From Lentinula raphanica (taxonomy: Eukaryota; Basidiomycota; Agaricomycetes; Agaricales; Omphalotaceae): DNA of 64,000 nt. Position numbers and translations under genes: made by a program. This document shows positions 1-64,000 of the stretch, one piece after another. Within the stretch, counting starts at the first letter, position 1, and every line of letters starts with the position of its first letter. The DNA lies in assembly GCA_027919835.1 (NCBI GenBank), contig JANVFP010000004.1:124001-188000 (forward strand), given 5' to 3'. Under the pieces are notes generated by a model. It did not search any database, was not told where the DNA came from, and saw nothing but the letters and a program-made list of their open reading frames with translations.

Positions 1-2565
1 TCAACAGCTAGTGCATTTCATCAACATCCTCTCCGCTATGAGATCCCATATAGCAATGCTGACTCCAACAACGAGAGGCCTTCCGAATCATACCAATTCA
101 AATGGCCAATCCGCAAAGTAGCAATAATCGGAGCAGGAGCAGGGTATGGCTGCGTTCATGTTGACAATCCATGTTGACAATTCATGGACTGACTTTTTTA
201 ACTCTTCATTTGCAGCGGCCTCGTCACCTATCGAGAATTTTCCCGTATGGGCTACCAAGTCCGAATGTTCGAACGAGATTCCGTACCCGGAGGAAACTGG
301 CATTACACAGACGAGGTCCCTTTGAACGCGCCTGTCCCAAACATAGACCCTTCTGAAGCAGATTTTCGACCTCACCTTCCACCAGCACATGTGGATCTAC
401 CTTATGAAGAAGAATTTGTTGAGCTAGAGCCTAGTGCGGTGTCAGAAGCGAGACGGGCACATAGAGCTCCGAAGCCAATTTGGCATTCGTTGACTTCGAC
501 TGCGCCCAAGGTAGGACTCGTTGTTGAATACTTCAATTGCAGCGAGGTTAACAGATACTATCCTTTCGAAATGATAGCAAAATCAAGAGGTGAGCCGTCG
601 TGTCCATTTCGACAACTCCGTTTGGGTCTTATTTGAAGCTGATTCAACTCGTAGCTCAGAGAACTACCTTGGCCAAGTCATACGCCACTAAGTACATCCA
701 TTCTTCATAATCTATCTAGTTTTCACTCATGTTAAACGAACACTAGCACTGACTCAAAACCACCTCCAACGTTACGTCCGCACATTTGCATCCCTTCACG
801 AAATCAACAGCAACGACGACAACCCGAATGTTTCATACAACACACGCGTCGAACGCGTTGAAAAGCGCTACGACTTGGATGGTAAAGAAGCTGGATGGTC
901 TCTCACCCTGAGAAAATTCATCGAAACCGGGCCAAACGCTTACAAGATCCAATGGTGGAAGGAGGTTCGCTGTGTTCGCTGTATTATTCCATATCTGTGA
1001 TCACTCTTCTCACTTCTCTTAATTGAATCAATAATCATCAAACAGGACTTCGACGCAATCATCGTCGCCTCGGGACGATTCTCCGCACCCAACCTTCCTC
1101 GTATTCCAGGCCTCGCCCAGTGGGCACAGCTCTATCCACATCTGATCACTCATTCTCGCCAGTATCGCCGTCCGGAAGAATTCGCCAACCAAACAGTACT
1201 AGTCGTAGGTGGTTCCGTGAGCGGGACAGAGATCGCCGAGGATATCAGTGGAAACGCGAAAAAAGTGTTTTTGAGTGTTCGACCACACGAAGGTTATAGT
1301 GTTCGTCCTGAACGTAATGATGCTTGCTGTACTGATGATCCTTTGAATTCTCTAGACTCTGTGTTCCGCGAGACAAGAAACATGTACCTTTCCCGAGTGC
1401 CAAGGAATGTTTCTATCGTACCGGAAATCAGATTCTTCCATCCGCTAGGACCCACTTCACCCACTGACTCGAGCCCAAGGATCCAGTCAGGAGAAATCGA
1501 GTTGATGAATGGCACTGTAGGTTGTTTAACATGACAACCTTCCATCGCTCACTTGCAGAATCTGAATAACCGCATCGCTTTCGTAGATACTGCGAGGGTT
1601 CGATAGGATTATTTTTGCTACTGGTGAGCCAAGCCAACCCTTGATATCACCGTTTTCTGATAATCGGATTGAATTGTCTCCAGGTTTTCGATACGCATTC
1701 CCCTTCCTCCCACAATACCACAACGCCTCTCTTCGCCCTAACGAAACGATACCGATTAGTGACAGACGACTACAACCACTTGTCACTGACGGAACACACA
1801 TCCGAAGTCTCCACTTAGACTTATTCTATATCGAAGAACCCACTATAGGATTCATCAATAGTGAGTCCCATCATCTGACTTACACTGGTCAATCCCTGCT
1901 TATTTCCTGTTCATGAACTTCCGCAGTGAACCTCGGAATCGAGTCATTCATGTACTCCGAGTTCGCTGCATCCGCGATTGCTAAGGTCTGGAAGGGCGAA
2001 GCAAAACTACCGTCTACCAAGGAAATGTGGGATATGCACTGGAGACGCGTGGCTGAGGCAGGAGGAGCATATGGAGGGCAGTTTATGTATTTGGGAAGTG
2101 CTAAAGAAGCAGGTGCGTAGTTGCTTTGTTTACCAAGCTTTGATAGATCGATGATATGATATGCCATATAGCGATGGTTCGGTATATCGTTGGTTGGCTC
2201 AACGAAGACGCTGTCAAATACGGTGGGCATCAGGTGAGCGTCGGCTGTGGTCGGACAACGGTTCATTCAAATCTCACTCTCGCTTGTTCCTCCCTGCTGG
2301 AAACCTGGAAATGAAAGATTGATCCACCTTCAGAAGAGTTCGTTTTTTTCGGTCTCATTCTCTAGTGACAGAATCGCTTACCCTTGTTCCTCTCGTTTCG
2401 ATCAACAGTCGTCACCAAGTCTTCATGGTTTGGGTCGTAGCCCAGTTCCCGGATTACAATGTCAAATCAAATCAGTCTGCGTTTGGACTGAGTGGTTCCA
2501 AAGGAGGACTGGAATATGAACAGAAGACCTTCGAATTGTGGTCTTTAGGTAGAGATGATTGGTAA
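1..2565 (+). CDS. Flavin-containing monooxygenase-like protein (5' end outside window)
   Basis: Predicted FAD/NADPH-dependent monooxygenase oxygenating a small nucleophilic substrate; the substrate is unknown. The first bases are already open in frame, so the start lies upstream of the window. Exon 1 ends at 143 inside the FAD-binding Rossmann motif, which splices at 216 to read VAIIGAGAGGLVTYREF, followed by FERDSVPGGNW. A second nucleotide-binding motif, LVVGGSVSGTEIAEDI (about 1200-1250), is preceded by THSRQYR, which fits the HS-x2-Y part of the FMO signature. The last exon ends FELWSLGRDDW. At least five introns are needed; borders in 510-1060 and 1515-2360 are not fixed. It converges on the hydrolase with 133 bp between stops. 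Two other flavin oxidoreductases occur in the window (8461 and 37493), but all three differ clearly in sequence. Confidence 0.85.
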
Positions 2566-2698
2566 CTTATCATATGTGGGTTCAATGTTGTTTTGAAATC
2601 TTTATTCTAACGAGCTCTCAGCTAGAAACAGTGATACGTCTATGCTATTCGTCGCCGCTACGAAAGGATCATGACATGAGGAAAGCAGGAAAATAGAA

Positions 2699-3820
2699 TT
2701 ACATCGTCGCCTGATCGTGTATCGCAAACGTTTTCTGCATCTCCGTACATACTTCTTTATATAAACGTTCAATCCCCTGATCCCACTTCAACCTCGGATG
2801 TTTGTCCCAACCATGAGTTGTCCCTTCAATGACCTTCATCCCAATCCCTTTCCTGCCCACCTCGTCGGACGCTAGTCTCTCACTAAACCTCTCTGCTTCA
2901 GCTCGCAACTCATCCCACTCACACAGCCGAAATTCGACATTGTGGGGGATGTATTTCCTGAGCATCTCTGCGGGAGCTAAAGCCGGACTAAGCCAGGGTA
3001 GTTTCCTGTCTTCTTCGGCGACTCCTAACAGGAACGAAGTGTCGACGAGGTCCGTAAACCATGCCGGTAGGTTTTTGTCTTGCCGAGCGTTGGTTGCCCT
3101 TCGTTGTGGACGGGTGAGGGAGTAATCCACGCTAGGATACCACGCTGCAATGAATTGTATGCGGTATGCTGGGTCGACATAGAGACTTGGTTCTTCTTTA
3201 GATGCCAAGGTATTCTGCTGCTGACGGTTTCCTCCTTCCAGAATATTCCGGCGTCTCTGCATCTCCTCTCCTAACTTTATCGGAACTGCGAACGCCAGAC
3301 TTCCACCCGCAGAGAACCCGCTCAGAGCAATCTTGTGCGGATCGACTCCCAACTCTTCGGAGTGGTGTATGATCCAGAGTAGCGCGTCTACTCCGTCATT
3401 AAGAGCCGCGGGAAAAGGATTCTCTGGTGCTAGACGATACTCGACGGATACGACGACTGCATCGACGTATTCGGTGACAGAACGGGCCCAGCGAGCGTCG
3501 TCAGTTGCATTCCCGAGCATGAATCCGCTTCCGTGAAAGTTGACGACTACTGGTCGAAGGCTTGGGCTCTTTCGCTTCTTAAATTGGGTTTGGGGACGAT
3601 AGGAGGCAGGATAATAGACTTGGAGGATTAGTTTGTCATTTTTGGTTGTTTGTGATTTCCCATTGTCGTTTTGATCGTCTGAAGATGATGATACTCGGGG
3701 TATGCGGATGGTTTTAGATGGTTTGGGTGGTCGTGGTGAGGCGAACGTTCCCAAGAAGAATGAGAAATTAGTTAGCCAGCGAAGTGGAAGGACTTTGAAA
3801 CGAAGCGACATGGCGAGCAA
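2699..3820 (-). CDS. Alpha/beta hydrolase of the HSL/arylacetamide deacetylase type
   Basis: Single-exon protein of 373 residues, predicted to hydrolyse carboxyl esters. Around residue 95 it has VVNFHGSGFMLG, the oxyanion-hole loop in HGSGF form rather than the usual HGGGF. The nucleophile elbow is GFSAGGSLAF with catalytic Ser, preceded by VVSVEYRLAPENPFPAALND, a typical HSL-family signature. The C-terminal THGWDKHP supplies the likely catalytic His. The N-terminus (about 30 residues) is basic then hydrophobic (FSFFLGTF) and may be a membrane anchor. Met at 3820 is the first start; a second Met three residues on (MSLRF) is equally possible. The 288 bp upstream (3821-4108) separate it from the stop of the same-strand peptidase gene and probably hold its promoter. 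Confidence 0.88.
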   Translation of the reverse strand: MLAMSLRFKVLPLRWLTNFSFFLGTFASPRPPKPSKTIRIPRVSSSSDDQNDNGKSQTTKNDKLILQVYYPASYRPQTQFKKRKSPSLRPVVVNFHGSGFMLGNATDDARWARSVTEYVDAVVVSVEYRLAPENPFPAALNDGVDALLWIIHHSEELGVDPHKIALSGFSAGGSLAFAVPIKLGEEMQRRRNILEGGNRQQQNTLASKEEPSLYVDPAYRIQFIAAWYPSVDYSLTRPQRRATNARQDKNLPAWFTDLVDTSFLLGVAEEDRKLPWLSPALAPAEMLRKYIPHNVEFRLCEWDELRAEAERFSERLASDEVGRKGIGMKVIEGTTHGWDKHPRLKWDQGIERLYKEVCTEMQKTFAIHDQATM

Positions 3821-4108
3821 ACCCCTATTCTTGGTGGGTTATATCTCGATCATCGACCTCTCTGACGTCAGGAAAGCTGAGACAGGCGATGGAAACCATC
3901 GTCGAGCTAACCTCTAAAGGATCTAAAGGTGTTAGTCGATGATTTGCTATGAGTGTTCCAATCAACGAACTGACGACGTCCCTGCCAGTGGCAAACTGCG
4001 AACTTCATTCTCAAAAGAAAGCAAAGGAGTACAACAGCTTCAAAGCCTGGAAAAGGTGATCCATAGTAACAGACAAACGTGCTTCTCTTGGTAGTCAACG
4101 ACAAAAAG

Positions 4109-6638
4109 TTATTTGCTCGTTTCTGAATTCAAATAGCCATTCAACGACCCTCTCGAAAACCATTCCACAGTACTTAGCCATACAGTTTTCGAAGCCTCGA
4201 CACCTTCCAATGGGTGGCTCTCTCCGGGGAACATCAGCATATCAACCCCATTCGAAGCTTCTGCCGCTCTGAGAGCCTTCAGCGCATGGTAATAACCAAT
4301 ACCCTGAGTCGGCGCTACCCGTTGATCAGAGTCACCAATGAGCAACAACACCGACGCGGTCACTTTCCGGACATGCGCGATCGGTGATGCATGATAGAGT
4401 TCGGCGTATACTTTGGGTGTAACGATACGAGGAGGTATAGTTGCTTTTGACAGAGTACTAGATGGCCCAGTATAACCCAGCGGAAGAGAAGAAAGAGGGT
4501 AGTCGAGACCAAACTCGGAAAAATACCAATCTTGTATATCGGATGTGGATATTTCTCCTGCGGATAGGACTGGGTTGCGTAGGACAGCTGAGGTGAAGAC
4601 ATCAGGATATTGACCGATTACTGCAATTGGAGTGCCAACGATTCAGTTTTATGCACGAAGTTCGAGTTAAAGAAAAGGATCACGGACAATGGCCCAAGAG
4701 GAATCCTCCATGGCTACCTCCGGCAAGTAGAAGTTTTCCATGTACGCCTGTCGCCACACCGATCCTCAAAAGATGCCTGACGGACTCGATACAGTCGCCT
4801 ACGTCCAGAGTACCGCACTTTCCGATGAGAGAGCGAATATATCTTTCTCCATATCCAGTTGAACCCGTATAATTCGGAAGAGATATAGTGTCTATTTCAT
4901 GAATAATCATATCAGTATATGGACCAAATTTGAGTACAAAGAGCATTCAACATGAATGACTTACATCCTTCAAGAGCCAAGAAACACACTGACGCCGTGT
5001 AGGCCACAACGCTCGCTCCATGCGGCCCACCATGTGGTATGGTGATACACGGCAGTATCTCTTGATCCCGTAGGGCAGATTTATGCTGAACCAAAATAGT
5101 CTCTGTCGGGAACCGATTCGGTATAGGCACGATTTTGACGGTGAGCGTATCCAAACGCGATTGTACTGAGAAAGAACAGAAAAGAAGATATCAGAGAAAG
5201 ATATACAATCGCAATCACTTCAAACATACAATGTTCCGAGAGTTTACTTTTGTGCAACACCTTCCACGACACAGAGCCCGAAGCTCCAAGCTCCCCTAAC
5301 ACCAATTCATACGGACTCGTCATCGAACTCCGTACGCACACCAACTCGTTCCGGCGTACAGCCAAGACCGCCGACCAGCTCACTAGCTCCTCGTTCACCG
5401 TAGGCGTGAGCTCCTTCACCGTTCCATCACGCAACGAAACGAGGACGATCGTCCACCGAGAACCCCAGTTCGTTGAGGTGACAATATAGCTTTCTTCACC
5501 CCAATGTACGACCGGATTCCGAGGAAGTCCCGAGTCCGACAGATATAGACCGGGAAATTCATTCGCTGCAGGGTCCCACACCGTATCGACTAAAGTTCGA
5601 GTCTGGGAAGGGTCAACCGAACCCGAACTCGAACTCGAGGGAGTTATATCAAGGGTGTGGAGTGCGGAAGTTGCACTGTGAGCGCCCCCTGTAGGCTGTG
5701 AGACCCACAGGAGGGTGGTTCCGCCGTTAGTTCGAACGACACGAGGGGACCTGCAGGATAGGTGAGAAGGCGTTAACTTTAGAACATGTGATGGCAGGCA
5801 ATCGGCGTCCGAGTTAGTCCCGTCGTTGTCACTGCGTACAACACTGATTTCCCAGATTCCTGTTGGACGGTTATAACAGCTCTTGATCCCGAGAAGCCTT
5901 TCGTCAGAAGCAGTTTCGTACCCAGTTGCGTATATCTTATCGTCAGAGGAAGGTCCGAAACAAGCCTGACCGAACCATACCGGGGCATCGTAATCAAGAG
6001 AGACGAGTTTGTCGGCTTGCCAGTCAAAGAGGAATAAGATTGGATTGCGTTTTCCTACCAGGCCTTCTCCAAAAGGTTGTCTGTACTTGAATTTCTGGAT
6101 CGAGTTTTTCTCTGTTGGTTTCTTCTTCTCCGCGACGTATAAGATGTACTTCTCGGAATCCGAGAAGCAAAGTGAATCGAAGAAAGCTGAAATATGATAT
6201 CAGAACATCGTTATGAAGTGGCAGCAATCACACTCACCATCGGCATAAAAGTTTCCATGAACATCCGTCACATCCTTACACGCACATACGGCTCCGTCTT
6301 TATTCCAAACTTCCACGTATCTCTTCTTATCCTTATCTTCTCCAACTTCTTTCAAGATAACCTTGAGCGAGTCGGAGGGCGAATAGGCTGTACTGACTGC
6401 GCCGATGATTTCCTCGGCAGGCGTAGTAGTGAGAGTGTCCAAAGAGATAGATTTCGATATAGTTCGTTTCACGTTTCGAGTATGATCGACGATAGATAGA
6501 TGAGTTTGAACAACTTTTCCACCTTACGATGAAGCACTATGATAATTTGAAGAATTGGACAGGCTCACCGTTATCGTGGAAGAAAGCTGCGATTGGGAAA
6601 GGAACAGCAGCGAGTTCATCGTAGGTTTTGCTTGACAT
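4109..6638 (-). CDS. APEH: Acylaminoacyl-peptidase (prolyl oligopeptidase family S9C)
   Basis: Serine peptidase that removes N-acylated residues from peptides, normally cytosolic. The start at 6638 (MSSKTYDELAAVPFP) gives a 70-nt first exon ending at 6569; it splices to 6522 and reads HDNGGKVVQTHLSIVDHTRN. The N-terminal two thirds form the expected beta-propeller, with many W/Y-rich strands and an exon stretch reading WDPAANEFPGLYLSDSGLPR. The C-terminal hydrolase domain contains ITIPHGGPHGAS, GSTGYGERYIRS, the nucleophile LLAGGSHGGFLLGH, the acid site IGDSDQRVAPTQG and the His site PGESHPLEG, so the Ser-Asp-His triad is complete. About seven exons; the final ones join at about 4620 and 4960. 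It is divergent from the thioesterase gene at 6909. Confidence 0.92.
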
Positions 6639-6908
6639 CTGGGGCAGGATACAATGATCTGTCGTAAACAGAGGAAATTTAAGGCAAAGAAATGAATATC
6701 ATATACAAGTCCCTACGCCCAGGGTGTAGGGTGTTATGAAGGCAGAGAGAACTGTTACTTCAGTTTTCGGGAGTAAGGGGGAGCAAGCCGCAAGCGTGAC
6801 CGAGGTGCGCATTGTAGTCACATCATGTGGTGTGACAAGATCGCGGATAAGCGGCACAGAGCGGCACTCGGGTAACGTTCCGTGTTTATCCACATCAACT
6901 TGGTCCAC
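6639..6908. promoter_or_regulatory. Shared divergent promoter region
   Basis: The 270 bp between the start codons of the peptidase (minus) and the thioesterase (plus) must hold both promoters. No clear TATA box was seen. Short open frames on either strand here carry no recognisable protein. Confidence 0.5.
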
Positions 6909-7542
6909 ATGCAGGACGACCAGCTGAAGACGTTGAGGAGATCAAATTTTGGGTATATTCTTCAATATAGGACACGATGGTAAGAGTTAAATTCGAATGC
7001 TACCTGCTCAGATGCCCTCCCTCCTCCAATCAACCATGGTCCATCATCTCATTCTGGTTCGTTAGGATATTGATTTGTCAATCTGAAGGAGCGACAACGA
7101 TCAGTACTCTCACATAAACAACTCTATCTACTACCATCTGTTCGACTCCGTAGTCAACACTTATCTCATTGAAGCTTGTGGGCAGAGACCGCAAGAGTCG
7201 CCCTCGATTGGCCTCGTCGTTTCCTCCTGGTGCCAAGTATGTGTCCACGCCGTCTTCTCGTTTCTGCAAATCGTGCTCATCCTTTGTTTTGTATCTGTGT
7301 AGTTCTTCGCCCCTTTGTCATTCCCGGATATCCTCGACCTCTGTCTTCGGGTGACGAAGCTCGGCAGTAGCTCTGTGACTTACGAGATAGGCGTATTCAA
7401 CCAAGGATCAGATTTCCCGGCTGCCGTAGGGGGGTATACTCATGTCTTTGTCGACAATCAGAGTAGGCGGAGTGTTCCTATGTCGCCACAAATCCGTAGT
7501 GGTTTGGAGGCATTGTCGGTATCTGTCTCAGGCAAGCTGTAA
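6909..7542 (+). CDS. 4HBT/hot-dog acyl-CoA thioesterase
   Basis: Small thioesterase-superfamily enzyme of 152 residues, predicted to hydrolyse an acyl-CoA or related thioester. It has three exons: 6909-6979, 7089-7236 and 7303-7542. Frames and GT-AG borders agree, and the total is a multiple of three. It begins MQDDQLKTLRRSNFGYI, followed across the first junction by RTRWSDNDQYSHINN, the conserved Asp-containing loop of the family, then SIYYHLFDSVVNTYLIE and IGLVVSSWCQFFAPLSFPD. The last exon holds LGSSSVTYEIGVF and AAVGGYTHVFVD. It lacks the N-terminal mitochondrial extension of some fungal relatives, so it is probably cytosolic (inference). No single open frame covers it, so it is easily missed. 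Confidence 0.87.
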
Positions 7543-8460
7543 TCCGAGAAGACGAGATGACTGAAAACTTTGAAAGCGAGCAGCTGCGTCAGTGTGTCTT
7601 CGGATTGTATACCCTTGTAGGCCCGTGTATACCGTTTTGCTTTTTACACGATGGACTTCGCCAGAAGAAATATTTGCAAATTGACGTTGCGGAACCTATC
7701 GCAAGTTCAACCTAGCGAGTTACGGTAGCTTACGGTCTCTTACGGTTGGGGTGTCTCATTTATTTGAAGATTAAACGTTAATTTATGACCTTTCCTCAGC
7801 GACAATATCAAGAATCACCATACGGAGGTGTCAGTAGGTGTTAGTACGACTACCACTATTCCATTGCATATTGCGTTGATATTGCTGGATATCAGCGGCT
7901 GCCGCCTGATATGACAACAACAGCGGGATGAGGGTACTTTGAGGGCCCATAAGACTGGCAGGCTGCAGTGTTAGACAACGGTTAGAACGTAAGTTAGACT
8001 GATGATCATCTATGAACATCACTCTTACCTCGGCTTCAACGATTATCAACTTACGACGACCGCTGAGGGTCACAGCCTGAGAGCCTTTCGACGGGAGTTG
8101 AAGGCAGTTATCTCACAGCTTACTTCAATCTTCTCACTGGCACCCTCTATTTTCAGAGCCTTCAGCTTTTCAGAGGAGCATGAAATAGTTGCACTGATCT
8201 GGTCCCTTCGAGACCATTCCCCGAAACCTTCTGATCTCCGAATCAGGCCCTATCAGGCCCTTGGGTTATCTCAGGGTCGTTCCTGATCTGACATATCTTT
8301 CCCGCAAATAAGCGTGACCCATTCGGAACCACCTGTCTTTGCGCTAACTTATACTCTCGCGTTTTGTTCCAATTCTATCGAGGTTTCCTCCCATTCTTTT
8401 TCTTGTCATTAGCCTGTGGCTCTCGTTCGTTCTGGTTCCTAAACATTGTACAACACACAA
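7543..8460. other. Intergenic region
   Basis: 918 bp between the thioesterase stop and the next start. Short frames on both strands show no recognisable protein. The part nearest 8460 presumably holds the promoter and 5' leader of the following monooxygenase. Confidence 0.5.
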
Positions 8461-10940
8461 ATGAAGTCTATGAGCTCTGCGACCACTAGCAGCCATACAA
8501 TATACGAGTCCGACAACGATCAAGACTATTCCATGGATGCTATGTCTTCGGCGAAGACCACACATAATTTGCATAAATCTGTCCTTGTCATAGGCTCTGG
8601 AGCAGCCGGACTGGTCACTGCACAAACTCTGATCCACGATGGGTTCACGAATGTCCATGTGTTTTCAAAAGATAGTCAACCGGGCGGGGTCTGGGAACAT
8701 AATAAAGTGTATTCTGGCGTTTTTATTAACAAGTGCGTCCTCTTTGCTCTTAACCATCACAGTCTGTGACGAAATTCAATGTCTTTGTAGCCTCTATGGC
8801 GACTATCGGTTCTCTTCCATGGAAATGCCTCGACATCCCTCGCGAGATCCCAAAAGCACGAGACTGAGTGCAGAAGACATGCAATTCTATTTCGAAAAAT
8901 TCACCGACACCTACCTTCGTGATCGCATTAGCTTCGAGACTGAGGTTCTAAATATAAGGCGTCCTAAACCACCATTTGATTCCGATCCCCTCAACTGGGT
9001 TGTGAAATATCGGAAGCGTGGTATGAGAGAAGCCTTCCGAGAGAGGGGTTTTCATAGGATTGTCCTCTGTACTGGCGTACGTGGCACTCTATCTTCGCGA
9101 CTCTGTCCGAATAACTCAACCTTTGACCTCCTAGGGATGCCATAAACCTCGCATACCACCCGCCTTCTCTCCCTCTGCAGTGCACGAATCCGGTTTCCTG
9201 GGACCTGTTCTCCATTCTTCAGAGTTCCGTGCCAAACTTGACTCCATATTCTCTGCCGTTCAACCATCTGATTATCACCGTTCGTTACACTCGAACGTCC
9301 CGCATATTGATCCCTATCTACCTAGCAACAACTCTAGCGCTGATGATCATGCAGGAGGTGATGGTAAGGGGGTGGTGGTGGTGATTGGCGGAGGCAAGTC
9401 TGCTCAAGACATTGCCGCGTATCTTGCCAACGAGGGTCACCATAGAAATGTGTGCATGATATACGAGAAGACGGACGCGTTCATAGCGTCGACGTCGCAG
9501 CTTTCGGATCGGATTAGGAGGAGTCGGTGCGTAATGTATGGAGTTTACATGAATGACGCGCCTGACGATTTCCTCTATACAGTCTGTTGGGTGTATTGAG
9601 TCCTCATTCAGAGCTAAGGACGCCTCTTGAGTGCGCTTATCCACGTTCCATTTCCTGTAAGGATTTTGCTCAACAGGACTCCTAGGCGTTTTCTACACAA
9701 GACCTGGCTGGGTGGCAAGACCGTACGAAGTATATTCGAAATGGCTTCGGACTATTCGGTTCGTTGTATCTCTTGCTCGTTATATTCATACAATCCCCTA
9801 ACGGTCAACATCGAATCAGTTCAAAGCCTTCCAAATACCACCCGATTCCCCTCTGCGCCTATGCCAAAATCCCTTCTGGAGCCTTCGAGTGAACGACGAA
9901 GTCTGCCGGAGAGGAAATAGTTTTCATGTGCTCGTGAACGAAGGTCAGATACATATTGAGGCACCGGCAAGAGCTGTTGGGTTTGGCAAAGATGGGAGGT
10001 CAGTTGTGTTGAGCGACGGGAAGATTGTCAGAGCGGATGCGGTGGTATTGGCGACGGGATACGAGTCTTCATGGACCGACCTATTTGATCGTGAGTATAC
10101 ATCATTTCAGCAGTCCCTCCGTTCCCTCAAGCCATGTTCATATATGCTCGTCAATCAGTCCAAACTATCAACCAGGTCGGCCTCGGGAAATATCCTCCCC
10201 AGTATGTCCCACTTGATTCTTATGACGAGGAATGGAAAAAGTACACGTCGTTGAGGGATCCACCTCCTGCACCTCCGTACGTCTATATTTCCTCTAATAC
10301 TCGCTACCTTCCTCTCATGTGATATGGCCATGGCTCTTGCAGGGCAAATCAAATGTGGATGAGCTGTATCTACAGAGGAATCGTTCCCGCAAGGAACCTT
10401 TTCAAACGGGATTTGGCTATCAACGGAGCGGTGGTGCGTGTTTCTTCTGAACTTCGTTACGCTCTGTTGACCATCGAATCTGACCTTTCACCGTCATCAT
10501 CGTACAAACCTATACAGTTCTCTACAAATAACGGCTACGTGTTTGAGACTAGCGCGCACTGGATTTCATCATATTTCCTCGAAGATTCATTTTTGGAAAT
10601 CCCGGCTAGTATCAAGGACGCCGTTGAAAGCACGGAGCGTACATCTGCTTGGTTAAGAAAAAGATATCCCGACATGTTGCATTGGACAAACGAGAGTCAC
10701 AGTAGTGATATACAGTTCTGGAGGTAAGCTGTACCCATCTCTTCAAATGTTCTACCAAGACACGACATTCTTTGCAGCTGGCCGCAATACACCGACGACC
10801 TTCTTCGAGACATGGGCTTACGCTACGGTAAAGCCAGAACAGGAGGGAACGCGCTTACGTGGTTGTTCAAGCCCATCGAGGTTGAGGTTATCAAAGATCT
10901 TTCAAAGGAAAGAGCAGCATTGAGGATGCAGAGCGCTTGA
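8461..10940 (+). CDS. Flavin-containing monooxygenase (second copy)
   Basis: Predicted FAD/NADPH monooxygenase with unknown substrate. The start is the ATG at 8461 (MKSMSSATTSS). Exon 1 (8461-8732) carries SVLVIGSGAAGLVTAQTL, the FAD motif, and QPGGVWEH. Exon 2 (8791-9076) reads LYGDYRFSSMEMPRHPS and ends CTG. Exon 3 (9134-9526) holds GFLGPVLHSSEF, a variant of the FMO F-x-G-x3-H signature, and VVVVIGGGKSAQDIAAYL, the NADPH-binding Rossmann motif. Later exons contain VVLATGYES and finish WLFKPIEVEVIKDLS before a TGA at 10938-10940. Several introns remain between 9590 and 10770. Its sequence is quite different from the gene at position 1, so this is not a recent tandem copy. Confidence 0.87.
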
Positions 10941-12499
10941 ACTGCGAGTTCCTTTGCTGAGCCTTTTAAACCGCATCTTTACCCTGTGTATCCCCTTAGG
11001 CTGTGGTGAAGACAGATTCTGGTTCCACATCCGATGAGTTTCAAGTTTCTCTAACTTGCACTGACTTTTGGAAATACGGCGGCAACACGGATGTGCGGGA
11101 GTAGGCGGGAGGGTACGAAACAAGACGTGTCAGAAGTTAGAACAAAAGGTGTTTTACCAGGTTTTACCGCTTCTCGGGGAATCGTAAACCCGCTCAGGAG
11201 AATTCTCCTTGAGTCTAATAGCAATCCTGGAGGATGCTGTGAACAAGCTGCGAAACAAGGAAAACGTCTGATTTTTGTTCGACATTGCCACGTAGCAGGA
11301 CGATCGAATTTAGTTAGAGCTGGTGTGAGATATTGCCTGAAATTGCTGTTGAAACGCTCGGAGTAGATGATAATCGCAAGATCGTGATTAGTCGGTACGT
11401 AGCAGGAACCTCGGACCAGCTCACATCTCCCCATTGTTTTGTTGCATCAAGAATCTTTTCAAAGGTCACTGGGTCGATATCAAACTTCGGCACCATACGC
11501 AGCTGATCAATGACTTTCTGGTTGTATCAGCAAGAGATACAGCCTCGACAAAGTGTTATAGATCGTATAACAGCTTGTTGACCTTGATATGCATCGCGCA
11601 CAGCAGCTACGATAAGACGTTGACTGTCCTCCCGTACGCGTCTGGACGCTGGATTAATATTATTGTCACATAACTGATATCGTCGCCGTTGCGCAGCGAG
11701 CTACTTGCTAATCACAGCAGCTCGGTAGTGAAATTTGGGGTATCTGCCAGAAACTACCTCGGTGCTTATATCTGTTCTTCACAGAAATTCTCGGGGGATT
11801 CGCAAAGCTGAAGCGGGCTGACTAGGACTGCTGAAGCAACAAAACTTTGCGACTCGGATTATTCGGCTCTTCGGATAAAATCCATGTCAATATTCGAGAG
11901 TAAGCCAGCCATTGACCGAGATATAAGGCTGGTGAGCACCTCAAAGCTTCGAACAACCCTCGGCGCTGGTGCTTCTAGATACCACAGGATACGACGGTAT
12001 ATACGACGCTGCGGTTTATGATCAACTTGGATTGAAACGGACATTGAAATTGACCAACGAGCAACAATCGTATCGGCATTCGGGAAGAAATTCAATTTCT
12101 TGGCATATTATTTTTCTGCGTTAGAGGCATGTGCTTTGGTCGTCATGTTGATGAGCTTCTTGTGCATGCTGGGAATCGAGCTCCTGGCTTGTGCGCTCTT
12201 GTGCGTAAACGATGAGCTGCACAGATCTCTTGAGGGGAACTGGATATTGAAATTACGAGGCTTGTAAGAAGAAAATCAGGAGAACTCTCAAACCAGCTTT
12301 GCCCCATTTGAATTGATCCGACGGAGTCGAGCTTGCCGGTAAAAGCCGAACACTGACGTCCACGGTGCTTTAAAAGTACGGCATCATCATAACTCTTCTA
12401 CTTTTCCAGCCTCTTTCTAACAAAGACCATCTTGGCTTCATCTTGTGCCAAGTTCTGGGTCAATATCTATATCTCATCTCTCATCGCCGAGGGCTTGCA
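10941..12499. other. Intergenic region with possible coding relics
   Basis: About 1.56 kb without a convincing intact gene. On the minus strand two stretches look more protein-like than chance (see 11314-12095). The part near 12,400-12,499 is pyrimidine-rich and is the likely promoter and leader of the next gene. Confidence 0.45.
11314..12095 (-). pseudogene. Possible degraded protein-coding gene
   Basis: Two minus-strand stretches have plausible protein composition: 12095-11859, starting MNFFPNADTIVARWSIS, and about 11668-11314, containing DQLRMVPKFDIDPVTFEKIL and ATKQWGDVSWSEVP. The second is interrupted by an in-frame TGA near 11535 unless a very short intron removes it. The FFPNA-like phrase faintly recalls fungal F-box/LRR proteins, but I cannot assign a family. 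It could also be chance. Confidence 0.22.
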
Positions 12500-15045
12500 A
12501 TGTTATCGTCTTTCACGTCTTTCCTACCATCTGCGTTGCAGAACATCAACTCCAATTCCCATGCGAGTCCACCACCAGTAGTTGATGATGATGATGACGA
12601 TGATGAGCACGACGCGAAATCAAGTAACAGTGCTCCAACGAAGAAGAAAGAGAAGAAGGAAAAAGGTGCAAATGAAGTCCGTTTCTTTTGAACAGTTATA
12701 CTTTGTGCGTGATCTGAGCGTCTTCGAAATAGACTTTCATATTCGTACGACCACCACCAGCAAAGTCAAATCATCCCTTGAACCTACAAGTTCAGCTCGT
12801 ACCTCCCAGCTCTCACACGCCCGGAGTAACGGGATCGTCGACAGTTACACCACGTCAATCTCTCGATGATGGAGAATCTGCCCCAGTCCCTAGTTCTCCT
12901 ACATCTGCTACAACTGGTTCAGACACAGGTGGCGAACCTCTTGCGAGAACCTCAACAACTGCCTCTTCTCGCTCAGAAGTGTCGACGTATTCATCCTCAG
13001 GGTACACGTCCACAGCTTCTTTTTCCTCTGTGGGATCCACTACTTCCGGGCGGCGCATGATCATTCCTTTGTACAATCTCCAGGCTCATAATGTAATGAC
13101 TAACACTATAGTCGACGCTGGCACAGACGCCAAGATCGCCAGATTTACGCGCAAAGGTCTAGAGATGATTGATCTAGCAGTAATGGAGGTTGTTGAGGTC
13201 TGGCCTACTCCATCTGGCCTTGTTGCTTCCGCAAATAATGGTGCGAACACTACAAGTGCACGAGGCAGTGTAGATGAAGGTCACAGAATTCAGAATCGTT
13301 CTTCAACGATAGGAAATACTCCTTTTCGATCATCACGACCGACGACGCCAGATCCTGACCGCCTTACCCCCGGCTCATCAGTCATATCAGTGTCATCTGC
13401 TGGGCTTTCAGCAGCAGACGAACACCACCTACACCTACCAGAGAATCCCATCGCTATGCCTACCCGTGTCGTACCGCAGAAGAAAAATCTATTCGGAAAA
13501 TTCTTCAGAAAGAAGGATTCTTCCCATTCTCCTGACAGAACACCGACCATTCCTTCTGCATCTATCATCCCTCCATCGCCTACAACCTCCATCAAAACGC
13601 CTGGTCACACCCCTACACACTCAGTCATTCCACCTTCACCTACCCCTTCCTCAAGGCACGGACGGAATTTATCATCATCCATGTCCAATTTTGGCAAACG
13701 CGGTGCCTCAGCTTCACCAAGTCGGCCTGTGACATCTTCTGGTATTGAAAACATTGGTCTTGGAATCAAAAGCCTCGCAAAGCACGCTCGGCCCTCCAGC
13801 ATGCACCTAGATCCAAACGACGTCCAGCCTCGCGATTACGCGTACGAAAACAGCGAGATGGGTGCCAAAACCCAAGGAGCGACGACTGCTCTCAGCACAA
13901 CATCGTCTCGTATCAGCACGGCTTCGAGGTTGAGTAACAACAACAGCCTAGAACCTCCGACCATGTCAGCTTCTGGTGCCTCCTCCCTCTCAAACACCAT
14001 CACATTACCTGCCACTCTAGGCATCCAACCCACTCTTTCGTCACCGGGTGGTCCCAGCGCCCTATCCGCTTTCGTGAATTTCACTTCGTCTGGTTATCCA
14101 CCACCGAAAAACCTGGGATTCGGACGTGGTCCGGCATTGTACGTATGGGTCATCAGAAAATGGATCAAGACCCCCGAGGGCTTCAATGGCACAGGCTTGT
14201 TTGGAGGAATGAAAGATGTGTTGGGAAGCATGGGCGCTAGTGGTGGTAGCGGGAATATGCAGTCTGGACGTGGATTGCACATGAATATCGCTGGTCTGTC
14301 AGAAATCGAAGTCAGAGTGGAGTGGAAGCGAGGGAAGAAATCGAAGTCGAAGAAAAAGGCAAAGGACAGGACACAAGATGAAGATACCGAACGGAGTGTC
14401 TCTCGTTCGCGAAGACAGAGCGTCATCACTAGCGAAACCAGTCCAGCGGGATCGAACTCGTCGTTGCCTGCTGCCACTTCCGCAGAAACACGCAAGAAAC
14501 GGAATCGGTTGAGCACCGCGTCGAAAGCGTCTACCAATGAAGACCCCGATATGACTCTGACCTCGATCAGACTAGGCCGACAACGGACACAATCACAAGA
14601 AGACGACGACGGGAATGATAGTGATCCAGAGGACTCAGAGACACCCTGGACTTGTACGCTCAAAACACGGTATATGGGTGCATCAGGTTTACCACGTTCT
14701 TCATCCTCATCCTCTACACCTGTCAAACTCAAAATCGCCACTCTGTCCCCTATGCCTCATCATCCCAAAGTCGTCGCCATGCTCAAGATACCTTATCCTC
14801 TTCCCGATCTCGAAGTACAGACTATGTTGTTACGGAAGAGAGCTATAGGCATTCCTGTGCCTCCGCCGAATTCTCCGCTTTCGGGCGCAAGCGCCGGCAC
14901 AGGCCCTTCGGCGGGGCTTGTGTTAAGGGCAGAGGAGATCAAAGACGTGATTTGTAGCACTGGGATATGGGTAGTGGTCCGAGAAGGGTTCGGTGGGGTC
15001 GGGAAAGTTTCGAGGAAGGGTGATGGTTGGAGAATTCGAGCTTGA
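12500..15045 (+). CDS. Conserved fungal protein of unknown function, Ser/Thr/Pro-rich
   Basis: Predicted protein of 818 residues from two exons, 12500-12676 and 12766-15045; frame and junction (GANE to SNHPLNLQ) agree. The N-terminus has a poly-Asp run (VVDDDDDDDEHD) and a lysine block. A compact conserved-looking segment follows at about residue 155, RRMIIPLYNLQAHNVMTNT and FTRKGLEMIDLAVMEVVEVW. A long Ser/Pro-rich region then contains LFGKFFRKK. The C-terminal third is again globular-looking (ALYVWVIRKWIKTPEGF, LSEIEVRVEWKRG, PWTCTLKTRYM, GIWVVVREGFGG) and interrupted by basic and acidic linkers. No catalytic motif, signal peptide or membrane segment was found. I do not recognise the family; the ordered blocks separated by disordered linkers suggest a scaffold or trafficking role, which is only a guess. 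Confidence 0.8.
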
Positions 15046-15330
15046 CCGTTCTATCTTTATTTCATGACTGGAAGTGCTGAAGCTGAAGGGTACGATAGGC
15101 GATCCCAGACTCGCCAATACTACTATAATTCTAGGTGCTGTCTATGTATATTCACAAACCACCAATCCTCAATATTCAATATCTCAAGTCACTCGCTATG
15201 ATTGAAAACTCTCGAATTTATTCGCGGATCGATATCAAGAACGGATATGTCCGTTTCATTCGTACAAATGGTTAAGATTCGAGGTAGCTATGAACCCCAA
15301 AGAAGCCTGAGATAGACGAGATCACAGACT

Positions 15331-15905
15331 CTAAACAGGAGAGCAGCTGAAAGAGCTCGTCAGATCGTTGAAGTCCTGGGTCGATGCAATCCCCGGGACA
15401 CTAGCCATGTCCCAGTTCCCTCCGGTCAGAACAACCACATTGTGTGCATTCTGTGAGCCGAGACAGCCAAAATCCCTGTTCGCGAATTCAATGAAGTCAG
15501 TCAAGTAAGTTCACTACGAGCGCAAAGCCAGACTCCTCATCACTATCTCGGCCTAGGACTCACTCGTAAAAGGAGCACACAAATCCATCGGGCACTTGGA
15601 CGTTGGAGACTTCCTTGTTCAAGAAACTCAGGCCGCCGGTGAAGTTGGTACATTCGTCGGAAACGACAGGGATGGTAACACAACCGTTCGGAGGGTTCAG
15701 AGAGCCTGAACAAGCGGTGATCGTCGCTGGGGCGAGCTGCAGTTGAAGGAAAAGGTCTGCAATCAGCAACTGCTAGCCACAACCAAGGACACAACGACAA
15801 GGAGGGAATGGGGGACTTTGTACTTACAGCGGCTCCAGATACGACCTCGGTGCTGATAAACGCGATGAACGCAGTGAAGAAAGCTTTACTGGTAGTAGAG
15901 AGCAT
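15331..15905 (-). CDS. Small secreted six-cysteine protein, beta/gamma-crystallin-like
   Basis: Three exons encode about 130 residues. Exon 1 (15905-15828) is a signal peptide, MLSTTSKAFFTAFIAF through VVSGAA. Exon 2 begins at 15736 (LAPATITACSG) and contains NGCVTIPVVSDECTNFTGG, FLNKEVSNVQVPDGFVC and SFYE. Exon 3 continues DFGCLGS, then GGNWDM and DFNDLTSSFSCSPV, and ends at 15331. The mature part has six cysteines. FYEDFGC and NDLTSS match the beta/gamma-crystallin sheet pattern; NDLTSS fits the (N/D)(N/D)xx(S/T)S calcium motif, while the first copy (NKEVSN) does not. The family assignment is mine and tentative. A paralogue lies at 17388-18017 with the same exon plan. Confidence 0.82.
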
Positions 15906-16007
15906 GTTGAATAAAGAATCGCACTTGAGCTGGTTGACTTGAGTGGTAGGAGTTGCAGAATACTGCTGAAGAAATGGATGAGTGCGATTTGACTGGGTTT
16001 TTATACC

Positions 16008-16015
16008 TTTGCTGA
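16008..16015 (-). promoter_or_regulatory. Probable TATA box of the first crystallin-like gene
   Basis: TATAAAAA on the minus strand about 105 bp above the start codon at 15905. The paralogue has the same element at nearly the same distance. Confidence 0.6.
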
Positions 16016-17387
16016 AGGCTGGAATACATATATTTTCCTACTTCAGGCTATAGCTTTCATCTGCCAAGGATAAGTGGCTTCATTCGAAGCTCTAGTTAGC
16101 AGGTGCTTCATGAATGCAGATTGCAACGTTTCGGACCAATCAGAACGTTTGGGTGCTCTTTCATGGCACCGGGAATGCTAATGATCATTGTAAGTAGCCT
16201 GGTAACCAAGCGTTCAGCTCGCTGTAACCAGGCTACATTGTAAGTACATCGGCGGTCAGTGCTCGAATATTCAAAAAAAGAAAAACTAGCACCATAGCAG
16301 ACGACAAACTGAAAGCTTCTTTCGAATCACCTGGGCCCATCCACCATTCTTTCTTTTTTTCATTTTTGTTATGTTTTATTCTGTTATGAAACGCACAAGT
16401 AACATTGACTCAGCCTGAGGCGCTCTGAGGCGCTTGACTTCAAGTTTATACCTGTCCAGTGTCTAGTACATTGTGACTGTCCCGGGAGAGCTATATATCC
16501 TATTAAGTATCAAGCTGCTTCTCAGCCTGCCAATGATGCTAATTGTTGAAAGAGTTGTTTCGTTAGAAATTCCTGTAGAGGGCCGTTGATTTTTGAATGC
16601 CTCAGGCGCTCGACTTCAAGTTGTTATATCGATCTACAATGTACATTGTGATTGTCTCGGGAAAGTTATCTATTCTAGTACTTAAGTATCAGGCTGCTGT
16701 TTAGCCCGATGACAAATTATTGAAGAGAGAGAGAGAGCTGAGAGAGAGAGTCTTTCCGTTAGACTCGATTCCTGTAGAGAGCCGAATGACTCGGATTCAA
16801 GTTGTGTTTCGTACTACTGTTTCGTAGTACTCAGGCTTTCTATGCACGAAATGGGTGCCAGACTCGTTCTTCGCAAAGCCTGAGCATCGTACGATTGGTT
16901 CGGAAGTCCTCACAGTGAAGCGGCCACAGTGAACATACTGTCGTTGCAACCCGGTGGCTACTACTAACTGAGTACAAACCAAACCTATTTTATTTAATTG
17001 AACTTGAAGCTTCGACTGAATCACAAGAATCCAGCCAACCTTCAATTGCAAATCTTCGATTAAGCTTCCTCTCTCATTGTTCAAGCAGACGACTAAAAGT
17101 GATCTTGAGAATTGATTCGTCGATACGCGCTGCGTTTTTCTTTAGGAATGGCAGCAGCGAGATATGCGTAGAAACTTTCCTCTAATCTGAGTCCCGTACT
17201 TGCAGACAGCAGCGTCAATCTGATTTTCGATCCGTGCGCGCGAGAACGCAACACGGTCGTTGCATAACATTGTACTACTAGGAGTCATTGGATATCCAAT
17301 GCGACGTGCGTGTAGTACTCGAATCGATACAGATATAAGTACACTACTCCCGGGTACTCTCGCAAACCAGAGCAGAAGCTCAAGCCC
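16016..17387. other. Intergenic region between the two paralogues
   Basis: 1.37 kb with no gene seen. It holds an imperfect inverted repeat (about 16193-16236, arms starting GTAGCCTGGT), the diverged tandem duplication at 16411-16795 and a GA-rich microsatellite at about 16722-16762. Confidence 0.6.
16411..16795. repeat. Diverged tandem duplication, about 185 bp per copy
   Basis: Two adjacent copies, about 16411-16585 and 16597-16795. Both run through the same landmarks in order: a GCGCTxGACTTCAAGTT block, TACATTGTGA-TGTC-CGGGA, TTAAGTATCA-GCTGCT, CCGTTAGA or CGTTAGA, and ATTCCTGTAGAG-GCCG. The second copy has a GA microsatellite inserted. No coding potential was seen. Confidence 0.7.
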
Positions 17388-18017
17388 TCAAACAGGCGAG
17401 CAGCTAAACGAACTCGCGAGATCATTAAAATCCTGCGTCTTCACAATCCCCGGTACATGTGTCATATTCCACGTTCCGCCGGTGAGGACGACGACAGTCT
17501 GTGCCTGGGGAGAGCTGAGGCAGCCGAAATCCCTATAGTAGGAGTAGGAGTGAGCACCGATGGACAAATGTGTCAGAATATTTCAGAATGCATGTGCAAA
17601 ATGAGGATGAATCATGATCAGAGTCCGAAGGTTGTACTTACTCATAAAAAGAACACACGAATCCATCCGGAACTTGCACATTAGACACTTCCTTGTTCAG
17701 AAAACTCAACCCTCCGGTGAAATCGGTGCATTCGTCGGACACGACGGGGATGGTGACACAGCCGTTTGGGGGGTTGATGGTACCGGCACAGACGGTGATG
17801 GTCGCGGGGGCGAGCTACGTGGGTTAGGATAAGTCAATGTGAACATCGATGAGAAGAATGAGAAGAATGAGAAGAACGAGAAGAATGTGAGAGAGAAGAA
17901 TGAGAAGAATGTGTGAGAAAGAAGGAAAAAGAGACATACAGCGGCTGCGTTGACGACTTGAGCGCCGATGAATGCAACGAAGGAAGCGAAGCAAAACTTG
18001 TTGGTAGCAGAGAACAT
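17388..18017 (-). CDS. Small secreted six-cysteine protein, paralogue of 15331-15905
   Basis: Same three-exon plan as its neighbour. Exon 1 (18017-17940) is the signal peptide MFSATNKFCFASFVAF through VVNAAA, exactly 26 codons as in the paralogue. Exon 2 starts at 17814 (LAPATITVCAG) and carries NGCVTIPVVSDECTDFTGG and QVPDGFVCSFYE. Exon 3 reads DFGCLSSPQAQTVVVLTGG and ends DFNDLASSFSCSPV at 17388. All six mature cysteines are kept. The crystallin-type motif is NDLASS here, one change from its neighbour. Intron 1 is enlarged by a (GAGAAGAAT)n-like microsatellite. Tandem duplication of the whole gene is the simplest origin. Confidence 0.82.
17845..17925. repeat. GAGAAGAAT-type microsatellite in intron 1
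   Basis: Imperfect repeats of GAGAAGAAT and GAGAAGAACGAG units within the first intron of the 17388-18017 gene; absent from the equivalent intron of the paralogue. Confidence 0.8.
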
Positions 18018-18123
18018 TCTCGAGTCGTTTTTTAAGCAAGGGAGCTGAAGAAGTAGAAGAGGTAGAAGAGGTAGAAGAGGGATGTACCTTCTGAGGAAAC
18101 AGGACAGATTCCGAGTTGCCAGG

Positions 18124-18130
18124 TTTTATA
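18124..18130 (-). promoter_or_regulatory. Probable TATA box of the second crystallin-like gene
   Basis: TATAAAA on the minus strand about 107 bp above the start codon at 18017, matching the spacing of the paralogue. Confidence 0.6.
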
Positions 18131-18139
18131 CGTCTGTTT

Positions 18140-19379
18140 CTAACTCTCGGACTCTCTGTATGCGAAGACTTAGGTTCTGAACCTTGTCTGCGAGAGGGTT
18201 CTATGCCAGTGAGAGGCTTACACCAATCTCTGGAATACTTTGAGGAGAAGATGGACGGACTCTCGAGGTCGGAAATTGCATCCTCAGTGTCACGGTGAAT
18301 GTCAAAACGTGTCTTCGAGTTCCATGCTGTAGGTAGACCGTAGGACGAAAACCTAGGTACCTAGTTCACGGTCTTGCAGTAGGTCCTAGGTGATTACCTG
18401 TGATCACTGCCAATTCGTCCTAGGTGATTCCAACGATTCAAACGATTCAAACGAACGAAGAGCGGAAGTAATAAGGAGTAAGTAAGTAATCCAGATGCCT
18501 GTCGTTTTGGTCCTTGGCATTCCTCTCAGACAACCTTACCTGAAAGACTAAAGTCCTTTCATAGGATACTATTGATGCGGAACGTTGGACTAAGTTGAAG
18601 CCGATGTTGAACTTAACCTTCTTTGAACTTTGAACGTTGAACAATGATTAATGAACATTGTACAATGCGATGGTCACGGCACTTGCTGAACAGCCTGAAT
18701 TGGAGAATTTCAATATTCCAATCCTTCCGGAAGAACAGGTAATCAGAATCTCAGATTCGAAGAAGGTTTGGATAATGGATTGACTGAGAGACTGACTGAG
18801 CGATAGCTTGTATGCACAATGCACAATGAATTGATTGCGCTTCGGAGAGTTCGAAAGAATCCAAAGAATCCAAAGGAAAGGCGGGAGGTGACCTGAGATG
18901 ACTGCGTATGACTCTTCACAAGTAATCCAGGGAAGTTGTGTATTTTAGTGGGCACTGAGTAGGATGAAGACATAGTCGAGTAAGTTGACAATATTTCAGA
19001 TGTCATTTGAGAAGAGCTCAGGGTGTAGACCGATTCGAGAACATGATCCAAATGAATGCTTTTCGTCTGTTTGGTGAGAGCGAAAAACGACCGATTGTTT
19101 CGTCGTGAGACTGTAGCACCACGGATAGCACGACAGGTTTACGGTTGGTGAACAGCGATTGACTGGAGATATGCAAATGATTGCGAAGAATATTCTGATA
19201 CTGGCGTAACATATGTACCCCAGTATTCCAGAAAGCGTCTATTGTCTTTCATCCGCCATCCGGATGCCATCTCTTTTCTACGTGAGTAACAACTCGTACA
19301 TCAGTCGTTATTCGGGTGATCGAAGAAAATATTGAAGATACCTTTCCGAAAGCTCGAAAGCCACCGTGAAAGACAAATG
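18140..19379. other. Intergenic region
   Basis: 1.24 kb with no recognisable gene. It has scattered CCTAGGT/ACCTAGG motifs at about 18350-18430 and short repeats such as AACGATTCAA. Open frames of up to 102 residues here have no protein-like features. Confidence 0.5.
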
Positions 19380-19761
19380 TCAAAACGTTGGATGAATTTG
19401 GGACCTAAGTAATGACGGCAAGAAAGATGATTCCTCCATGAGTCGTATTCTGGGCGATGACAGAGAGGTAGTTGCTGCCAGCACGTTTCTTGCATCTCTG
19501 ACCATTGCATAAGGTAGATAGATATAAGGGCAACAGGAGGATTGAGAACTAAAGCTGAAGCTGAAATACTGACTGAGGATCTACTCGAACAACCATCTCT
19601 GAACCATCTTCTGAAACCCAGAGAACATCGAGATAGATTGTACCTCCAGTGAGACCAAAGGATTCGAGAAGCGCCCGATGGATGGTCTGTCGAATACTGA
19701 GTTCCGAGGTGACTTTGGGCTGAACCTCGAAGCGGAGGTAGTGGTGGTCGGAGCTTGACAT
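19380..19761 (-). CDS. Probable RNase P/MRP small subunit (Rpp14/Pop5/Pop8-like)
   Basis: Two exons, 19761-19574 and 19497-19380, give 101 residues with a phase-correct junction (VDP-Q-DARNVLAATTSL). The protein starts MSSSDHHYLRFEVQPKVTS, followed by IHRALLESFGLTGGTIYLD, VLWVSEDGSEMVVRVD and a C-terminus RSQIHPTF. The order strand (HYLRFEV), helix ending in FGL-GG, strand (DVLWVSEDG), strand (MVVRV) then helix is that of the small Rpp14/Pop5-type subunits that bind the RNA of RNase P and MRP in the nucleus. The assignment rests on this pattern only; which subunit it is remains open. Only 145 bp separate its start from the divergent DHHC gene. Confidence 0.6.
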
Positions 19762-19906
19762 TTGAAGCCGGAATGGCAGGCATCTTTCGGCATCGGATAT
19801 CCGGCTTACATCCGCAATGCAATTCCGTCATCTTCATCTCTTTTTCTCTGAACCTTCCACTTTTTCTTCTCCCTCTTCCTCTTTCAACATCGTCGAACTG
19901 ATTTGG

Positions 19907-21610
19907 ATGACTGAGATATGTCGAGTGATTGAAGAGGCCAAGTACAATGCTCGAGAACAACGAGCGGCCAAGAGCAAACCTCAGCCATGGATCGTTCTCA
20001 AGCTCATGGTGTTTATCACCATCGGAATCATGGGCTACGCTGCATATGTGTATATCGGCAGATTTTGTCTGGAGATGATAAGAGGCGAGAGGAGTGGGAG
20101 AGGTGCTTCGAAGGGAACCGGCAGTGAGGATCTTTGCTTGTAATTCGACGTGGGTCTCTGAGCTCTGATCATCATTCGTTCGTTCGCAGTCGCATTGCTC
20201 GTCGTCTTCTGTCTCCTGTTTCTCTGGATGGTTTGGGCCTACGCATTGGTAAGCACCGATTTGGCTTTTCATTCTACAAATCTGCTCATTCGGAGACGCT
20301 GCTCTATAGGTAGTCCTCATATCACCCGGTTTTGCTAGAGATGTAAGTTCAAATATTCAACATTGCCCTAAATCATCAAACTAACATACAATCAGCATGT
20401 CCCTCAATGTCCACCGCCGATACCACCACCTCCTGCACGACCATCATACGTGTCAAATTCAGCAAGCAGAAACGGAACTTCAAGTTATTCAAACGGAAAT
20501 CACCACCCAGGACACTTTCAAGGTCGTCCCTATGAACAAATGCCTTCTGCTCCCAACGGTTACGACCAGGAAGATTGGAACGCCGGTGTTATGAATACCT
20601 TTCCACGCCCAGGGATCCCCGAACTCCCTCTTTCTCTTCCTCCCCTTCACGAATCTACCCACAATCACAAATCAAACGCAAAACTTTATAATGACCTACG
20701 ACGAGCAGCCGAAAAACACGTAACGAGACGACCTCCGACGACACCTGTGCTCGCTCCGGAGTATCGATTCTGCTCGAAATGCATGTTGATCAAACCATAC
20801 AGAGCGCATCATTGTCGTGTGTGTGGAACAGTATGTTGACTTTTTTTTCCGGGTTCAAGTATCTCTATTCACCGGGCCCAATATTGAATTCCAGTGCGTG
20901 CTCAAATACGACCATCACTGTCCATGGATCGGACAATGCGTAGGAGCGCGTAATCACAAAGTATGAACCGATATCTCTCCTTGTCTCTTGAATTCATCTC
21001 GTCTTACTTATTCGTCGGTACATAGTTTTTCATAAACTTCAACCTCGCCACCGCCATCTTTACCTCATACACCTTCTCCACCCTAATTGCCTACACCGTT
21101 CGTTCTACGAACAACAACGAAGATCTAGACCCGCAACAGATCATCCTCACCGCCCTCTCCGGCCTCTTCCTCCTCTTCACCGCCCCTCTGCTCGTTTATC
21201 ACACCCACCTCATCACGCACTCCCTCACCACCGTCGAAGCTATGGCCCAGCAGGCGATCAAAGACCGAGAAGACCATGTCCTCGCGGACGTCTTCGGCCT
21301 TTGGGAAATCCGGAGTAAGCGAAGGGTGAAAGCGTACTGGGATGAAATCTGGGGACGGATAGATCGGGAGGGGAATATGTGGTGGACTGGAACAGGGAGG
21401 AAGGGAAGTAAGTCACAAGCATGGGAAGAAACGATGGGGAGTACGAAAAGGACTACGGAGAATCCGTGGGGGTGGGTGAGTTGGGTGTTGCCGTTGAGGT
21501 TGAGCAGGAAAGAGGAGGCGAGGATGGGGTTGGAGTATGAGTTGAATCCGAGGTTTGATGCCGAGGGGAGGTGGAGGAGGAGGAGGGAGTGGCCGGTTGA
21601 GTTGAGATGA
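19907..21610 (+). CDS. DHHC-type protein S-acyltransferase
   Basis: Integral membrane enzyme that palmitoylates cysteines of target proteins. I chose the ATG at 19907 ([18 protein letters not shown]) because the N-terminus then matches related fungal proteins; an in-frame ATG at 19817 would leave only 55 bp to the divergent gene. Membrane segments: about residues 30-52 ([20 protein letters not shown]), a second spanning the next exon ([18 protein letters not shown]), and two after the catalytic domain ([34 protein letters not shown]). The cysteine-rich domain reads [36 protein letters not shown] and GARNHKFF, with an intact DHHC centre. The downstream TTVEA supplies the TTxE motif. It has about six exons with a long Pro/Ser/Asn-rich loop before the catalytic domain. 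The target proteins are unknown. Confidence 0.93.
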
Positions 21611-22559
21611 GCTGAGGTGAGGCGAGGCGAGGTGATCACTGATTGAAGAGGGAGAGGTGCTGGGTGTTGGGTGTTGGCATGTACCTGTGTTTTCGAGTTT
21701 GCGAGTGTGTCTTGAGTTTTGATTCACAGGGATGGAATCATGGATTGACAATTGTATATGTTGTATGATACGTAGTAGTTACAAGATACATAGTAGTGAT
21801 AGTAGTTACGAACTCTACGAACCTCGAGCTGTCTGTTTCAACTTTCTGGGTCCCTGTCCGTTGATAGATGACAAGTATAATATATAATACCTGGCACCTG
21901 GCACAGTGGGCACTTGGCCAGACCTAGTCATGATCAAACTTTTTGAGGCTCCTGGTGGGTTACAACTTAGACATCAAAGTGTAACAAGTTACAATGGTAA
22001 TCCATTATCCCTGTGGACTCTGGATTGACTTGAATGCATCCGAGTCAGCAATTACAGCAACTCATTCAAACTGTACTACAGTCTACTATACTAGAGTGGT
22101 CATACTACCGAGTCAATCACATCGGCAAAATCACAAGTTCTGTCCTGAGTCTCTAAGACTCACTGCAGAGATGGCCCCCAATTCCAAATCCTATGTTGCT
22201 CTTAGGATGCCTAGAGTTTCTAGATGCCCTGAGGATCCTTTAAATTTCTTTGCGTGTCTTTTGAATTTCTGCTGAGTCTCTCAAGTTCTTTCTGAGACTT
22301 GAAAGCCTGTAGGAAAAGGGGAATTTGCAGTACTATCATTAGATAAAAAATCTTCAAAGTTCATAGAATACAGTCTACTATATCATTTGGGACAGAGGGC
22401 AATAACCAATTGACCATGAATTCAGGGGGAAAAAAATGGAAGGCTCCAAGTCCTGACCTAATTTGCTCTATTGCCTGGCCTCTTTATCTTGGCAGTAGTT
22501 TGTTAGATACTTAAAATATGATGCAATATAAGTACTATATCAATGATTATGATTCAACT
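21611..22559. other. Intergenic region, AT-rich
   Basis: About 950 bp between the convergent DHHC and NACHT-CAX genes. No gene was seen. CpG becomes rare here, with only a few left between 21,960 and 22,254. Confidence 0.6.
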
Positions 22560-24609
22560 CTACATCTGCAAAACTGCCAGGGTGATGACAAGGTACAATG
22601 TGATTAGTATTATCCCTGCAAGGTAAGTGGACCTGCCATCTCTACAAGAATGGTTTATTAATATCATGTCACAGAGAGCTAATGAATAGCTCACTTGACA
22701 ACTGTGAGTGCAAGTAACACAGAAATGAAAAGGATGATCATCTCAAAGTCTCCAAATACAAGAGTAATTTCATGGCCTGAACTTGATGATTGTGCTATTT
22801 AAAAGCTCATCTTACAAGGACAGCATAGTATGAAGGACATACCACCACCCAATGATGACTAATAATGGTTCTACAAATGCAATGCTTTGCTGTAGATTGT
22901 AATCCAAGTGAAAAAGGGTAATAACAAAGGTGTTCATGACATACAATTGCAGTGCCAATGCAGATATCAACAGCCTTTGCCATCTGACCCTTCATAGCCA
23001 TTCTCACTGCAGATGTATCATCTGAATTTGCCTGATAATGTAGTCAGGGAGATTATCATCAGTGAAAATAAACTAGATAATGGCATACCAGTGGTAAAAG
23101 GATCAAGCTGAGGAAAATTTTTGGGGTTGAATACTCCTCTGCAAATTTATCTATAGCTACAACCACTGGAAGACCATTAGCATATTATTTTGGGAAAAAA
23201 ATTTAACAGCTCACTGCAGAACATATTTAGTGCAGTAACAATGGTAAACCTGTTCCACATGTCATTGCATGTCAAAAACTGGGGTCACTATGTGCTCAAA
23301 ACATTGAAAGCTCACAGTAGCCACACATAAACATGCCACTTTGTTTCATAATCCAAACTCTCATCCTGTTGCTTTATATTTTCTTCATCTTCATCTTCAT
23401 CCTCCAAGTCATCCTCATCTCTATCCAATTGAAATTTGTTTTGGAACAGGTTCCTATGAGTTTTGAACTGAATAATAGAGTCTGTTAGTGCCTTATCAAA
23501 ATTGAATCAGCCAAATAAGATTGGAGCTTTACTTGGAAAAATAGATATGCAAAATACATGACCAATGTAAGGCTCACAATTCCTCTTGAGATATAGAGTA
23601 CTTGTTGTCTTTCCTTTTGCTTCTCTGCAAAGAAGTTTTCAGCATACCTTATATCAAGTTGTATTACAGTCTACTAGTCAGTAGAAATCACCATGTAGGG
23701 ATTGAAAACCTCTTGGGGTCATATATTCCTTTCTGATATTGAAATTGTGGTAAACAGTAGGTATTATCAAGGCTGTTGAAAAAAACCCCTGTCAAACAAT
23801 AATCAATTAACAAAGAAAACTACAAACTGATACAAGACAGCAGCATAAACTTGGTAAAAGTAAGCAGTGCTGGCTCTAGATATTGTTGAGATAGAACACA
23901 CAGAAGTTGACCTAATCCAATGGTTGTAGCATCACTTAGCCTGAGAACTTAAAATGCATGATGAGAGAAGTACTCACACTTGAACACTAGTAACATCAAA
24001 GTCACTTGTGTAGAATCTCAGGCCAGCTAGACTCAAATGGGTCAAAGTTATACACAAGAACATGATTGCAATGAAACAAACCAGCAATGAAGGACCACCC
24101 CAAAATTAGAAGGACATTTGTCAGAATAGATCCAAGAATCTAGAGTAATGAGCTATTCAGATCAAGTATTATATCATATAGAAAATCATACTACTTACCA
24201 TGTTCTGTGCAGTTGCAGCATAATCTATTTTGATATAGTGAGTTGCAACCAATGAGGTTGGTCATGATACTCACCTTGAAGAATGGCAACTGTGCCCACA
24301 ATGATTTTCACAATATTCCCAGTGGATGTTTCAAGTAACCCAATGTTTTTTGAATCAAACCTTTTACCTAGCAAGTCAGTAGCTTCACTGAGAAACTAGG
24401 AAGATATATCATTAGCAATGAGGGAGGAGAGTATGCATGTAATAATTACCCAGGTGAGATTTAGTGTTGCACTGAAGCTCAATGACAGCTGCAGAAATGC
24501 ATCCCAATCCCAAAAAAGTGAAATTATGCTCAATGGAATTGTTCCCAACAGCATGAACTTCAGCAATGGGGCAAATATAAAGATAGTTAAAAGGAGGATG
24601 TTGGATGAA
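22255..24609. other. CpG-free segment
   Basis: Reading every line by eye I find no CG dinucleotide between the CG at 22253-22254 and the one at 24610-24611, about 2.36 kb. Sequence on the right side, including the NACHT exons, has ordinary CpG content. The segment is AT-rich and matches the exchanger part of the NACHT-CAX gene. CpG loss of this kind is the classic trace of long-term cytosine methylation and deamination. Confidence 0.85.
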
Positions 24610-26146
24610 CGGGATAGTATGAAGGGTGCATAGTCCTTATGTGCTTCGAAATCATCAACTAAGATAGAGATTTGACTCGGTTGATTCATCACCAGTTTAA
24701 CAGTAGACACAATGAGATGAATCTGGGAAATGAAGGTTGAATGATGGATATAGAATCGACGTGATCGGGACTTGTCAGATAGATAATCTTGAAAAGATGT
24801 ATGAAGAATCTGAATGTGTGTGTTGTCAATCTTGAGGACAGAGTGCATTCCGCGCAATACAAGCGCAACTTCCCCAGCTTGAAGTCCTGACAGAACCTCA
24901 ATCACCGCTATGCACGGCCCACATGGGTGATTGTTCCAACGTCTTAACCCGTCCAACCCACCCAGGCGTATGAACGTGCCCAATATCATGACCACTTTCT
25001 TGGGATCAGGATATGATGAAAGTATTTGCTCATATAGAAGATCCAGTTCCTTGAACGGTAGATGTCTTTGCGGAACTCTCTTCAGTCCGCGGATGATCGA
25101 AAGTTGCTCCAGAGGATGAGAATGCTTCTCTGCAACAAAGTTGAGTACTGTGGAAGCATAGACGAACTGCCCACATGCTTTCTCAACAATCTCTTCGATG
25201 ATGTCGGAGTCAGGCCATGGGTCCGGAAAATTGAGATGTTTTGTCCGGGGATGCTCCCGTACATTGGCAAAACCAGCTTCCAAAAATCTCTTGATATCTC
25301 TTCTAGTATTCCAAACATCCCTATCCAAGCTGAGATGCTTCAAGAGTGATTTCATAGCATTGATCTGGAAGGCCTCATGAATTTGAGGCTCTTGTCGGCT
25401 GAAGATGAGGAATCGAAAAGGCAGGAGTTCGTCTGAAAGGGATGCGATAAGAGCAATGATTCGTTCCTGAGTGATAGGGTCGACGCATTCATCAAGGCCA
25501 TCGATAACAATGACCCATGGTTGGCTCATCCAAGCACCGTCAACTTCCTGAGCCTTTTGGAGAGCCTTTAGAATCAACTCTTTGAACTGTGTGTCCAAGG
25601 ATGATTGCAGAACGCCGGGATTTCGACGCAGAGTCTCAGTAATTGCTTCTTCGAATGGGTCTATGCCTGTAGCAAGCTGATATGCAATCGTCGGAAAGAG
25701 GTATCCTGCATGGCCTGCTGCGTGATTACGAGAAAAAAAGAAGGAGGCTCCTAGGATATGGTGGTCTGCAGTATGCTCCGCAATAGTCTGCGCAAGGGCA
25801 GATTTACCTACACCGGCAGAGCCATATATCCAGCATATCGAACGCTCCTCCAATTCGGCATCAATCCAACTATTAATTTCCTCCAGAACTTCCTTCCGGG
25901 TGTCTGGGTGACATCTGGGAGGGGAATCGCGTAGTACTGAATCATGTATCGCGCCGACGTCTTTTATGAACTCTAATAGAGTATTCAGAGCTGAAGCTAG
26001 GAGAACGGTTGAGCAAGTTGAAGTTCCTCTTCACAACAGGACGTACCAGGACTGCTCTCATATGTGACATTGGTTTGATCCCTGCCAACATTTTGAAAGG
26101 TGGAACCATGTAGCGAGAATCCGTGTGCATTTGGAAAGAACGACAT
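22560..26146 (-). CDS. NACHT NTPase fused in frame to a CAX-type cation/proton exchanger
   Basis: Exon 1 (26146-26047) starts MSFFPNAHGFSLHGSTF and has NVGRDQTN, a phrase common at the start of agaric NACHT proteins. Exon 2 (25972-24450) carries Walker A YGSAGVGKSALAQT, Walker B PWVIVIDGLDEC, the FSRQEPQI sensor region and HTSFQDYLSDKSRSRRFYI. The frame runs on without a stop into NILLLTIFIFAPL and WDWDAFLQLSLSFSA, the first CAX helices. Exons 24395-24275, 24224-24199 and 24139-24082 give FLSEATDLLGKRF, STGNIVKIIVGTVAIL and ILGSILTNVLLILGWSF. Later exons give AGLRFYTSDFDVTSVQ, TALIIPTVYHNF, LYISRGIVSLTLVMYFAYLF, the acidic loop DRDEDDLEDEDEDEE, AVRMAMKGQMAKAVDICIG, FVEPLLVIIGW, MIILFISVLLAL and DGRSTYLAGIILITLYLVI. 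The stop is at 22560-22562. All junctions are GT-AG and in phase where checked. Total about 900 residues. If two genes, the exchanger might start at Met 24689. Key ion-site residues are changed (see findings). Confidence 0.72.
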
Positions 26147-26583
26147 CCCACACTGTCAGGGGCTACCTTTCACAGGAAAAGGTGGGGAGTCAACGAACGT
26201 CTCACTATCTCTTGGTAGAGTACGTGGAGTAGAGGCAAGAAGAGGAGAATCTGTAAGCTGTGGCGAATGTTAAGCGCCCAATCATTCGGGCTGTCAGTTC
26301 TGACTCTTCTGAGTTCACCTGAGCGGCGAACATTATTTGCATCATAATCATAGATTTAGCAGAGGTCAACATACGCGGAAGACGGTGTTGATGACAGATA
26401 TTCTCAGAACTCCGAGAACACCATGGCAAAACGACAGACAACAGCTGATACAGGTATGTAGAGTATATCGAAGTAGACGAAGGCAAATACAACGGAGATC
26501 AAAAGTATTCAAGAAAGTCATTGACGACGAACGTCGATAGATGCGTTGGGATCATGAAAATGGTTGTTATATCCAAAGCCAAA
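26147..26583. other. Intergenic region upstream of NACHT gene
   Basis: 437 bp; likely promoter of the NACHT-CAX gene and 3' flank of the next minus-strand gene. No other feature was identified. Confidence 0.5.
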
Positions 26584-27840
26584 TCAGTCGCGGCTAGCAA
26601 GGAAAGCTCCTCCCCGTGCTACACCATTGCGCGGTACCCCGTTAAATCCAAGCCCGGGACTGGGGAAATTGCGCTCGGAGTCACTGTAAGCCCCAAATCC
26701 GGGCATTGGGAAACCAGAACGTTGGAAGTCGAGTGCAAGTTTGTCTTCAGCTCCCGATGGCGGAATCATACTGAAGGAGCTTTCAGGACTCATCAGTGAG
26801 TTGACAGAAGCCGGGGAAACGAGAGACTCATTCTGTTCTGAAGACGTGGCGGAAGCAGAGGAACGAGATTTGGCAGACTTTGTCTTGGAAGATGATGATG
26901 AAGACGAAGATTTCTTCGGCTTTTTCGTCTTTGGCGTCGGAGATGGGAATTCGCTAGCAAGTGGACTGGGCCGGGAATTGGAATAGTCGGAACGGGAGGC
27001 AGATGTACCTCCAGGAGATCGACGTGAATCTGAGCCTCCACCAGATACGGAGCTACCGCCCTCGTTAGGCTTTCTAGCAGCGTACAGACCGCCGTCTAGG
27101 TCCGCTGTGTCGTCTTCGTCACCATCGACAGCAGAAGCTGTAGCCTGCTGGAACGGACCAAAGTTATCCGAGCACACACTGGGTGAACTGGGTGAGAACT
27201 CTTGCTGGAAGGGGGAAGGGATGTGTGGATAGGAGGTCCCGCTCCCTTGAAATCCTTCGAATTCACCTTCACCTCCGGTCTGAGCTAAAGCCGCCGCGAA
27301 TCTCTTCATTTCTTTCCGTTCTCTCCTCTTTCTCTTTCTCTCCTCCTTCTCTCGCTCCTTGGCAGCACGCACTTCTTCTTCCTCGATAACACGCTCATTA
27401 ATTGCCGCGGAGTCCAATGGAGCAGCATCGGATATGTTACCGTCGAACGATAATGTTGAAGATGTACGAGCTGGTCGTTGACGCTGTCGTCTTGACCGGC
27501 GTGAAATCTCGTCATGTTCTTCTTCATCTTCATCCTCTGGAAGATGTATCGGACCTGTAGAGCGTCTGCCGAACAAATCATAACCGAAAAATGTGATATG
27601 TTTTTTCTGCAGTTTCTTTTTTCTCCGTGATCGATTTTGACCAACGTTGGAATGGAGAGAGACAGTTTCGGCTTCGGTGTCGGTGTCCAGCAGTGGTTCA
27701 GTCAACAAAGACTCGAGGTACCGCGGAGGTCTTTGGAAAGAATCGCTGTCACTGTCATCATTGGAAGAAGGAGCCTTGAAGCAGTGAAGACATGAACCAA
27801 AGGCCGAGTGGAAGACGTCTTTCCATGATGGTGAATCCAT
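26584..27840 (-). CDS. Low-complexity charged protein of unknown function
   Basis: Single-exon protein of 418 residues starting MDSPSWKDVFHSAFGSCLHC. The short N-terminal block with CLHCF is the only part that looks ordered; the cysteines could be lipidated, as in similar N-termini (inference). A conserved-looking HITFFGYDLFGRRSTGPIHL follows at about residue 80, then a Glu/Arg coiled-coil-like helix (EEEEVRAAKEREKEERKRKR) at about 160-190. The rest is Ser/Gly/Pro-rich with an SSSSSSSSK run. There is no catalytic motif and no membrane segment. I do not recognise the family. The strand and spacing (437 bp) give no operon-like link to the NACHT gene. Confidence 0.72.
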   Translation of the reverse strand: MDSPSWKDVFHSAFGSCLHCFKAPSSNDDSDSDSFQRPPRYLESLLTEPLLDTDTEAETVSLHSNVGQNRSRRKKKLQKKHITFFGYDLFGRRSTGPIHLPEDEDEEEHDEISRRSRRQRQRPARTSSTLSFDGNISDAAPLDSAAINERVIEEEEVRAAKEREKEERKRKRRERKEMKRFAAALAQTGGEGEFEGFQGSGTSYPHIPSPFQQEFSPSSPSVCSDNFGPFQQATASAVDGDEDDTADLDGGLYAARKPNEGGSSVSGGGSDSRRSPGGTSASRSDYSNSRPSPLASEFPSPTPKTKKPKKSSSSSSSSKTKSAKSRSSASATSSEQNESLVSPASVNSLMSPESSFSMIPPSGAEDKLALDFQRSGFPMPGFGAYSDSERNFPSPGLGFNGVPRNGVARGGAFLASRD

Positions 27841-28935
27841 GGAGAAGTCTGGGTATTGTCAGGGCGTAAACGGTCAAGTTGAGAGCAGGTGATATGTCGG
27901 GCTATGTAGAAAACCTGTAGAAAACACTTGATTTTTTTGGAGGCATGCTGTCCGGCACCGGGTCAAATCAGGATGGGTGGCGCAAGATTAGATTACATAA
28001 ATTGCCTTTCACGTTTTTGAACTTTCGCATCTTCATTGTTGGTTTTTGCGAAGTGGCGAGGCCAAGGCATTATCGATATATCACCATCTGCCTCATAGGT
28101 GCGCTCTTAAATCTCTTGGTTTCCTCTTTCTTGTGGTAACGAACCTACAGCTCTAGACACTCTGCTCGAGAATTTGAGTTTATGCTAAAATTCGATGATT
28201 CTCTTCGGACACGTTCTACAAATAATGCCTGAAGCCACACCCTCCGAGATCATAGTGCTAGCAGCCATTCGACTGTAATTTAGGGTACTTACTGGATCGA
28301 ATTTCCAGTGGCGCTAACACGCTTTGAAGTGCGGCTGCTGGATCTTTCTCATGTCCCAGACGAAGTGATGCGTTGCTGGAGCAAGAAAATCCACATAGCC
28401 TGTCGAATCCGTAATACAATCCATCGCTATACCATTCCTCACTCTATGTCTTCAAGTTCTGAAGATCTCAGAAGCTTCAATAAATTCGTATAGCAGGTCC
28501 ACGCATAAAAATGCCCAGCCATCCAACGATACGATATTACGCCGGTGCACAAGACCTAGAAGCGTTTTGTGCCTTGTGGCTTTGGGGAACCTCTGACCCA
28601 TCTGGTTAAAATCATAATCTTGCAATTAAGAATCCTCAACTATCTTCGTTCTGATTAACACCTTCAATACTCTAGATACACCCGAATCGTGCTAGCACAT
28701 GGCTCCTCAGCTCGACTGCCTTATCTTTTCCCAATACTGGTAGGCTTTTTATGTAAGTCTACGTATCTCTCTTGTACTGCATGACCTCCCAACGATAACA
28801 CCTTTTTCTCTTAGTCTCCCGGTCCGCCAGAGTGTATAAATCCTCTGATACCCCACCTTCTTAATTTGAAGCCAGCCTCATCGGTGAATCTTTAGTTCTC
28901 AGCTTCGACAACACTGTTCGCTTCAGCGTCTCGAC
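27841..28935. other. Intergenic region between divergent genes
   Basis: 1.1 kb holding the promoters of the charged protein (minus) and the peptide transporter (plus). No other gene was seen. Confidence 0.55.
28835..28840 (+). promoter_or_regulatory. Probable TATA box of the oligopeptide transporter gene
   Basis: TATAAA about 100 bp above the ATG at 28936, followed by a pyrimidine-rich leader. Confidence 0.6.
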
Positions 28936-31900
28936 ATGGGTCTAGCATCTCTGACTGGTATCAGTTTGAGGAAGCACTTAGAACCCCAAGCCGCCGTGGA
29001 GGATTCTTTCAAGGATGAGAAAACCTTCACGAGAGACACGGTAGACCTACCTGAAAAACCGTACGCTGGGACCGATGAGAAAGTTCATCTGAGTGACAAT
29101 GATAGCTCGGATTCTTTCGTCGGTGATGTGTACGAGGACGTCCGAATAATTGACTTGGGAGAGGACGGAAAAGAGAGACCTATTGGTATGACCTGGTTGA
29201 CTGTCTCGGTTCAATGACTGAACTGCATTTCTCAAGTGACCGCCAATGACTGGAGTCTTCGACTGATCTCTCTCGAGGTAATTTCCATCTTTATCACCCG
29301 AGACTAGTTTCAAAGCGTCTATCCAGGATGACCCCACCCTTCCCGTATGGACGTTCCGCTTATGGTTCCTATCTATTGGTCTATCCTGCTTCGGTGCCGT
29401 TCTCAGCGAGATCTTCGTACGTCCTCAGGTCGTCGATTTTCCTCCGTCTCTCAACTAACATGAATCTAGGCATTCCGACCTCAAACCGTCTACGTCAGCC
29501 AACTCTTCCTCCAAACCGCTGCGTTTATCCTTGGCAAGATCATGGAAGAACTTCTCCCAGGACCCGTGAACCCCCGATTCCCGACACGCAACAATGCTTT
29601 CTGGAGATTCATCAACCCAGGAAGGTTCAATATCAAAGAACATGTCGGGATCGTCATCATGTCTGCGGCTGCTACCCATGGAGCTTTGGCGATCAACATA
29701 TTCGCTGCTGATGACCTGTTTTATAACACAACGATGAACCCAGCGGTTGCAATATTCACGTTGCTCGGTAGTCAACTTTTGGGTTATGGACTCGGAGGTG
29801 CGTTTATTTAGCACCTCGTGAGGCTTGATTATCGACGCAGGTTTTTAGGAATGATGCGTGGATTCTTGGTCTACCCCACGAGCATGGTGTTCCCGAATTT
29901 GATTCCTACCATCCAGATGTTCGATGTTTTGCATCGTGGTCATGATAACTCATTGCAGAAGAAGCGGGTCAAGTTTTTCTGGACATTATTCATAATCATA
30001 TGTGAGTTTATCTCCCCCTGATTCCCTTTTCGCCCGCTGATGTTGAATCCATTCGCTTCTAGTCTTTTGGCAATGGATACCAGAGTAAGCGCTTTTTTCA
30101 CAAGTCAAGAAATCCTGCTGATAGTGTGAATTTTCGTTATCGCAACAACAAAAAAGGTACTTTGCCCCGATGCTCACAGGACTTTCTATCTTTTGTTTGG
30201 CACAGAAGAACAGCGCATGGGTTACACGTATCTTCGGAGGCGCGGCTGGTAATGAAGGTACATTTACTATGTATAGCTTGAGCGATAAGCTAGAAGCAAC
30301 TGACCATAGTATCCGCCTAATTGAAAACAGGTCTTGGCCTTTTCTCACTCTGCTTTGGTTCGCGCCACTTCCAGCTCATCCTCTTGGTATTGGATTCACA
30401 TAACTTCTTTAGATTGGAATTATGTCGGAAGCGGAGGCTCGGCTTATGGTGCCTTGTTTCAACCCATACAAACCCAGCTTTCTCTGTACACTGGTGTGCT
30501 GATTTGCATGTGAGTAGAAATCCGGACTTGAGTGCTCAAGGCGTTGGTCTGATCCACTCCTTCACAGTATCAGCTTCTGCGCTGTGTATGCGAACAATGT
30601 CTGGAAGTGCGTCTCAGCTGCTTCCAAGGAGATACTCACAGGCTGACGCTTCTATTGCAACAGCGCCCAGAACTTCCCGTTCTTATCTCAGGTATCATCG
30701 TCTTTCTTTTCTTGCCCATCTTTTCTTTTTCTGCTGAGCGTTCATCGAGCAGCTCTTGTTCTTTGAGAATGGTACAGAGTATGATCAGACCCTCATCCTG
30801 AACGATGACTTCACTCTAAACGAGGGCAAACTTGCTGTTGTCGGGCTACCATGGTACAGCGCTACGCAGACTGTGGCAAAGATTGGAGCAAGTCTGTCAT
30901 TTGGGGCTACAAGTGCGTTTCTATTCTTATGTGGTAAACCTTCGACCAATAATATGTGATCCATAGTCACGCATATCATCGTCTGGCATGGTCAAGAGCT
31001 GTGGAATGCACTGTTAGCGGCGAGAGTACGTGTCCAGCGGCCATCAGCATTATGAATGACTTGTGACGAAACGTTTTGAATGTAGGCTGGCACTGTCGAG
31101 GATGGTCAGTATGTTTTACAACTCTTTTATGCCCAGTACTTCATTTGTATCAGCGCACTACGAGAAGATGAAGGTATGGGTCTCGTTGACGTTTGAAAGA
31201 CTTGTATTCAACTGATAAAATAACCGTACAGGTCTATAAAGAGGTGCCTTTCTGGTGGTACTTGGCCATGTTCGTGGCCTCCATGGCAATTGCGATAGCC
31301 ACCAACTACACTGGAGATTCTGAGCTTCCTTGGTGAGTTCGCATGATATGTTGACCTCGCTATTGGGATTAATATTCGTCCAGGTGGGCGTTCTTCATCT
31401 GTATGTCAATTCGAAGTTACGACCGACTCCCGAGTATTTATCAATATATTCATCCGGATAGCTGTTGGATTCGCCGCGTTCTTCTTGCCTATCATCTCTG
31501 CCCTATATGCTATCCTATGGTGCGCTCGTGGTGCTTTTACAGGGATATCCGCTTTGGTATAACGTTCACCTATCTCCAGTTTTGTTCCTGGTACAGAAGA
31601 CATAGCTCGAGTGCGATCCACATCAGATTTCGAAGGTTTCTCCTCTCATCGATATCCTTAGATGCTTGGAGCGGCGCTAGTTCCCGGGAGACCTCGCGTT
31701 CGTCGTGTCCCTTTCATTCCAAAATCTCTCTGATCATGATATGCTGCAGGCGAACATGTATTTTACTCTCTATGCGTACAATTCGACAGAACAAGGTCGC
31801 TCGATGACTCGTGACTTGAAGATGGGTTGGTAATCCCTTTGAGCTCACCTTTCGTGTTCGTTCGTTTGACAACTTCACCTATTAGGCCAGTATACCAAGC

Positions 31901-33090
31901 TTCCACCTCGAGTCACGTTTACGATGTATGTATAGACCGAAGGAACATACGCATTACTGACTCATTCTAGGCAATGCCTCGGTGCTGTCATTGGAGGTGA
32001 GGATATCCGTTCGGGACACGTTCTTTTGCTTACATTCATTGATCGCCTACGCAGCTCTTTTGAACTACCTTATCATGAAGATCGTTATTGCGAGCAATCG
32101 TGAAATTCTCCTAAGCGTTCAAGGAACCAACGTATGGTCAGGAGCAGCCATTCAGAGCTTCAATAGGTATCTGCCAATATCTCCTCGATGCTGTTGACGA
32201 GGGCGCTCATGACATTTTTCAGTGATGCGTGCGTAAAAAGCTCAGAATCATTTCGGCTGGCTTGACGGTTCTTTGACACTTGATACCATAGGATATCTTG
32301 GGGTGCTCTTGCTAAACAATTGTACTCGCCCTCTGGGCGTTACGGAGTGTGTATCTTCTGGTACATACTGATTACAATTGGCTCACTCGTTCTTCCAGAT
32401 TGTACCTATGTCGATCCTCATAGGATTGGTTGTCCCTATTCCGTTCTGGCTTCTCCACCGAAGATGGCCCAAAGCCCACTTCGATTCTGTTATCACACCA
32501 ATGATAACAGTTGAAATCGGATACCTCGCAGGCGAGTTTCTAGTCATGTAGCCGTGGTGAATCATAGTCAATAACTTGACCTTGCGTGTGCAGGTGGTAT
32601 CAACTCTTCTGTTTTCAATACATTCTTGCTCTGTATTTTCAGCCAATTCTTCATTAGAAAATATCATCCTAGGTGGTTCCGGAAGTACAACTTTCTGTGC
32701 GCATTGAATCAATCATGATGCTCGCTTCCTCTCATACTGATTTCTTTCCTGATGTAGACTTTCTGCTGCACTTGACGGAGGTGAGTTTGAACATTGCTGT
32801 ACGGCTAGGATGGTCCTGATCTGAACCGTCCACTAGGTACCGAAGTAATGGTATTTGTGTACTCGTAAGTACTTTGGTATCCACACTCTCTATTCGCACC
32901 TCAAGAAAAACTCACTTCAATGCGCTTTTGATTATTAGTTTCGCTGTGAGTACATTTATCTGACTTGGCCGTTCTTTCTGGATTTTAATGATTTGGATAG
33001 GTGGGAGGAGCAGGTGGTCGCGTTGTGAACTTCCCCAACTGGGCTCTTAATCCGGTCGGGAACCCGGATTATTGCAAACGCTTAACTTGA
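28936..33090 (+). CDS. Oligopeptide transporter (OPT family)
   Basis: Proton-coupled importer of small peptides in the plasma membrane. The start is the ATG at 28936 (MGLASLTGISLRKHLEP); a soluble, acidic N-terminus of about 90 residues precedes the first helix. Diagnostic stretches: LPVWTFRLWFLSIGLSCFGA, MEELLPGPVNPRFP, FINPGRFNIKEHVGIVIMS (the NPGPF-NxKEH signature with a PGR variant), FLVYPTSMVFPNLIP, FDWNYVGSGGSAYGA, ANMYFTLYAYNS, DLKMGQYTKLPPR and the C-terminal NPVGNPDYCKRLT ending at the TGA 33088-33090. About 15 or more short exons are needed, with most introns 45-70 nt. I checked landmark exons and found no frame-breaking stop, so the gene looks intact, though not all borders were fixed. 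The transported peptide is unknown. Confidence 0.88.
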
Positions 33091-34219
33091 GGCTTGAGCT
33101 TGTATCGTTTCCTTTGTTTACCAATTTAACAATGTATATCATGATTCTCACACCTTCAAGGTTCGATATCTCAAGGGCCTGTACGTCAATGACTGAACCG
33201 AAAAACCGGCCCACACTGGAAACTAGTCGCAATCCATGTGTTGTTGAAGTCGTTTCTGATTCCAATACCATGAAGTGCAGGTCGACCTATTGGAGCCTAA
33301 ATGCAATCTTGACTACTCGAACTCGACAGGTCAGAGTGGTGCACTATAGCTGTGCCAAAGCTGTGCGTTCATCCGACGCTATAGCCGACGCGCTTCAGAA
33401 CCAGTGCTTCCAGGTGCTTCCAGGACCCCCGGCAGCCCACCAAAATGTTTGCGCCCTCGAAGGCTCACTTTTACCCGAACCAAAAATTAACCAAAAATCG
33501 CCAGTTTTACCCGAATTTCATCCAGGGCTTTCTGAAGACCTCATTTTTACCCGATTATAGGCCCAGAGGTAGTATGAGCGCTTAAGGGCGCTTAAACATT
33601 TAGAAATTTTGTTTTTCGCAGCTTATGTGGCTCATGAGCTTTCTTTAACATCGTTCAGAGGTTGTAGCCTGTAGGGCTCACCTGAAGTGCAATATGAGTG
33701 TGTGCGGTCACTGCGGTGGATTCATCCCATGCCCTCCCCCTGCCAACCATTTTTACCCGAACATGTTATCAAAGTACTCAGAAATGGTCGGTTTTACCCG
33801 AATTTTTGTGCAGAGATTTCAAAATTTTTTGGTCATTTTTACCCGAACCGGGCGCTGACTTGGTCTCAATTTACCCCCCATTTTTACCCGAACGCGAACA
33901 GAGGTTTTGGTGGGCTGCCGGGGGTCCTGTGCTAGCCTGTGCTTCCCAAATTCATCTGAAATGAATCCGTTGAAATGGAATGGAACCGTTTCGTCAGGAT
34001 CATTATCATTATAATTTGATGCAGGGATTGCTCCTGATTGCTCATTCATACATAAGTTGAAGAACTCTTTTTGAGTCTCCCACCTTCTCTAGACTCCGAT
34101 ACCTCTTGCCTTCCCTCTACCGGCTGGTCCGGTCTATCTTTTCGAGTTGTAACTTATTCTATCTTTTGCACACAGACACACCCGAACACTCATCTTACAC
34201 TGGGAATCAACCAATCACA
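33091..34219. other. Intergenic region containing a small transposable element
   Basis: 1.13 kb between the transporter and the secreted PPxY protein. It contains the element at 33422-33928; the sequence on either side shows no gene. Confidence 0.6.
33422..33928. mobile_element. Non-autonomous TIR element (MITE-like), 507 bp
   Basis: The ends 33422-33445 and 33905-33928 are perfect 24-bp inverted repeats (outer bases AGGACCCCCGGC). No transposase is present. Inside are seven direct copies of TTTACCCGA (about 33470, 33504, 33546, 33755, 33793, 33838 and 33885), all in the same orientation. Flanks GTGCTTCC (left) and GTGCTAGC (right) agree at 6 of 8 bases and may be a decayed 8-bp target duplication. 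Confidence 0.75.
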
Positions 34220-34897
34220 ATGCGAATCTACACGTCTTTGATCCCTTTCTTTGCACTATCCATCTCACTCGCCGCGAACGCTGCTCCGACAATTCGACGC
34301 TCTCAGGCTTCCAGTGAGCCTTCATCTTGGGCCAGGACTGCGGATGAGACCAAGATCATGTCAAACGTTCAGGCCCGCTCTTCGAAGTCTGACGACGCGG
34401 CAGATGAGGATGTAGACCATCTCGATATCCTCGAGCAGCGAAACGTGCGGTCAGCTTTCCCCGTGCTTGCCGCTAGGGTAGAATCTATTCCCTTGCATCA
34501 TATTCCAAATCCACATACGCCGCCGTCAGAGCAACAGCCTTCTCATGTAGGAACGACGAACCAGCACAATTCTTCTCCTTCTTCCCCTACAGCCGATGCT
34601 TCTGGGCCTCCACCGGCGTATACTGAAGACATAATGGTGCCACATCCAGTAGATTCTCCGCCAGCGGATGACCAGTCACCAAACCCTCCAGCGTATCGCA
34701 AGTATCCTCCGGGCAGTATGAGAGACAGATTCGAGAAGCTCAATGAGTACGCGAAAAAGAATCCGAAGAAAATTTTTGCGGGTGCGGGTCTTGCTGGTGG
34801 TTTGGCTGCACTAGGGACAATCGTGTGGGGATATACCGGTGGATTTGACAAGAAGGGGGGTAATAATAACAACGTTGGAGATGAAGGTAGCTCCTGA
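34220..34897 (+). CDS. Secreted or membrane protein with PPxY motifs
   Basis: Single exon, 225 residues from the ATG at 34220; an upstream in-frame ATG at 34106 would hide the signal peptide and is less likely. It has an N-terminal signal peptide MRIYTSLIPFFALSISLA ending ANAAP. A charged, proline-rich region follows with two PxY motifs, GPPPAYTED and NPPAYRKYPP. Near the C-terminus, DRFEKLNEYAKKNPKKIF precedes a Gly/Ala-rich hydrophobic segment AGAGLAGGLAALGTIVWGY and a polar tail. The same layout is found in the convergent gene at 35330-36226, so this is a local gene pair. PPxY is the ligand of WW domains, as in Rsp5/NEDD4 ubiquitin ligases. Function unknown. Confidence 0.8.
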   Translation: MRIYTSLIPFFALSISLAANAAPTIRRSQASSEPSSWARTADETKIMSNVQARSSKSDDAADEDVDHLDILEQRNVRSAFPVLAARVESIPLHHIPNPHTPPSEQQPSHVGTTNQHNSSPSSPTADASGPPPAYTEDIMVPHPVDSPPADDQSPNPPAYRKYPPGSMRDRFEKLNEYAKKNPKKIFAGAGLAGGLAALGTIVWGYTGGFDKKGGNNNNVGDEGSS

Positions 34898-35329
34898 ATG
34901 AGGGGAATCGGACTCGTTCGTTGAATCCTTCAGCGTTTGAGACGCTTAGATCGAGACGAACAACTTGAAGGACTTAGCCACTATGAATTTTGTTGTCATC
35001 TAGGTGAATAGGGGGCCAAGGATTCATTAATCATTGCTGAGGATGACTTTGAGTAATACGATGTGGGCCTTGGAGTCCTTCGAGAACTGGGTACTGAGTA
35101 CTGAGTACTGAGGCCGAGGCCTGAGTCTTGAGAAAGCAGCTGGATTTACTAATACTTACTAGAGGGAGGCTTAGCTTAGAGTCTTTGACGAGATTATTCA
35201 CACAAGTTTCGCTTGGCCGACTCGCTTCCTTTCAAAACTATTGTAAGGGAACACAGAAATAGCAGCTTTGAGGAGCCAAGTAGGAAGTTCAAATCTGGAC
35301 AACCTCATCGCTCTCCTTCCATCATTCGC
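34898..35329. other. Intergenic region between convergent paralogues
   Basis: 432 bp with a short GTACTGA microsatellite (about 35091-35112). No gene seen. Confidence 0.6.
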
Positions 35330-36226
35330 TCAACCTCCATTACTACCGCTAACCGAAGTCCCTCCACCAAGACTATCACTACTCCCTCCACTGCTGTCAC
35401 CCCCGACTACACCACCACTATCTCCGCCATCGCCGCCTCCATTGCCTCCATCGCCTGACGACCCAGCATGATCAGCCTCCAACTCTGCCTTGTCCTTTTT
35501 CCCATGCCCGAAAATCTCACCGAACATAGCCGCGAACGGAATTGCCACCACAGCACCTGCTGCTAAGGTAGTCTTTACTGGATTTCTCGCCATCGCGTCT
35601 AATGTCCTCTGAAATCTGGATGGGGGTTTCGTGTTGTGAGGGAGGGCTGAGTTTTCAGTGTGAGGGGGAGGCGTTGGGTCTTCAGTGTAAGGGGGAGGAG
35701 ATGAGTGTTTGTTGTCTGTGGGTGAATGATGGGTTTCGGAGGGTGAGTAATTGGTAGAGGGCGAGTGATTGGTGGAAGGTGACTGATTGGTAGAGGGCGA
35801 GTGATTGGTGGAAGGTGATTGATTGGAGGGTAAGTGGTGTGCTAGATCAACGGCGATATAGGGAGGGGGAGGTTGTTCTGTTGAAGTCATGGACGTATCG
35901 ATCCGGAGAGGAGGACGAATTGGGGTATTACTATATGGAGGAGGACGAGTCCTATCCGACGGTTGCGGAGCTGGATGGGAGTGGGAACTTGACTCCGAGC
36001 TCGAGCTTGAGCTTGAGCTCTCAGAGCTGTAATCTGTAGTGAACGGTGCTGTATGCATATGTCTGTGAGCAGCGCCGGGTGTGACTCGACGGACGAACGG
36101 ACTCCCCCGTGGCGGGGAAGAGGGGTTGGTGTCGGTAAAAGATTGTGGTTGGATGATAGGAGCGGCATTCGCAGCAAGGGATAGGGATAAGGTGAAGATC
36201 GGGATGAGGGTGGTATAAATGTACAT
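35330..36226 (-). CDS. Secreted or membrane PPxY protein, paralogue of 34220-34897
   Basis: Single exon, 298 residues. It has a signal peptide MYIYTTLIPIFTLSLSLA ending ANAAP, close to that of the partner gene. The middle is Ser/Pro/Thr-rich with RPPPYSNT, QPPPPYIAVD and SPPPYTEDP, three clear PPxY motifs, and about five copies of a degenerate PSTNHS/PSTNQS repeat. A DAMARNPVKTTLA block then precedes the hydrophobic AAGAVVAIPFAAMFGEIFG. The C-terminus is a Gly/Ser/Asp-rich tail (SGDGGNGGGDGGDSGG). Sequence similarity to the partner is restricted to the signal peptide, PPPxYTED and the NP-K block before the hydrophobic segment. An AT-rich TATA-like stretch (about 36313-36321) lies roughly 90 bp upstream. 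Confidence 0.8.
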   Translation of the reverse strand: MYIYTTLIPIFTLSLSLAANAAPIIQPQSFTDTNPSSPPRGSPFVRRVTPGAAHRHMHTAPFTTDYSSESSSSSSSSESSSHSHPAPQPSDRTRPPPYSNTPIRPPLRIDTSMTSTEQPPPPYIAVDLAHHLPSNQSPSTNHSPSTNQSPSTNHSPSTNYSPSETHHSPTDNKHSSPPPYTEDPTPPPHTENSALPHNTKPPSRFQRTLDAMARNPVKTTLAAGAVVAIPFAAMFGEIFGHGKKDKAELEADHAGSSGDGGNGGGDGGDSGGVVGGDSSGGSSDSLGGGTSVSGSNGG

Positions 36227-36352
36227 CGTGAATATCGTGTATTCTCGTCGACGAGGTTCTGGTGTGAGTGTGAGTATGAGCGATCATATGCGGGGAATGA
36301 AGTACTTACAGAGATTATAAAAGGGTAAACTTCGTCGAAACCGGACCAGCCG

Positions 36353-36559
36353 TAATCTCGTACCCAGATGTTCTAGGACACTCCGGCATCCCAGTGCCGC
36401 GAAAATACAGATATAAACATTCGTACAAACAAAAAACAAACATTACGATCGTGTCCTAGACCATGGTGTTTGTTTTTTTATTTGTACACTTGTTTACGTC
36501 TGTATTTTCGCGGCACACTGGGATGCCGCAGTGCCCTAGAAGATCTGGGTACGAGATTA
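36353..36559. mobile_element. Foldback element with 9-bp target duplication (Mutator-like MITE)
   Basis: Two inverted arms of about 90-95 bp (36353-36443 and 36466-36559) are roughly 85-90% identical and separated by a 22-nt loop. The outer ends are TAATCTCGTACCCAGAT and its complement. A perfect direct repeat GACCAGCCG flanks the element at 36344-36352 and 36560-36568. A 9-bp duplication with long inverted arms is typical of Mutator-type elements. There is no coding capacity. Confidence 0.85.
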
Positions 36560-36568
36560 GACCAGCCG

Positions 36569-37492
36569 GTGAACGGAGAGGAAAAGATTGGGGAAAAGCT
36601 CGAAACTGAGAAGAGAGAAGAGCAGAAGAGCACTTTGCGCACTGCACAGCCTGATTAGTGCTCTTTCTTTGAGTCCAACGGATCATCGGTAGCCGTCGGG
36701 TACTACTGATGGTCGATGCGACGATGAACCATCATATGGACCATGCCACCATGGTTCAACGGGTGATCACAATTCACCAGTGATCTCTGTATCATCAGGT
36801 ATCATCAGGTATCAGCACAGGATGAAGATTATGGTCAGCTGAACCTTGAAGGAGAATGAGCAGCTCAGCTTGCCACTTGCCAACAATGGTTCAGACGTCC
36901 ACTTACCACACTTACTGGTCTTGTGTATCTTCTATCTCTCCATCTTATCCCATCCCATCGGCAAATTATCGCGAATCCGATGCTTCGTTGAGATTCTTCC
37001 AAGCTCATAATCCTGTGTAACCCTGCAGGCTGCGAGATTTCAATCATTTCAGAGTGGCGGAAGGCTATGCATCATCATTTGGTACACGTTTCGTACCAGG
37101 GAGGTTCACCGATAGTCGTCAACTGGATGGGCATTGGGAGATTCACAGCCTGTATGGTAGGCTCGACAGCCAACGAAAGAGATTGGTGAAGCGGTGTGCA
37201 TTCAGTGATCTGATCCATGGACAGCGAGCAAGCTTGGCAGCGCATTGACTTGCAAAAGACTATCAAATATGTATCACCCAGGTAAAAGAGAGGAAGAGCT
37301 TGATTTTCAGAGCTTGACAAGAGCTTGAGCTTGAACCAAGCTTGAACAATGAAAAGGACATCGGCACGCATGGCACCGGCACCGGCAAGAAACCATTGGC
37401 ACGGCCGCACGTTCGTCACCGTTGTTGTCGAAATCCATGATCATGACTTGATAAGCACGATAAGGGGTGACTGTTAGAGGGCACAGACAACC
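36569..37492. other. Intergenic region
   Basis: About 920 bp with no recognisable gene; includes a doubled ATCATCAGGT motif near 36790-36810. The right end is the presumed promoter of the next monooxygenase. Confidence 0.5.
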
Positions 37493-38989
37493 ATGTCTTC
37501 TTCCCAACGACCACTGCCTAAATCAATCCTAGTCATTGGCGGAGGACCAGCGGGACTGGCGACGCTCAGGAATCTACTGGAACGCTCCAATGGCGCATTC
37601 GAGAAGGTAGAATTAGTAGAAAGAAGAGATAGAATTGGAGGAGTCTGGTAAGTCTGAATGTGTGCATGCGTTGATAGATGGGTTCATTCTGAATGCGTTA
37701 GGTGTCGAGATGAAGATCAGGACGAGGAGACGATAGCGACCAATACTACCTTGAAACCCCAATGGCCAACGCCTTCTTCGCCTGAGCTCACGAACATCAG
37801 CTCGGTCGGGTTTAACGGGGAGAGACTCTCTGGAGCAGAAACAGGAGAATACATGCGTAAATTTGGGGAGGAATATGTAGCCAAGGGCGTGGTTCGGTTG
37901 AATGTCGAGGTTGTGTCCGTAGAAGAGCTCGTCACGACTGACGAATCGAAAGCAGGAGGATGGAAGGTTAAACTCCGAGACTGGTCGGACGTGGATGAAA
38001 TGGATGAAATCAAGATGATAGAGGAGATATGGGATGCGGTTGTTGTCTGTGCTGGGTTTTACGATCGACCACATTGGCCAAAGACAGAAGGGTTAAATGA
38101 GGCGAAAAGGAGAGGACTGGCTTTGGACGGTAGATGGTGGTCTCCAGCCGAGGCAGATGCTTACAAAGGAAAGAAAGCAGTGATCATCGGGAATCGCCAC
38201 TCGTCGTCTCTCATCGCGACCGAGCTAGGAAAGGTCACCGACCAGCCGGTGTATATATCCTCCTCCTCCTACTCCTCGTCGAACAACGCCCAAGATCGTT
38301 CATTCAAGGTTCACTACGTAGGTCGAGTCCTCAAATACATCCTTCAACCACCACACGAAACAGACCAAGGTTCGATTCTCGAACGACTCACTGTCATCTT
38401 CGATTCCGGTGAAGAAATCAAAGATGTCGATCTCGTTATCCACGCAACAGGTTATTATCCTCATCCTGACTTTGTCCATGTCCGCCCTATACCTCAATCT
38501 ACTCCCTCTTCTTCCCATCTCGTCCCACTTACGTCCTACTCCTCACCTCTCCGCCCTCATCATCGCCGAATTCCTTTCCTCCACGCACACATTCTCTACG
38601 CGTACAATCCCTCCCTTGCGTTCATCGGCCACATCCTAGCTCTAGAACCCTTCGCGTTCGCAAACGTAGCTAGCACCTGGCTCTCTCTCGCTTGGTCTGG
38701 TCAGCTTGGGACAGATGCCTATCCGGACGACGTACAAAGCCGATTGAAGACCGACGAGGATCGAATGAAGGAGGTCGAGAGGTTGGCGGTCGAGTTAGCT
38801 GGCGAAGGCGAATTGGTCACGTATACTTTCTTTGGACCTTCCTCCGAAGCAGCGTACCTCTCGTCTCTCGTATCATCCTCCGGAGATGATTTGCCTGTAT
38901 CCAGAGAAGAGCTGGAGGAGAAGATGAGGGTGGTTTTCAATGGAAGTTCGCCAGAGGCTGTTAATTGGGCGAGAGCGGTTTGTGTTTGA
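37493..38989 (+). CDS. FAD/NAD(P)-binding monooxygenase-like protein (third copy)
   Basis: Two exons, 37493-37648 and 37702-38989, joined in phase (RIGGVW-CRDEDQDEE); 480 residues. The FAD motif is ILVIGGGPAGLATLRNLL followed by ERRDRIGGVW. The second nucleotide site reads KAVIIGNRHSSSLIATEL, in which GNRHSS replaces the more usual GNxxSA/GxGxSG, so cofactor use may differ. VIHATGYYPHP is the usual ATGY motif near the C-terminal half, and FIGHILALEPFAFANVAS is typical of fungal members. The reaction is unknown. The gene converges on a small secreted-protein gene, and its 3' end has been copied downstream (see 40537-40790). Confidence 0.86.
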
Positions 38990-39100
38990 TTCAAGTGTAT
39001 AGATGGCTCTTCAGGTCGCTTCACAAGTGAAATCAACAACAATCTAGAAAATTTCCTCTATGTAGTGTACATTTGACCAGTAACTTCGTTGTGTAGCTCA

Positions 39101-39818
39101 TCAACGCAAATGGGGACCAATCTTCGATTTCCTCTCCTTGTCTTCCTGGAGTTTTCCTGCACCCTTCTTCAACTCCTCCGACGACATCCTCTCTTTCTCT
39201 TCGTCTTGGAGTTTTTCTGCACTCTTCTTCAACTCCTCCGGCGATATCCTCACCAACTCTTTCCCCTCTTTGTCCTTAATTATCGAATCCTTCGAGAGCG
39301 ATAGCGTACCCGGACAACCTTTACCTGACATTTCTCCACATATGGGCGGTCCACGCACATAAAACTTACAGCCCGGGCCTGTCTCCAACTGTGGGTCATA
39401 AGGAGGTAACACGAGCTTGATGACCTGAGCCGAAAACTCTGGACCAGGAAAGGCTTGTAGAACCGCCGCTTTGAAATAGAAGGGCATGGATGGCATGAGT
39501 GAATCGCTAGCCTTCCATACGACTTCCTCATTCTCCAGGTGGGGAAAGTAGATCCGAACAGCCTGCGTTTCCTGCGGACCCGTTTTGGATAGTGAACTGT
39601 TGGGGCCCTCGACCTAGTAGATCGGAATAAATGAAAGAATGACAAGTCAGACGATGTGTTCTTGACGTGAATTCTACCCTCCGAAAGTCCTTCGAAGAAA
39701 AGAACTGAAAACCACTTACCACAGGAGCACCGAACACAGTGACTGTACCGGCTATACCAGCAAGGAGCACGAAACGCAGCAATCTCCGATAGTGAGCGAC
39801 TCGGATGTACATTGTCAA
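39101..39818 (-). CDS. Small secreted protein, array member A
   Basis: Two exons. The signal peptide exon MTMYIRVAHYRRLLRFVL, LAGIAGTVTVFGAP ends just below 39720 at a GTAAGT donor. Exon 2 begins near 39613 (VEGPNSSLSKTG) and runs to the TGA at 39101-39103. The mature domain has MPFYFKAAVLQAFPGPEF, CKFYVRGPPICGE and CPGTLSLSKDSIIKD, the block most conserved in all three members. The C-terminal tail SPEELKKSAEKLQDEEKERM is repeated once as SSEELKKGAGKLQEDKER, an internal duplication seen only here. Four cysteines are in the mature part. I do not recognise the family; an extracellular role is inferred from the signal peptide. Confidence 0.8.
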
Positions 39819-39959
39819 CGTCGTTGGAATAAGAGAAGGAGAAATGATCCAGATACGAAAAATCGATGAGTGTGATCGAAGAACGTTGGGATCGTTGATC
39901 GTACGAAGGCTGATGAGCTCGAGGTGATTGTTTTTTCAGATCGGTGAATCGCGCAGCGG

Positions 39960-40015
39960 ATATTTGCCTGCAAATATGCCCCTCCTCTGTACGAAGGGGC
40001 GGGGGTTATATATGA
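39960..40015 (-). promoter_or_regulatory. Conserved promoter block of array member A
   Basis: On the minus strand: TATATAAC (40013-40006), a GC-rich block, then the perfect palindrome ATATTTGC-AG-GCAAATAT (39977-39960). The TATA lies about 190 bp and the palindrome about 150 bp above the start codon at 39818. Confidence 0.7.
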
Positions 40016-40536
40016 TATCTCCTCGAATTGGCTCACTGGAACTGACATTGATGCTATCCTATGTCATCGCGGCATCAGAGGTTTTAGTCTAGCTCCAAAG
40101 GGAGATAAAAGATCCTGGAAGAGCCCACCGCCGTATGGTGAGCTGTAAGCTGCTGTAAGGAGCTGTATTGATCTCTCTCGAGATTCATGGGATCCATCCG
40201 ATGAGAGATTTTACCTTTACCCTGAGTCGTTACAGGTCGTCGCCATGTGTCTTTGCCACAGGCCACTTGAACCCATAGTGCACACGCTCCTTCTTGGCTC
40301 TCAGGTGGAGATGGGACGATATAGAACCTGATGGGGCTCGATGGGCGTCAGTGAGTGTCGAGCTGCTATGTTGAGAGAGCCTAGTGATTGAGAGGTTTAG
40401 AAACAAGGGTCTAATTTTCGACCTCGGCCCTCCGCGCTCACCCACCAATCCAGAGATGAGTACCAAGGGATTCCACCGATAATAGATATCGAGGATTCCA
40501 TACGGTGAGTTGAGTTGTTTAGCTTACAGCTTTTGT

Positions 40537-40790
40537 CCTCCTTCGGAGGTGTGTTGTCCGTTGGCAGAAAACGTGAACTAGAGGAGAAGATGAAGGTGGG
40601 GTGGTGGTGGATGCTGATGGACATTCTTCAGAGGCTGTTGACTGCTACGGTCGACTGGACAAATTCCGAATCATGTCTGAGTATTTCAAACTTACGAATG
40701 AACGCTTCAACAGCCTCGAAACTAACAACAACTCGAATCTCGAAAAATTCCTCTATGTACTGTACATTTGATTAGTGACGTCCAACGGTA
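40537..40790 (+). pseudogene. Duplicated 3'-end fragment of the monooxygenase gene
   Basis: TCCTCC-TCGGAGG and GAACTAGAGGAGAAGATGAAG match the 3' end of the 37493-38989 gene (TCCTCCGGAG and GAGCTGGAGGAGAAGATGAG at 38876-38930), as do CAGAGGCTGTT and the TCGAAAAATTCCTCTATGTA flank. The fragment is out of frame and lacks the rest of the gene. It is a by-product of the tandem duplication. Confidence 0.75.
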
Positions 40791-40792
40791 GC

Positions 40793-41410
40793 TCATGAAC
40801 GCAAATGAGTACCAATCTTCCTCCTCTCGTCTGCTGCTTGTAGTTCTCTTGCACGCTTCATCAACTCCGCCGGCGGTATCCTCCCAATCACATTCCCGTG
40901 TTCGTCCTCGATTATGGAATCCTTTGCGAGCGATAGCGTGCCTGGACAACCGGGGTTTGACGCGCACATGGACCGCTCGAGTCCACTGGCGTGTACCCAA
41001 AAATCACATTGTCGTTCCTCCAAATTTTGGTTTCTGGGATAGCCTTCGACCTCGATAACCCGAGCAGAACCTAGCTCTGCGAAGGCTTCTAGAACTGTGG
41101 CTTGGAGATAGAAAGGGATCATCGCCTGCTCCGATGCATTACTGGCTTCACTAGGCAAGTGCTTGTCGACATCGATTTCGTCGGGAAAGTAGACTAGAGC
41201 GCCAAGTTTGGGGGGTTCGACCTAGTAGAACAACACGTCAACGCTGAGTTCTTGGACATTTTACCCTCCAAAGATCCTTCAAAGAGAAACATCCAAAACT
41301 GGAATTTCACGTACAGGAGCACCGAACACACGGGTCATGGCCATGGTACCGGCTATACCAGCAAGGAAAACGGAACGCAGCAGTTTCTGATATTGAGGGA
41401 CTCGGATCAT
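40793..41410 (-). CDS. Small secreted protein, array member B
   Basis: Two exons. The signal peptide exon from 41410 reads MIRVPQYQKLLRSVFLAGIA, GTMAMTRVFGAP and ends at a GTACGT donor. Exon 2 starts VEPPKLGALVYFPDEIDVD near 41224 and ends IGTHLRS at 40793. It shares MIPFYLQATVLEAF, CDFWVHASG and CPGTLSLAKDSIIEDEHGN with member A, and PPAELMKRARELQAADERR corresponds to the single ancestral copy of the tail repeat. Its cysteines align with those of A. It is the most complete of the three in promoter conservation. Function unknown. Confidence 0.8.
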
Positions 41411-41549
41411 TGATGTCGAAGTTGAACTGTTAAAGGAAGAGTCGAAGGAGAGATGAAGGTTCGGTAAGTCTGATCGAAGAAGGTTGGGGTCGTTGGTAGT
41501 ACGAAGGGGATTTTTCAAGATTCTTGGGGATTCGAGAATCGCACTGCGG

Positions 41550-41602
41550 ATATTTGCCTGCAAATATGCCCTGCCTTGTACGAAGGGGAGGGGTTTATAT
41601 AC
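41550..41602 (-). promoter_or_regulatory. Conserved promoter block of array member B
   Basis: Same order as in member A: TATATAAA (41602-41594), a GC-rich block, then the same perfect 18-bp palindrome (41567-41550). Distances to the start at 41410 are about 188 and 148 bp. Confidence 0.7.
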
Positions 41603-42000
41603 GAGGTATGAAGAGAGGTCCCGCCGTACGATGAGCTGCATAGCTTTCTCGATTATTGGAATTCATCAAGGCATTGCCCATGGGATTCGTCTGGATTCGT
41701 CCCATGAGAGATTTAACCTTTACCCCGAGTCGTTACAGGTCGTTATCCTTGTGGACGGTCTTTGACACAGCCTATACACTCCATCTTGGTTCTCAGATTG
41801 AGGTAAAACGGGATAGAACAGGATAGAACCTGATGTGACCTGATATGACATATGACCTGATTGCCAGGCTGAGCTGTGTTGAGAGGTTGAAAAAAGCGTA
41901 ACGATTTTCGACCACCGGCTCTTCAGTAATGCGTACCAACGTTGATAGATATCGAAGAGCATATGGTGAGTTGAGTTGTTTTACTTGAGTTAATGAGTTT

Positions 42001-42599
42001 CAGGAAAAATCTGGGATAAACCCGGATGGAGATTTGGAATGAGTGAAGTTGAAACGTTGAAACCCTGGAAAGCATTAAGCGCCCATTTGGCTTTGTTTAG
42101 CAATAGCATTAGCGCCGTAATTACACTCAGAATACGACCACAACACTCGAATAACCAGTAGGGCCGACTAGCGGCACAGCCCGCTACCCGGTCCCTACAG
42201 GTTAACAAGCAAGACTCAGAGAAAAAGTTGAAGAACGAGAAAGTTAGTGCTACAAGAAACACAACCTTTCCGGTAGACACGGAAAGAGAAGCGGACCGGA
42301 AACGGCCCGATGCACATTTTTTGTAAATCACAGCCAACGGAAAATCGAGCTGGACCATAAAACCCTTCTACCCTAAAGGGTAGCGGGAATCACTCGAACA
42401 CCTCGTTCATTCCACCGATAATGCAGAATATGATGATTATAGCGCCCTAAATTTGCAATGAGCTCGGCCGGAGGCTCCCTGCTATAGGTATGCATCTTTC
42501 CTGCAAATTCAAGTTCAGTATCATGTCGCTGAACAGTTACAGTGCATGCCCGTTGCCGACTCGACCGTTGGAAGGCGGAGGCTCTCAACTGAGTTGGCT
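42001..42599. other. Intergenic region
   Basis: About 600 bp between array units 2 and 3. No gene was identified. It is not shared with the other units as far as I can see. Confidence 0.5.
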
Positions 42600-42730
42600 C
42601 TACCATAATTTGAGCAATCTGAGCTTGAACGGGAACAACAAACTCGAAAAAAATACTCTATGTATTATAGTACAACAATTGACGCAAACAAAAACCGCTT
42701 TCCAGCTCTTGGGGTCTGCCTCACCTTGCC

Positions 42731-43439
42731 TCAAGGCACACCCAATTCTTCTGCAAGTTTCTCAAGATCCTTCAACTTTATGACTTCGACTATCCGCCCA
42801 ATCTTGTCCCAAAGGATCGACCCTGCCCTCAACGAAATCTTCCCAGCACATCCCGCCTTCCGAATCGCAATGACCCCGGTAACATCACATTTCTCCAGTC
42901 CATAAACATAATACTCCACAGGTTGTAGGTCTGGATACTTAGGGTACCCGGTCATTTCCACGGCTTTGACGTCGAGATGTGGGAACGCATGGTGGATCGC
43001 CGCAAGCGCATAGCGTCGGATGGTTATACCCTCTGGACCGGTAGGATCCAGGGAGCCAAGTTTGAAAACGGCTCGAACTCGAGGTTGAACATGGTCTGAC
43101 TCTTTATCTGTGGCGTCTGGTGGTGGTGTCTGATCATGGGTCTGTTCAGGCTGTTTCGGTGGGGTCTGGGAATCGGATGGTGGCAGTGGATTGACCGGGT
43201 TGGAAAATATGTTCGGGGGAAAGAATCTTTACAGAAATCGGATTGAGTCAATGCGCTCCAGCTTCAGACGGTCAAAGTTTCCTGATTCGCGACTCACGAG
43301 AATGAAATGATCGAACGATGAACTGTGATAGACTCGGACGTACAGGAAGAGCGAGCACGGTAACGGTGCTATCGCCATGAGTGGCTATACCAGCGAGCAG
43401 GGCGAAGCACAAGAGTTTCCAATGAGGTTGGATATACAT
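42731..43439 (-). CDS. Small secreted protein, array member C (diverged)
   Basis: The signal peptide exon from 43439 reads MYIQPHWKLLCFALLAGIAT and ends VTVLALP at a GTACGT donor. The second exon carries a Pro-rich stretch (PLPPSDSQTPPKQPEQTHDQ) and the conserved core: IRRYALAAIHHAFPHLDVKA, EYYVYGLEKCDV, and AGCAGKISLRAGSILWDKIG, which aligns with CPGTLSLSKDSII of A and B. It ends LEKLAEELGVP at 42731. The exact acceptor of exon 2 (near 43230) was not fixed. It lacks the basic C-terminal tail of A and B. Function unknown. Confidence 0.72.
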
Positions 43440-43570
43440 CGTCGACGGCCGGAAATATGTAGGTACTCAGGAGTGGGTAGTAGAAGGAGCGAAGTCGAAA
43501 AGTCGAGGTCGGCCAATGGCTTTTTTTCAGGTTCGGAGTCTGTGTCTCGAGAGTCGAAGGTCGCGCTGCG

Positions 43571-43628
43571 GATATCTGGCCAGCAAATATGTATGTCGTT
43601 CTCCGGAGGAAGGGCGTGGGTTTATATA
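43571..43628 (-). promoter_or_regulatory. Conserved promoter block of array member C
   Basis: TATATAAA (43628-43621) and a degenerate form of the palindrome (about 43573-43591, with GCAAATAT kept and the other arm changed). Distances to the start at 43439 are about 186 and 143 bp. Confidence 0.6.
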
Positions 43629-43640
43629 TCATTATGACAC

Positions 43641-46600
43641 GTCGGTGGGTTGGGATCATACGATGTGTGATACGAATATTGATCGATACCAGCACAGAGC
43701 AGCACAGCCAGTGCGAGACCGTAGACGGGTTCAATATTCCTTTTTACCCGTATAGCCCATATCATGCACCCTGGGGTCTTGTTGGGTCTTGTAGGGTCTT
43801 CTGGATTGTGCGCATGGCGAGGCCACAGCCTCTCCATCGTACAGCTGTAGCCTGCGACGGAGGTTTCAAGTTCTGATCTGATACGGAGGCTGATGTGAGG
43901 GATTTGCTGGGATTTGCTACCGAGAACACCCACCGCCGATCCTGGCTTCAGGCCTCAATTATTCAGTATGTACTTCAGTTCACAAATTTCGTGAATGGCA
44001 GACATGATTATTGATATGCCATCTCGATGCCATCCTGTAAGTACTATCATGTACATGATCGTCCGAAGTTACTATCGTCTTAACATTGAACAATTAGCGA
44101 ACCGCTCATAATGATTTGATGAACATCTAACAAGACTGTACGTCGCCTCAACTTTGTAGCCATCTCGATTCTCCAAGTGGATTCGCATCTTAGACTCGGA
44201 CTGTCACTCCATGATCTCCTGGACTCCATCTCCATACATCTCCCTCACCCTTCTTCGCCTTATGGCCTTCCAACTTCAAGCCGAGCTTCCTCATGCTCAA
44301 AGTGTTCCAAATCGCTCAATGCTCCTGCTTGCTCATGCTATCATAGTGATCATGATGAATATCAACAACCCCCTTGTGAGCCTTTGTATTGTGTGCACTG
44401 TGAACTTATGTGTCCCGGCGACTCCCAACCTGTTACTATCTCCGAGTCCCGACTGTTATCTGTACCGACTTAATCATCGGGGAACCCAGAAAATCCCTCT
44501 CAGCCAGTGTCAAGCCAGTGTTTCAGTCTTCAAAGTTCAGAACTGTTCAGAATGACAACGTACAAGTTATAAACCGCTCATGATGAACATCTGTCATCTA
44601 AAGACAGCTTCGTATTAACTGTGAAGCCATCTCAATGAGTCTGTGAAGGTGTCTGGTTGTAGGAGTCCCCTCTGTAGTATGTACCGAGTCCCGACTCAAT
44701 CGTTGAAAACCCGGAAGATCCCAGAGAATGAAAATCCCTCTCAGGTCAGAGGGAGCGTTTCAACTTTCAGGCAGTTTCCGCCTCTCAGGCTCGCATATCG
44801 AAAGCTGCAAAAGCTATGCATCGAACGACGAAAGCTACGAAGAGCTAGTGAGATAGAGTACGAGCCATCGTAGGCCATCGTGGGCTCGTGTGGGCCGTCG
44901 CAGCTCTCAGCAATGAACGCTGAAACTGTGAAAAGGGATAAGGGCTGATAAGGGATAAGGATCTGAAGACTGACTGGGCAGTCGGAAGATCAACGTCAAC
45001 TTGAATGGACAGTGGACACTGAGTACTGGAGTCTGGACGGCCTTGAACAAAATCCTGAACACAGCACGCGCCTATTGAAGCCTGAGTATTGAACGTAACA
45101 ATCAACACAGATTGAACGTATGAAGATATGTGTATTTGTGTTCAAACGTTCATTTGTTGGGACAAGATGGAGGAGATGATGAGCTTTGATGAGTTTCGGA
45201 CTCACCTCGAGGATGGTATAAGGATGTATGGGGCTGTATGGGGATGCATATCTATCATCTATCATCGATAAGAGAATTGTTGTATGTACACTGATTGCAG
45301 TCCTTCATCGTCGTCGTCGATGCGAGTCGTTCCGGTCCACTGTCTCAGTGCGAATCCAGGTACTTTGACTCCGGGTGTAGTAGGACAGGTGTAGGAAACG
45401 AGGAACGTAACGTACGCGTTGGACAGCGTTGGCCGAATCTATCTTGCGTTGGGTAGATCACTGATGACGGGCGGGTGCGTCGGGTGGCGTAGGCGCGCCT
45501 GAGGAAACCTGAGGGAGGTAGAGGGAGGGTATTGAGTTAGACTGAATTAGACTGAATCAGTGTCATTACGGCTGTGAGAAAATCGCTCAACCTCATTCCT
45601 CATTTTGCAGGGAAAGAATTCAAAAGAGAAAAGCCCTCAAAGGGAAGGTTCCGGTTCCGAAACCCTCACCTTTTCATTCTTCCTTGCTTTCTTACAACGA
45701 CAACTACCAGTCGAGGACTTGGTTTTGAGCTTGAAGCTTGAGACGACCACCCCACAAAGACAGATACAGAGGGCTTTGAACTTGAGGTTCGTCTTTGCAT
45801 TACTCATACGGCAGATATCTAAAAGGAACTGATTTGAAAGAAACCGAAACAGAAAACGCGAACGCGAACGGAATCAGAAACAGAAGAGCGAGCATCAACC
45901 GACTAGAGGATACCAAGCAAAAATACAAAGAGCACAAAAACAGAAAAACAGAAAGAAAAACCGAAAAAAACGTACGTCGATTCTACTCTGATTCTGCTCA
46001 CTATGATGGATGACCTACGTGATACTTAGTCTCGACTCTCAAGCCACTACTAGATAGCTTCTCGATATCGAGCGACGAAGATAGGCAGTATACAGAGCAA
46101 TCTACGCAAATTCGCAGAGACGAATACAGCAACAGCCAGAGGCAAAAGACTCGAAAAAGAGCGCAAGAAATAAGAAACAAGGATTACTCAGCTCTGGTTC
46201 GTCCCTTCGCCTCTATTTGCTTTCCCTTTCTTTCCTTGTCCCTTTGTTTCCTTTCATTCATCGCTCCTTTCATCCCTTTGTTCCCTTCTGCCCTTTACCG
46301 TTCCCTCGTCGTTTTCTTCGTCATCGCTCTCTTTCGCTTTTTTCACGCATCACGGGAGAAATGGCGTTAACGACGCATACTGACAGCGCATTACGCATTA
46401 CGCATAAACGTTTAAACAACGTACACGTTGACAGACAACGTATCGGCTATATCCAGCTTCAACTTGGACCATCATCATCATCGACCGCTATCGTCGTCGT
46501 AGACATCGATATTCAGAGTCGTAGATATCGACTTTCATCGCACATCGAGTAATATCGCACATATCGCAAGCAACATCTCTCTCATCTATCGTATCCAGCA

Positions 46601-46757
46601 ATCATTCGACATCTCTCATCTATCGCATCGTCGCATCGTCGCAAACATCGCATCATCGCAAACAGCGCACATCTCTCACATCTCTCATCAAACGCTCATC
46701 AAACGCTCACAAGGACAAAACCAACCAACTTTTTGACAAAAAGACAGATAGACGTAC
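43641..46757. other. Long intergenic region
   Basis: 3.1 kb without a recognisable gene. It holds the diverged duplication at 44097-44790. From about 46,200 onward it is pyrimidine-rich, followed by CATCG/CGCAAACATCGCATC-type repeats (46,530-46,690); this is probably the promoter and leader of the giant gene that starts at 46758. Confidence 0.55.
44097..44790. repeat. Diverged tandem duplication, about 470 bp offset
   Basis: Landmarks occur twice in the same order: AACCGCTCAT-ATGA-GAACATCT (44100 and 44573), GTAGCCATCTC or GAAGCCATCTCAA, CCGAGTCCCGACT, AACCC-GAA-ATCCC and AATCCCTCTCAG. The spacing differs by insertions. Non-coding. Confidence 0.6.
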
Positions 46758-49700
46758 ATGGCTCGAGGCAAACGAGGAAGAGGATCTAGCGCCACTGTTC
46801 GCGCCACCGCGGGTAGCGCGCGCGCACGGGGAAGGGGAAGGGGGAAAGCTCGTGGAGCGGGAGGAAGAGGACGAGGTGGAGGAGGAGCGATATATCATTC
46901 ATCAACGGACACGGATTTCGTCATTCAGGTGTACAACGGTACGCAAATCGATTTCCCCCTCAAGATTTTCGAAATCTAGATCTCATCCCCCCCTTCTTAC
47001 TAATACTAATACTACTCTTGTGTTCATTAACAGACGACTATGACACAGGGAGGTACTTTAACAATGTCGATTTTTCGGGGCTCGGTGGGGCTCGGGGGGA
47101 CGAGCAGAGTAGACGGGGGATATGTCGTGGGCGGGGGTGTGGGCGGGCGAGGGGGAGGGGACGAGGAGGAGGAGGAGGAGCGGGAGGAGGAGGAGGGGGA
47201 GCGGAAGGAGGGGTAGCGGGGAGAGGGAGAGGAGGTAAGGTGGTTAAGGGGAATAGAGGAGGAAGAGGAGGGTAAGTTCACCTTGGCTCGCTGATCCTGG
47301 TTTCGATTCTGATCCTGATACGGGGTTTTATCTGTACAGTCGGAGGAACACGTACGATGACAACGACAACAACGATGAGTTTGAAGACGAAGACGAGGAC
47401 TTTGACGGAGCTCAAGATCAAGACGAAGGCGACGAACGCTCGTCCTTCACCAAACCAAAGCAAAACACGAACCCCCTCCTCTCACTCATCGAATCCCCCC
47501 AGACGATCGCGTTGTGGACAAGACGGCCTCTGTTGAGACCGGTCGTGTTCGTCCCTGCCGTCCATCGGAGGGTGTTGTTTCGGGCTGAGGAGGAGGATGA
47601 GGAGGAGGAAGGGGAAAGTAAAGGCAAAGGCAAGAGTCCTGCACATAATCTGGTTGGAGATATAGACCAAGGTCGGAGTTTCTCGTTCTGAAAAACAGTC
47701 CTCGGATAAAACTGAGCTCTGGATACTTGTTTTGTTGTGAACAGATCCCGACTCTGATTCGGACGACGGAGACGAGGAATTCTACGACGTCGAAGAGGGT
47801 CCGGAGGTTATCGATATCGTCCAAGACTATCCCGTTCACGCTCAAAACCACGCCTCTTCCTCCTCCGCTTCATCCTCCTCTTCCCTGTCGTCCAACTCCG
47901 ACAAAGACCAACGAGACTCCCTCCCGACCGCCGACCGCGTCGAGCGTGTGTTTATGCGGATGCGGGAGGATGAGTATGGAGAGGGAGGCGATGAGGAAGG
48001 AGAGGAACACGAGGAAGGGGAAGGAGACGGATATGATGAAGACGACGATACATACGGTGTCGACGGCGTAGACAGCGGTTCTAGAGCTCGAGCTCTCGAT
48101 GTCGATGTCGATGTTGTACATCCCTACCCCACCACCACGACCACTTCCTCCGCTGCCTCTACTTCCACTACCTCGACCTCGACCCTGTCCCTCTCCTCAA
48201 CCACGTTCAAAACGTTCACCTTCCCCTCGGAACAGCGTGTGCCGAACCTCAACACTGCTCAAGCACAGTCCCGACAGACGCAAGAACAGTCCCGGGGAGC
48301 AGAGCCAGAAGGACAAGGAGAAGGACAAGGACAAGGACAGGGACAAGGACAAGGACAAGGACAAGGAGACACGTCCCTCCCCGAGATCGACTTTTCCGAC
48401 GTGGGTCGGTTCAGAGCGTTTATGGGTCTCGGTCTCGGTCTCGGTCTCGGTTCATCTGCTTCTGTTCCTGCTGCGCGCGCTCTCATGTCCGTCTCGGCCA
48501 CTGTTTCGCCTACGACGTCCACCACGAGCACAGGCAACTCTGCCACGAGCACGATGAGCACGACGAACTCTGTCAACTCTGTGAACTCTGTGAACTCTGT
48601 CAACTCCCATCCCAACTCGAACGCTCCTCTCTCCGCCCTCTCCGCCGTCTCCCCTGTGAACTCTACCGACTCAAACGGTTCTGGAGAACCCAAAGAAGTC
48701 CAAGGAACTTTCGGAACCAGAGAGTCCCAAGAGACGAAGGACAACAAAGACAACAAAGACAGCAAAGAAACGAGACTCGGCCTGGGGCGGCTGAAGAGAC
48801 AGAGACAGAGGGAGAGGGAGAAGGTGAGGAAGAAGGTGGAGAGGGAGAGGGAGAAGGTGAGGGAGAAGGTGAGGGTAGAGAGGGAGAAGGTGAGGGAGAT
48901 GAAGGAGATTCAGGGGATGGGTACGAATGGCTTAGACGAACTAGAAATAAAAGATCCGGGAGAAGAGAAAGAACGAGGAGAACGAGGAGAACGAGGAGAA
49001 AACACAGAAAAACAGGAAAAGGAAGAGCAAGACCAAGCTGAAGAGAAAGCTGGAGTAGCAGAGGAGAAGGAAGAGGAGGAGGAAGAGGAGGAAGAAGAAG
49101 ACGATATCGTAGTATACGTCGCTCCCAATCCACGACATGGGAGATCGGGGTCTTCGACTCCAGTTCCTACGCCCCCTCCTCCTCCTCCTCCGCCTACGCT
49201 GAGTCCTACTCTTCCCGCCTATCTTACTTCTACTCAGCATATCACCCGCCCGAGGTCCTCTTCGGGCTTGGGATCTACCCTCCCCGGCCATCTCGCTCAT
49301 CCCACTCATCCCACTCATCCCACTCATGTCACTCGCCCGAAGTCCTCCTCAGGCTTGGGACCTACTCTTCCTCCTAATCTTCCCGGCCTTTCTCATCATG
49401 TACCTCATCACACCACCCTCCCCCGGCTCGCGCCGCATTTCGCCCACATCGCCCGGCCGAGGTCGTCTTCTTCTGCTTCTTCTTCTGCTTTCGGGTTGGG
49501 TGTTCCAGGAGGTGTAGGTGTAGGTGTAGGTGTATCTGTACCTGTTCGTGATCCTGTCCGTGAACGGGTCGGCGCTGGGAGTGAAAGGATCGTTGGGCAA
49601 GGTTTGTTTGTTTTTGTTTTTCAAATTCTTCCCTCTGTTTTGTTTTTTCCACCTCTTCATGGACAGTGTTATATACGGTCTTTGTTCGTTATTTCGAAAC

Positions 49701-52700
49701 GACAGGAAAGGGCAGGGCTCCATGCTGATCCATGTTCGTCCCTTTTTACACAGGTACAAGCCCAGGCTCAGGCTCAGGCTCAGATCAAGTGCAAGTGCAA
49801 GTACAAGTACAAAATCTGCATCAGGTACAGGCTCAGACGGAAACTCAGAAAGAGTCTGCTGCTGCTGCTCCAGTTCCAGCTCCAGCTCCAGTTCCAGGTA
49901 AGCACTCGCTCATCCAACCCCCCAACAATTCCCATGAACAAGACTCCGGTTGACAGATTCTGGTGTAGAGGATAACAGAGCAAGTCCTCCTGTTGAGCAC
50001 GAGCACGACGACGACGCTGACGCTGTCACTGAGGACAATGTGACTGGGAGCCTCGATGAGGAAGAGAACAAAGGAGAACCTATGTCTGCTTCTGCTTCTC
50101 CTTCTCCTTCTGCTTCTGCTTCTGCTTCTTCATCTTCTGCTCCTGTTCCTGTCCTTGTCCCTGTTCCTCGCATCTCTCCGGGCGTACCCATACCCATACC
50201 CATACCCATCCCCACTTCTTCTCCCACTTCTTCTCCCACCTCTCCCACTTCTCCCACCTCTCCCACTCCTCCTGCTTCCCGACCAACACTTCCTCCGGCA
50301 TCGAATCAAGAGCAAGCACAAACCAAGGCCCAAGTCGGCACCCCATCCCCATCAGCCCTCGTCCCCTCGTCCCAGTTGAGACAGGAAGAGGCGGGGTTGA
50401 GGGAGGGAGAGGATCGAGAGGATCCGGAGGATCCGGAGGAGGAGGGGCTGGGGCTGGGGTTGGGGTTGGGGTTGGGAAGTCTCAGTGAGACTAGGGACGA
50501 TCAGGAGGGTCAAGCTCAAGCTCAAGCTCAAGGACAAGCTCAAGCCCAAGGTCCAAATGAGGCTCAAGCAGAGGCTCAGGTAAAGCTCTCAGCGCCAGCG
50601 CCAGCCCTGACGAAAGCAGAGACACAGTTCCAAACCCAGTCCCAAACCCAGTCCCAAACCCAGTCTCAAGCTCCAACGGAAGCTCCAACGGAAGCAGACG
50701 CTCAACCTCCTCGTACCCCTCGTACCCCTCATACCCCAGTCTCCTCCGCCCTCCGCGCCAGCGCTGCGCCGTATGTCCCTCGATCCGCTACTCTCAGTCA
50801 GAGTCTCACGTCCCCCGGCCTTGGTCCTGGGTACATGAGTTTCTCGAGGTTTTCGAGTTTGATGAGCGCTCAGAGTGGGAGTGGGAAGGAGGAGAAGGGG
50901 ACTGGGAAGGAGAAGGAGAGTAAGAAGGAAAGCGAGAGCGAAGAGAAGGAGAAGGAGAAGGAGACGAAGGAGAAGGGGAAGGAGAAGGAGAAGACAAAGA
51001 CAAAGGAGACGAAGACGAAGGAGGAGACGAAAGGGGATTTAAAGGAGCCCTCGCACTCGAACTCGGACTCGAACGATTCTACCCCTACCAAAGCTAAATC
51101 AAAGTCGAACTCTTCAACCTCATCGACATCCCGTGCTCGTTCAGATTCCAACGCCAACTCGACCTCCTCGTCTTCGTCTTCGTCTTCCTCTGGTGTGTAC
51201 GTTCCTCTCCACCGACGACAAGGACAAGGACAGGGACAGGGAGGAAGGGCGCATTCGAATTCAGCTGGGTCGAGTACGAGTACGAGTACTGTGGGTGCGG
51301 GTGTGGGTGCGGGTGCGGGTGTGGGTGCGGGTGCGGGTACAGGTACAGGTACGGGACCAGAGACGAGCTGGGAATATTCGAGGCTTTTGGGCGGGGTATC
51401 TGGATTACCTGGATTACCCGGTCGGCCTGGGTATGCGAACAGGGCGTACGCAGGGTACGGAGAACGACGGCGGAGCTCTGGATCCGTCTCGACCTCGACG
51501 GATACGGCGTCTAATGGGAACGCGACATCGTTCTCCTCGTTCCTGACCTTCCCGAACGCCAACGCCAGCGTAAACCACCTACGTATACACCACTCTTCTT
51601 CGTCTTCGTCTTCGACCCTCCATCCCCGATCGACCTCCAACTCGTCCTCGTCGTCGTCGTTTTTCCAAACCCCGTTCCAGAACCCGTTCGCGAGTGCTGC
51701 GTTTGGCGGGTCTGGGTCTGCGTCCGGGTCTGGGTTGGCGTCGGGGTTGGCGTCTGGCTCCAGTGTGAACAATTCGGGGAACGCTGGCTCGGGTAACGGA
51801 GGAAATGCGAATGCGAATACGAACGCTGGCTTGTCCCAGTCCTCGTTCAATCCGGCTTCTTCTTATTCTTCCCCATTCAACCCATCCAACCCCTCCCCGT
51901 TCCACCCTTCCTCGTCCTCGACCGTGAGGAACCCCTCTCAATCGTCGCAGGCTTCGTATTTCTCCTCTGCCTATCCATCTTCTTCTTCGTTTGACCCTTC
52001 CTCCCACTATTCCTTACGAAACCCCTCTAATGTTAACTCCCAATCCTCCTACACCCGTTCCTCGTCTTCTCTCAACCCCTCCCTTCACACCTCTTCTTCC
52101 TCCTCCTCCCGTTCCACCAGACCTACCAGACGCCTTTCTCCTTCCGCTTCCGCTTCCAAACCCGTTCCGCACACTCTCTCCTCCGGATCCACAGAAGAGA
52201 ACTCGGATGATGATGATTCTGATTCGGACGAAGAGGAATTCGACGAAGACGGGAACACGCCGCCTCCGTCTGCCAAGGTCCGGAGGCGGCTGATGGGCGT
52301 GTTGGCGAGTGCGCAGGCGAGGGCGGGGAGGGTGGCGGCGAATGCGGAGGAGAGCGCGGGCCATACTCCAACTTCCAACCCCATTCCTCACCCCTCTAGC
52401 TGTTCGATTCCTCCTCCTCCTACAGCGAGGTACCACCCATCCCTCTTCTCCCACCCATCCCTCTTCTCCCACCCATCCCTCTTCTCCCACCCCTCCCACC
52501 CTCCCACCCCCCACGTCCACCTCCCATTCCGCCTCCTCCTATAATACCCCTCATCCAATCACAATCACGAAGCACCCATGGGCACGGGCATGTCTATCAA
52601 CCGAGACCTGCTCGACGTCCCGCTCGCGACGATGGAGTCCTTCGTGCGGAGCGTGAGGGGGACTATGGGCGGGAGGTTGGACGAGGTTGATTTTGGGGAT

Positions 52701-55700
52701 GTGGGAGATAGGGGAGATACGGGAGATAGGGGAGATAGGGGAGATAGGGGAGATAGGGGAGATACGGGAGATACGGGAGATAGGGGAGGGGGCAGAAGGA
52801 GGGGAGGGGACAGAAGGGAGGAAGAGGACTTGGGGGTTGGGAGGGTTGGGGAGAGGATGAAGGGGAGGAGATGAGGTGGGATGTGGGGAGGAAGGAGGAA
52901 GGAGCAGGGGATGGGGAAGGAGCAAGGGAAGGGGATGGGGATGGGGAAGGGGTTGGACCGGTGAGAGAGAATTGGGAGGATGAGTCTGATGAGGACGATG
53001 GGGATGGGGATGGGGATAACGATAAGGGTGTCAATGAGAACCCTAAACCCGAACCCGAACCTTCACTCGACCTCAACCTCAGTGTCGGACCCAGTACTAG
53101 TCTCGACAAGGAAGAGGTTGATGAGGAAAGGGTCGATGTGAAGCCAAAGTCAGCAGCGGAGGCAGCGGTGGAGGTGGACTTGGAGGGCGGCGAGGGTTCT
53201 CGTGTCAATGCGGAGGTGGAGGTGGAGGTCCAAGATGAAGTTGAAGTCCAACTCGTTCAAGAAACCAAAGTCCCTCCTCCACCCCCCAAGGATCTCAAGC
53301 CAACGAAGAACTGGAAGAATCCCCAGTCGGCCCAGAGTGTCAAGTTCACAAAGCCGAATCCCCCAAAGTTGAAGTTGAAGTTGAAGTTGAAGTTTGTGAA
53401 CGGGAAACGAACGTGAGTGACTAGTCCCATTGTTATAATGATAAATGTCGATGAAAAACCGCTGATAAAAAGTCTTTTTCTTTCTTTTCAATGTCATTTT
53501 ATTCCGCGCTTTCCTTTTCCTTTTTGTCGTCCTCGCCCGTCTTTACCTCGAATTTTTCATGGGTGAAATCAACTTTTCCTCGTTTCTCATCTTTTCTATC
53601 CCTATCCTCTTATTCCTCCCTTCCTCTCTCCCTTCCTCGGGTCCCCTCACCTTCTTCTCTGTCGACCCTCTCCTCACTCCCCTCGTTCGTGCTCTCCCGT
53701 GTATCTTTCGTACTCTCCTTCGTACTATCCCGCATACTATCCCAACCCAAACCCAAACCCAAACCCCACCGCCGTCTTCCGCGCTTTCTCGCCCGGGTAT
53801 CGTTCGTGATATGTACTCTTCCTTCCGTGCTTTCTTCTCTTTCACTCGTACTCTCCTTTCTATCCTCCCTATCTTTCCTTTCCCTATACTCTCTCTTTTC
53901 ACGTACCTCCTCCGTACCATCAAAATCCCCAAAATCCTCTAAATCCCCAAAATCCCACCAATCCACCAAATCCACCAAATCCTCCAAATCCCACCAATCC
54001 CCAAAATCCTCCAAATCCACCTCCCCCTCCCCCTACTACACCCCCCCTTCCTGCACACCCTCCTCACTCACACCCTCGCCCTGCTCACCATCGTCGTCCT
54101 CTCCTCCCTCGCCGCGTTCGCGCTGTGTTGGGCGCTGTGGATGGCCTGGGTCGGCTTCGTCGGGGTGTTGTCGTCCTTGGGTGATTGGGGGTATTTGGGG
54201 GGTTTGGGGTGTTTGGGTGGTTGGGTCGATATGTGGTTGGATGGGTTGAATGGGTTGAATGTGTTGGATGTGAATGCGGTGGATGCGGTGGGTGATGTGG
54301 GTGAATTCGAATTTGTGGATGTGGTGGATGGGTCGGATTGGTTTTATGAATTCTATGATTCTTCGTGATTCGTGATTCGTGATTGTGGTGTGTTGGTGGT
54401 GTAACGTGTTGCGGGGTTTGGTGTTTTTTTTTGTGTGTGGCTTTTCGATGATCGGTGTCGTTGTTTTTTTCTTTGGGTTGTATGTTGTATGTTGTTTTTG
54501 TGCGGTGTTGTCGATTGGGCCAATTCGGGGGATGTCCAGGATGTTCAGGATGTTCAGGATGTCAAGGATTCTCAGGATATCCCGAGGTCGACGTCCAGGT
54601 ACGAGGCTGAGGTGAAGCCAGAGGTAGAAGCGGAGGTAGAGGCACAGGTAAAGGTTCAAGCTCAACTCGAGCCCGAGGTATGTTTCCCCTCCTTCCCTTT
54701 TCTCCCCTTTCCTCTGTTCGTTCCCACTATCCCGTTCGTTGACTCGTCCCGTGTGCATCACCGCTAGGTACCGATGGAACTCGATCCACAGCTGAATCAG
54801 AATACGCAGGTTCCTACTATGGATTCTGTGGATTCTGTGGATTCTGTGGATTCTGGGGACTCGGAAACGACGACAGGAGGTTCGATGGAGAGAGCGAGAG
54901 AGTGTATAGAAGATCCGAGTCGAGTCACAGATCGCACTGGCACTGGCTCTGGCACTGGCACTGGCACTGGCTCTGTCCCCCACGTCCCACACGTCCCACA
55001 CATCCAACAAGATCATCCGACTCCGCGACCAGCTCAGCGCGACGGAGAACACGGCCGAGCGCTCTTTCCGACTTTGGGTTCAGCTTCGGGTCGTCAAGAT
55101 GGACGTGAGGAGTTCAGTGTCGAAGCTACGTCGACGTGTACGAGGACGATGACGAGTACGAGTACGAGGACGATGACGAGTACGAGTACGAGGACGAGGA
55201 CGACTACGGTCGTCCCAGGCGATGGTTCTTCTACTTCACAAGACGAGGAAGACCAAGAAGCCGGTTCGGAAATCTCTCCAGTCTCCAACGTCTCGCAGGT
55301 CTCGCAGGTCTCGCAGGTCTCGCAGGTTCCAGTCCCAGTCTCTGACTCTGGCTCGGGCTCGGGCTCTTCATCTTCATCTTCTTCCTCCTCCTTCTCCTCC
55401 TCACCTCACCCAACCACCGATGCCTCCCGTAGCCCAAATCCAATCTCGGCCTTCCAAGCCAGACTGGAGCGGCTCAGGCGGCGCGCGGTGGAGAGAGCAG
55501 CTGCGAAACCTTTCAAGATGCGTGAGAGGAAGGGGAAGGGGAAGGGGAAGGGGAAGGCTAGGGATGGGGATGGGGATAGGGATAGTGAAGACGAAGGAGA
55601 AGGCGAAGACGAGGAAGACGAAGAAGAACAAGAGGAACACAACGAGGAAGACAACGACGATGGACAGGAAGACGACAAGGAGGAAGTCGAAGAAGACGGG

Positions 55701-58055
55701 CAAGAAGATGAAGGAGAGGAAGGAGGAGGATGGAACGCTGTTCTATCCCGTCGTCGGTCTCGTGCTCAACGACGTGCCCGTGCTCGTGCTCGTTCCGGTG
55801 CAGGTGGTACCAGTGGAGTTGGTGGAAAGACAAAGGCAGACGAAGACGAAGAGTATATCGCGTTCATCCAGGTGGGTTTCGTTTCGGTTCGGTTTTCGTT
55901 ATTTCGTTCGGTTATGTTTTCTCGTTTCGTTCGGGTGTCTCGTTCGTTCTCTCGTTCTTTTACTCTGTACGCTATACGCTATACTCTTACTCGAGTATTT
56001 CTTCACCTTCATCTTCACTCACTTCCACGCACTACTTACTCTCACTCGTATTTCCCTCCTTTCTTCCCCCTTTTCATCTCTGTTCATCACCGGGTGCACC
56101 TTTCATCCCTTTTTCATCTCCATCCATCCCGTTTCATCCCCTTTTCATTTCGTACAGCCCTCACGGGTCTCATATTCTCACGCATACGCGTCACTCATAC
56201 CTACTCTGATCTTACTCATTCTTACTCATTATTATTCTTACTCATCTTTACTCATTCTCACTCACTATCACTCCTACCGCCATCGTGAACCTCTTAAACG
56301 TTTGAACTTGTTCTAACATATCACTCGTTTCCGGACACAGGATATGCCCGATACGAATCGGAACCAGTCCAGCGCCAACGCCAACGCCAACGCCAACGCC
56401 AACTTCATCTCCAACACCAACTCGAACGTCAACGCGAAGGCGAACGGAAAGAACAAAGGCAAGGCGAAAGCCAAAGACCCTGGGACGTCGAGAGAGATAA
56501 GCAAAGCGGTATTGAGAGCCGTGTATGATCTTGATCTTGATCGCGAAGACGAGGAGGGCGAGAAGAATGATGAAGATGAGGACGAGGAGGATTGGGAGGA
56601 CGAGGACGAGGATGGAGAAACCGACGTAGAGGAAGGTGGAGACGAAGACGAAGACGAAGACGACGACGAGGAAAGCGAAGACGAAGAAGAAGAAGCCGAA
56701 GCCGGGAGCAAAGACGGTGAAGAAGATGATCACGATGACTACGATGACCTCGACTTGGACGAAGACAACGAAGAAGAAGAGGATATATGGAATGTGAAAC
56801 GTGCACGTACGTATCTCCTCTATCCCCTTTCCTCCATCAATTCAACTAACCAACCACCTCTCCCTTTGCCCCTCTCCAGCCCGCCGCTCGCACCCACCCA
56901 CTCACCTCCCCCCGGCCCTGCTCACGCTCTGGGAAGCCGACCGCGCGAAGAAGGCGGCGCGGAAGAGGGAGAGGGAGCTCGCGAGGCTTGCGGCTGCTAT
57001 TGATCCGATAGCTAAGAAGACTAAGAAGAAAGGGGGGAAGAAAGGGAGGAAGGAGAGGAGGAGGGCTTGGAGGGTGGCGGTGGAGATGGAGATGGAGATG
57101 GGTGAGATTGACGGAGGAGGAGGAGAAGGAGAAGGTGTATGGGAAGGTGTAGGGGAGGAGGAAGGGAAAGGGAAAGGGAAAGATTCGAAAACGCCATCGT
57201 GGATCCACGAACGCTGGCGGTCCAACTTCACAGGTTCCTCAACCTCAACCTCAACCTCAACCCGAACTCTGCATCCACCTCTTCCTCCGCACCAGCACCC
57301 CCACAAACCCCACAAACCGCACAACCCCCACAAACCCTCTCCCTCCCCCCTCTCCCCTCCCCCACACGCAAAAAGATCCACGTCCTCGGGTCCGCGCTCG
57401 GTCTAAAGAGCAAGTCTCGAGGCAAAGGCGACGCGAGGTACGTCGTTCTCCGTCGGACGGCAAGAACGGTCGGGAACACCACGACGAAGACGAGGAGGAA
57501 GATGGTCGAGTATGAAGTGGTGAGGAGGGAAGTCGAGAAGGTGTTTGGGAGGGGATCGACCGCGGTGGCGTCTAAAGGGGGACTTGGGGGATGGGGAGCA
57601 GAGTTTACGGCCGGGTCGGATTTATGGGGTCCTCGGGGTTTGCGGGGAAGTGGGGGTATGGGAGGAGGGGTAAGGAGAAAGGGAAGGGTAAATGGGAGGA
57701 TAAGAGTAAGGATAAGAAAGATAAGAAGGATAAAGGAAAATCCCCGATGGTTCCGAAACACAGAGAAGGCGAGGAAGTTGGGAAGGTGAGGATTGAAATA
57801 TTAATATTCCTCTCTCACTATCACTATCTCTAACCACCCTCTCTCTCTCTCTCTTTTTGTCCACAGACCGCACCGAAACTGACGTCGTCCAATGTTGGTT
57901 TCCGGATGTTGGCTTCGATGGGCTGGACGGAGGGCGATGCGATTGGGTTGGGGTATCATTTGCATGGGCATGGACATGGACATGGGCACCATCATGAGCA
58001 TCGCGATGGACACGCTGATGAATCTGGATCCGTTCAAGTCCATACCCATACCCAA

Positions 58056-58094
<39 letters not shown>

Positions 58095-58231
58095 GAAGTT
58101 CTCACCCAAGAAACCACCCAAACCCCAACCCTCGGTTCCTCCCAACCCCCTCCACCCGAGGCCTCACCGATCCCCTAAAGGCCATCATCAAGAACAGCCG
58201 GTTAGGGTTAGGTGCTACACGGGGAGGTTAG
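46758..58231 (+). CDS. SQS1: Giant SQS1-like splicing factor (R3H and G-patch) full of low-complexity inserts
   Basis: SQS1 proteins bind and stimulate the spliceosomal helicase Prp43 through a C-terminal G-patch. The start MARGKRGRGSSA and RG-rich exons (to about 46938; 47036-47271) fit the family. Exon 47339-47669 has RRPLLRPVVFVPAVHRRVLF and exon 47745 to about 49594 has DDIVVYVAPNPRHGRSGS, both family signatures. The conserved C-terminus is present: TLWEADRAKKAARKRERELA (56,920), GGKKGRKERRRAW, VDPRTLAVQLHRFL, the R3H core TRKKIHVLGSALGLKSKSRG (57,360), VPKHREGEEVGK and G-patch TSSNVGFRMLASMGWTEGDA (57,890). The last exon ends GLTDPLKAIIKNSRLGLGAT at a TAG. Between them lie thousands of bases of Ser/Glu/Gly/Gln repeats (GQGQGQ, GDRGDRGD, poly-E, SVNSVNS). 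My count is 2,500-3,000 residues, against usually under 1,000. Exons in 52,440-54,530 are uncertain, and two frame switches near 57,150 and 57,600 are unexplained. Confidence 0.72.
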
Positions 58232-61200
58232 TGAAGCCTAAAGGTTCACAGGAGCTTCGCAACACTGTTCCTCGTGTAACATGTCCCCCTTCCTCCTTCG
58301 CACTGTCCCTAATTTACAATAGATCCTTCACACTTTCGCTTCTCGTATTCCTCGTATCCCTCGTGTATGAACTCCAGAATCCTTTTTTGGGTACTTTTTG
58401 TTGTCTTGTAGTTTTGTTAGTCTCGCAATCTTTCAACTTTTGTAAATTCTGTAAATTCTGTACATTCTGTATAGAGAGCAACGTACATATCTACATATCT
58501 ATCTATCTTTCGTCTATCGTCTATCGTTCATCGTCTCTTGTCTATTTAATAGTATATTCATCACCAACTCTACCTTCTTGATCATGAATTGACTTATGTA
58601 CATATCTATCATACAGATGAGTCTCGGAGCTCAGGCTGTTCACAGTGCTTTTCAAAGCTCAACGTCTTGAAAAGGTGGGGCGTTCATTAACATTATTCTT
58701 CGACGACGATAGAAACAAACTCCGAGGGAGACTGATAGAATGATATCATGTAATCAGAACCAAGCGCACCAAGCGGCTTCAACCCCGACTTCAACCTGCC
58801 AGTGGCTTCAACCTCCTTCATGCATCAACACTTTTACTAAGAAGTTCGACTCTCTTCAATCTCTCATTCTCCTTAGCTTCAACTGTCAACGTTTCAACGC
58901 CCAACCCTCCGCTCTAGACCAAGCCTTGGCCTCAACAACAATCTTTGTGATTTGGAACTTTGAGACTTTGCGACTTTTTGGTATTGTCATGGACTCCCCG
59001 ACTGCCAGAACGTGATCTCGCTGCGGCTCACCAAGTTCTTTCCCCGTTGAAGCCTGTTCCAACGCTCAACGTTACATTCATTCGACAACCCCCTTCAAAG
59101 CTCAGCGCTCTAACCGCTCTCATAATTTACTGAACGTATTTATGGTATACTTCTCATATTTAACCCGCTGTCCGTGCCCATTGGCAACAAGATACTACTA
59201 CGAATTGACGCGTATCTGCTATCAATTCATCATGTTCAAAGTCTGCTCGACTCGTTGTGCAGAATCATCATCAAATGAATTGCGTGTTGCTTTCTACCAA
59301 AAAAAAAATACCAGCCTTTCTCTCCCTTCAAAGTTCGAGTCCGCCATCTTCCTCCCTTCCTTCCACAGTCGTTTTCAGTGACAAGTGTTCACTAGCTGTC
59401 TAGTAGGTTCCAAGCTTGCTTCAAGAATCAAATGTCGAATCTCAAGTTTTAGACTGTATACTCAGCGTGCGATTGGCAGTGTCTATGTAGTGATAGGAGT
59501 TTGGGCCGACTGGATCGAAGGGCACTGGGAGTTCTGGGTCCTGGGTCCTCGGAGGTTCTGAGAATGAGAATGAGAATGTTCAAAGAGGGAATTTCTCGTT
59601 CAATGATTGTTCTACGTGATCTTGGGTGAGTGAACCGTTGATCCCGAGTATCAAAGCTGAGCGCTGAAGCTTGAAGCTTGAAGCCCTATTGACAAAAGTC
59701 GTAGCTGAAAATATTGACTCATCTTGTTGGACTGTTAACCAAAGATTATCAGAGATAATCCCTCAATATCAAGCTCCCCGAGTGAGGACATCAGGGACAT
59801 ACGTATGTGAACGGTCGAAGGTGGTCGATGAGGGACTTTACTAGGGAACTTTGGGGAACTTCTCTTCAACAACCGCCGACCGGTGCGTGACGGTGAACTT
59901 GCGTGCGATTTTTGAATGATTGAGTATGGAGGCTGACGGGCGCGCTGGGGGTGTTCAATCAGGTTCCACTCCCAGTTTGTTTTCGCTGGTTTTGCCTCTT
60001 TTTCCTCCTTCAGGAGTCATAAAATCAGTCAAGTTGTCATCCATTACCCTAGTCTATCCTAGTCTATCCCGTTCGAAACGCGAATGGACGGAAATGGCCT
60101 CACCTTGTACAGTCCTTGTACAGGCAGTGGTTTCAATGTTCAGGTGGTTTCCCGCTTCTGAGCACGATACTCATCAAGATCCTGTTTCAGTGGATGAGGT
60201 ATTTTCTGGTATTTTCTGGTATCTTTTGGGTAATCTCACAATTGACATCCGAGGCTCAACAGGCTTCAACAGGGCTCAACGTTCGACGTTCAACCTCCGT
60301 AACTGTTCGTGCGAGACACAGAACAGAGAAGAGTGTGCGATGTGAAGCCTTATGTGAAGTATGTACAGCGGCCTTCCAGGACCTTACTAAGTTACTTTGC
60401 CTCTTCATCGTTATCGTTGCATCGCACTCATTCTTGAATCGCTAGGCGGACTCCGGAGACAAATCAGTAACCGTGCCAAGTTTGTCAACATATGGATGCA
60501 TATGGGGCTTCAAGCTTCAATGCCCGTTCGATTCGCAAGTCGACTCGCCTTTCAGTATTTGCCACCGATCCTCATGTGTTGTTTGCGCTCTTTATTTTTT
60601 TATCGAACGAATGGCATTATGGGACACCACTGATTCCACCTAATCCCACCTGATCATGCCTGATCCCACTCGCTCTCGACCCCAAAATGCGATAGGACCG
60701 CCCCTTGTACTGAATATCTCACTATCAAGGCTGTACTTTGAGCAGGTGGTGCTTGCTCGTTTCTCAGCGGTCCATGTTGTTCTCTTTGGGCTTAGGACGA
60801 GGGATTTGCTACCATTGGATGGATAACAGTGGATAACGAGGTTCGTGCGACGTGGAGGGATCATCGGAGTATCAGTCTATTCATTGATCATTGAAACACC
60901 CTCAGCTCAGTATAGATGCAACGGACCAAAGCCTGGATGGAATGCTACTGAATGTTGACATGATTCCACGTTTGCAATGCGCCTTGCCAAGTTGCACTGT
61001 ACTTATACCCATGGGTACTGGACGTTTTCTTCCCAGATTTTCTGACTTTTTTTGCGTCTGCCTCCATCAGTGATCTCATTCAAGTTCGTCTCTTTGCTGG
61101 TCAAAGGTGAGCTACCAGTTCACTGTCACCATCGACTACGCTGACCACCCTTGTTGGACATGTCCCGACAGACTTTTCGTGTTTTTTAATTGACTTTCTC

Positions 61201-61787
61201 CACGCTACCCCAAAAGAAAGCTTGACGATTCGTATTGGTGAGCTTCATTCTTTTGTCACTCTTGTGGGTTTGAATCTGATGTCTTACTTCGTGTTTTTGT
61301 GCCTCGCCGGTAGATTCGGTCAAGACTTTTACTGTTTACAGTACTAAACAAGTTCTCTTTCAAGTTCGTCCCTTTGCTGGTCAAAGGCAAGTTATACTTT
61401 GGCTATCGGTACCCTAAGACTGTAGACTAATCTACTTACACTCGTTGGGTGCCATGTGCGACGCTACAGACTTATTTTGCGATTTCTTTGTACGAATCAC
61501 TTTACGCCGACCCAAAAGAAAGCTTGACGATTCTTATCGGTGAGCTTGTTCTTTTGTCGTGCTCGCTCTGGCATATCCGACTCTGACGTAAACTTTCTCC
61601 CCTCAGATTCTGTCAGGTTTTTCCATACGACACTTTATACGCTTCACGATCTTTTACTTTTCATTGGTGAGGCTTACCGTCCTCGATGAGCATCCCACCT
61701 TCTCTGACACGCCTTCCCATATCTCGTCATTCAAAAAGCTCAAGTTCAAGCTATTCGCCAATTCAATCGACAATCTCGAACTTCAAT
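58232..61787. other. Long intergenic region
   Basis: 3.55 kb. Frames of up to 141 residues show no protein-like features. It contains the tandem cassettes at 61066-61640, which end close to the next gene. Confidence 0.55.
61066..61640. repeat. Two tandem cassettes resembling repeated leader exons
   Basis: Copy 1 (about 61066-61345) and copy 2 (about 61350-61640) share TTCAAGTTCGTC-CTTTGCTGG followed by TCAAAGG, then C-CAAAAGAAAGCTTGACGATT followed by GGTGAGCTT, and finally AGATTC-GTCA. Conserved blocks border on GTGAG-like donors and AG acceptors; the sequence between is diverged. A third GGTGAG-like half copy occurs near 61660. Confidence 0.65.
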
Positions 61788-63163
61788 ATGTTTTTCTATC
61801 CGCTCAAACGCCAACTTGCGATCGCGTTCGCCTACCTCTTGATCGCTGGATCTATCTCTGTCACTTTGTCCGCTGCGATTCCTGGTTCCGAAGTTAGCTC
61901 AGTGAGTACCGTTACTATCGAGTCTCGACTATCACACGCTTAGCTGTTACTCATGCTTGGATTACAGGACGGTTTGATCAGAGTTCGTGCGCCGCCGGAA
62001 CAATTCGCCGCTGTTTCCTTTCCTGCACAAGTCGATATAACCAACGCCTACCCCGTATTCCTGAAGAAAGCACACAAGGACACATTACAGAGGATAATTC
62101 TCAAACGGATTGCGAAGGATGTCAAAAACTTAGTGGAGCTACCGAATGGAAAGCTCGATCTCGAGGCCAATAATCTGAAGGTGGAGGGATCCATATGCAT
62201 CTTCCGTGATCCTGATTCCGATGACATCCGTTATATCGTGCCGTACAACCTTGCGGTCGCCGAAGAGAACTTTGAAGGCTCGACTCTAGAGGTCTCGTAT
62301 GTGGGGGGAAACCCTCATGATTCCAAGGCAAGTTTACACCGGAAGATCAATGGTAAACTTGTAGCGTTTGACCTTTCAGAAATTGAGGTAAGGAAGTTAT
62401 AGATCTTTGTCCTTTTAGTCAACGTGCCTAGGCTAACTAATACTGCTAGGCAATGGCTCAACTGATTGCCCGCACGCAGAGATATGCTGAGGTCACCTTC
62501 CAAACCAGCGAGATGACTCACGGATACCGGGTGCGACCGATATCTCAAGAGGCACGCTCTACTATGCTTTTGGATGTAGTCCTGCATGTGATTGCAAAGG
62601 ATGTTCAAAGCGTGCTCAAGCTTCCTGAACAGTTTCCATATTCATCCTTGTCAAGCAAGTCTGCACCGAAGGTTTTGTCTAAGAACCTTCGCGACAAACG
62701 CTATGTCATTCCATACCAACTGCAATATCCCCGGGACCTGGAAAGCAATCGCTACACTGGCGGTCGCATCGAGGTGTGGTATACAGAATTACAAGGTGAA
62801 CCTAAAGGACGCATACGCAGGCAAGGCATGAATAGCGACGTGGACCTTTCCAATGGGGACGCTGATGTACAGAAACTTTCAATTTTATCTGCTCCAGTGA
62901 TTTTGCTGACTGAACTATGATAGATGTTGCTGCAGTATTTGGATCTGTGCTTTGATCGCCGTTTGCAGGGCGTCGACAACCCCAACGCTTTTGCGGCAGG
63001 AATGCGCTTCCTCAACACTGCAAAGGAAAACAACCTGGTGCTAACACATCCTCCAAATGACGAAATACTCGCAGAAGCATTCAGACTCGCCTACAACAAG
63101 TTTCGTGAAGAGGGACTGGACGTACTACTATTCGGCGGAGGTGCCAATGAAACTCACATATGA
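61788..63163 (+). CDS. Secreted protein with internal duplication, unknown family
   Basis: Four exons, 61788-61901, 61969-62397, 62450-62866 and 62924-63163, all in phase 0, giving 399 residues. The signal peptide MFFYPLKRQLAIAFAYLLIA ends around SAAIPGS. Exons 2 and 3 encode two related domains: LQRIILKRIAKDVKNLVELP and LLDVVLHVIAKDVQSVLKLP, then DIRYIVPYNLAVAEEN and KRYVIPYQLQYPRD, each followed by a hydrophobic strand (LEVSYVGG; IEVWYTEL) and a basic stretch. Exon 4 adds a helical tail (FLNTAKENNLVL, EAFRLAYNKFREEG). There are almost no cysteines, which is unlike the other secreted proteins in the window. I do not recognise the family. An in-frame ATG at 61686 would bury the signal peptide and is unlikely. 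Confidence 0.8.
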
Positions 63164-64000
63164 CATAACAGTAGTTAAACGTACTAGTAGTGTTTGGCTT
63201 TTGTTGCTTGTGGACGTCCTGCATCTCTTCCTGGATTCTGGAATTACTTTGAACAAAGGAATGCCTATGATTCAAACTGAATTTGAATGTGATAAATGTG
63301 TTTCAATGAACAGGGTGCATCATATCGCACCTGAGCCTTCGTTATTCTGTTCATTTTCTGTGTCGGGTTCTTCAAGGTTCTTCACTGGATGCGGGGTAGA
63401 CTGTTCAAACGTTATGTACATAACAACGTTCATCACTAACCTACACAGACTACCATCTTGCTCCCATCCAATGCATCCTGTGCCTTCCTGTGCTGTCTCT
63501 GAACTTGATGGATGCTGTAGTTATCTCAGAAGTCCAATGCATGGTTCCAATTGCTATAGTACTTATTGTAAATACTTATTGTAAAGACAATGAACAAGGT
63601 AATGAGTGCAACATCTTGTGTGAGTTTGGGCAGGAGGGCTAGAGGCCCTCGGGTCCCAACTGCAGTCAGATTTTATAGACGTGGTCAGCTGCAATGGGTG
63701 GGAGGGCCCATGCAGCTGTAATCCTCACGCAGCTCGGAGCACTGCCTATGAGTTGTGACTTTGCAGATCAGCTGCGTGGAAGTACTGGGTAGGTGGGTGT
63801 GGTGAAAATTGGATAGTCTAGGAGGTTGCATTGCCTTCAAACGGGGGAAGCAGATGCAGTACTTGGAAGAAAGGTCAAGTACTGCATCACATAATCATTC
63901 AAAGACTATAGTTTGCCGACTGATGTCAGCAAACCGGCAACAGCTGGGCCCGCCTGTTCCCTCAGCCCCGGTGAGACCCCATCACCAGATGTCCAATGGA
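63164..64000. other. Intergenic region to window end
   Basis: 837 bp with no gene, repeat or regulatory motif that I can support. Confidence 0.5.

What the first reader, a model, noticed from the sequence alone, without database searches (positions are those of the whole stretch)
22560..26146. NACHT NTPase continuous with a CAX-type cation exchanger
Seen in sequence: exon 2 (25972-24450) runs from Walker A and Walker B motifs straight into exchanger helices with no stop, intron or new start needed, and the next exons (24395-24275, 24224-24199, 24139-24082 and further) complete both CAX repeats to a stop at 22560. Known: fungal NACHT proteins are STAND-type, often self/non-self or stress sensors with varied effector domains, and CAX proteins move calcium or other cations across the vacuolar membrane. 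Inference: a signalling NTPase coupled to a membrane transporter-derived domain, an architecture I do not recall being described. The alternative is two neighbouring genes, one with a lost stop.
Basis: partly seen in the sequence, partly recalled or inferred. Interest (0 to 1): 0.88.

Follow-up and report, generated by a model that had tools for sequence, protein, structure and literature searches.

The report
Immune-type ATPase fused to dead exchanger
A mushroom gene joins an immune-receptor-type switch protein to a copy of a calcium exchanger that has lost its ion-binding site, and a second source shows the same join, so it looks like one real fused gene rather than two neighbours run together.

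Summary
On the minus strand, 26146-22560 reads as one 17-exon frame (890 aa; 16 GT-AG introns of 49-67 nt): a NACHT/NPHP3_N STAND ATPase, then a full-length CAX-type exchanger. "Two genes, one lost stop" is disfavoured: P0183, an unnamed database protein with 16 member sequences, carries the same NACHT, linker and exchanger start in one frame (313/516 identical, one gap, far from the junction). The genome is a Lentinula, nearest L. raphanica by its normal CAX (412/415). The exchanger half falls in one clade with 7 Lentinula proteins from 5 named taxa. Window and all 7 lack both calcium-site glutamates (E106 position Lys; E302 motif rebuilt), so it is probably dead as an exchanger. It is a DNA-level copy of a CAX gene: 11 of 15 introns sit at the identical place and phase, including a 10-nt microexon. 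It has no CpG over 2,356 bp, as after long methylation. Best reading: a membrane-embedded NLR-like protein with an integrated, transport-dead exchanger as anchor or bait. Transcript, localisation and function are untested.

The parts
22560..26146 (-). Whole coding region of the NACHT-exchanger gene, 17 exons, 890 aa
   Evidence: frame open throughout, 16 GT-AG introns of 49-67 nt
26047..26146 (-). Exon 1: N-terminal motif MSFFPNAHGFSLHGSTFQNVGRDQTNVTYESSP
   Evidence: a similar F..V[GAR].. motif in the first 120 residues of 18 of 120 listed NACHT relatives (my own pattern)
24450..25996 (-). Exon 2: NACHT ATPase, linker and exchanger N-terminus in one frame
   Evidence: aligned to P0183 over 516 positions
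25395..25883 (-). NPHP3_N/NACHT P-loop domain (aa 72-234), Walker A GSAGVGKS, Walker B VIVIDGLDE
   Evidence: NPHP3_N 89.8 bits, NACHT 37.6; coordinates converted from residues
24672..24740 (-). Linker aa 453-475 between NACHT and exchanger
   Evidence: Aligned without gap to P0183; own-genome NACHT paralogs at 40% identity stop aligning at about 24740
22560..24671 (-). CAX-like exchanger half, 415 aa, from ISILVDDFEAH to the stop
   Evidence: Na_Ca_ex 75 bits
22641..24395 (-). Exons 3-16: 24395-24275, 24224-24199, 24139-24082, 24026-23978, 23911-23902, 23849-23828, 23772-23692, 23624-23533, 23467-23316, 23249-23215, 23165-23089, 23031-22945, 22889-22843, 22781-22695; exon 17 is 22641-22560
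   Evidence: intron places compared with normal CAX
23902..23911 (-). 10-nt microexon (GTCAACTTCT), matching GTCCAGTTCT of the normal CAX
24306..24308 (-). Lys codon (AAA) at the alpha-1 calcium-site position (Vcx1 E106)
   Evidence: role of E106 from PMC10531375
23011..23031 (-). ANSDDTS in place of the alpha-2 GNAAEHVTS motif (Vcx1 E302), two residues shorter
23316..23467 (-). Exon 11 with an expanded acidic loop (DRDEDDLEDEDEDEE)
   Evidence: the acidic helix of Vcx1 is described in PMC10531375
22254..24609 (.). CpG-free block of 2,356 bp, almost coincident with the exchanger half
   Evidence: 0 CpG; 79.9 expected from its own C and G
22213..22321 (.). Copy of a short genomic repeat just beyond the gene's 3' end
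   Evidence: 25 other places in this genome, 74-84% identical

Best explanation
This is one gene of a Lentinula mushroom that codes for a NACHT STAND ATPase with a transport-dead CAX-type exchanger as its C-terminal membrane module. Shown from sequence: one intact frame; the same join in a second source; the exchanger half copied at DNA level from a CAX gene; both calcium-site glutamates lost in window and relatives. Inferred: the protein sits in a membrane (most likely the vacuole, where fungal CAX works), the dead exchanger serves as anchor or bait, and when something binds or disturbs it the NACHT ATPase switches and oligomerises as other STAND proteins do, with the short N-terminal motif passing the signal on. 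My separate odds: single fused gene 0.88; no calcium/proton exchange 0.8; bait or sensor 0.4; plain membrane anchor 0.3.
For: Open 17-exon frame. P0183 carries the same NACHT-linker-exchanger frame, 313/516 identical: NACHT 259/422, residues 453-492 20/40, residues 493-549 35/57; searched back, P0183 residues 5-521 hit this locus as one match, and its tail otherwise hits only the normal CAX. Both domains over Pfam cut-off. STAND-type fold for exon 2: Apaf-1 and CED-4 lead the PDB matches, TM by query 0.32-0.44. CAX fold kept in the relative P0090: TM 0.76/0.81 to Vcx1 4k1c. Glutamate loss in window and 7 of 7 clade members; E in 81 of 93 database rows. Conserved introns. Eight of the nearest NACHT relatives, all Moniliophthora roreri, carry other hydrophobic C-terminal tails.
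Against: No transcript data. Lentinula database records give the exchanger half as separate proteins starting at or after the linker (P0090-P0096). No row labelled L. raphanica for either half among those listed, though its normal CAX (P0102, 6 members) is held. The CpG void suggests long methylation, hence perhaps silencing. P0183 covers only the first 77 residues of the exchanger. No canonical C-terminal repeats, so it is not a textbook NLR. The bait role has no direct evidence.
Confidence: 0.5

Rival explanations
1. Two neighbouring genes: a NACHT gene that lost its stop and a dead CAX-like gene with its own start near 24689; the joined frame is not used as one mRNA.
For: Database exchanger halves of Lentinula start near the linker (MSVLV, P0090-P0094; later Mets in P0095, P0096). 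An in-frame ATG exists at 24689. Base composition changes sharply at about 24750.
Against: P0183 has no stop between the parts either and keeps linker length at 61% identity. Both sources would need the same lost stop, and the promoter of the second gene would have to lie inside the NACHT exon. The window reads Ile where the relatives' annotated start Met stands.
Confidence: 0.1
2. Fused once, now decaying: the exchanger half, or the whole gene, is a methylated and silenced relic that still happens to be open.
For: 0 CpG in 2,356 bp; similar depletion in repeat-bearing loci of this genome (o/e 0.09-0.33 in L045, L010, L011, L014, L013; L010 and L045 overlap); very high divergence within one genus; no L. 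raphanica annotation seen.
Against: No stop and no broken splice site in 415 codons; neutral evolution to the observed or half the distance left 0 of 200 runs stop-free. Selection in the past with recent decay is not excluded.
Confidence: 0.2
3. The exchanger half still transports something: the active site was rebuilt (Lys plus Asp) for another ion, and the ATPase gates it.
For: Fold and several helper residues remain: the GN of alpha-1, the Gln of the later alpha-2 helix, and an acidic loop. The Lys is fixed in the clade, which is not what random decay looks like.
Against: Both residues described as key for calcium transport are gone and the alpha-2 motif is two residues shorter.
Confidence: 0.12

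Closest known systems
Agaric NACHT/NPHP3_N STAND proteins (nearest named: Moniliophthora roreri 'nwd2' proteins P0184-P0191)
   Same: N-terminal motif, NACHT core (43-46% identical in P0184, P0185, P0188), and in 8 M. roreri rows a hydrophobic C-terminal tail
   Different: The M. roreri tails are not CAX domains by the Pfam listing; the window has a full exchanger and no WD, ANK or TPR repeats
Vacuolar calcium/proton exchanger CAX/Vcx1 (CaCA superfamily)
   Same: Fold (on relative P0090), both Na_Ca_ex repeats, intron places
   Different: Both alpha-repeat glutamates lost; TIGR00378 196.2 bits, below its cut-off 211.15; joined to a NACHT ATPase
Integrated decoys proposed in fungal NLRs (C-terminal PKinase copies of CHK-2, PMC12258605, section 14)
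   Same: A duplicated host protein joined to the C-terminus of a NACHT protein, apparently of single origin
   Different: Here a multi-pass membrane transporter in an agaric, dead at its active site by sequence; the Sordariales cases keep canonical repeats; no attacker of CAX is known here

Membership tests
STAND / NACHT ATPase | P-loop NTPase with Walker A and NACHT-type Walker B | tested here: met
   Pfam NACHT 37.6 bits over cut-off 26.7, NPHP3_N 89.8 over 24.8; motif names recalled
STAND / NACHT ATPase | STAND-type fold | tested here: met
   Apaf-1 and CED-4 lead Foldseek matches of the exon 2 model, E 2.9e-7 to 3e-6, TM by query 0.32-0.44; modest scores
Canonical fungal NLR | C-terminal WD40, ankyrin or TPR repeats | tested here: not met
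   No such family among the Pfam matches of the 890 aa at E <= 0.01
Canonical fungal NLR | N-terminal effector domain or amyloid-type motif | tested here: inconclusive
   No Pfam domain; N-terminal motif resembles relatives'; agaric amyloid-like motifs are described in PMC9815663 (passages), profile not run
Functional CAX exchanger | CAX fold with two Na_Ca_ex repeats | tested here: met
   Pfam two stretches; relative P0090 model to 4k1c TM 0.76/0.81
Functional CAX exchanger | GNxxE glutamates of both alpha repeats (Vcx1 E106, E302) | tested here: not met
   Lys at the first, rebuilt motif at the second, in window and 7 of 7 clade members
Functional CAX exchanger | NCBIfam equivalog TIGR00378 | tested here: not met
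   196.2 bits, cut-off 211.15
Integrated-decoy NLR | Copy of a host protein joined to the receptor | tested here: met
   Intron places shared with the genome's normal CAX; same join in P0183
Integrated-decoy NLR | An attacker binds or modifies the joined copy and triggers the receptor | not testable with these tools
   Needs experiments

The most novel reading that the evidence does not exclude
A membrane-embedded fungal NLR: Lentinula joined a NACHT ATPase to a copy of its vacuolar calcium exchanger, killed the exchange site, and uses the dead transporter as an integrated decoy that watches the vacuole's calcium machinery. The locus evolves like an immune or allorecognition gene: exchanger halves are 47-58% identical between species (91% for L. 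detonsa against aff. detonsa), where normal CAX is 87-98%.
Probability: 0.3. Interest if true: 0.82.

Novelty: new variant of a known kind. Interest (0 to 1): 0.63.

Why it matters
The fungal integrated-decoy candidates that I read about (PMC12258605, section 14) are soluble domains such as kinases. A dead ion transporter joined to an immune-type ATPase would tie fungal innate immunity to vacuolar calcium handling and can be tested in shiitake relatives. It is also a clear case of a coding segment stripped of every CpG while its frame stayed open, so methylation-driven mutation may have helped make a functional change: in the normal gene the lost Glu codon is part of a CpG (GTC GAA), and CpG decay there turns Glu into Lys (window GTG AAA).

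Tried and rejected
Rejected: a recent copy of another CAX in this genome (the best other piece is the normal CAX on C7 at 48-50% over short stretches; no DNA-level copy apart from the short end repeat); a retrocopy (introns and microexon shared with the normal gene); a chance frame. Early gene models were wrong and replaced: 15 exons with bad boundaries, 16 exons without the microexon, 886 aa, then 17 exons. The repeat at 22213-22321 was suspected to be an RNA gene; no Rfam family reached its cut-off in 20000-30000. Literature searches without a report of this architecture: NACHT with calcium exchanger (one unrelated paper), Lentinula with NACHT (13 papers, 12 listed, none on it by title and abstract start), CpG depletion in basidiomycetes (none), fungal NLR with transmembrane (6 listed). 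In PMC9815663 'transmembrane' and 'exchanger' have 0 occurrences, 'transporter' 1 and 'membrane' 2; in PMC4986451 'transmembrane', 'transporter' and 'exchanger' have 0; in PMC12258605 'transmembrane' and 'exchanger' have 0, 'transporter' 1. I read passages of these and, whole, section 14 of PMC12258605; no supplements. Gene context in other Lentinula could not be read: no tool here held their genomes.

Limits of counts: searches scored only 7989, 7998 and 7995 candidates within a length range; one search listed 120 of 461. One search used 93 of the 96 hits (P0001, P0003, P0005 left out). The tree has 35 rows that I chose: window, normal CAX, 7 clade rows, 26 others. The C7 gene model is partial at its 3' end. 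Of 120 listed NACHT hits, 91 have no hydrophobic segment after the NACHT by my simple threshold, 18 have one, 11 have two or more.

Full report
What is there. The minus strand from 26146 to 22560 holds one gene. I rebuilt it exon by exon and settled on 17 exons and 890 aa. All 16 introns are GT-AG and 49-67 nt long. The first 33 residues are a short motif; then come a NACHT/NPHP3_N ATPase, a linker and a full-length CAX-type exchanger. Pfam finds both parts above cut-off and no WD, ankyrin or TPR repeats. The AlphaFold model of exon 2 (mean pLDDT 82.8; its last 60 or so residues are below 60) matches Apaf-1 and CED-4 best among solved structures, at modest TM scores by query of 0.32-0.44.

Which organism. 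The genome's normal CAX on contig C7 (L041) is 412 of 415 residues identical to a Lentinula raphanica protein, P0102. So the window comes from a Lentinula, nearest L. raphanica by that one gene.

One gene or two. The decisive item is P0183, a 523-aa frame from an unnamed source with 16 member sequences. Window exon 2 and P0183 share 313 of 516 aligned positions with a single gap, inside the NACHT. Split up: NACHT 259/422, residues 453-492 20/40, residues 493-549 35/57. P0183 ends just past the window's exon 2 boundary, apparently by running into the intron there. Searched back into this genome, residues 5-521 hit this locus as one match; the other matches are NACHT paralogs at 40% or less, and the normal CAX for its tail alone. 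Its exchanger start is 42/48 identical to the L. edodes protein P0096, so P0183 is probably from L. edodes or a close relative. A linker kept in frame and length at this divergence is not expected of DNA between two genes.

Against the fusion stand three things. There is no transcript evidence. Lentinula records give the exchanger half as separate proteins: P0090-P0094 start with MSVLV or MSALV where the window reads ISILV, P0095 and P0096 start later. I read them as truncated models but could not see their genomes. And no row labelled L. raphanica appears for either half in the lists, although its normal CAX is held; those searches are bounded by length, by about 8,000 scored candidates each, and one search shows 120 of 461 rows. 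None of the 89 hits lists a NACHT family beside PF01699, and none of the 120 rows lists PF01699; P0183 itself carries only 77 residues of exchanger, too few for a Pfam match.

Where the exchanger came from. Of 15 introns in the exchanger half, 11 fall at exactly the same alignment column and phase as in the C7 gene, 3 more have the same phase and order within 1, 3 and 14 columns in variable loops, and 1 (23827-23773) has no counterpart; C7 has 1 that the window lacks. A 10-nt microexon is among the shared features. So the half is a DNA-level copy of a CAX gene. In a tree of 35 chosen rows it forms one clade with 7 Lentinula proteins (100/100), next to a Moniliophthora CAX with weak support (93/73). 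The branches are long, so the exact place is unsure. The clade is diverse for one genus: 47-58% between species pairs, 91% for L. detonsa against aff. detonsa, where normal CAX is 87-98%. Fast change or old allelic lineages would both look like this. In this genome the fused locus is the only copy found.

A dead exchanger. In Vcx1, E106 and E302 are described as key for calcium transport (PMC10531375, passages). At the first position the window and all 7 clade members have Lys; of 93 aligned database rows 81 have Glu, 8 Lys (the 7 and the broken-looking P0156), 1 Ala and 3 a gap. At the second, 82 of 93 rows keep the AEH or CEH triplet; the 7 clade rows, P0156, P0164, P0179 and P0181 do not, and the window reads ANSDDTS, two residues shorter than the usual motif. 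The model of the relative P0090 still takes the CAX fold (mean pLDDT 79.8; TM 0.76 by query and 0.81 by target to 4k1c). I infer loss of exchange, not loss of fold.

The CpG void. From 22254 to 24609 there is no CpG in 2,356 bp, where 79.9 would be expected from its C and G. The NACHT part has an observed/expected ratio of 0.75 and the window 0.90. Four of 128 half-kilobase bins of the window have none, all in this block, against 0 of 60 in six 5-kb control stretches, one of which (L046) is itself depleted at 0.52. Repeat-bearing loci of this genome are depleted too, and four NACHT loci have long CpG-free stretches beside the match (L028, L030, L031, L032). So the void is unusual, not unique. 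The normal CAX coding sequence has 61 CpG; of the 56 in aligned columns none is CpG in the window, and CA and TG are the commonest replacements at 13 each. A review describes CpG methylation in most Basidiomycota as restricted to transposon-rich regions (PMC13297926, passages). I infer long methylation of this half. The lost Glu codon lies in a CpG in the normal gene (GTCGAA); the window has GTGAAA.

Selection. Evolving the normal coding sequence neutrally to the observed distance gave a mean of 13.65 stops and 0 of 200 stop-free runs; at half the distance 6.9 and 0 of 200; at a third 4.4 and 3 of 200. Divergence is 0.458, 0.324 and 0.663 at codon positions 1, 2 and 3, but constraint on the normal gene adds to that skew. 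Past selection with recent decay remains possible.

How it may work. Eight close relatives from Moniliophthora roreri carry other hydrophobic tails after the same NACHT, so this branch of NACHT proteins may favour membranes. In fungal NLRs the C-terminus is thought to sense and the N-terminus to act, and non-canonical C-terminal domains are discussed as integrated decoys (PMC12258605). A dead copy of a host transporter in that position fits a bait or an anchor best. No step of this has been tested.

Verdict. It is a new variant of a known kind: a NACHT STAND protein with an integrated exchanger that is probably transport-dead. It fails the tested features of a canonical NLR (repeats) and of a working CAX (glutamates), so I file it as a member of neither.

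Noticed in passing
22254-24609: No CpG in 2,356 bp, ending in the repeat on one side and just inside the exchanger start on the other.
   Followed up: partly
22213-22321: Short repeat with 25 other places in the genome, 74-84% identical; several copies lie in CpG-poor loci and carry a short stretch in the opposite orientation, so it looks like a small DNA transposon remnant.
   Followed up: partly
L041:1569-4690: A histidine-phosphatase-like frame (RHGETDENR) lies directly upstream of the normal CAX; in Lyophyllum shimeji (P0001) the two are annotated as one protein (PF00300 with PF01699).
   Followed up: no
P0185-P0188, P0190, P0191, P0197, P0198: Moniliophthora roreri NACHT proteins with two to four hydrophobic segments after the NACHT and no Pfam name for them: perhaps a family of membrane-tailed NACHT proteins.
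   Followed up: partly
P0257: Moniliophthora roreri record with NACHT and actin (PF00022) in one protein; may be a gene-model error.
   Followed up: no
46500-57800: GC-rich stretch with long overlapping frames on both strands; the seven frames scanned gave no Pfam match.
   Followed up: partly
21026-21610: Part of a DHHC palmitoyltransferase gene on the plus strand, convergent with the NACHT-exchanger gene.
   Followed up: no
1001-1534 and 37658-38989: Two flavin-monooxygenase-like frames in one window.
   Followed up: no
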